A stretch of 32,944 nucleotides of DNA from a virus, in IMG/VR virus record IMGVR_UViG_3300009154_000156, positions 1 to 32,944 of that record. One strand, given 5' to 3'. Positions 1 through 32,944 of the stretch are shown here, one piece after another (positions within the stretch are counted from its first letter, which is position 1; each line of letters opens with the position of its first letter). A model generated the notes under the pieces. It was not told the DNA's origin, made no database searches, and saw nothing but the letters and a program-made list of their open reading frames with translations. The position numbers and the translations under genes are program-made.

Positions 1-1563
1 AACACAATGGACTCAGATTCAGAAGTCAATGCTGCACTTGATATTCTTGCTGAATTTTGCACTCAAATTAATGATACCAACCGTACTCCATTTGAATTCT
101 TTTTTAGAGACACTGCGACTCAGGCTGAGATTCTAGTCTTAAGAAAATATCTCCAGCAATGGTGCAAGATGAATAAGTTCACAAACAGAATTTTTAAAAT
201 AGTCAGAAATGCATTTAAGTTCGGTGATGTGTTCTTTGTCAGAGATCCTGAAACTCAAGAATGGATGTATATTGATCCATCAAAAGTTGATAAAATAATT
301 GTTAATGAAAGCAGTGGAAAATTACCAGAGCAGTATGTAATCAGAGACCTTAATATTAATTTGCAAAATTTAACAGTAACTCAGATTAATCCTAGTAATA
401 CCTCAGGTACACCAGGAGGCACCAATTATATGACTGCTGGCGCTCAACAACGTGGTATGGCCGGAAGCATTCCAGGAAATGTTGGAACTAGATTTCAACT
501 TAATCAAAATCAGTATGCTATAGATGCCAAGCATGTAATTCATCTATCGATGAGTGAGGGATTAGATGATAATTTTCCCTTTGGTAACAGTCTATTAGAA
601 AGTATTTTTAAAGTTTATAAGCAAAAAGAATTACTCGAAGACGCAATTATCATTTATCGTGTGCAACGTGCTCCAGAGCGTAGAGTATTTTATATTGACG
701 TTGGTAACATGCCAAGTCACCTAGCAATGAGCTTTGTTGAAAGAGTCAAGAACGAAGTAAATCAACGAAGAATTCCTAGTTTGACCGGTGGCGGAACAAG
801 CGTTATTGACACTAGCTACAACCCACTAGCAATAGGTGATGATTTCTTCTTTCCACAAACTGCGGAGGGAAGAGGTAGTAAAGTTGAAATTCTTCCAGGC
901 GGATCAAATTTGGGGGAAATAGATGATTTACGGTACTTTACTAATAAGCTTTTTAGAGCGTTGCGTATTCCTAGCAGCTACCTTCCCACCGGTCCTGATG
1001 ATGGAGGCTCTGCCTTTAACGATGGTAGAGTGGGAACCGCCTATATCCAAGAGTTGAGATTCAACAAATATTGTCAGAGATTACAAGGAATCTTAAACGA
1101 GCACTTTGATAATGAATTTAAATTGTATCTCTTTAACAAAGGGGTTAATGTTGATCCTAATATTTTTGATATTAAATTTAATCCTCCTCAGAACTTTGCC
1201 TCCTATCGCCAAGCAGAAATGGACACCGTTCGAGTTTCCACATTCGCAAGTATGTCAGAGGTAGCCTTTATTAGCAAGCGATTTGCATTAAAGCGTTTCT
1301 TAGGTATGAGCGAAGAAGAAGTTGCAGAAAATCAAAAGTTGTGGAGAGAGGAAAATCTGGAAAATATTCAACAGGGTCTAGGCGCCAGTGCGGAAATGAG
1401 ATCAGCGGGAATTACAGCAGGTGGTGCAGCAATGGATCTAGGTGCAATTGATAATGCTGGTATTCCTCCAGAAGGAATGACAGACGGTGATATGGGAGCG
1501 GCACCACCAGCTTCAGGAGCGGCACCAGCGCCAGGAGCTAGTTCAGCTCCTCCGCCGATGTAA
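1..1563 (+). CDS. gp20: Portal vertex protein gp20, 5'-truncated by the window edge
   Basis: This is the T4-type portal protein, which forms the dodecameric ring at the special head vertex through which DNA is packaged and ejected. The stretch at about 630-715 encodes LLEDAIIIYRVQRAPERR followed by V-Y-D-GNMP-like residues. I recall the near-identical T4 gp20 segment LLEDAVVIYRITRAPDRR. The frame is open to base 1, and the first ATG (7) has no ribosome binding site. The residues after it (EVNAALDIL) align with about residue 87 of T4 gp20. The true start is therefore very probably upstream of the window, and the ATG at 7 is internal. The visible part is 520 codons, so the full protein would be longer than the 524 residues of T4. 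The C-terminal 40 residues are Ala/Pro/Gly-rich and low-complexity, unlike the acidic tail of T4 gp20. Family identity is secure; the start is unknown. Confidence 0.95.
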   Translation, partial: NTMDSDSEVNAALDILAEFCTQINDTNRTPFEFFFRDTATQAEILVLRKYLQQWCKMNKFTNRIFKIVRNAFKFGDVFFVRDPETQEWMYIDPSKVDKIIVNESSGKLPEQYVIRDLNINLQNLTVTQINPSNTSGTPGGTNYMTAGAQQRGMAGSIPGNVGTRFQLNQNQYAIDAKHVIHLSMSEGLDDNFPFGNSLLESIFKVYKQKELLEDAIIIYRVQRAPERRVFYIDVGNMPSHLAMSFVERVKNEVNQRRIPSLTGGGTSVIDTSYNPLAIGDDFFFPQTAEGRGSKVEILPGGSNLGEIDDLRYFTNKLFRALRIPSSYLPTGPDDGGSAFNDGRVGTAYIQELRFNKYCQRLQGILNEHFDNEFKLYLFNKGVNVDPNIFDIKFNPPQNFASYRQAEMDTVRVSTFASMSEVAFISKRFALKRFLGMSEEEVAENQKLWREENLENIQQGLGASAEMRSAGITAGGAAMDLGAIDNAGIPPEGMTDGDMGAAPPASGAAPAPGASSAPPPM

Positions 1564-1564
1564 G

Positions 1565-1572
1565 TATAAATA
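1565..1572 (+). promoter_or_regulatory. T4-type late promoter box TATAAATA directly before the 1578 gene
   Basis: This is an exact TATAAATA, the T4 late promoter consensus. It lies just after the portal stop codon and ends 5 bases before the ATG at 1578. In T4 the start of transcription falls about 6 bases after the box, which here is the start codon itself. The gene has no visible Shine-Dalgarno sequence. The box could therefore make a leaderless message, serve only downstream genes, or be a chance match. Confidence 0.4.
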
Positions 1573-1577
1573 ATCAT

Positions 1578-1829
1578 ATGCTGCTAAGAGAATTCATATA
1601 TTTCAATGAAAAAGATCCTGATCAGAAACAGGACCGACGCTATGATCCTAGAGATGATAAAAGTATTCTAGATGTCAATAGTACTAGAAAGACTCGTCTA
1701 ACACTGGGAATGATAAACAAGCTTCGTCTAGCAGGTGAAGCGCGTGAGCAAGAAATTGAAGAAGATATGGTATTAATTAGAGCCATGTATGCTATTCCAC
1801 CTGTGCAAGATGCAGCACCTATGATGTAA
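1578..1829 (+). CDS. Small conserved-looking protein between portal and core protein
   Basis: This gene encodes 83 residues with a hydrophobic start (MLLREFIYF), then a charged middle with DRRYDPRDD and TRKTRLTLGMINKLR, and an acidic helix ending in Ala/Pro/Met. I recognise the pattern 'YDP..D.S.L...TRKTRLTL..IN.LR' from small proteins encoded next to the portal in other T4-like phages, but I know no established function. Its position corresponds to that of the T4 core genes 67 and 68. A minor prohead core role is a reasonable inference, no more. The start is 14 bases after the portal stop. No Shine-Dalgarno sequence is visible upstream, so translation may rely on coupling to the portal gene or on a leaderless transcript. 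No other in-frame start would preserve the N-terminal pattern. Confidence 0.75.
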   Translation: MLLREFIYFNEKDPDQKQDRRYDPRDDKSILDVNSTRKTRLTLGMINKLRLAGEAREQEIEEDMVLIRAMYAIPPVQDAAPMM

Positions 1830-1843
1830 AATTTTTTATTTTT

Positions 1844-1851
1844 TATAAATA
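1844..1851 (+). promoter_or_regulatory. T4-type late promoter for the prohead core gene
   Basis: This is an exact TATAAATA in the 136-base gap between the 1578 gene and the core protein gene. It sits 115 bases upstream of the ATG at 1966. By T4 spacing, transcription would begin near 1857 and give a leader of about 108 bases. The leader carries two small hairpins and an AAGGAG ribosome binding site. It would drive the core, protease, scaffold and capsid block that ends at the terminator at 5960. Confidence 0.6.
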
Positions 1852-1877
1852 TAATTTTGCCCTAGTAAAAATCAAAA

Positions 1878-1915
1878 ACCTCTATTTTAGGTGCATTCCA
1901 CCCGCTATTTTAGCG
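1878..1915 (+). promoter_or_regulatory. Two small hairpins and ACCCGC word in the core-gene leader
   Basis: The leader contains ACCT (1878-1881) facing AGGT (1889-1892) across a 7-base loop. It also contains CGCTA (1903-1907) facing TAGCG (1911-1915) across TTT, with both loops built on TATTTT. The word ACCCGC at 1900-1905 recurs in the leaders at 7402-7408 and 11174-11180. Stems of 4-5 base pairs are weak on their own; the recurrence is the main reason to list them. Confidence 0.35.
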
Positions 1916-1965
1916 TTACTTGTAAATATACAAAACAATCCACACATTATCAAGGAGATTAATTT

Positions 1966-2997
1966 ATGTCTAAATTTGAACAACTATTAGACTTAATTGT
2001 AAATGAAGAAAAAGCAAAGGCTGACGAGCTATTTCATGAAATTGTCGTAGAAATGTCACGCAGTATTTATGAAAAAATTCTTTCTGAAGAAGAGCAGGAA
2101 GAAGAGCAAGACGAATACGAAGACGAAGATGAAACTAACGAAAGTTATGTTGACGAATTCGCAAAAGGTGATGAATTTGGTGATGAATTCCCTGTTCAGG
2201 ACAAAACTGACGACTTCGAAGATGATGTCGTAGATCATGATTTTGGTGATGAACATGATGACGAATTGGGTCATGAAGAAGATGAAGGTGAGCCTGTTAC
2301 CAAAGACGATATCCATGATCTAACAGATTCGCTAGAAGAGCTAAAAGCCGCATTTCAAAAAATACTAGACGGTGGCTCGCTCGATCTTGATTCCGAAGAA
2401 GATGATTCAGATATGGACTCAATGGGTAATTTTGATGATGAAGAATCAGATGACGAAGAGTCAGATGATGATGAAGAGTCAGATGATGAAGAAGAATCAG
2501 ATGATGAAGAGTCAGATGATGAAGAGTCAAAAATGCCGTTTGAATCCCGCAAGAGTCAGGGTGAAACCATGCGTGAATACATCGAAAAGATCACTGCAAC
2601 AATGGATGGCGGTCTTGTAGGCGGTCGAACAGGCGAAACAATGTCTGCTCCTAAAGAAGGCAAGAGCCCAGTAAGTTCAGGATCTGGTAAACCAACCAGT
2701 GGTGCAAATGCTAAGAACATTGCACAAGACTGCAAAGGTGCAGACGAAGACGGTACATCACCAAAGGGTAAAGTTGGCGGTTTAGTTAAGAAGGGCGGTG
2801 ATTTTCCACACGCTGGCAACTTTGAAAATTCCCAGAGCAAGAGCCGTAGTACAAAGAATATTTGGGGTCAGGCTAAGAAGCCAGGCAACAAAGAAGGTGC
2901 TGGAGTTGGTGCAGTTGCTGGTGGCGACAAAGCAGGTCAGACAGGTGGTGTAATCACCAAGAGTCCTCTAACTGGCGCCCCTAATAGAGCAAAGTAA
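1966..2997 (+). CDS. Prohead core protein, gp67/gp68-like, acidic and enlarged
   Basis: This is a predicted internal scaffold component of the prohead, acting with gp22 and gp21 before DNA packaging. The N-terminus (residues 1-45) is a short amphipathic helix pair with KADELFHEIVVEMSRSIYEK, similar in pattern to the start of T4 gp67. It is followed, as in gp67, by very acidic segments (residues 42-106 and 143-188). The second segment is almost pure Asp/Glu/Ser and is encoded by tandem repeats. From residue 190 the protein changes character: it is basic, Gly/Lys/Ser-rich and low in hydrophobics. T4 gp67 has only 80 residues and gp68 has 141; here one 343-residue protein occupies their place. 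The ribosome binding site AAGGAG is 9 bases before the ATG. The gp67 link rests on position and composition, so homology over the C-terminal half is unproven. Confidence 0.8.
   Translation: MSKFEQLLDLIVNEEKAKADELFHEIVVEMSRSIYEKILSEEEQEEEQDEYEDEDETNESYVDEFAKGDEFGDEFPVQDKTDDFEDDVVDHDFGDEHDDELGHEEDEGEPVTKDDIHDLTDSLEELKAAFQKILDGGSLDLDSEEDDSDMDSMGNFDDEESDDEESDDDEESDDEEESDDEESDDEESKMPFESRKSQGETMREYIEKITATMDGGLVGGRTGETMSAPKEGKSPVSSGSGKPTSGANAKNIAQDCKGADEDGTSPKGKVGGLVKKGGDFPHAGNFENSQSKSRSTKNIWGQAKKPGNKEGAGVGAVAGGDKAGQTGGVITKSPLTGAPNRAK
2434..2528 (+). repeat. In-gene tandem repeat encoding the Asp/Glu/Ser tract
   Basis: These are about six imperfect copies of a 15-base unit, TCAGATGATGAAGAG, with occasional extra GAT or GAA triplets. 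They encode repeated S-D-D-E-E. All length changes are multiples of three, as expected for in-frame slippage in a protein-coding tract. Confidence 0.85.
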
Positions 2998-3006
2998 GGA
3001 ATCACG

Positions 3007-3633
3007 ATGTCGCGCTACTTACGAGAACATTTGAGTTTTGACCAAGCTCGTGTCATTTTAGAAAATGATGGAGAGAATGGTAAAAATCTTTGGTTAAAAG
3101 GCATTTGCATTCAAGGCGGGATTCGCAACGCTAATCAGCGTGTTTATCCAGTTAATGAAATTGGCAATGCCGTCAAGACATTGAATGACCAGATTCAAAA
3201 CGGATATAGTGTTCTCGGAGAAGTTGATCATCCAGATGATCTTAAAGTTAATTTAGATCGTGTATCCCATATGATTACAGAAATGTGGATGGACGGTCCT
3301 AATGGATATGGCAAGATGAAAGTTTTGCCAACTCCTATGGGTAATCTCATCAAGACAATGTTAGAATCAGGCGTAAAACTTGGCGTAAGTTCCAGAGGTA
3401 GCGGAAACGTTAAAGACGGAACAGGAGAAGTTTCTGATTTTGAAATTATCACTGTTGATATTGTTGCCCAGCCGAGCGCGCCTGGAGCTTATCCAACTCC
3501 TGTATACGAGCATCTTATGAATAATAAGGGCGGATATCAAAGTTGGAGAGTTGCGCAAGAAGTTAAAGAAGATCCAAAGGCCCAAAAATATCTGCAAGAA
3601 TCTATCGTGCAGATTATTAAAGGTCTAAAATAA
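3007..3633 (+). CDS. gp21: Prohead maturation protease gp21
   Basis: This is the T4-type prohead protease (peptidase family S77). It cleaves the core, scaffold and capsid proteins at (I/L)-x-E|(A/G) sites during head maturation and then digests itself. At 208 residues it is close to the 212 of T4 gp21. The family blocks are visible: GEVDHPDD around residues 71-78 with His75, NLDRVSHMITEMW around 82-94, GVSSRGSG around 126-133, and FEIITVDIVAQPSAPGA around 145-161. His75 and a serine at 128 or 129 are the likely catalytic residues, spaced much as His85 and Ser140 in T4. The start has TAAGGA 6 bases upstream. The gene sits between core and scaffold genes, exactly as in T4. Confidence 0.95.
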   Translation: MSRYLREHLSFDQARVILENDGENGKNLWLKGICIQGGIRNANQRVYPVNEIGNAVKTLNDQIQNGYSVLGEVDHPDDLKVNLDRVSHMITEMWMDGPNGYGKMKVLPTPMGNLIKTMLESGVKLGVSSRGSGNVKDGTGEVSDFEIITVDIVAQPSAPGAYPTPVYEHLMNNKGGYQSWRVAQEVKEDPKAQKYLQESIVQIIKGLK

Positions 3634-3649
3634 GCCCGAGGAGAAATAG

Positions 3650-4732
3650 ATGTTGGATGCATTCAAACAGTTAGTAGAAAGCGGCATGATGTCAGAACAA
3701 GTTCGTTCTGCTGTCCAAGAAGCTTTTGATCTAAGAATCCAAGAGAATCGCGACCAAGTCACAGCCGAACTCCGTGAAGAATTTGCTCAAAAATACGAAC
3801 ACGACAAAGGCGTTATCATTGAATCTATGAATTCAATGCTAAGTGAAAGATTGGCCGCAGAAATTACTGAATTTGCCGAGGATAGACGTGCTTTGGCCGA
3901 AACCCGTGCCAAGTATGTTGAAAAAATGAAAGGTGACACCAGAATGATGGAATCTTTTGTTACTCATCAATTAGCTAATGAACTTAAAGAATTCCAAAGC
4001 GACCGAGTAAAAGTCGCAGAGAATTTTGAAAAGCTTGAGCAGTTCGTTGTAAGCGCACTTGCAAGAGAAATTTCTGAGTTTGCTGAAGACAAGCGTGATC
4101 TAGCTGAAACTAAAGTTAAGCTAGTAGCAGGAGCTAAGGCAAAACTTGACGAAGTTAAAACACAATTCATCAAACGCGCATCTACAACTGTACAGAAAAC
4201 AGTAGAAGCAACTTTACGTAATGAGATTTATCAGTTGCGTGAAGATATTGATTCTGCTCGAACAAGCAGCTTTGGACGTCGTATTTTTGAAGCATACGCT
4301 CAAGAATTTCAGCACAGTTTTCTTAATGAAAAGTCAGAAACATCAAAATTGTTGAAGATCATCAATAAGAAAGATGCTGAAATTGCCGAAGCACAAACAT
4401 CCCAAGCAGAAGCTCTCCAACTAGCAGAATCCAAAGAACGCGAACTTCGTGTTCAGAAAGACTTGATGGAGCGTAAAGTTGTAATGGGTGAACTATTAGC
4501 ACCCCTAAGTGCTGATAAAAAAGGAATCATGCGTGAACTATTGGAGTCAGTAGACACCAAGCGTTTAGCAGGAGCCTTCGATAAATACCTACCCGCAGTC
4601 ATGGAAGGCGAAACACGAAAGCCAAAAACTTCTGCTGTTTTAACAGAAGCAGTTGGTGATCGTACTGTAAAAAATACTGAGGTAGGCTTAGATAATATAG
4701 TAGATATCCGCAAATTGGCGGGTCTAAAATAA
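3650..4732 (+). CDS. gp22: Major prohead scaffold protein gp22
   Basis: This is the T4-type scaffold (assembly core) protein, around which gp23 assembles and which gp21 later degrades. It is almost wholly helical and highly charged, with long coiled-coil stretches. A segment is repeated three times at residues 68-90, 108-130 and 137-159, with the pattern E-[IL]-x-EF-x-x-[DS]-[RK]-x-x-[LV]-AE. Potential gp21 sites are present, for example I-A-E|A near residue 245 and L-T-E|A near residue 323. The predicted 360 residues exceed the 269 of T4 gp22, the extra length lying partly in the repeats. GAGGAG lies 6 bases before the ATG. It sits in the conserved gp21-gp22-gp23 order, 16 bases after gp21 and 20 bases before gp23. 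Confidence 0.93.
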   Translation: MLDAFKQLVESGMMSEQVRSAVQEAFDLRIQENRDQVTAELREEFAQKYEHDKGVIIESMNSMLSERLAAEITEFAEDRRALAETRAKYVEKMKGDTRMMESFVTHQLANELKEFQSDRVKVAENFEKLEQFVVSALAREISEFAEDKRDLAETKVKLVAGAKAKLDEVKTQFIKRASTTVQKTVEATLRNEIYQLREDIDSARTSSFGRRIFEAYAQEFQHSFLNEKSETSKLLKIINKKDAEIAEAQTSQAEALQLAESKERELRVQKDLMERKVVMGELLAPLSADKKGIMRELLESVDTKRLAGAFDKYLPAVMEGETRKPKTSAVLTEAVGDRTVKNTEVGLDNIVDIRKLAGLK

Positions 4733-4752
4733 CATTTTCAAGGAGAAAAAAA

Positions 4753-5934
4753 ATGTCACAACTTCTGAACGAAAGATGGTCAGAAACCAAAGAAGCTCTG
4801 CTTGAAGGCCTCCAAGGGACCCGCAAAGCTTCGATGTCTGTATGCCTAGATAATACACGTCGTTACCTTTCAGAAAGCGCTTCCTCTGGTGCGACTTCTG
4901 CAGGCAACATTGCTACACTAAACCGCGTCATTCTTCCAGTAATTCGACGTGTTATGCCAACTGTTATTGCTAACGAAATCGTTGGTGTTCAGCCAATGAC
5001 TGGTCCAGTTGCTCAGATCCACACTCTACGTGTTCGTTATGCTGATACTGCTAGCGGTTCGGACGTAGTTGCTGGTGAAGAAGCACTAAGCCCATTCAAG
5101 ATTGCTGCTGCTTACTCAGGTAACGACAGCAGTTCTGCACCAAAGGCAACTTCAACTGCACAGCTTGAAGGTACCCCAGGTCGTAGAATGAGCATTCAGA
5201 TCTTGAAGGCACCAGTTGAAGCAAAGAGCCGTAAGCTCTCTGCTCGTTGGACTTTTGAAGCTGCTCAAGATGCACAGGCTCAGCAGGGCATTGACATCGA
5301 AGCAGAAATCATGGCAGCTCTTGCACAGGAAATCACAACTGAAATTGATCAGGAAATCCTTGCATCACTCCGTGCTCTTGCATCAGTCGAAGAAACATAT
5401 GACCAGTCACTTGTTTCTGGTACAGCAACATTCGTTGGTGACGAACATGCTGCTCTTGCAATTCAGATTAACCGCGTAAGCAACAAGATTGCACAGCGTA
5501 CACGTCGTGGTGCTGGTAACTGGGCTGTTGTGTCTAACCAGGCACTAACAATCCTACAGTCAGCTACTACTTCTGCGTTTGCTCGTACAACTGAAGGTAC
5601 TTTTGAAGCACCTACAAACACTAAGTTTGTTGGTACTCTAAACGGTGCTATGCGCGTTTATGTTGATGCATATCGTCCAGACAGCGACGACGACAACCAA
5701 GTTCTTATTGGTTATAAGGGTACAAGCGAAGCAGATGCTGCTGCGTTCTATTGCCCATATATTCCTCTAATGAGTTCAGGTGTTGTTCTTGACCCAGCAA
5801 CTTTTGAACCAGTTGTTGGTTTCTTGACCCGCTACGGCTACGTGGAACTCACCAATACTGCAAGTTCGTTGGGAAATGCCGCCGATTACTTGGGCAAAGT
5901 TTCAATCACTTCTGCAAACGTAAGTTTCAAGTAA
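4753..5934 (+). CDS. gp23: Major capsid protein gp23, short form
   Basis: This is the T4-type HK97-fold major capsid protein that forms the head hexamers. Recognisable features are the N-terminal 'TLNRVILPVIRRVMP..IANEIVGVQPMTGPV' block (residues about 56-88), the central ARWTFEAAQD...GIDIEAEI region, and the C-terminal PYIPLM...DP.TFEPVVGFLTRYG block. At 393 residues it is much shorter than T4 gp23 (521), which implies that much of the T4 insertion domain is absent. A match to the gp21 site consensus, L-L-E|G, lies at residues 16-19, so the removed N-terminal piece may be only about 18 residues (65 in T4). AAGGAG lies 7 bases upstream of the ATG. Codon choice shifts to regular, CG-richer codons compared with the fibre genes, as expected for the most abundant protein. 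No gp24-like vertex gene follows. Confidence 0.97.
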   Translation: MSQLLNERWSETKEALLEGLQGTRKASMSVCLDNTRRYLSESASSGATSAGNIATLNRVILPVIRRVMPTVIANEIVGVQPMTGPVAQIHTLRVRYADTASGSDVVAGEEALSPFKIAAAYSGNDSSSAPKATSTAQLEGTPGRRMSIQILKAPVEAKSRKLSARWTFEAAQDAQAQQGIDIEAEIMAALAQEITTEIDQEILASLRALASVEETYDQSLVSGTATFVGDEHAALAIQINRVSNKIAQRTRRGAGNWAVVSNQALTILQSATTSAFARTTEGTFEAPTNTKFVGTLNGAMRVYVDAYRPDSDDDNQVLIGYKGTSEADAAAFYCPYIPLMSSGVVLDPATFEPVVGFLTRYGYVELTNTASSLGNAADYLGKVSITSANVSFK

Positions 5935-5959
5935 GTTTAACTTACAAGTACAAAAAATT

Positions 5960-5990
5960 GAAAGCGCGGCGAAAGTCGCGCTTTCTTTTT
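5960..5990 (+). terminator. Strong intrinsic terminator after gp23
   Basis: An 11-base-pair stem runs from GAAAGCGCG (5960-5968) to CGCGCTTTC (5977-5985). It is closed by a GAAA tetraloop (5971-5974) and followed at once by TTTTT. It stands 25 bases after the gp23 stop and separates the head block from the endonuclease cassette. Confidence 0.95.
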
Positions 5991-6025
5991 GTCTAAAATT
6001 TAAAAATAATAGCAATGCAGCAGAC

Positions 6026-6036
6026 TATAATAAATA
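6026..6036 (+). promoter_or_regulatory. Possible promoter for the endonuclease cassette
   Basis: TATAAT (6026-6031) overlaps AATAAATA (6029-6036), which is one base from the T4 late box. Either would start transcription at about the ATG at 6041, and that gene lacks a Shine-Dalgarno sequence. No good -35 box is visible for a sigma-70 reading. It lies downstream of a strong terminator, so some promoter is expected here. Confidence 0.35.
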
Positions 6037-6040
6037 TAAG

Positions 6041-6847
6041 ATGAAACATTTTATATACAAAACAACTCACGTTAATGGCAAATACTACATTGGTCGTCAT
6101 AGTACCGATAATATAGATGATGGTTATATTGGATCGGGAAGATGGCCCAGGTCTATCAAAGATAAGTCAGTATTGACTAGGGAAATTCTAGAATTTGCCG
6201 AAGATTATGATCATCTAATTAGATTAGAAAATCAATATCTAGTAGAACATTATGGAAAACCAAACTGCATGAATATGAGCAATGTTAGTACTGGATATGC
6301 GACCGGCAATGCTAATCCAATGAATAATCCAGAAACTGCTTCAAAAATTAGTGGAGACAATCATTGGTCTAGAAGAAATCCTGAAAAATATAAAGAAAAA
6401 TTTGCAGGAAGCGCGCACTGGATGAATAAAAATCCCGAAGCAAAAAGAAAATTCATTGAAAATACACCACACCTTGATGGAAGAAATGCAAGATTGGCAT
6501 ATGAGAGAGGAACTCATGTTTATTTGGCAAATAATCCCAGTATATGGAGAAGCGAGCAAGGAATTCATCATTGGCAAAATGGTAATAGTCCTAACTATGA
6601 AGGTAAACTTAATAAAAAATTAGTTGAAGAAGGTCGGCATAACTGGCTAGGTCCAGATGCAAATAATAAACGAATTTCAGAGGGCACACATAATTTTCTT
6701 GGCAGTGCAAGCAATGAAAAAATGCTGGCAGAAGGCCGTCATCCGTCTCAGCAAAAGAAAATCTGTGAACATTGTGACAAAACTATGAGCGTGGGCATGT
6801 ACAAACGTTGGCATGGCGACAATTGCAAATTTAAGGAACCACGATGA
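6041..6847 (+). CDS. GIY-YIG homing endonuclease with C-terminal zinc finger
   Basis: This is a free-standing homing endonuclease of the Seg/GIY-YIG type found throughout T4-like phages. It cuts allelic sites in related phage genomes and spreads by repair. The N-terminal catalytic domain (residues 1-75) has the FIY...KYYIG core, Arg19 and His20 directly after YIG, DDGYIGSG at 26-33, and Glu63 in RLENQYL as the probable metal-binding glutamate. Residues 88-235 hold repeated short motifs of the NUMOD3/'EGTHNFLG' kind (GNANPMNNPE, EGRHNWLG, EGTHNFLG, AEGRHPS), which usually bind DNA. The C-terminus has a zinc-finger pattern C242-x2-C245-x12-H258-x3-C262. The frame is intact, so it may be active. 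It follows the gp23 terminator. A mobile endonuclease next to a conserved capsid gene is a common arrangement. Confidence 0.92.
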   Translation: MKHFIYKTTHVNGKYYIGRHSTDNIDDGYIGSGRWPRSIKDKSVLTREILEFAEDYDHLIRLENQYLVEHYGKPNCMNMSNVSTGYATGNANPMNNPETASKISGDNHWSRRNPEKYKEKFAGSAHWMNKNPEAKRKFIENTPHLDGRNARLAYERGTHVYLANNPSIWRSEQGIHHWQNGNSPNYEGKLNKKLVEEGRHNWLGPDANNKRISEGTHNFLGSASNEKMLAEGRHPSQQKKICEHCDKTMSVGMYKRWHGDNCKFKEPR

Positions 6848-7089
6848 AACTATATGAACATAATGGCAAAATATATGAAATAAAAATTGTCGAGGGCGTT
6901 GAAATTATTGAATCTGAAGAAAAGCCTGGTCCAGGATGGATACAGGTAGATGTTAACAATTTAATGATATTCAAGAACTTTCAGAAAAAAAGTCAACGCC
7001 GCATTGAGATTTTAACAGAATTTCTTAAGGATATAGAACTACCTTCAGATTTTAAGGATTCGGCAAGTGAGAATATTCGAGATAACTGA
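6844..7089 (+). CDS. Small unknown protein, coupled to the endonuclease gene
   Basis: This gene encodes 81 residues that I do not recognise. The first half has short alternating hydrophobic stretches (KIYEIKIVEGVEII) typical of a small beta fold, with a GPGW turn near residue 30. The second half is a charged helix (KKSQRRIEILTEFLKDIEL). The start codon overlaps the stop of the endonuclease gene (ATGA, 4 bases), which indicates translational coupling. AAGGAACC lies 6 bases upstream and can act as a ribosome binding site. It probably travels with the endonuclease. Nothing suggests a membrane or secreted protein. Confidence 0.7.
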   Translation: MKLYEHNGKIYEIKIVEGVEIIESEEKPGPGWIQVDVNNLMIFKNFQKKSQRRIEILTEFLKDIELPSDFKDSASENIRDN

Positions 7090-7363
7090 TAAAAATAAAA
7101 CATGGAATGCAATATCAGGAATTAGTACGAATTATGAAGAAGAATATACCCTACTTCTGAGAGTCCATGATCTTTACACAAAGATGAAAAGACATCACCA
7201 ATATCCTGCTATTGTTTCTCAGATGGATGATTTTATTACGGATGCTACTAAATTTGTCAATGTTGTATATCCAGATAAAAATGATCCGGACATAGATAAT
7301 ATTAAAAATAATACAAAACAAATGATAAGTCATATAGAACAACTGCGAACCACCTTACTTTGA
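7067..7363 (+). CDS. Small helical unknown protein, GTG start
   Basis: This gene encodes 98 residues and is predicted to be largely helical (YTLLLRVHDLYTKMKRHHQ, ISQMDDFITDATKFV-type stretches, and a C-terminal IKNNTKQMISHIEQLR). I do not recognise a family. The start is GTG, chosen because AAGGA (7054-7058) lies 8 bases before it and because the frame opens there. The gene overlaps the previous one by 23 bases, so it completes a three-gene coupled cassette with the endonuclease. Its stop codon touches the promoter-like ACTAAATA of the next gene. Confidence 0.65.
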   Translation: MRIFEITDKNKTWNAISGISTNYEEEYTLLLRVHDLYTKMKRHHQYPAIVSQMDDFITDATKFVNVVYPDKNDPDIDNIKNNTKQMISHIEQLRTTLL

Positions 7364-7370
7364 CTAAATA
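7363..7370 (+). promoter_or_regulatory. Late-promoter-like box ACTAAATA before the 7447 gene
   Basis: ACTAAATA differs from TATAAATA at two bases. The same core, CTAAATA, stands before the giant gene (GCTAAATA, 11131-11138). Both lie at the head of hairpin-bearing leaders. By T4 spacing, transcription would begin near 7376, giving a leader of about 70 bases. I recall CTAAATA-type late boxes from marine T4-like phages; use here is inferred. Confidence 0.45.
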
Positions 7371-7394
7371 GATTGTCAGGTCTTAAAAAGTATT

Positions 7395-7429
7395 ATGCAG
7401 AAACCCGCTGCGTATGTCATAGAATGACA
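7395..7429 (+). promoter_or_regulatory. Leader hairpins with ACCCGC loop and TGTCAT/ATGACA stem
   Basis: Two stem-loops lie in tandem. ATGCAG (7395-7400) pairs with CTGCGT (7408-7413), one wobble pair included, around the loop AAACCCG. TGTCAT (7415-7420) pairs with ATGACA (7424-7429) around AGA. The second stem and the ACCCGC word both recur in the leader of the giant gene. The ribosome binding site CAAGGAG follows at 7433-7439. Confidence 0.5.
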
Positions 7430-7446
7430 CATCAAGGAGAAAACAA

Positions 7447-8370
7447 ATGGGACGTCCAATTAATCATAAGTTTTTCGGTAACTTAAACCGACCATATAAT
7501 AATTTTGCTACTGGTGGTCTCACTGGCGTTGGCGGAGAAAGCATTGCAACTGTATCAGTTTCAAACAGTGGTACACTATACTCAAAGGGTGCTGTTGTAA
7601 CAATCTCTGCTCCAAATATCACTGGTGGTATTCGTGCAACAGTTTCTACAACTGCTAATGCCGCTGGCAACATTGCTGTTACTATTGCTAATTCTGGTAC
7701 TGGTTATACTGCAACTAGTACATTATCAATCTCAACTGCATCTGCTGTTACAAAAGTTACAACTGGTACATCTGCTACTACTGTAATTTATCCTGCTACT
7801 ACAAGTGGTATCTATGTTGGTATGAAGGTAATTGGTACAGGTATTAGTGCAAGTGCTACCTATGTAACTTCATTCACTGGTGCAGCAGTTAACTTAACTT
7901 GGCCAAATGCTACCACAATTTCGACATCTGTTAACTTCGTTGATGTTGGTACTGGATTTGCAGGAATTGTTTCTGCTCTTACTACTACTACTCAAAATGC
8001 ACTTAGAATTACTACATATCTAACAACCGGAAGTTCCGCGGTTACTGGCGGCGATATCCTTAAGCAGGATTCAAGCCGTAAATATTTGGTACAGAATTCA
8101 CAGGGACGAGGCGTAGTTAAACTAAGCGCAGGAACTGGAACAAATCATGTGCTAGAACCAGGCGGAATGCAGTTGATCGCAACTGACTTTGGTGGTTCAA
8201 CTTATTATGTTCTTAAGCTAACTGCTCGTCGTGTAACCTTAACTGATCGTTCGGGTACTAGTACCGCATTAGTAACTCTAACAACTGGCACAGGCGGTGT
8301 AAAAACTGGATCTGCTAAATGGACTCTTGGTGCAGCAACAGGCACTATTGTCACTCTTTCTAACGCTTAA
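7447..8370 (+). CDS. Virion structural protein, head or neck decoration type
   Basis: This 307-residue protein is rich in Thr, Ser, Gly, Ala and Val, with almost no cysteine or long helices, and is predicted to be all-beta. The start MGRPINHKFFGN and the C-terminal region with GGDILKQDSSRKYLVQ followed by GRGVVKL are patterns I associate with a widespread virion protein of marine T4-like phages ('MGRPLNKKYFG...'). Between them (residues about 30-100) lies a beta-roll repeat of the 'V..NSGTGY.....V.I' kind, and then a 'YVGMKVIGTGI' segment (about 120-165). Both are also common in phage fibres. It has its own promoter-like box, a structured leader and a terminator, which suggests high, separate expression. 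Decoration of the capsid is inferred from this and from its place near gp23; the exact role is unknown. Confidence 0.82.
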   Translation: MGRPINHKFFGNLNRPYNNFATGGLTGVGGESIATVSVSNSGTLYSKGAVVTISAPNITGGIRATVSTTANAAGNIAVTIANSGTGYTATSTLSISTASAVTKVTTGTSATTVIYPATTSGIYVGMKVIGTGISASATYVTSFTGAAVNLTWPNATTISTSVNFVDVGTGFAGIVSALTTTTQNALRITTYLTTGSSAVTGGDILKQDSSRKYLVQNSQGRGVVKLSAGTGTNHVLEPGGMQLIATDFGGSTYYVLKLTARRVTLTDRSGTSTALVTLTTGTGGVKTGSAKWTLGAATGTIVTLSNA

Positions 8371-8376
8371 AAACAG

Positions 8377-8404
8377 AAATTGGGGGAGAAATCCCCCAAT
8401 TTTT
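8377..8404 (+). terminator. Intrinsic terminator after the 7447 gene
   Basis: A perfect 11-base-pair stem, AAATTGGGGGA (8377-8387) with TCCCCCAATTT (8392-8402), is closed by a GAAA loop. The stem runs into TTTTT (8400-8404). The next gene starts only 12 bases later, and no promoter box is visible between them. Confidence 0.93.
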
Positions 8405-8415
8405 AAGGTCAATGA

Positions 8416-8955
8416 ATGAACTTTACCTATTATCCATCACGAGTAATTCAAACAAGTAGTTTGCCCAATCAAGAAATTGGATGGACGCAATACTCAATAG
8501 GTAATTCTGAATATCTCCTGGGTTCAAGATGGAAAACCAATAAACCACTATTGCATATTTCAAATCCTGCAACTGGTGATCTGCGAAATACAACATGGAC
8601 ATTGACTTGCACGGGTTTTAATATTCCTTTATTTAATACAATTACTGGAATAAAATTAAATGTTAAAGCACAACGAAACGGAAGAATCGTTGATGATATA
8701 ATTCAATTAACATATCAAGGATCTGCCATTGGAGCAAATAACTTTTCATATATCACTGATAGTGAGGGGCATTTTCTTTTGTTAAATGATACTTATTATG
8801 GTGGTGAATTTGATTTATGGGAATCAGAAGTTACGCCAAGTATGTTAACCGATCCTAGTTTTGGAATAATATTAAAATTTCAAAGTCATCCATTTTATCC
8901 ACACAACTGTGAAATGTATCTGGATTCGGTGTCTTTAACTGTTTATTCCGTATAA
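8416..8955 (+). CDS. Beta-sandwich virion protein, function unknown
   Basis: This 179-residue protein has a pattern known from many phage and bacterial surface proteins: 'TGIKLNVKAQRNGRIVDDIIQL' at residues 75-96 (listed in parts: TGIKLNVKA, RNGRIVDDIIQL), an aromatic GG-x-FDLWESE at about 129-138, FGIILKF at about 149-155, and a final LDSVSLTVYSV. These fit strands of a jelly-roll-like sandwich. An ATG also exists at 8412 out of frame; the start at 8416 follows AAGG by 7 bases. The gene sits immediately after a terminator with no visible promoter, so it may depend on read-through. Its stop codon lies inside the TATAAATA of the next gene. It is probably a tail-fibre or neck component, inferred from neighbours. 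Confidence 0.8.
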   Translation: MNFTYYPSRVIQTSSLPNQEIGWTQYSIGNSEYLLGSRWKTNKPLLHISNPATGDLRNTTWTLTCTGFNIPLFNTITGIKLNVKAQRNGRIVDDIIQLTYQGSAIGANNFSYITDSEGHFLLLNDTYYGGEFDLWESEVTPSMLTDPSFGIILKFQSHPFYPHNCEMYLDSVSLTVYSV

Positions 8956-8958
8956 ATA
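8951..8958 (+). promoter_or_regulatory. T4-type late promoter for the 8978 gene
   Basis: This is an exact TATAAATA that contains the stop codon of the 8416 gene, 19 bases before the ATG at 8978. Transcription would begin near 8964, leaving a very short leader that still includes most of the AGAGGAA ribosome binding site. Confidence 0.55.
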
Positions 8959-8977
8959 TTACAGAGGAAAAATATCA

Positions 8978-10045
8978 ATGGCTACAACTGTTTCAAGAGT
9001 AAATGGTAATTATAAAATTCAGTCATCTTCTGGTACAGATGTTCTAGTTGTTGATACCACTGGTGCTGGCTATGATATGCCATCTTCGTATACTAACTCT
9101 AAAGTTGTGATTACCGGTGATTTGTACGTCTTAGGAACTAAGACAGAAACATCTTCTACTACGGTTACTATTAAAGATCCTTCGATTACATTAAATCAAG
9201 GAAATACATTTACATTACCTGGTAGTCCTCTTGTTTCAGGAATTGACATTGATCGAACTCCAAATCCATCAGCATTTATACAGTGGTATGAAGGTGGCAC
9301 CTGGACTGGATTTGGAGGAGCAACTACTTCTACTGGTTACTTTGAATTTAGAACTGGACCTCGAAATTCAGCAAACTATAGCGCAATTAAAGTTAATAAA
9401 ATTTTACTCGGTAATTATAACGGATTCACTGAGGGTCCTTTAAGAAATCGATTAAATTTTCTTGGTGCAGAAAATCCAGTGGGAGTACTTAGTGTTTCAG
9501 GTACTAATAATTACGCCAGTCGTGTTATAGATCCTGACGATATTCCTAATAAGGCATATGTTGACCAAATTCAACAATATTCGGTCACTGAACGCACATT
9601 TAGTATTGTCACTGGTTCTAACTATCTAACATTGACTAATCCTGCTACCGAAGGTATTCCTAGTGCGATATTAGGCGTTCTTAATGGTAATCCTGTTAAA
9701 AAAACAAATATTACAACTGGAACAATTGTTCTTAACATAACAACTTCTACTGCTTTAATAGGCACAATAGATATTGTTGCCGCACAAATTTCTCCAGTTT
9801 TGCCTTATGTTGATTTAGTATTATTTGCTAATACAGGCGGCCAAGTAAAATTGAATTCTCCATTATTGTTACAGGCAAATGGAGATGTACCAATACCTCG
9901 ATCAGGACAAACTGGTATATACTCGGATGATCCAGCTGGAGGAGGCACCGGTCTTTATTATATAAATAGTAGTACATCAGGCAGAGTCCTACAGGATGAG
10001 TTTATCAGTCGTAGAAAAGCATTGATTTATAGTATAATTTTTTAG
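8978..10045 (+). CDS. Tail-fibre-like structural protein
   Basis: This 355-residue all-beta protein is of the fibre type. Residues 45-75 (VVITGDLYVLGTKTE, then TVTIKDPSITLNQG) match the common 'gdl.v.Gt.t.v.s..v.i.dp.i.L' fibre module. The following segment, with FIQWYEGG and YFEFRTG, parallels modules in the two large fibre genes downstream (around 19940-20170 and 23400-23660). The ending, with TGLYYINSSTSGRVLQDEF then SRRKALIYSIIF, is a recognisable C-terminus of virion proteins of marine T4-like phages. AGAGGAA is a good ribosome binding site. It is followed after 8 bases by the next gene, making an operon of three (8978-11108). Receptor-binding or fibre-base function is inferred. Confidence 0.82.
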   Translation: MATTVSRVNGNYKIQSSSGTDVLVVDTTGAGYDMPSSYTNSKVVITGDLYVLGTKTETSSTTVTIKDPSITLNQGNTFTLPGSPLVSGIDIDRTPNPSAFIQWYEGGTWTGFGGATTSTGYFEFRTGPRNSANYSAIKVNKILLGNYNGFTEGPLRNRLNFLGAENPVGVLSVSGTNNYASRVIDPDDIPNKAYVDQIQQYSVTERTFSIVTGSNYLTLTNPATEGIPSAILGVLNGNPVKKTNITTGTIVLNITTSTALIGTIDIVAAQISPVLPYVDLVLFANTGGQVKLNSPLLLQANGDVPIPRSGQTGIYSDDPAGGGTGLYYINSSTSGRVLQDEFISRRKALIYSIIF

Positions 10046-10053
10046 GAAATTTC

Positions 10054-10368
10054 ATGATAATAAACAGAACATTAGCTACAACACCGGTATCGGCTATCTT
10101 TACAGCCACTTTTCAAACCGCGATTACTACCGTGATGTTTTGTAATATTACTACCAGCACAGACGCTACTATTAAAGTATATGCGGTTGCAAGTGGGCTT
10201 AATCCAAGTCCTAGCACACAAGTTATAAACAACGTCACAGTTCCTGTGGGAGAAACTTTTGTTCTAGATACGGAAAGATTGATTCTAGATGCAGGTGATG
10301 CACTATGGGCAACTGCTAGTGTTTCTAATACAATTGTTGCAACTGCAAGTTTGATGGTAACTGGCTAA
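10054..10368 (+). CDS. Small beta-sandwich virion protein
   Basis: This 104-residue protein is all-beta and starts MIINRTLATTPVSA. It contains FQTAITTVMFCNITTST, then an I-x-V-Y-A-V strand, a VPVGETF-VLDTERLIL block and a final ALWATAS...TASLMV. It resembles the 128-residue product of the 19107 gene in strand order: aromatic/hydrophobic core, 'L...rLil...D.lwA.AS', closing beta strand. The two may be paralogues. AGGAAA lies 7 bases upstream of the ATG. Its stop codon overlaps the next start (TAATG). Small proteins of this kind are often assembled at the base of fibres in related phages, but no function is known to me. Confidence 0.72.
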   Translation: MIINRTLATTPVSAIFTATFQTAITTVMFCNITTSTDATIKVYAVASGLNPSPSTQVINNVTVPVGETFVLDTERLILDAGDALWATASVSNTIVATASLMVTG

Positions 10369-11108
10369 TGAAGTTTTATAAACGCCTGTCAATTGATAGC
10401 AAGGATCCTATGAACAATTCATTTGCTGTTGAATCTGATGGCAGAATTGTAACAGATACCACAAAAAGTATACAGATACCACTAGGCACTACTGCTCAAC
10501 GGCCTGGTGTTCTTAACAATGGCCAACTTCGTTACAATTCTAGTATTGGATCTTCTGGTGGTGAATTAGAGGCATATGTTGGTGGCAAATGGGAAATTAT
10601 AAAAACGGTTAGGCAGTCGAACATATCTCAACAAATATTTTACAATGGTAATTATGCAAATACTATATTTGGACCTCTGAGCTATAACGTGGATATTACT
10701 AGGCCACAAAATGTAGTAGTATTTGTAGAAAATGTGCCTCAAATTGCTAATTTAAATTATACACTAATAAGCTCACCTATAACAACATCAACAACTGCTA
10801 CAGTTCGAGTTGTTTCTGGTACAGTTCTAACAGTAAAATCTGTTGCAGATTTTAACGTTTCAAATAGAATTACTCATTCTGGAAATGCAATTTCCGTTGG
10901 TACAACTATTACCTCCGTTAATGTTACTAACTCAACAATATCTATTTCTAATGCTTTAATTGGTACAATAAACACTGGTGATAGTCTGACCACTAGTTTT
11001 TCGTCAGGAACTTATATAAAATTTGTCGAAGACTCATTGCCTGTTCCCACTAAACCAGTGATTGCTATATTAGGATTTGACGGATATACACCGCCATTTG
11101 CTCCCTAA
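10368..11108 (+). CDS. Virion structural protein, tail-fibre associated
   Basis: This is a 246-residue protein. The N-terminal part has IPLGTTAQRPGVLNNGQLRY (about residues 41-60), a pattern of phage fibre proteins ('G.t.qRP..p..G.lRyn...g..E.Y.gg.W'), followed by GELEAYVGGKWEIIK. The middle (about 100-130) has FGPLSYNVDITRPQN then VFVENVPQI. A Val/Thr/Ser-rich insert of the 'V.VGTTI.SV....' type spans about 145-215, and the protein ends with PTKPVIAILGFDGYTPPFAP. I recognise this architecture from structural proteins of T4-like marine phages. The start overlaps the previous stop by one base, so it is coupled. It has no clear ribosome binding site of its own. Confidence 0.78.
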   Translation: MKFYKRLSIDSKDPMNNSFAVESDGRIVTDTTKSIQIPLGTTAQRPGVLNNGQLRYNSSIGSSGGELEAYVGGKWEIIKTVRQSNISQQIFYNGNYANTIFGPLSYNVDITRPQNVVVFVENVPQIANLNYTLISSPITTSTTATVRVVSGTVLTVKSVADFNVSNRITHSGNAISVGTTITSVNVTNSTISISNALIGTINTGDSLTTSFSSGTYIKFVEDSLPVPTKPVIAILGFDGYTPPFAP

Positions 11109-11130
11109 CAACATAGTTTTTCATAAATCA

Positions 11131-11138
11131 GCTAAATA
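11131..11138 (+). promoter_or_regulatory. Late-promoter-like box GCTAAATA before the giant gene
   Basis: GCTAAATA lies in the 118-base gap before the giant gene and shares CTAAATA with 7363-7370. By T4 spacing the transcript would start at about 11144, which is the base just before a perfect hairpin. Confidence 0.45.
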
Positions 11139-11144
11139 ATAGTA

Positions 11145-11160
11145 CTGTCATAAATGACAG
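11145..11160 (+). promoter_or_regulatory. Perfect hairpin at the predicted 5' end of the giant-gene transcript
   Basis: CTGTCATAAATGACAG is a 6-base-pair stem with a TAAA loop, or an 8-base TGTCAT/ATGACA palindrome core. The same TGTCAT/ATGACA arms occur at 7415-7429. No T-run follows, so it is not a terminator. A 5'-terminal stem that protects the message is a plausible role. Confidence 0.5.
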
Positions 11161-11196
11161 CCGGACTGTGGTAAACCCGCAATGTAATGTGGTTAT

Positions 11197-11221
11197 CCGT
11201 GAAACACGGTGTATTGGGGAG
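11197..11221 (+). promoter_or_regulatory. Hairpin and ribosome binding site that fix the giant-gene start
   Basis: CCGTG (11197-11201) pairs with CACGG (11205-11209) around AAA. GGGGAG follows at 11216-11221, 5 bases before ATG 11227. An in-frame GTG at 11209 lies in the hairpin itself and has no ribosome binding site. The ATG at 11227 is therefore taken as the start. Confidence 0.65.
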
Positions 11222-11226
11222 CAAGT

Positions 11227-14200
11227 ATGGGCATAGGTCGTATTACTGGTCCGCTGCTCGCGAATAATCTTCTTCGCGATGGTCGGAACTTAGCAGTTGA
11301 AACAGATTTACTTTATCTAGACGTTACTAATGGACGCATCGGCGTTAAAAATGCAACTCCTCAATATAATTTAGATGTACAAAATAACGCTAGAATAGCA
11401 AATATATCCTTCACTGCAACAAGCACTGGCAGTATTATTCTTAACACAGTTGGTAATTTGATTATTTCCTCTGGAGGAGATGATACCGATATAGTAATGC
11501 GAAATAATCTATCAGTTGAAGGTAATATTCATGCTGTTGGAAATATTACTGCTGGCGGAAACGTCCAAATTGGCAATGGCTCAGGTTCAGATGTTGTTGG
11601 AATTTTTGCAAATGTCATATCGGATATTGTTCCTCAAACAGACAATGAATATAATATAGGATCTGAACAGCAGTCATGGGCTACCGCATACGTTAACTCA
11701 CTCATAGCAAGTAAGCTGTTGAGTCCAGCTGGCCAAGAAATTAATATCGGAATGCCTCTCAGAGAAGATGCTACTATAACCGATATTACAAATCCTACTA
11801 TAAATTTAAACGGTCCAGTTAGAATTTGGGGAGATAATCCACTAGGAACCGCTCCTATAACTAGTAATACTCTTTATGTCACAATGGACGGAAGTGATAC
11901 AAATGATGGTCGTGCTCAAGATCCATCTCGTGCGTGTAGAACAATTACTGGAGCACTCAGAAGTCCATTTTATCAACCTGGCACAAGTATTAAAGTTGCT
12001 GCTGGTAGATATTATGAAAATAATCCACTTGAATTAAAACCATACACATCCGTTATTGGAAGCGATCTTAGAACAACAGTAATTGAACCAATAAACAAAA
12101 CACAAGATTTGTTTCATGTTCAATCTGGGTGTTATCTAGCACAAATGTTGTTTGCAAATGGTCAAAGTGGATTGCTTCCAGGACCAGGATATAAGCCAGG
12201 AACAAATCGCGGAGCATATGCTACTGCATTTCCTCCTAACTATAGCTCACAAAAGATTGATCTTTATCATTCGCCATATATACAAAATTGTACTAATCAA
12301 AGTGGTCCTTGGTTACAAGATGGCACAATGTTTCAGCCAAATCAGACCGTGCAAATTCCACAGGCTGTTGGAACAGCAACCTGGGTAGTTAATACAACTA
12401 CACTGAGAGTCGTATTAAGTGAAGGCACCTTGTCTGTTGGTCAGAGTATTAATGCTGGACCGACTCCTCAAAGTCATATTAATGCTAGAACACTTCTTCT
12501 TGCTAATAAGCCATTTATTCAAGAACAAGTTATTGCATATATAGGTGTTAATTATCCTACTTTTGTTTATAATAAAGCAACATATCGTAGAGATATTGGA
12601 GTAATTGTTGAAAATATTGCTTATGATGCTGCATTTGGTGGAAATGAAAAATCTGTTGAAGGTGGATTGTTATATTGGGACGGCGTTACTAGTGTAATTG
12701 CAGATGGAATTACACAAACTGCCAGTGCGATTAATTATATCAATACGCTATCACAATATATTATTGCAAATAATACTGCGACAAATTTATTAGGACAAGC
12801 ACAGCTAGCTCCACAGGTAATCAATTACAATTTAACAGGCGGGTCTGCTGCTGGCTCGATTGTTACAAATTTAATAGGAATAATTTCAACAGTAGTTCAA
12901 AGTGGTCCATCTAGTGCTCCGCAAATTCAAGTTGGCAACGGTCCAGACTGGGGATCAGTGTCGGCAGAAGTATTATTACAATCAAATAGATCGTTTATAC
13001 AAAACGAAGTTGTGAGTTATGTTAATTCTACATATCCAGATTTCTTGTACAGAGAAGATTTGTGCTATAGAGATACGGGATTAATAATTGATGCCATTAG
13101 TCAAGACATCATTCTTAATGCTAACGCCAAAACAATTGAAGCAGGCAAAACATATTGGACCGGTAATACTAGTGCAGTTACTGGACAAATAACAGAAACG
13201 GTAAATGCTTTATCTCGTGCAAAAGATATAAGTCTGCAAATTGTAAATAATGCAACTGTAACTACTACAGCATTTACATTTAATTCTACCAAATGCGCTC
13301 GTGATACTGGCCTAATTGTTGATGCAATTTCACAAGATCTTTTATTTGGAGGCAACAGTCAATCAACATTTGCAGGAATTCAATATTGGAATCATGGTGA
13401 TTATGTTGGAGAAATTGGCAACGAGATAACCACTACCACCAATGCCATCAAATATATAAGTAGCCTGACACAGCGAATTATTTTGAATCAACGTGTTACT
13501 CCTCTGCAAAATGTTGTTTCTCAAGTTACTGCGACTTCTACTGCAACGGCAGCTGAAGTCACTATCATACGAAACGAATTCAACATTATCACTGATATTT
13601 TGACTAGTGGAACGGTTGGAGTGACTAATTTAATTGTTCCAAATAGATTGACACCTAGTACAACAGCATCCGTTATTACTGCATATGATTTGATACAAAA
13701 TAATGTTAATTTTCTAAAAGAAGAAGCAATTGCTTGGGTAGAACAAAATAAAAATTTCAGATATACTACTGCAACTTGTGCAAGAGATGTTGGATTGATT
13801 GTCGATAGTATTGTTCTTGATCTCAAGTTCCCTACAACCGCTTTAAGTCAGTCAACATTTGCAGGATTGCAATACTGGAATCAAGGTGGATATACTGGAG
13901 ATATTGGAAGCGAAGTAACAGCTACAGTAAATGCAATATCTCATCTTTCAGAAATTGCTAGATATGTAATTGTGAATAATACCTCAAGTGGAGTGAGATA
14001 TGCAGGAGTTCAACCAGTAATTAATCTTCCTGCGGCAGGAGCATCAGAACAATCGTTCCTGACCAAAGAATTTACTACAATCACAAACATAATTCTAAAT
14101 GGAACAACAGGCACATCTAATCAAATTATTTCAAACGGAATCGTTGCATCTTCTAGCTCTACTGTAAACAATGCATATAACATTCTTCAAGCAAATAAAG

Positions 14201-17200
14201 CATATTTACAAGCAGAAACTGTTGCATATGTTGAAGCAACCAAGTCACCTGGATTTGTTTATAATACATCCACTTGCTACAGAGATGTGGGATATATGAT
14301 CGACTCGGTAAGTTTTGATCTTCTTTATGGTGGAAATAGACAAGCAATTCAAAGCGGAGTATATTATTATAGTTTCAACGGTAGTACTGCTGTTCCAAAT
14401 GAAATCGAACAGGTAATATCTGCCTATAAATTTATTCTTGGGTTAAGTAGTAGTATTATCAGAAATGATCCAGTTAATGCTCTGCAAACAACAGTTGATC
14501 AAGTTTACACTACTACATCATCAAATATTACAGTGTTCGATGACATCGATGAAATAGTAACACGTATTACTGATATCATTGAGTATGGTCCTGGAGTTGT
14601 TGATGTAAAACAGCCTATCAGTTTGACTAAAACTAACGAAATAATGAAGGAATATGCTGCTAAAAATCTTCTTGCAAATAAAGATTTTATTAAAGCAGAA
14701 ACAATTGCTTATATTGACAAATATCTAGTATTTCAGTATGATCCTGAAACTTGCAGAAGAGACGTTGGATATATTCTAAATTCAGTTAGTTTTGACCTTC
14801 TTTATGGTGGAAACAGACAGGCAATTCAAAGTGGAGTTTACTATTGGGGATACAGTAATGTAAGTACTACATTACCTAAAGAGCGTTCTGCCACCACACT
14901 TGCATATCAATACATGAAAAGATTGATGTCAGATATCGTTGTTAATAATAGAATAAGTACAACTTACCAGACTTCTTCCACACAAGTAACTGGACTTTCT
15001 CCTGCAACACAAATAGAAGTTGATGCAATTTCTGTAAATATTGACAAAATTGTCAATATCATTAACAGAGGTCCACAAACAGCTGGCGCCAAAACTCCGA
15101 TTGGACTAGTTAGAAGCAACAATGTTTTTGTTCAAAATGCTGCTAATTTTCTGTCTGCTAACAGGGATTTTATTCAAAAAGAAGTTAACGCCTTTGTCAG
15201 TGAAATGCTGGTAAACAATGCTCAGGTATTTTTACCATTCTATTCTAAGGGATCACAAGCAACTCTATCAATAACTAGAAACTTTAATATTATTTCAGAG
15301 ATAATTGAAAAGGGACCAGGAGTTGCTCCAATAATATCACAAGGAAATGGCATTTTTATTAAAACTGGCCTAAGTCCTGACGATATTAAAATTGCACCAG
15401 TTATTACTAATATAACAACCATAACTGCTGGAGTATATCAAGTAGATATCAGCCAAAGTACTATTGGTTATGGTGATAGTAATGTACTATATTTTGGAGA
15501 AACTGCTGTATTTCCTCTACTTGATAATGATGTTCCTGATAGATGGCAGCAACGCAGAGTTAATCCAATTGGGTCAATGGGCGGAAGTCTTGTTGACGGT
15601 AAAGTAATATCTGACAGAAGTCCTATTAAGTCATTTGTTTATGATGCGTATACTCAAGTGAATCAGGGCGGCCGAGGCGTTCACGTTATTAACAATGGAT
15701 ACGCTCAGTTAGTTTCTGTGTTTACTATTTTCTGTAGTGATGCAGTGACCGTTGAGAATGGTGGTATCTGTTCAATAACTAACTCCAATAGTAACTTTGG
15801 TGATATATGTTTGACTGCAAAAGGATATGGATTTAGAGAATTCTCTGGATATATCAAGAATCCGCCAATTCTGCCTTATTTTCCTAATGGATTTTATCCT
15901 CAAAGAGGAACAGTACAGGTTTATATTGCTGACCCAAGACTTCGCCCACATATTGCGCTAGTTATGGAAGTTGAACCTCCTGCTGATTTTGTTAATAATC
16001 AAGGACTTCCTGGATTCTTGTCAGGCAATACTAACGTGGCTACATTAACCACTGGAACTATTACAATCTCTGGAATTGATAATACTGGAATGGTAATTGG
16101 ACAGAATGTATTTATAAGAGATCAGTTTGGAAGAACATACGATAGTAATGGCAAGCCTTATCTAGTATCAGGCACAATTGTAGCAGATGTTTCTTACCAA
16201 AGTGTTACCTTAAATTATCCATTAAATTCGGGCGGCGGCGATCCTAATAACTCAAATTATTTCAGTTTGTACACTTGTGGTAATGCTTATTACACAGTTC
16301 TATCAAGTACTATAGCTGAAGACAAATTTAGTAGTACTAATGCTCGCGAAGCATATAACTTACTACAAGCAAATAGGACATTTTTACAACAAGAAACAAT
16401 TGCCTTTATTGAAGCAACTAAAACTGTAGGATTCTCGTACAATACTTCAACCTACTATCAAGATGCTGGAAATATTGTTGATTCAATAAGTTTTGACTTG
16501 TTATACGGAGGCAATAGGCAAGCTATACAACGTGGTGTATACTACTATAATTTTGCCGGATCTACGTCTATTCCTGGAGAAACAACAGCAACGGTTGCGG
16601 CATTTAATTATATCGGAACACTGTCGAATAAAATTATTCAGGGAACAACGGTAACCCCGCTGCAAACGGTTATTCCTCAATTTAAAAATGGAAAGTATGG
16701 CACCATTAGTGAGGCAACAAGTGTTACAAATAATATTGGTATTATAAATGGTATTATTACAAATGGGCCAGGCGGATATGCTAAACCTCCTATGAATTTG
16801 AATAGATCAACTAGTACCAATGTATTAAATGCTGCTAGAATTTTAAGTGCAAATAGGTCATTTATTCAAGCAGAAGTAATAAAGTTTGTTTCAAATAATT
16901 ATCCACTATTGGTATACACTACTGCTACTTGCAGAAGAGACACAGGATTGATTGTTGATTCATTAGTTCAAGATTTGATATACTCAACCTCAAGTCAGTC
17001 AACATTCTCAGGTATGCAATATTGGAATCAAACAGGTTATGCTGGCAGTATTGCCAATGAGATTACTACCACCACTGCTGCTATTAGTTACTTAAAGAGT
17101 GTTGCTGAAAATGTTGTACAGGGAATTGTGTCTACTGGATACTCAACTGGCACACAGGTTACTAATCTTCCTTATGCTACAGAAACGGAGGCAAAAACTT

Positions 17201-19101
17201 TAGGTGCTGATTTTGATGTAATTCTAAACATTTTAAATAATGGAACAGTAGGTGTTTCTGGTGCAATTATTCCAAATAGTATAGATCCAATCGGCGCAGG
17301 CTATTCACTTTTACCAAGTCCACAAAATGTCGAAGAACTATATAGTTTACGGTATCTAAGTACTATCACTCAGTCTATAGTTGCAAATACAACAGTTACT
17401 AATAAGTACGGCAAGACTGCGCAAGTTTTTGATAATACCTTAGGTGGTGGAAGTAGTGCAACTACATTTATTACTGATAGACTTGCTCTTATAGGAAGCA
17501 TAATTGTAAATGGTCCTGATAGTGCTCCTGCTATTACAAGAACAGGAGTTCTTCCAACCGGCGCAGGGGACGCTGCTAGTTTACTTAATAAAAATAGAGC
17601 ATTTATTCAAGATGAAGTGGTGTCATTTGTTAATATAACAAATTACGGATTTACTTATAGTGAAGACAAGTGCTCAAGAGACTCTGGCTTAATTGTTGAT
17701 GCGATTGCGCAAGATATACTATTTAGTACTAGTAGTCAATCGACATTTGCAGGATTACAATATTGGAATCAAGGTGGTTATGCAGGAACTCTTCCTTCTG
17801 AAATTAATACAACTACATCTGCAATTCGTTATATTAGTAGTTTGACTCAGCAAATTATACTATCAACCACTGGAACCAGATACCAAAGTGTAAGTTCACA
17901 AGTTACCAGTACCAACATAGGAAGCAACTTAGAAGTATATAAGGTAAAAACCGAATTTAACACAATTGTTGACATTCTTGTAAATGGTACAGCCAGTGTA
18001 TCGGACATAATTCAACCAAATAGCTTAACTTCAAGTACCAATGTAAATGTTATTAATGCCTATAATTTGCTACAGTCAAATAAAAATTATATTAAAGACG
18101 AATTTATTGCGTATATTAATTCTACAACGGTTGGATTTTCATATAACGAGGCCAACTATCGTAGAGATATTGGATATATTGTTGATTCTGTGAGTTTTGA
18201 TATACTATATGGAGGTAACCGCCAAGCTGTTCAAAGTGGTGTATACTACTACAGTTATAATACAAGTTCGTCTGCAATTTCAAATTACGAATTAACTCCT
18301 ACAATAGATGCATATAATTACATCAATTCTTTGACAACAAAGATTATATTAGGACAGGCGATTACTCCTAAACAAACCAAGGTTGCTCGTGTGTTTTCTA
18401 CAACTGCAACATCCGTGGAATCAAGTCTTGCTCAAACTAATTTGAATCTTATTAAAACTATTATACAAAATGGTCCTAGTGGATATGCAAATACTCCTAT
18501 TTCTTTGGCAAGAAGTACCAGTACTAATAAAATCGCAGCAGCTACTATTTTACAAGATAATAGAAAGTTTATTCAAGCAGAAGTGATTGCATATATTAAT
18601 AACAAGTATCTTCCATATAATCAAACAAAATGTAGAAGAGATGTTGGATTTATTGTAGATGCTATAATTTACGACTTAGATAAGGGTGGAAATTATAATA
18701 GTGTTATTGCCGGAAAGAGTTATTTTGCTACAAGTGGTACATATCATGTTGTGTCGCTTGAGGAAAATATTACCGATCCAGCATTGTTCCCGGATGATGC
18801 AATTGTAACTTTCTACCAACGAAGTTATATGTCTGCAAGTGGTTATTTGTTTGAATATGTTGGCGCTGGGACAAACTACGGATCTCTACCACAGGTAGGT
18901 AGAGCAGATCCTGTACAAAGCAAAGAAGTAGTTCAGTTAAATAATGGTAAAGTATTCTTTACTTCTACTGACCAGAACGGAGATTTTAGAATTGGACCAG
19001 GATTAGTAATTAGTCAGGCAACCGGTGTATTGTCAGGTAGAACCTTTACAAAATCACTATTTGCTAATCTAACACCATTCATCTTAGCAATTGAAGGATA
19101 A
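11227..19101 (+). CDS. Giant repeat-bearing virion protein with beta-helix
   Basis: This protein of about 2,624 residues is a presumed tail-fibre or tail-spike component. The start MGIGRITGPLLANNL and GRIGVKNATPQYNLDV (about 37-52) are a conserved fibre-type N-terminus. A parallel beta-helix of pectate-lyase type begins at about 215 (LYVTMDGSDTNDG, then the AGRYYENNPLEL and SVIGSD turns) and breaks off near residue 390. It resumes at about 1457-1536 (GKVISDRSPIKSFVYDAYTQ, GYAQLVSVFTIF, ITNSNSNFGD). Modules of about 160 residues fill the interruption and continue after the helix until about residue 2505. Each module has a 'LL.aNr.FIQ.E.iaYi' helix, a 'C.RD.G.IVDsi..DL' core, and 'NRQAIQSGVYYY' or 'SQSTFAG.QYWNQ'. 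The last 115 residues (FEYVGAGTNYG, FFTSTDQNGDFRIG, SGRTFTKSLFA) are a conserved C-terminus of such proteins. Function is inferred. Confidence 0.9.
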   Translation: MGIGRITGPLLANNLLRDGRNLAVETDLLYLDVTNGRIGVKNATPQYNLDVQNNARIANISFTATSTGSIILNTVGNLIISSGGDDTDIVMRNNLSVEGNIHAVGNITAGGNVQIGNGSGSDVVGIFANVISDIVPQTDNEYNIGSEQQSWATAYVNSLIASKLLSPAGQEINIGMPLREDATITDITNPTINLNGPVRIWGDNPLGTAPITSNTLYVTMDGSDTNDGRAQDPSRACRTITGALRSPFYQPGTSIKVAAGRYYENNPLELKPYTSVIGSDLRTTVIEPINKTQDLFHVQSGCYLAQMLFANGQSGLLPGPGYKPGTNRGAYATAFPPNYSSQKIDLYHSPYIQNCTNQSGPWLQDGTMFQPNQTVQIPQAVGTATWVVNTTTLRVVLSEGTLSVGQSINAGPTPQSHINARTLLLANKPFIQEQVIAYIGVNYPTFVYNKATYRRDIGVIVENIAYDAAFGGNEKSVEGGLLYWDGVTSVIADGITQTASAINYINTLSQYIIANNTATNLLGQAQLAPQVINYNLTGGSAAGSIVTNLIGIISTVVQSGPSSAPQIQVGNGPDWGSVSAEVLLQSNRSFIQNEVVSYVNSTYPDFLYREDLCYRDTGLIIDAISQDIILNANAKTIEAGKTYWTGNTSAVTGQITETVNALSRAKDISLQIVNNATVTTTAFTFNSTKCARDTGLIVDAISQDLLFGGNSQSTFAGIQYWNHGDYVGEIGNEITTTTNAIKYISSLTQRIILNQRVTPLQNVVSQVTATSTATAAEVTIIRNEFNIITDILTSGTVGVTNLIVPNRLTPSTTASVITAYDLIQNNVNFLKEEAIAWVEQNKNFRYTTATCARDVGLIVDSIVLDLKFPTTALSQSTFAGLQYWNQGGYTGDIGSEVTATVNAISHLSEIARYVIVNNTSSGVRYAGVQPVINLPAAGASEQSFLTKEFTTITNIILNGTTGTSNQIISNGIVASSSSTVNNAYNILQANKAYLQAETVAYVEATKSPGFVYNTSTCYRDVGYMIDSVSFDLLYGGNRQAIQSGVYYYSFNGSTAVPNEIEQVISAYKFILGLSSSIIRNDPVNALQTTVDQVYTTTSSNITVFDDIDEIVTRITDIIEYGPGVVDVKQPISLTKTNEIMKEYAAKNLLANKDFIKAETIAYIDKYLVFQYDPETCRRDVGYILNSVSFDLLYGGNRQAIQSGVYYWGYSNVSTTLPKERSATTLAYQYMKRLMSDIVVNNRISTTYQTSSTQVTGLSPATQIEVDAISVNIDKIVNIINRGPQTAGAKTPIGLVRSNNVFVQNAANFLSANRDFIQKEVNAFVSEMLVNNAQVFLPFYSKGSQATLSITRNFNIISEIIEKGPGVAPIISQGNGIFIKTGLSPDDIKIAPVITNITTITAGVYQVDISQSTIGYGDSNVLYFGETAVFPLLDNDVPDRWQQRRVNPIGSMGGSLVDGKVISDRSPIKSFVYDAYTQVNQGGRGVHVINNGYAQLVSVFTIFCSDAVTVENGGICSITNSNSNFGDICLTAKGYGFREFSGYIKNPPILPYFPNGFYPQRGTVQVYIADPRLRPHIALVMEVEPPADFVNNQGLPGFLSGNTNVATLTTGTITISGIDNTGMVIGQNVFIRDQFGRTYDSNGKPYLVSGTIVADVSYQSVTLNYPLNSGGGDPNNSNYFSLYTCGNAYYTVLSSTIAEDKFSSTNAREAYNLLQANRTFLQQETIAFIEATKTVGFSYNTSTYYQDAGNIVDSISFDLLYGGNRQAIQRGVYYYNFAGSTSIPGETTATVAAFNYIGTLSNKIIQGTTVTPLQTVIPQFKNGKYGTISEATSVTNNIGIINGIITNGPGGYAKPPMNLNRSTSTNVLNAARILSANRSFIQAEVIKFVSNNYPLLVYTTATCRRDTGLIVDSLVQDLIYSTSSQSTFSGMQYWNQTGYAGSIANEITTTTAAISYLKSVAENVVQGIVSTGYSTGTQVTNLPYATETEAKTLGADFDVILNILNNGTVGVSGAIIPNSIDPIGAGYSLLPSPQNVEELYSLRYLSTITQSIVANTTVTNKYGKTAQVFDNTLGGGSSATTFITDRLALIGSIIVNGPDSAPAITRTGVLPTGAGDAASLLNKNRAFIQDEVVSFVNITNYGFTYSEDKCSRDSGLIVDAIAQDILFSTSSQSTFAGLQYWNQGGYAGTLPSEINTTTSAIRYISSLTQQIILSTTGTRYQSVSSQVTSTNIGSNLEVYKVKTEFNTIVDILVNGTASVSDIIQPNSLTSSTNVNVINAYNLLQSNKNYIKDEFIAYINSTTVGFSYNEANYRRDIGYIVDSVSFDILYGGNRQAVQSGVYYYSYNTSSSAISNYELTPTIDAYNYINSLTTKIILGQAITPKQTKVARVFSTTATSVESSLAQTNLNLIKTIIQNGPSGYANTPISLARSTSTNKIAAATILQDNRKFIQAEVIAYINNKYLPYNQTKCRRDVGFIVDAIIYDLDKGGNYNSVIAGKSYFATSGTYHVVSLEENITDPALFPDDAIVTFYQRSYMSASGYLFEYVGAGTNYGSLPQVGRADPVQSKEVVQLNNGKVFFTSTDQNGDFRIGPGLVISQATGVLSGRTFTKSLFANLTPFILAIEG
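12490..15240 (+). repeat. First array of ~160-residue modules in the giant gene
   Basis: Module starts (the 'aNr.FIQ.E' helix) fall near 12490, 12972, 13690, 14182, 14665 and 15148, spaced about 480-490 bases apart where intact. A further 'RD.G' core near 13290 belongs to a module lacking its first helix, and the copy at 15148 lacks the rest. The array interrupts the beta-helix domain. Confidence 0.85.
16345..18740 (+). repeat. Second array of ~160-residue modules in the giant gene
   Basis: Module starts lie near 16360, 16840, 17581, 18067 and 18550. Periods are about 480-486 bases, with one orphan half-module near 17340 making the longer gap. The last copy leads straight into the conserved C-terminal domain. 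Confidence 0.85.
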
Positions 19102-19106
19102 CACAA

Positions 19107-19493
19107 ATGGCACTATTACCGTTAAACACGTTTAAAACCAAAACATCAGTACTAACTATAAATTCATCTACAAGAGTATATACTGCTCCAGTAGGGGTTA
19201 CGGCAATTGTGCTTATGGCAAATGCATCTAATATCGATCCTAATAACACGCATTTAATTACTTTTTCTCATTATAGAAATTTGCCTGTTTTGCCAGATAC
19301 ACAAGGAAATGGAGGACAGAGTGGAAACATAATAACTGAGCAAGTAAAGGATTTTCCAATACCAACTAATAATGCAGCCGCATTGTTGTCCGGTAAATTA
19401 ATTGTTGAAAGTTTGGATAGTGTTATTGCATACGCAGATGCACCGGGAGTTATTAAATTAACACTTAGTGTTCTAGAGACGGCTAACCAGTAA
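19107..19493 (+). CDS. Small beta-sandwich virion protein, possible paralogue of the 10054 product
   Basis: This 128-residue protein is all-beta, without cysteine. It has SSTRVYTAPVGVTAIVLMA near residues 20-38, a polar loop (HYRNLPVLPDTQGNGG), and a C-terminal LLSGKLIVESLDSVIAYAD then IKLTLSVLETA. Strand order and the 'L.gkLive..D.i.AyA....i..tlsv' ending parallel the 104-residue protein at 10054. GAAGGA (19093-19098) lies 8 bases before the ATG. It sits between the giant gene (5-base gap) and the next fibre gene (1-base gap), so the three are co-transcribed. A structural role at a fibre joint is an inference from position. Confidence 0.75.
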   Translation: MALLPLNTFKTKTSVLTINSSTRVYTAPVGVTAIVLMANASNIDPNNTHLITFSHYRNLPVLPDTQGNGGQSGNIITEQVKDFPIPTNNAAALLSGKLIVESLDSVIAYADAPGVIKLTLSVLETANQ

Positions 19494-19494
19494 G

Positions 19495-22400
19495 ATGCCT
19501 ACACTATTAAACAACTCAAAAGGATTAGTGGGTACTTCTGGAACCGGTACCTTCTTTATTACGCTTGAAACGGCCCAGCCGCTATTGGGACGTACTCCTA
19601 GTACCGAGACTGGATTTACATTAGTAACGGGTCCCGCTGGACTTTTGGTTTTTACTAGTACCATAGGACAAGTATATTTTGCTGATAGCACCATAACTTC
19701 TGCTAGACAAAACGGCATATTAACTATTACTTCGGTCGGAACTGGCACTGTTAACATTACAGGAAACTCATACTTTGACGGTCAAAGAGTAACAAGTAAT
19801 ATTGCAAACATCACCGAAGCCAATTTAACTAAGTTAAATGTATTAAGCACTGCTAGTTTCTATGGACCAGTGCAATATTATAATACTGTTACGTATGTTA
19901 CTAGTCAAAATACGCAATATACTGATAGTATTGTTGAATTACATGTGGCCAATACTGCATCCATTGATACTCTTTGGACATATGATGATGCTAAGAATAT
20001 TGGATTTAGATTTCATTATTACAAAGGCATTTATCCCTATGGAACAGGCACACGGGGCGCATTAATTTTAAATAGTGTTACAGAAGATCTTGAATGGTGG
20101 AGTGATGTAACCACCGGAACTAGTTTCACTGGCGTCACTTACGGAAAATTTAGAACTGGATCAATTCATTTAACTAGTTCAACAAATGCAGTTTCTACTA
20201 CTACTGGTGCGTTTACGGTTACAGGTGGTGTTGGAATTGGAAAAGATATTTATATTGGAGGCAATGTTAAGGTATTAGGAACTCCATCTAATTACTTTGC
20301 AGGTCCTATTAGTATTGGTACACAGTCTAATAATGACCAGATTCACATTAAAAATTCTACTGCAGGAATTAGGCTAGAAAGTACTACGACAAATTATGCA
20401 AGATTTAGAACTGATTCTAGTGGTTCGGTATATCTTGATGCCAATCAGTCTGCAAGTGCGGTTCCGAGTATTATTGCGTTTACTAATAAAAATGTAGAAG
20501 TCGCAAGATTTAATAGCCTAAATTATCTTGGAATTAATAACACTGATCCTCAATATAGATTAGATGTTAACGGACCTACTAGATTTACAAGCGCCACTCT
20601 TTTTACTTCTAATATTGATAGCAATTCCACTGGATCAGGCGCAGTAATTATAACAGGTGGATTAGGTGTAGGTAGTCAACTTACCGCCAATTCTTTGGCA
20701 TCAAACAATATTACATCGTTAGATGGATCGAGTGATATCTATGTTAATCGTTCTTCCTTTCAATCTGGAAATTTTGTTTTAGGAAACTTCACTCCGTTAA
20801 TAGTAAACAATATAACTGATAGCACTGGCACAAGTAACGGTTCAGTTGTTATAAAAGGCGGAGTTGGTATTGCTAAAAAGCTTTATGTTGGTAATTTAAT
20901 TTATAGTCAAGGAAATGAAGTTTTAACTACTGCCACTAGTTTAAATTTTGGTGTTTCAACCCTCAGCGCAGGCACCGATACAGCCGTATCAACCTCGACT
21001 GGTATAATAACTGTATGGAATACTAGTACACTCCAAACAATAACTGGTAGAGGTAATTCAACTACTAATACTATTAGTATTACAAATACAGCATCATCGA
21101 CATCCACTAATACTGGCGCATTAACAGTTGTGGGCGGGGTAGGAGTTGGCGGTGCAATTAATGCGAAAACTATATACGAGGATTTGGCAAGAGTTGTTAG
21201 TACAGCAACTATTAAGAATTATGCAGTTACTACTGCTACAGCAGGAACAGATACTGCAATATTTGTTGATTCTACAGTTGGCAATTTAACTATATGGAAT
21301 ACTAGCACACTACAGTCTGTTACTGGCAGAGGTAATTCAACTACTAATGCGATTAGTATTACAAATACTGCATCTTCGACATCCACTAACTCTGGTGCAT
21401 TAACTGTTGTTGGTGGCGTTGGTATCGGCAATAGTCTATATGTAGGAAATTATATTGCTGCTACAAATATTACTTCTTTTCCTACTAACGCTAATCTTAC
21501 TATTGATCCTGACGGCACTGGTAGCGTTGTTTTTACAACATCAACTCAAGTATATGTATACAACAATGTTGCCAGTACATCAACTAATTCTGGTGCGTTA
21601 ATAGTCACTGGTGGGATAGGTGTAGGCGGAAATATATGGGCACGCGGTCTAGCAATCTCAAGTACTAATACTCAAATTGGCAATGTTTACATTGGCGATT
21701 CTATTGCTGGAACTATTGACTTTGGATTTAACGGCGGAAGTGATGGAGCGTTTTATTTTACAAATATCAGCACATTATCTAATGCAGCAACAGTTTTCAA
21801 ATCTACCTCAAGTAGCTTATTAACCATAAATTCTACCGGAACAGTAATTGTTAATTCTAATACTTCTGCCACTAGCACTAATTCTGGAGCATTTCAAGTT
21901 GTCGGTAGCGCAGGAATTGGACTTGATCTTTATGTAGGCGGAAAAATTCAAAGTTCAGGCAGTAATGTTATAACTGAGGCAACATTAGCTAATTATGGCG
22001 TTACTAAAATAAATCCTGGCACCGGTACTGCTGTTAGCACGTCGTCGGGCGTTGTTACAATTTGGAGTACTGCGAGTTTACAAACAGTAACTGATTATGG
22101 AAATTCAACTACAAATATTGTTATAATTAATACGGCTACAAATTCAACATCAACTAATTCTGGTGCATTACAAGTTGTTGGTGGCGTAGGAATTGGTGGA
22201 AATATACATGCAGGCGGCAACATTGTTATGTACAACGCTGCATTGGTACAAAAGTTATCGGCAATAGCAGTAGGAATAACATCTGCTACTATTGATACTT
22301 TCTCAATGAGTGTATATCGATCTGCGAAATATGTTGTTAGTGCAAGTAATAGTTTTGTTAATCAATATCAATCAAGTGAAATATTAGTAGTACATGATGG

Positions 22401-22557
22401 TATTACTCCTTATCTACAAAGTACATCGGTGTTCACTGGTTCAGATCCTATTGTAACATTTTATATAAATACATCAACTGGAAATGTAATTTTACAGGCA
22501 GTGGGAGTATATACAACAAATACTATCAAGGTTCATAAAATGTACATAGAAATTTAA
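19495..22557 (+). CDS. Tail-fibre protein with repeated glycine-rich stalk modules
   Basis: This is a 1,020-residue fibre protein. About eight copies of a short motif, 'STNSGALtVvGGVGIGgnlyVGg', are spread through it. The copies alternate with 'GTDTAVSTSTG..TVWNTSTLQ..TgrGNSTTN.isITN' segments, typical of trimeric beta-stalks of fibres. Residues about 120-225 hold a domain with YTDSIVELHV, NIGFRFHYYKG and YGKFRTGSIHL that recurs in the next gene. Residues about 285-365 (RFRTDSSGSVYLDA, GINNTDPQYRLDVNG) resemble the stalk that precedes S74 chaperone domains in other fibres, but no S74 domain follows. The last 100 residues (YRSAKYVVSA, YQSSEILVVHDG, FYINTSTGNVILQA) are a recognised fibre tip type. 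The start is 1 base after the previous stop, with only a weak ribosome binding site, so it is probably coupled. Confidence 0.88.
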   Translation: MPTLLNNSKGLVGTSGTGTFFITLETAQPLLGRTPSTETGFTLVTGPAGLLVFTSTIGQVYFADSTITSARQNGILTITSVGTGTVNITGNSYFDGQRVTSNIANITEANLTKLNVLSTASFYGPVQYYNTVTYVTSQNTQYTDSIVELHVANTASIDTLWTYDDAKNIGFRFHYYKGIYPYGTGTRGALILNSVTEDLEWWSDVTTGTSFTGVTYGKFRTGSIHLTSSTNAVSTTTGAFTVTGGVGIGKDIYIGGNVKVLGTPSNYFAGPISIGTQSNNDQIHIKNSTAGIRLESTTTNYARFRTDSSGSVYLDANQSASAVPSIIAFTNKNVEVARFNSLNYLGINNTDPQYRLDVNGPTRFTSATLFTSNIDSNSTGSGAVIITGGLGVGSQLTANSLASNNITSLDGSSDIYVNRSSFQSGNFVLGNFTPLIVNNITDSTGTSNGSVVIKGGVGIAKKLYVGNLIYSQGNEVLTTATSLNFGVSTLSAGTDTAVSTSTGIITVWNTSTLQTITGRGNSTTNTISITNTASSTSTNTGALTVVGGVGVGGAINAKTIYEDLARVVSTATIKNYAVTTATAGTDTAIFVDSTVGNLTIWNTSTLQSVTGRGNSTTNAISITNTASSTSTNSGALTVVGGVGIGNSLYVGNYIAATNITSFPTNANLTIDPDGTGSVVFTTSTQVYVYNNVASTSTNSGALIVTGGIGVGGNIWARGLAISSTNTQIGNVYIGDSIAGTIDFGFNGGSDGAFYFTNISTLSNAATVFKSTSSSLLTINSTGTVIVNSNTSATSTNSGAFQVVGSAGIGLDLYVGGKIQSSGSNVITEATLANYGVTKINPGTGTAVSTSSGVVTIWSTASLQTVTDYGNSTTNIVIINTATNSTSTNSGALQVVGGVGIGGNIHAGGNIVMYNAALVQKLSAIAVGITSATIDTFSMSVYRSAKYVVSASNSFVNQYQSSEILVVHDGITPYLQSTSVFTGSDPIVTFYINTSTGNVILQAVGVYTTNTIKVHKMYIEI

Positions 22558-22580
22558 AATTTCGTTAAGATTTGCTGTTA

Positions 22581-22586
22581 GGGAGA
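22581..22586 (+). promoter_or_regulatory. Ribosome binding site deciding a GTG start
   Basis: GGGAGA lies 9 bases before GTG at 22596, whose product begins MANNYFYVHNG, a sensible fibre N-terminus. The frame extends upstream to a TTG at 22572, but that codon precedes the ribosome binding site. The ATG at 22588 is in another frame and meets a stop within 14 codons. Confidence 0.65.
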
Positions 22587-22595
22587 TATGGAACT

Positions 22596-25500
22596 GTGGC
22601 AAACAATTATTTTTACGTTCACAATGGTCTGACGGCAGGTGCATTAAGCATCGATGCAGCAACTGGCAAGTTAACCACATTAGGTATCATCACTTCTACA
22701 TCTACACAAGTAGCAAATAATACGTTTTCTGGAGCACTTGTTATTACAGGTGGAGCAGGAATTGGCGGCAAATTGTATGTCGGTGAAGATATCTACAGTA
22801 AAACAAGTCTTGTTCTTACTACATCAAGTGTAAAATCTTATGTAGTAACCTCTCTCGGGTCAGGAACAGGCACTGCTGTAAGTACATCAACCGGTGACGT
22901 AATTGTTTGGAGCACTGCAAGTTTACAAACAGTAACTGGTTTTGGAAATTCAACTGATATAGCAATCAAAATCACTAATTCAACTTCAGCAACCAGTACT
23001 TCAACTGGCTCATTGGTAGTTGCAGGCGGTGTTGGTATCGGCGGCACATTGTGGGTTGGTGATGATGTATATAGTAAAGGTAATTTAGTTTTAACAACTG
23101 CTTCGATAAAAACATATGGTGTTTCTAAAATAACGCCGGGAACAGGCACTGCTGTTAGCTCATCGACCGGGGAAGTTACTATATGGAGTACCGCCACTTT
23201 ACAAGATGTTACTAGTCAAGGTTCATCTACCGATCGATCTATTTCTATCACTAGTAGCACTAGCAGTACAGATACCAGTTCAGGTGCTCTAAAAGTAACG
23301 GGCGGAGTTGGAATTGGTGGCAATCTAAATGTTGGCGGACAGTTAAAAGTAAATAACGAAGCTACATTTTTAGGAAATGTTACATTTAGCGGAAATGCAA
23401 CATATGTTTATTCTACTAACACTCTTTACACAGATAATATTCTAGAACTTCACACTCCATCTGATGGACAGTGGACACTTGATGACGGTAAATCTATTGG
23501 GTTAAAATTCCACTACTTTAATAATGCAACTAACACAAATGCCGCGCTTGTATTAAAAAATGACAGTAAATTTTTAGAATGGTTTTCTTTTGGTGTTACT
23601 GGAGATAGTACATTTACAAGTGCAACATACGGTACATTTAAGACAGGTTCTATAAGGCTTGTTGACTCAACCACTGCTACTAGCACAGTTTCTGGCGCAT
23701 TACAAGTAATTGGCGGTGCAGGAATTGGCGGCACACTGTATGTAGGCGGAGATATTTATTCTAGTGGCTCAAGAGTAGTAACTGAAACTAATCTAGGAAC
23801 TTATGGTATTTCTGCGATTTATGCAGGAACAGGAACTGCTGTTAGTTCAACCACTGGATCAGTGACGATCTGGAGTACCGCAACTTTACAAGATGTTACT
23901 AGTCAGGGTTCATCTACTGATAGGTCTATTTCAATTAGTAGTTCCACAAATTCAACATCGACTAATGCTGGAGCATTACGAGTCACGGGTGGTGTAGGTG
24001 TTGGTAGAAATCTATATGTTGGCGGACAGTTGGTAGTGACCAATTCCACTGTTTCCACTGTTTCTGATGGATCACTGTTGACAATAAATCATCCTGGAAA
24101 TAAAAATTGGGCAGTATTGATAGGAGATGCTGTTAATACTGGATCAACAACTGGTATATATTTAAGATCAACTACGACCTCATATATAGCATGGGGCGCA
24201 CAAGGCTCATTGGTATTTACATCAAGTGGTGTTGGAATCGAGCGTATGCGCATAGATTCTTCTGGTAGTTTAGTAATTGCAACAACTACCTCTGCTATAA
24301 ATTCTCAGTCAGGAGCTCTTCAAGTTGCAGGAGGAGTGGGCATTGGTGGTGATCTTTATGTGGGTGGTAATATTTACGGAAAAATCAGCGGTACAGTAAC
24401 CGCTACTACTCACATTGTAGGAGGTGCTGCTAATCGAATTGTTTATAACACAGGAACAGATACTACCAGTTTTATTATTGCACCACCAGCGTCAAATGTT
24501 TTTCTACAATATACGGGTAATAATGCGTTCACTTGGACATCGTTCTCGGCAGGAACTGATACTGCAATAAGTGTAACAGGCGCAGATGTAAAAATTTGGA
24601 ATAACAGTACACTACAGTCTATTACTAACAGAGGAAATTCAACTTCTAATGCAATTAGTATTACTAGTAGTACAGCATCAACATCAACTACTACCGGTGC
24701 GTTAACTGTTTTAGGTGGTGTTGGTATTCAGGGAGATCTCTATGTAGGTAAAACTATTTACGGAACAATCACTGGATCTATAACAACTGCTTCCAATGTT
24801 GCAGCAGGCAGTGCTAATAGAATATTATATCAAACTAGTACTGGCACTACTGGATTTATTACAACTCCAACTAATTTTGGTACATTTTTACAATATTCTA
24901 CAACTAATACCTTTGTTTGGACAACTGTCACAGCAGGTGTTTCTAAAATAACACCAGGAACAGGAACTGCGGTTAGCTCTTCTACTGGTGATATCACTAT
25001 TTGGAGCACTGCAAGTTTACAGACAGTAACTGCTATTGGAAATTCAACTGATATAGCAATCAAAATAACTAATTCAACTTCAGCAACCAGTACTTCAACA
25101 GGCTCATTAGTAGTCACTGGTGGCGTTGGTATAGGCGGCGATCTTTATGTAGGCGGCACAATTTACGGAAAAGTTAGTGTTACTGGAGTAGTTGACTCTG
25201 CCACCACTGCTACTAATTTAGCGGGCGGTGCACCAGGCAGTATTCCATATCAGACTAACACTGGTACTACTAGTTTTGTATCCGTTACTACATCTGGATG
25301 GTTACTACAGAGTAATGGTAGTAGTGCTCCATCTTATGTAAATCCAACTAGTTTAACGGTCAGTAAAGCTGGTGATATTACTGATGGCGCCGCTAATCAA
25401 ATTTTATACCAACAGACAGCAGATCAAACATCATTTATAGATGCTCCCGCTGATGCTAATACATTCCTGTTGTTTAGGGGTGGATCATTTGTATGGTCAT

Positions 25501-26792
25501 CAACGATCAATAATACTGCGCAATCAACTTCAACCAATTCTGGAGCATTTCAAGTTGTAGGAGGAGTTGGCATAGGCGGAAACTTATATGTAGGCGGAAA
25601 TATCGTTGCGACTAATGCACAGATATCCGGCTCTATCGACTCTGCTACCACTGCAACTCATCTAGCAAACGGTTCTACAGGAAGCATTCCATATCAGACC
25701 AATGTTGGTAGAACTGGGTTTATTCCAATTGGAACAACTGGCACTGTATTGGTCAGTGATGGTTCAACTGCTACTTGGAAAGCTTCGAGTGCAATTTCAG
25801 CCAGTACTGCGAGTACTGCTACTAATTTAGCGCGCGGTGTAAGGGGAAGTATTCCATATCAAACCAATACTGGCACTACTGACTTTATTCCAATTGGAAC
25901 AACTGGCACTGTACTGGTCAGTGATGGTACAACTGCTACTTGGAAAGCACAAAGCACATTGTCGGTGGGTACAGCGACGACTGCTACTCATCTAGTAGGT
26001 GGTGCTCTGGGAAGTATTCCATATCAAACCAACACTGGTACTACTGGATTTATTCCAATTGGATCTCAGGGACAGATATTAGTAGTAGGTCCTAACAACA
26101 CTGCTTCATGGTCAACCGCTTCAACATCATTGTCCGTGAGTTCTGCTACTACTGCTACTAATTTAGCGCGCGGTGTAAGGGGAAGTATTCCATATCAAAC
26201 CAATACTGGCACTACTGACTTTATTCCAATAGGAAGTACAAGCAGTTTATTAGTAAGTGATGGTACTACTGCTACTTGGAAACCGCCAACCGCAATTTCA
26301 GTGAATACCGCTACTTATGCAAACAATATTTCTAATAATCAATATAACAGTGGACTTCAGCTTGCCTATAATAGTGATAGCGTTACTACAAAGTTTGCAA
26401 GTGCTCCGACTACTACTGGTACATTCTTAAAATATAATGGCGATAGTGCATATCCATTTACGTGGGACACTGTATCACAGGGTGGTGTTACCTCAGTTAA
26501 TCCAGGCACCGGCACTGCGGTTAGCTCAACTACCGGAAATGTGACTATCTGGAGTACAGCAACTCTTCAAAACGTCACCGACAGGGGAAGAACATCTACT
26601 AATGCAATTTCAATTACATCTACTACACAATCAACGGGCACAACTACTGGCGCGTTAACCGTTTCAGGTGGTGTTGGTATAGGTGGCAATATTTATACAG
26701 CCGGTGAAATACATATTACATCTGCTACCGCATCGGTATTTTATATGAAGTATAATCCCACGGCTGGTGCAGTAGACTTTATATTTGGATAA
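22596..26792 (+). CDS. Large tail-fibre protein with two classes of repeat
   Basis: About 1,398 residues from a GTG start. The first class is the glycine-rich stalk motif shared with the previous gene (about ten copies of 'SGAL.V.GGVGIGGdLYVGg.IY'), each followed by 'I.PGTGTAVSSSTG.VTIWSTATLQ'. The second class, mainly between 24400 and 26450, has about nine copies of 'aTnla.G..GSIPYQTNTGTT.FIPIGttGtvLVSDGttATWK', a common fibre repeat. Residues about 270-360 repeat the domain with LYTDNILELHTP, IGLKFHYF and YGTFKTGSIRL. The protein ends with VFYMKYNPTAGAVDFIFG, a recognisable fibre C-terminus without a chaperone domain. Several repeat copies are nearly identical in DNA, which suggests recent duplication or gene conversion. 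It is probably a long stalk carrying a receptor-binding tip; the order of assembly with the 19495 product is unknown. Confidence 0.87.
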   Translation: MANNYFYVHNGLTAGALSIDAATGKLTTLGIITSTSTQVANNTFSGALVITGGAGIGGKLYVGEDIYSKTSLVLTTSSVKSYVVTSLGSGTGTAVSTSTGDVIVWSTASLQTVTGFGNSTDIAIKITNSTSATSTSTGSLVVAGGVGIGGTLWVGDDVYSKGNLVLTTASIKTYGVSKITPGTGTAVSSSTGEVTIWSTATLQDVTSQGSSTDRSISITSSTSSTDTSSGALKVTGGVGIGGNLNVGGQLKVNNEATFLGNVTFSGNATYVYSTNTLYTDNILELHTPSDGQWTLDDGKSIGLKFHYFNNATNTNAALVLKNDSKFLEWFSFGVTGDSTFTSATYGTFKTGSIRLVDSTTATSTVSGALQVIGGAGIGGTLYVGGDIYSSGSRVVTETNLGTYGISAIYAGTGTAVSSTTGSVTIWSTATLQDVTSQGSSTDRSISISSSTNSTSTNAGALRVTGGVGVGRNLYVGGQLVVTNSTVSTVSDGSLLTINHPGNKNWAVLIGDAVNTGSTTGIYLRSTTTSYIAWGAQGSLVFTSSGVGIERMRIDSSGSLVIATTTSAINSQSGALQVAGGVGIGGDLYVGGNIYGKISGTVTATTHIVGGAANRIVYNTGTDTTSFIIAPPASNVFLQYTGNNAFTWTSFSAGTDTAISVTGADVKIWNNSTLQSITNRGNSTSNAISITSSTASTSTTTGALTVLGGVGIQGDLYVGKTIYGTITGSITTASNVAAGSANRILYQTSTGTTGFITTPTNFGTFLQYSTTNTFVWTTVTAGVSKITPGTGTAVSSSTGDITIWSTASLQTVTAIGNSTDIAIKITNSTSATSTSTGSLVVTGGVGIGGDLYVGGTIYGKVSVTGVVDSATTATNLAGGAPGSIPYQTNTGTTSFVSVTTSGWLLQSNGSSAPSYVNPTSLTVSKAGDITDGAANQILYQQTADQTSFIDAPADANTFLLFRGGSFVWSSTINNTAQSTSTNSGAFQVVGGVGIGGNLYVGGNIVATNAQISGSIDSATTATHLANGSTGSIPYQTNVGRTGFIPIGTTGTVLVSDGSTATWKASSAISASTASTATNLARGVRGSIPYQTNTGTTDFIPIGTTGTVLVSDGTTATWKAQSTLSVGTATTATHLVGGALGSIPYQTNTGTTGFIPIGSQGQILVVGPNNTASWSTASTSLSVSSATTATNLARGVRGSIPYQTNTGTTDFIPIGSTSSLLVSDGTTATWKPPTAISVNTATYANNISNNQYNSGLQLAYNSDSVTTKFASAPTTTGTFLKYNGDSAYPFTWDTVSQGGVTSVNPGTGTAVSSTTGNVTIWSTATLQNVTDRGRTSTNAISITSTTQSTGTTTGALTVSGGVGIGGNIYTAGEIHITSATASVFYMKYNPTAGAVDFIFG
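22942..23005 (+). repeat. 64-base near-identical repeat, copy 1
   Basis: It matches 25036-25099 at 63 of 64 bases; the difference is C at 22973 against A at 25067. It lies within the stalk module of the 22596 gene. Confidence 0.9.
25036..25099 (+). repeat. 64-base near-identical repeat, copy 2
   Basis: This is the second copy of the 64-base unit at 22942-23005, 2,094 bases downstream and in the same reading frame. Confidence 0.9.
25814..25894 (+). repeat. 81-base perfect direct repeat, copy 1
   Basis: It is identical base for base with 26150-26230, 336 bases downstream. It encodes the start of the second-class repeat (TATNLARGVRGSIPYQTNTG and on). The 336-base offset is divisible by three, so recombination between the copies would keep the frame and remove 112 residues. 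Confidence 0.92.
26150..26230 (+). repeat. 81-base perfect direct repeat, copy 2
   Basis: This is the second copy of the 81-base unit at 25814-25894. A less similar copy of the module lies between them (about 25980-26060). Confidence 0.92.
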
Positions 26793-26802
26793 GGAATAAA
26801 AA

Positions 26803-27030
26803 ATGACTGATAGAATTGAAGAAATGATTTTTATATATTATACTAAAACTGAAGGTGATTTGGTTTTTAAAGCCGTATTAAGAATTAAAAAAGACGAATA
26901 TAATTCAAAGACACCCGAAGAAATTGAAGCAATAAAAGAACAAAATTTTCGTAGATGGTTAAATGCTGTTAATAATCCTGTGGATTTATCATTACTAGAT
27001 GTAACCTCCGATGTAACAACATCTACATAA
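26803..27030 (+). CDS. Small charged unknown protein between fibre genes
   Basis: This gene encodes 75 residues and is not recognised. It begins with a short strand-like stretch (MIFIYYTKTEGDLVFKAVLR). A helix follows with KTPEEIEAIKEQNFRRWLNA, then a Ser/Thr/Asp tail. Unlike its neighbours it is charged and partly helical, so it is unlikely to be a fibre shaft. AAGGA overlaps the previous stop codon, 7 bases before the ATG. The next gene follows after 11 bases. Small proteins lodged among fibre genes are often assembly factors or fibre-base parts. That is only a suggestion here, and no similarity to T4 gp57A or gp38 is apparent. Confidence 0.7.
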   Translation: MTDRIEEMIFIYYTKTEGDLVFKAVLRIKKDEYNSKTPEEIEAIKEQNFRRWLNAVNNPVDLSLLDVTSDVTTST

Positions 27031-27041
27031 GGATATAAAAG

Positions 27042-30000
27042 ATGGCAATTCGTTATTTTTATGTTCCGGTTAATTTTGGTATTGCTAATCCCACGTTCTC
27101 TTGGAGCAACATATCTGGAACCAATGGATATTGGTGGACTGGTAGCGGAGGCACTGGAAGCCGATTAACTGGCCTTCCAACCTACGGTGACACTGTTATT
27201 TTTGATAAAAACTCTAATCCTTACTTTGCTGGCGGCAACAATAGTTATACAATTAACATAGATACAACTGCTCGTCTAACGTCATTAACAATATCTAATC
27301 CTAGTGCAGGAATAGTAACATTTACAGGAAGCAGTGGTATACTATTCCAACTAACTTCTTCTATTGATGGATATTTAGAAATAAACAGCGGTGTAAACTG
27401 GCAAAATAATGGAAGTTTTCGTACAATAGAATCGGGCGTTGGGACTAGTAAATTACCTAATCTTGGAGTTAATATAAGTAGCACGGTAGGGACAATAGAA
27501 AATTCAATTGGATTGTTAAATGGATCACCTAGTTCTATTAATCATTTGGTATTGTATTCAGATCTATCAACTAGAGGATTGATTTATACTAATAGTTTAT
27601 CTCTAGGAGGTTATTATTTAACGTGTTCTTTATTACAATTCACCTCTGCTAATCCTTTAATAAACTCAGATTATGATACTAATATTACTATTACAGGATC
27701 TAATGGCAGAGTCTTTTATTTAAATGGTATCGATCTAGCTTCTGATATATTACTAAATTATACACAAATCACTTTAGATTTTACATACCAGGGTTCCTCG
27801 GGAATTCGGACTATATGGCATGATTTGTCAAATAATTCAAATTATCTTAATCCAGACATTATCAGTACATTATTTAATATTAACATTTATGGAAACGATT
27901 CAATTATTATTGACGCCTCTTCACGACCTCATCCAGTCAATGATTTAACTATTTATAATGGAACTAGAACAATAACACTTAACAGCGACCTGAACATCTA
28001 TGGAAATTTAACATTACCATTAAATTCTTCAATGGTTCCTGGAGTATCTGGAGGTATTACAAGTGCTCCTACTATAGTTTTTTTAAATAATCCCTATTAC
28101 TATGGTCCATATACTATTACATCTAACAACTCAACAATAAATGCTGATATTATATTTCAAGGAGAAGATTATAGTGGTTGGTATATCTATGATAATTTTA
28201 CCATAGCATCATCAAAAGCAGTACTATTTAGATCAGGGTATATCGATGTTTCCGGAATAACATTAACATGTGGAACTATAAAAGGAATTAGAGCAGGACG
28301 ATATCCAAGTCCAATAGTAATTCAAGCTGATTTTCCAGCTACTTTTCAACTTACTAGAGCATCTGACACTTCATCAATTCCAAATAATACGCTAAGTTCT
28401 GATCCTTCATCATCATTAATATATACAACTGCTACTGTTTTTAATGTAGATCCAATCAATTTTGACATTTCATTAGCTTCTCCTAATCTTACTGTAAAAT
28501 TAAATAGTTCTGGTGCAAATAGTGGTGCTTACAACAGAACTGTATGTGTAGGAGCCGGTAGTAATACTTTTGGATTAGATCAAAATGTAAGTTTTATAAA
28601 TTTCTGGATATCAGATGGGTCTGGTTACTTTGATTTTGAACCCAAGGAACTACCGGGTGCAGTTATTGGTGATCTAGATTTTAGGGGATTTACCGGAATA
28701 TTTGTTGTTCCGTCTTCTTCTGCTGTTGCTGGTACATTAAATATTTATGGAAGTTTATACTTAGGAAATGCACAAATACCAGGACTTTCAACGTCGGTAA
28801 CTAAACCAGACAATTATAAATGGATAATGAATCCTTATAATTCAAATAGAAATTACGAGTCCATAATTTCTTCAAATGGTAAAACTATTACATGGCCACT
28901 TGTATTAGATACCACAATTCCTAATTCAGGAGGAACATTTACATTAGCTGATAATTTTAATTATGATCTTTCTCTAAGTGGTTTTAAAGCAATAAATTAT
29001 CCCTTATGTCTGTTTAATGGAGTTTTTAATATAAATGGTAAAACTGCAACAACTACATATGCTTCAATGATTTCTGACGGAGGAATGACTATTAATAGTG
29101 GAACATTGACATGTAACACTTTTACTCAAGCAGGAATATTAACTTTAGACTTAGGAGGAAAATTAGTATCTTCTACTCCATTTAACTTTAACGGTGGACA
29201 ACTCAATACATTAAATGGAACTACGATAGAATGTCCTCGTGCTGTAATAAGCACAACTGTGATATCCACAGGAACAATTAACTTTGATACTGGTTTTATT
29301 AGTGTTAAAAGCATTACTAATGGAATATATGTTTGGGATTCAACTAATCCTCAGTCACATCAATATGTAACATTTACTGACTCAGGAGGAGGAGTACGAC
29401 TTGACGGAGTCGGAGTATTAGGAGGAGTTAGATACATTTATCAAGGAAATATTGATAGTGAAACTAATTCTGTAAACTTTTACATTAGGGCAGGCCAAGA
29501 TCAAGTAAGATTTACTAATAATACTACTGGTATAAAAAATCTAGATCTCACTGGATTTTCGGGCTCATTATATTCACCTTCTCTTAAACTTTATGGAAAT
29601 TTAACATTGTCAAGTGATGCGACGTTTTTGACAGCAACTGAAATTAATTTTGCCGCGTCCACTGGAACTAAAACAATTGCTACCTCTAATAATCCACTTT
29701 TTTCGACAATGATTAAATTTACTTTTAATGGCACAGCTTCATATAGATTACTAGATAATGTAAACGGACTTACATCTTGGACACTTAATAGTGGAACACT
29801 AGATTTAAATAGAAAAACCTTATCAGTTCAGCAATTTACTTCTACTAGTTCGACTAATAGAACATTAAATATGACTAGTTCTACGATTTTAATGACAAAC
29901 AATAATAGCAATATTCCTGCAATATGGACTGTTACTAACACACTTGTTATGCAAAGTAATACTGGCTCAAATATATATTTTGTAGGAAACGGCGGAAATG

Positions 30001-30368
30001 TATTAGGAAATAACATATTCAATGGCGGTGGTAATTCTTATAATCTTGTTGGAATAAAAGATAACGGATATGCGGGTGGAATAAACATCACCGGCGAAAA
30101 TACTTTTGTAACATTACAACAAGATGTATATACTGCTACTACCTGGACCTTTGCATCATCATCAACTACAATTGTAACTAATTTTAATATATCCGGAAAA
30201 GATGCTGCAAATAGAGCAAATATTAGAAGCTCAACATCGGGCACTCAGTTTACATTAAGTAAAAGCTCGGGAATAGTATCGGTTAAATACACCAGCATTC
30301 AAGACAGTAATGCAACTGGTGGTGCAAGGTGGTTTGCATTAAAGAGACAAGGAAACACAGATGGCTAG
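27042..30368 (+). CDS. Beta-solenoid fibre or adhesin protein
   Basis: This 1,108-residue protein is Asn/Ser/Thr/Ile-rich. The N-terminus (FSWSNISGTNGYWWTG then GLPTYGDTVIFDKNSN) is a known start of surface beta-solenoids: 'W.gs.tnW...sGG.g....PT..D.ViFd'. The body repeats turns of 'lti.ngt.tit..snl.iyGnltl' (for example NDLTIYNGTRTITLNSDLNI and LKLYGNLTLSSDATF), consistent with a long right-handed solenoid. The C-terminal end (FTLSKSSGIVSVKYTSIQDS, ATGGARWFA) is a widespread domain that normally finishes with a 'dGGNNtGWIF' strand. Here a TAG stop comes just before that strand, and the strand is encoded by the next, overlapping frame. AAGGA lies 8 bases before the ATG. It is probably receptor-binding. 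It overlaps the following gene by 8 bases. Confidence 0.85.
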   Translation: MAIRYFYVPVNFGIANPTFSWSNISGTNGYWWTGSGGTGSRLTGLPTYGDTVIFDKNSNPYFAGGNNSYTINIDTTARLTSLTISNPSAGIVTFTGSSGILFQLTSSIDGYLEINSGVNWQNNGSFRTIESGVGTSKLPNLGVNISSTVGTIENSIGLLNGSPSSINHLVLYSDLSTRGLIYTNSLSLGGYYLTCSLLQFTSANPLINSDYDTNITITGSNGRVFYLNGIDLASDILLNYTQITLDFTYQGSSGIRTIWHDLSNNSNYLNPDIISTLFNINIYGNDSIIIDASSRPHPVNDLTIYNGTRTITLNSDLNIYGNLTLPLNSSMVPGVSGGITSAPTIVFLNNPYYYGPYTITSNNSTINADIIFQGEDYSGWYIYDNFTIASSKAVLFRSGYIDVSGITLTCGTIKGIRAGRYPSPIVIQADFPATFQLTRASDTSSIPNNTLSSDPSSSLIYTTATVFNVDPINFDISLASPNLTVKLNSSGANSGAYNRTVCVGAGSNTFGLDQNVSFINFWISDGSGYFDFEPKELPGAVIGDLDFRGFTGIFVVPSSSAVAGTLNIYGSLYLGNAQIPGLSTSVTKPDNYKWIMNPYNSNRNYESIISSNGKTITWPLVLDTTIPNSGGTFTLADNFNYDLSLSGFKAINYPLCLFNGVFNINGKTATTTYASMISDGGMTINSGTLTCNTFTQAGILTLDLGGKLVSSTPFNFNGGQLNTLNGTTIECPRAVISTTVISTGTINFDTGFISVKSITNGIYVWDSTNPQSHQYVTFTDSGGGVRLDGVGVLGGVRYIYQGNIDSETNSVNFYIRAGQDQVRFTNNTTGIKNLDLTGFSGSLYSPSLKLYGNLTLSSDATFLTATEINFAASTGTKTIATSNNPLFSTMIKFTFNGTASYRLLDNVNGLTSWTLNSGTLDLNRKTLSVQQFTSTSSTNRTLNMTSSTILMTNNNSNIPAIWTVTNTLVMQSNTGSNIYFVGNGGNVLGNNIFNGGGNSYNLVGIKDNGYAGGINITGENTFVTLQQDVYTATTWTFASSSTTIVTNFNISGKDAANRANIRSSTSGTQFTLSKSSGIVSVKYTSIQDSNATGGARWFALKRQGNTDG

Positions 30369-32944
30369 TGCAGGTAATAATACGGGTTGGATATTTAATA
30401 TAACAATTAGATTGACTGCCGAAGGAACTCTATATACTAGTACAGCTGAACTTGATGAAGTAACAACTTCGTCAATAAGAATGTCTGATATGTCAATTTA
30501 TGCCAAACAATTTGTAGAAGACGTTAGTTTACCAGTACCAATGAGATATACATCTACAGGAAATATCATAGTAGCTAGCAGCTTTGATGAAATAACATTG
30601 GTTACAGATACATCGCCAGTTTCTGCTTCCTTACCTAGGCAGTTTCTTAGTATTACTCCAAACGACACAATTCAGCCACTATCTACTTATGGATGGACAG
30701 CAGGTATAATATCCTCTACAGCTCCTGGAGCTACATTTACACTCACAAATAGTGCAAATGATCAGTTTTCCATTGGCGGAAATATGTTGCGTCTAGAAAA
30801 AGTATTAGGTGCGCCGGATACTAATTATAATATTATTATAGTAGGATCAGCACCTGGATATCAAGATGTTACTACCTACTTTACTATTAGGGTAACAGAT
30901 AATATCAAGGTAGGACTCGTGGAACGTATCAATGCGCTTTCAACATCTACTTTATGGCAAGATTCCGCTGGCACTAATCAAGTAACTGCAAACGGACAGG
31001 CCGTAAAAAAAATTAGAGGAAGTATAGCAGGGTGGGAAGCAAGTACTTCGACTAATGGTCCTGTATATACTGCAAATGCTCAGAATGGTCAACCAGGACT
31101 AACCTTTAATGGAACTAATCAGTCTCTCAACTTCACTACATCGGCCGCTATAAACTTTTTTGGGCCATCTTGGCGTAACAAGCAGTGGACTATTATAGTA
31201 GTTTGTAAAATAGCAAGTACTGGCACTAATAAAACTATATTTGCAGTTGGAAATAATACAGGTAGCTCTAAGGTTATATACAATATCACCAGAGTGGGAC
31301 TCACATCTCGACTTGGATATGTAATAGGTTCAGGCGGTATTACGGTACCAGATGGGGATGCTGGAGAATTCACGTTAGGACAGGCAGCTATTAGTTCTAT
31401 TTCTAGTGATGGTGCTCCAGACGAGGTTCATGTGTTATTCCAACATAACGGTATTTACGGTTACACTAGTAATAACGGTAATCCAACATCACATGTGCCT
31501 CTACTGAACACTACTGGTACTATGACCCCTTCTGTTGCAGTTTTGGGTGGGCGAACGGATTCGTCCACAGATTATTTCAACGGAACCATTTTAGATATTC
31601 TCTTTTACGATAGATATATTGGCACTGTTGAAATGGGATATATTCATAAAAAATTAGGTGAGCAATGGGGCATTAATATTGATAATACTGCTAATGAGCC
31701 GACATTGGATTTATCTAATCATACATTAGAGTGGAGTGATGATTTTGACACTTTAAATATGAATACTCAATTTTTAGGTAGTGGAAATGCTACTCTAGGT
31801 TCAGATAGTAATCCTACTGGTTGGACTCCTGCTTATTGGAATGTCGCTCAGGGTAAAGATGAGTATGGCTCTGATACACCTCTGTTAAATGAAACAGCAT
31901 GGATGATAGACCCTAGAAATCCAATTTATGCTCTAAATGGTATAACAGATAGTTATACAGCAAACAATTCAGTTTTGACCATAAAAACTTATCCTAGACC
32001 AGAGGGCATATCAAGCACGTTAACTAAAGGAAGAAATTATCTAGGCGGTGCTCTCATTAGTCAACAGTGGAAAACTGTAAGATTTCCTGGAGCTGTGAGT
32101 ATACGTTTCAAAACGGGTAGACCACAATTAGGAGTTTACACTGCTGCGTGGCTAATGCCAAATAATCAGGCGTGGTATGATGAAGTGGATATTAATGAGC
32201 AGTTAGCCAAGGGTACTACTACTTGCATAAGTAATTATCATTGTATTCCGTATCCAAGTATAGTAAGTGTTAATAAAGGTGCAGCAGGATGGAGCAGAGT
32301 CGCCGAGCCTATGGACGAAGACTTTCATGAGTACACGTATGTAGTAGACGAAACTGGGAGATATATCTACTGGGATGGAGTACTGTTTAGCAAGTTCACC
32401 GGGTGGAAGGGTATAGTAGATAATACTCTTACTTCCGTGGGCAGTGGTTTAGCAAATGGAACATTTACTATCTATGCCTCTGGTGGTAGGGGCAATGCAA
32501 TAGCATCTCTAGTAATTAGTGGAGGACAGGCTTCTAGTGTTACTCTACTCGCTACCGGGCAGGGATTTACCAATTCTAATGCAGTAACGTGGTATTCTAA
32601 TTCTTCTCTAACTATACCATTATCTACTACTTTTCCTGGTGTAGTAATTGATAGTACAGTAGCAAATGATCCTCCGTATGTTCTAAGTACCTTTGAACCA
32701 TTTTATATACTACTCAGCATGAGTCTAGGATCTATATCTGGAACTTTTGACCCTGCATTAAATTATTATCCATCTTTTGAAGTTGACAGAGTAAGACTAT
32801 ACAAAAGAAACATGCCGGTTCCTGCCACACTGACCCTAGGTTATGATACAGGATTTGATGGACAAGTGACCACTGCCGTTAATAATATTGTTGCTGCTTA
32901 TTCTGAACTGGGACAAACGCTAACTGGATCTGCTCGAAATGCAT
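30361..32944 (+). CDS. Tail glycosidase/adhesin: cadherin-like, LamG-like and GH16 domains; 3' end outside window
   Basis: The frame is open from ATG 30361 to the window end (861 codons), with AAGGA (30349-30353) in position. Residues 1-15 contain GNNTGWIF, the expected last strand of the preceding protein. About 93-185 is a cadherin/Ig-like domain (FSIGGNMLRLEKV, YFTIRVTD). About 245-435 is a LamG-like lectin fold (PGLTFNGTNQSLNF, NGTILDILFYDRYIG, KKLGEQWGI). About 456-815 is a glycoside hydrolase family 16 domain: LEWSDDFDTL, GVYTAAWLMP, the catalytic motif E608-V-D610-I-N-E613, HEYTYVVDETGRYIYWDG, and the final strand FEVDRVRLYK. GH16 enzymes cut beta-1,3 or beta-1,4 glucans or galactans with a retaining mechanism; the substrate here is unknown. 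A beta-roll segment of about 70 residues is inserted near 687-760. The part after 815 is unrecognised and cut by the window. It is probably a virion-borne depolymerase. Confidence 0.87.
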   Translation, partial: MASAGNNTGWIFNITIRLTAEGTLYTSTAELDEVTTSSIRMSDMSIYAKQFVEDVSLPVPMRYTSTGNIIVASSFDEITLVTDTSPVSASLPRQFLSITPNDTIQPLSTYGWTAGIISSTAPGATFTLTNSANDQFSIGGNMLRLEKVLGAPDTNYNIIIVGSAPGYQDVTTYFTIRVTDNIKVGLVERINALSTSTLWQDSAGTNQVTANGQAVKKIRGSIAGWEASTSTNGPVYTANAQNGQPGLTFNGTNQSLNFTTSAAINFFGPSWRNKQWTIIVVCKIASTGTNKTIFAVGNNTGSSKVIYNITRVGLTSRLGYVIGSGGITVPDGDAGEFTLGQAAISSISSDGAPDEVHVLFQHNGIYGYTSNNGNPTSHVPLLNTTGTMTPSVAVLGGRTDSSTDYFNGTILDILFYDRYIGTVEMGYIHKKLGEQWGINIDNTANEPTLDLSNHTLEWSDDFDTLNMNTQFLGSGNATLGSDSNPTGWTPAYWNVAQGKDEYGSDTPLLNETAWMIDPRNPIYALNGITDSYTANNSVLTIKTYPRPEGISSTLTKGRNYLGGALISQQWKTVRFPGAVSIRFKTGRPQLGVYTAAWLMPNNQAWYDEVDINEQLAKGTTTCISNYHCIPYPSIVSVNKGAAGWSRVAEPMDEDFHEYTYVVDETGRYIYWDGVLFSKFTGWKGIVDNTLTSVGSGLANGTFTIYASGGRGNAIASLVISGGQASSVTLLATGQGFTNSNAVTWYSNSSLTIPLSTTFPGVVIDSTVANDPPYVLSTFEPFYILLSMSLGSISGTFDPALNYYPSFEVDRVRLYKRNMPVPATLTLGYDTGFDGQVTTAVNNIVAAYSELGQTLTGSARNA

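Follow-up and report, generated by a model that had tools for sequence, protein, structure and literature searches.

Gene Content of the Window and Phage Lineage

The window analyzed here is an entire IMG/VR virus record of 32,944 bp, and its principal genes and features are collected in Table 1. The last ORF of the window (30361-32943, plus strand) starts with ATG and continues for 861 codons without a stop through the contig end, so that the C-terminus of its product lies beyond the contig. An AAGGA-like ribosome-binding site precedes this ORF, and its first 8 bases overlap the upstream gene, which ends at 30368. A foreign or chimeric origin of the gene was considered and is unsupported, given this overlap and a GC content of the region (0.377) near the contig mean (0.375).

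Table 1. Genes, domains and sites annotated in the window
Feature	Position	Strand	Basis
T4-like portal gp20	7..1563	+	PF07230, E=3e-102
T4-like major capsid protein gp23	4753..5934	+	PF07068, E=4e-99
Giant structural/fiber protein, 2630 aa	11209..19101	+	Position conserved in related T4-like contigs
Two repeat-rich fiber proteins, 1020 and 1406 aa	19495..26792	+	Pieces common to related phages
Upstream large fiber-like protein, 1108 aa	27042..30368	+	Overlaps the GH16 gene, same strand
Multidomain tail-region protein	30361..32943	+	Open frame, ribosome-binding site, overlap with upstream gene; 861 aa visible
N-terminal region, aa 1-90	30361..30630	+	No family or sequence relatives found
Putative cadherin/Ig-like beta domain, aa ~92-184	30634..30912	+	tblastn, weak
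Putative LamG/concanavalin-like domain, aa ~184-441	30910..31683	+	phrog_10356, Pfam
Split GH16 glycoside hydrolase domain, aa 452-819 (segments 452-680 and 779-819)	31714..32817	+	PF00722, profile, AlphaFold/Foldseek
Predicted catalytic strand, E608-V-D610-I-N-E613	32182..32199	+	Invariant columns; roles by GH16 homology
Insert of ~95 aa splitting the GH16 domain, aa ~682-777	32404..32691	+	Profile gap 680-779, low pLDDT

The T4-like affiliation proposed in a preliminary description of this DNA was confirmed by Pfam matches to gp20, gp21 and gp23, which occur in T4 order (PF07230, PF03420 and PF07068, respectively). The window gp23 is 69-71% identical to the proteins of GAP32/CBB-type jumbo phages and Vibrio phage 2.275.O. 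Judging from these matches, the contig belongs to a T4-like phage related to GAP32 and RaK2, and the level of gp23 identity makes a jumbo source genome likely. A strongly acidic, low-complexity ORF (343 aa, 1966-2997), partly conserved in relatives, is located between gp20 and gp21, and a homing-endonuclease-like ORF (6041-6847; phrog_314, E=3e-22) immediately follows gp23.

Genes matching positions 7447-19493 are syntenic in related contigs. The giant ORF of this segment starts with GTG and has homologs of ~2200 to 4260 aa at the same place in these contigs. Both of the repeat-rich fiber ORFs that follow carry repeated STSTNSGAL..GGVGIGG..YVGG units and have several segments in common; since the second starts with TTG only 14 bases past the stop of the first, the pair could represent one split gene. 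The remainder of the window (26803-32944), including the 1108-aa fiber-like protein, had no matches in the related contigs. In one relative, the corresponding fiber slot is followed downstream by the genes for the tail-sheath stabilizer and sheath, and the slots of relatives hold other adhesin-type proteins, namely an FN3 minor tail protein and a seven-bladed propeller. These variable contents suggest that the GH16 protein occupies a variable adhesin slot, and the neighboring fiber and structural genes, together with the synteny in relatives, agree with the earlier placement of the gene in a fiber cluster. In the related T4-like contig L169, a 1723-aa protein in the same slot (14203-19374) has fiber-type N-terminal matches and ends in a seven-bladed propeller (Pfam Lactonase, E=5e-39).

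None of 33 related environmental contigs, many of them fragmentary, yielded a GH16 domain in searches with profile A3, which recovered the window. PF00722 searches of the relatives' genomes had missed the window itself; they were therefore not trusted as negatives and were redone with this profile. Neither tblastn against 50,697 phages nor peptide-pattern searches of IMG/VR returned close relatives of the GH16 and N-terminal parts of the protein. Because the whole protein lacks a sequence relative, virion proteomics cannot be transferred to it.

Domains Preceding the GH16 Region

The first 90 residues possibly serve in virion attachment. For the following segment (aa ~92-184), tblastn matches to Brevundimonas and Caulobacter phage proteins (best E=0.02), with lesser matches annotated as cadherin or protocadherin, point weakly to the cadherin-like domain that had been suggested, but Pfam returned no match for this region. 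The LamG-like assignment of aa 184-441 stands on somewhat firmer ground: similarity to phrog_10356, labeled 'virion structural protein' (E=1.1e-4), modestly supports it, although the Pfam Laminin_G_3 match (E=0.25) is below the cut-off and not significant. An AlphaFold model predicted for this region from its single sequence had a pLDDT of 34, too low for use.

Family Assignment of the GH16 Domain

Sequence comparisons and a structural model both assign residues ~452-819 of the ORF to family GH16. The isolated segment (aa 451-819) matched Pfam PF00722 with 34.3 bits (E=2e-8), well above the curated cut-off of 22 bits, which bears out the family membership claimed in the preliminary description. 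When the ORF was scanned as a whole, GH16 went undetected with Pfam, PHROGs and NCBIfam alike. Against PDB sequences, phmmer identified the GH16 enzyme SCLam (6xof), with E=1.7e-4 when the complete ORF served as query and 7e-6 when the isolated domain did. With a custom GH16 profile, constructed from GH16 loci of bacteria and viruses, the ORF scored 32.7 bits, split over two segments (aa 452-680 and 779-819); no score among 2000 shuffles exceeded 5.3 bits, and among the ORFs of related T4-like contigs the top score was 5.6 bits.

In a tree of 100 GH16 domains the window groups with viral sequences (43-row set, support 98/89), beside contig L222. This placement is not relied on, since the window branch is very long and its join carries a warning of a possible long-branch artefact; moreover, most viral rows had been gathered via their WPPE motif, which is a further ground for distrust.

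Catalytic Residues, Divergence and Predicted Structure

The GH16 motifs named from the sequence were all located: EWSDDFD (457-463), GVYTAAWLMP (591-600), EVDINE (608-613), HEYTYVVD (656-663), IYWDG (669-673) and VDRVRLYK (808-815). The E-x-D-x-x-E motif, defined for the beta-bulge type of GH16 active site (PMC6827312), is intact, as had been claimed. In a 58-sequence GH16 alignment its residues E608, D610 and E613 occupy the sole three invariant acidic columns, and A595 and W597 are likewise invariant. By GH16 homology, E608 would act as the nucleophile, D610 as the helper Asp and E613 as the acid/base. W605 and H627 are also retained; a histidine adjoining the catalytic strand has been reported in several GH16 subfamilies (PMC6827312).

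The overall sequence has diverged, with only 35 of the 84 well-conserved GH16 columns matched by the window. The motifs of the GH16_3 laminarinase subfamily, taken here as those conserved among the laminarinase-type sequences that we gathered (WPxxGEIDIME, NNELQYY and LNxAVGG), do not occur in the window domain. Their counterparts are AWYDEVDINE, in which WPxxGE is shortened to WYDE, and LSMSLGS in place of LNxAVGG, while the NE.QYY segment is unrecognizable. As these laminarinase-type motifs fail, no substrate can be deduced from them. The ~95-aa insert, absent from the preliminary description, sits between core strands of the domain, near the C-terminal strands, and might block the catalytic cleft. 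Part of it shows weak similarity to phage proteins of the structural-module kind (phrog_26934, E=0.0035; a cyanophage baseplate wedge protein by tblastn, E=3).

Structure prediction, which the preliminary description had proposed as a check, was carried out for aa 440-825 with AlphaFold guided by a GH16 alignment. The resulting model (pTM 0.72) has core strands with pLDDT of 85-93 and an insert with 38-57 over most of its length. In this model the domain adopts a beta-jelly-roll fold, with one strand (170-176 of the model) at the predicted catalytic motif. The top PDB matches in Foldseek are all GH16 and mostly laminarinases, with E down to 2.8e-15 and, for the best ten, TM to target of 0.75-0.81. 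The alignment supplied to AlphaFold consisted of GH16 sequences, and the fold match is therefore supporting rather than independent evidence.

The combination of preserved catalytic residues and a divergent surrounding is relevant to an alternative in which the GH16 fold has turned into a lectin-like adhesin that binds a host glycan without hydrolysis. The strong divergence from characterized GH16 enzymes with its eroded subsite motifs, the insert near the C-terminal strands and the adjoining LamG-like, possibly binding, region all fit such a protein; however, the catalytic triad, W605 and H627 have all persisted despite the many changed conserved positions, which would be unexpected for a pure adhesin. 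We consider loss of catalysis unlikely.

Proposed Function

Our preferred reading, with a probability of roughly 0.7, takes the product of the ORF to be a receptor-binding depolymerase that is carried on the virion and aids host entry; the phage itself is T4-like, related to GAP32/RaK2 and probably jumbo. A depolymerase, as in the preliminary description, appears the most likely role. We infer virion attachment, activity, substrate and the role in host entry along the following lines. The beta domains of the N-terminal part would serve as tether and spacer on the tail or fiber apparatus, and the LamG-like domain would bind a surface glycan. The GH16 jelly roll would then hydrolyze a beta-linked capsule or exopolysaccharide by a retaining double-displacement mechanism using E608, D610 and E613 in the roles given above, and cutting of the glycan would allow the tail to reach the cell surface.

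A location in the virion is suggested by the T4 head genes, the syntenic giant and fiber genes, the sheath genes found downstream in a relative and the likeness of the LamG region to a virion protein. The occurrence of GH16 in tail proteins of other phages (Curtobacterium phages and contig L205) additionally favors a tail protein. On the other side, the altered GH16_3 substrate motifs, the match to only some of the conserved columns and the possibly cleft-blocking insert weaken the depolymerase reading.

The same gene could in principle be an auxiliary metabolic gene, encoding a laminarinase that the infected cell produces and that helps the host to use algal beta-glucan. GH16 is a common polysaccharide-utilization family, and such an auxiliary metabolic role has been proposed for the viral GH16 laminarinases of kelp-associated phages (PMC11126160). 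In the window, however, the domain is fused behind LamG-like and Ig-like regions in a gene that overlaps a fiber-like gene of a structural cluster, no signal-peptide-like N-terminus was seen by eye, and the glucan-binding motifs of GH16_3 are eroded. A metabolic role is accordingly judged highly improbable.

More tentatively, and with less than even confidence by a wide step, the window GH16 may represent a distinct phage-evolved subfamily, marked by a WxxE[IV]D loop and the large insert. Such a subfamily would be adapted to a bacterial exopolysaccharide uncut by known GH16 enzymes and would travel as an exchangeable fiber-slot cassette among jumbo T4-like phages.

Comparison with Known Systems

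The remark in the preliminary description that a GH16 fiber is not usually reported for T4-like myoviruses needs correcting. Five T4-superfamily Sinorhizobium phages (phiM7, phiM9, phiM12, phiM19 and phiN3) have annotated GH16 beta-glucanase/laminarinase genes, albeit not annotated as fibers, and gp23 occurs together with a viral GH16 in several environmental contigs (G037, G038, G040, G053, G060 and G079). Pattern-based searches (WPPE[IV]D and WPA[FV]W) also found GH16 in 49 IMG/VR contigs. The Sinorhizobium proteins share with the window the shortened loop of two residues ahead of the catalytic strand (WPPEID versus WYDEVD); in contrast, they are stand-alone proteins of ~405-430 aa with a different N-terminal region and ~20% identity to the window. 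The window had no match to phrog_17064, the phiM12-type family, at E<=10, whereas phiM12, L193, L208 and others do match it. This family is labeled 'unknown function' in PHROGs, although its members are GH16 proteins (phiM12-type, L181 8302-9519 and others), and it could be annotated as such. Phage GH16 domains are probably under-counted, since default whole-protein scans missed the domain in the window and PHROGs leaves phrog_17064 unannotated.

The GH16 gene of phiM12 lies by itself, flanked by tRNA and replication genes, and not in a fiber cluster. Such an arrangement would suit a depolymerase, soluble or only loosely attached, whose clearing of matrix serves the release and biofilm spread of progeny rather than entry. 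For the window this role is quite improbable, as its GH16 domain lies in a fiber cluster and is joined to structural-type domains.

In Curtobacterium phages (Daddyjeff and others), GH16 is likewise part of a large protein, here annotated as a minor tail protein. However, these 55-kb phages are not T4-like by size and annotation, and their GH16 domain is near the N-terminus and has other companion domains. In contig L205, an FN3-like/GH16 protein has tail-protein PHROG matches. Paired adjacent GH16-bearing ORFs were observed in viral contigs L205 (8447-15504), L213 and L236; in the L205 pair, FN3-like repeats occur in one ORF, and the other seems to carry an additional glycosidase-like region at its N-terminus.

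The best sequence and fold matches are GH16_3 enzymes, SCLam (6xof) and those of Thermotoga (3azx/4dfs), which have in common with the window the PF00722 domain, the ExDxxE motif, the jelly-roll fold predicted for the window domain and equivalents of W605 and H627. The window differs from GH16_3 laminarinases by its ~20-28% identity, its eroded motifs, its 95-aa insert and its context in a phage multidomain protein of at least 861 aa. The GAP32/CBB/RaK2-like jumbo phages have a gp23 close to that of the window, and related environmental contigs have the same structural cluster, but tblastn found no GH16 in the isolates. The depolymerases described for K64-1 and RaK2 (PMC11652154) are different proteins from the window GH16, and reviewed phage depolymerases, jumbo phages included, are mostly tailspike lyases or hydrolases (PMC6966330, PMC11652154).

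GH16 with binding domains in a jumbo T4-like fiber slot would widen the range of enzyme folds known there, and the window GH16 would offer a concrete test of phage GH16 proteins acting in entry versus as metabolic genes. GH16 was already known from a few phages, yet not from the lineage of the window in the records searched; what is unusual here is that a divergent GH16 domain follows LamG-like and Ig/cadherin-like regions in one protein, encoded in the fiber slot of a jumbo-type (GAP32/RaK2-related) T4-like phage.
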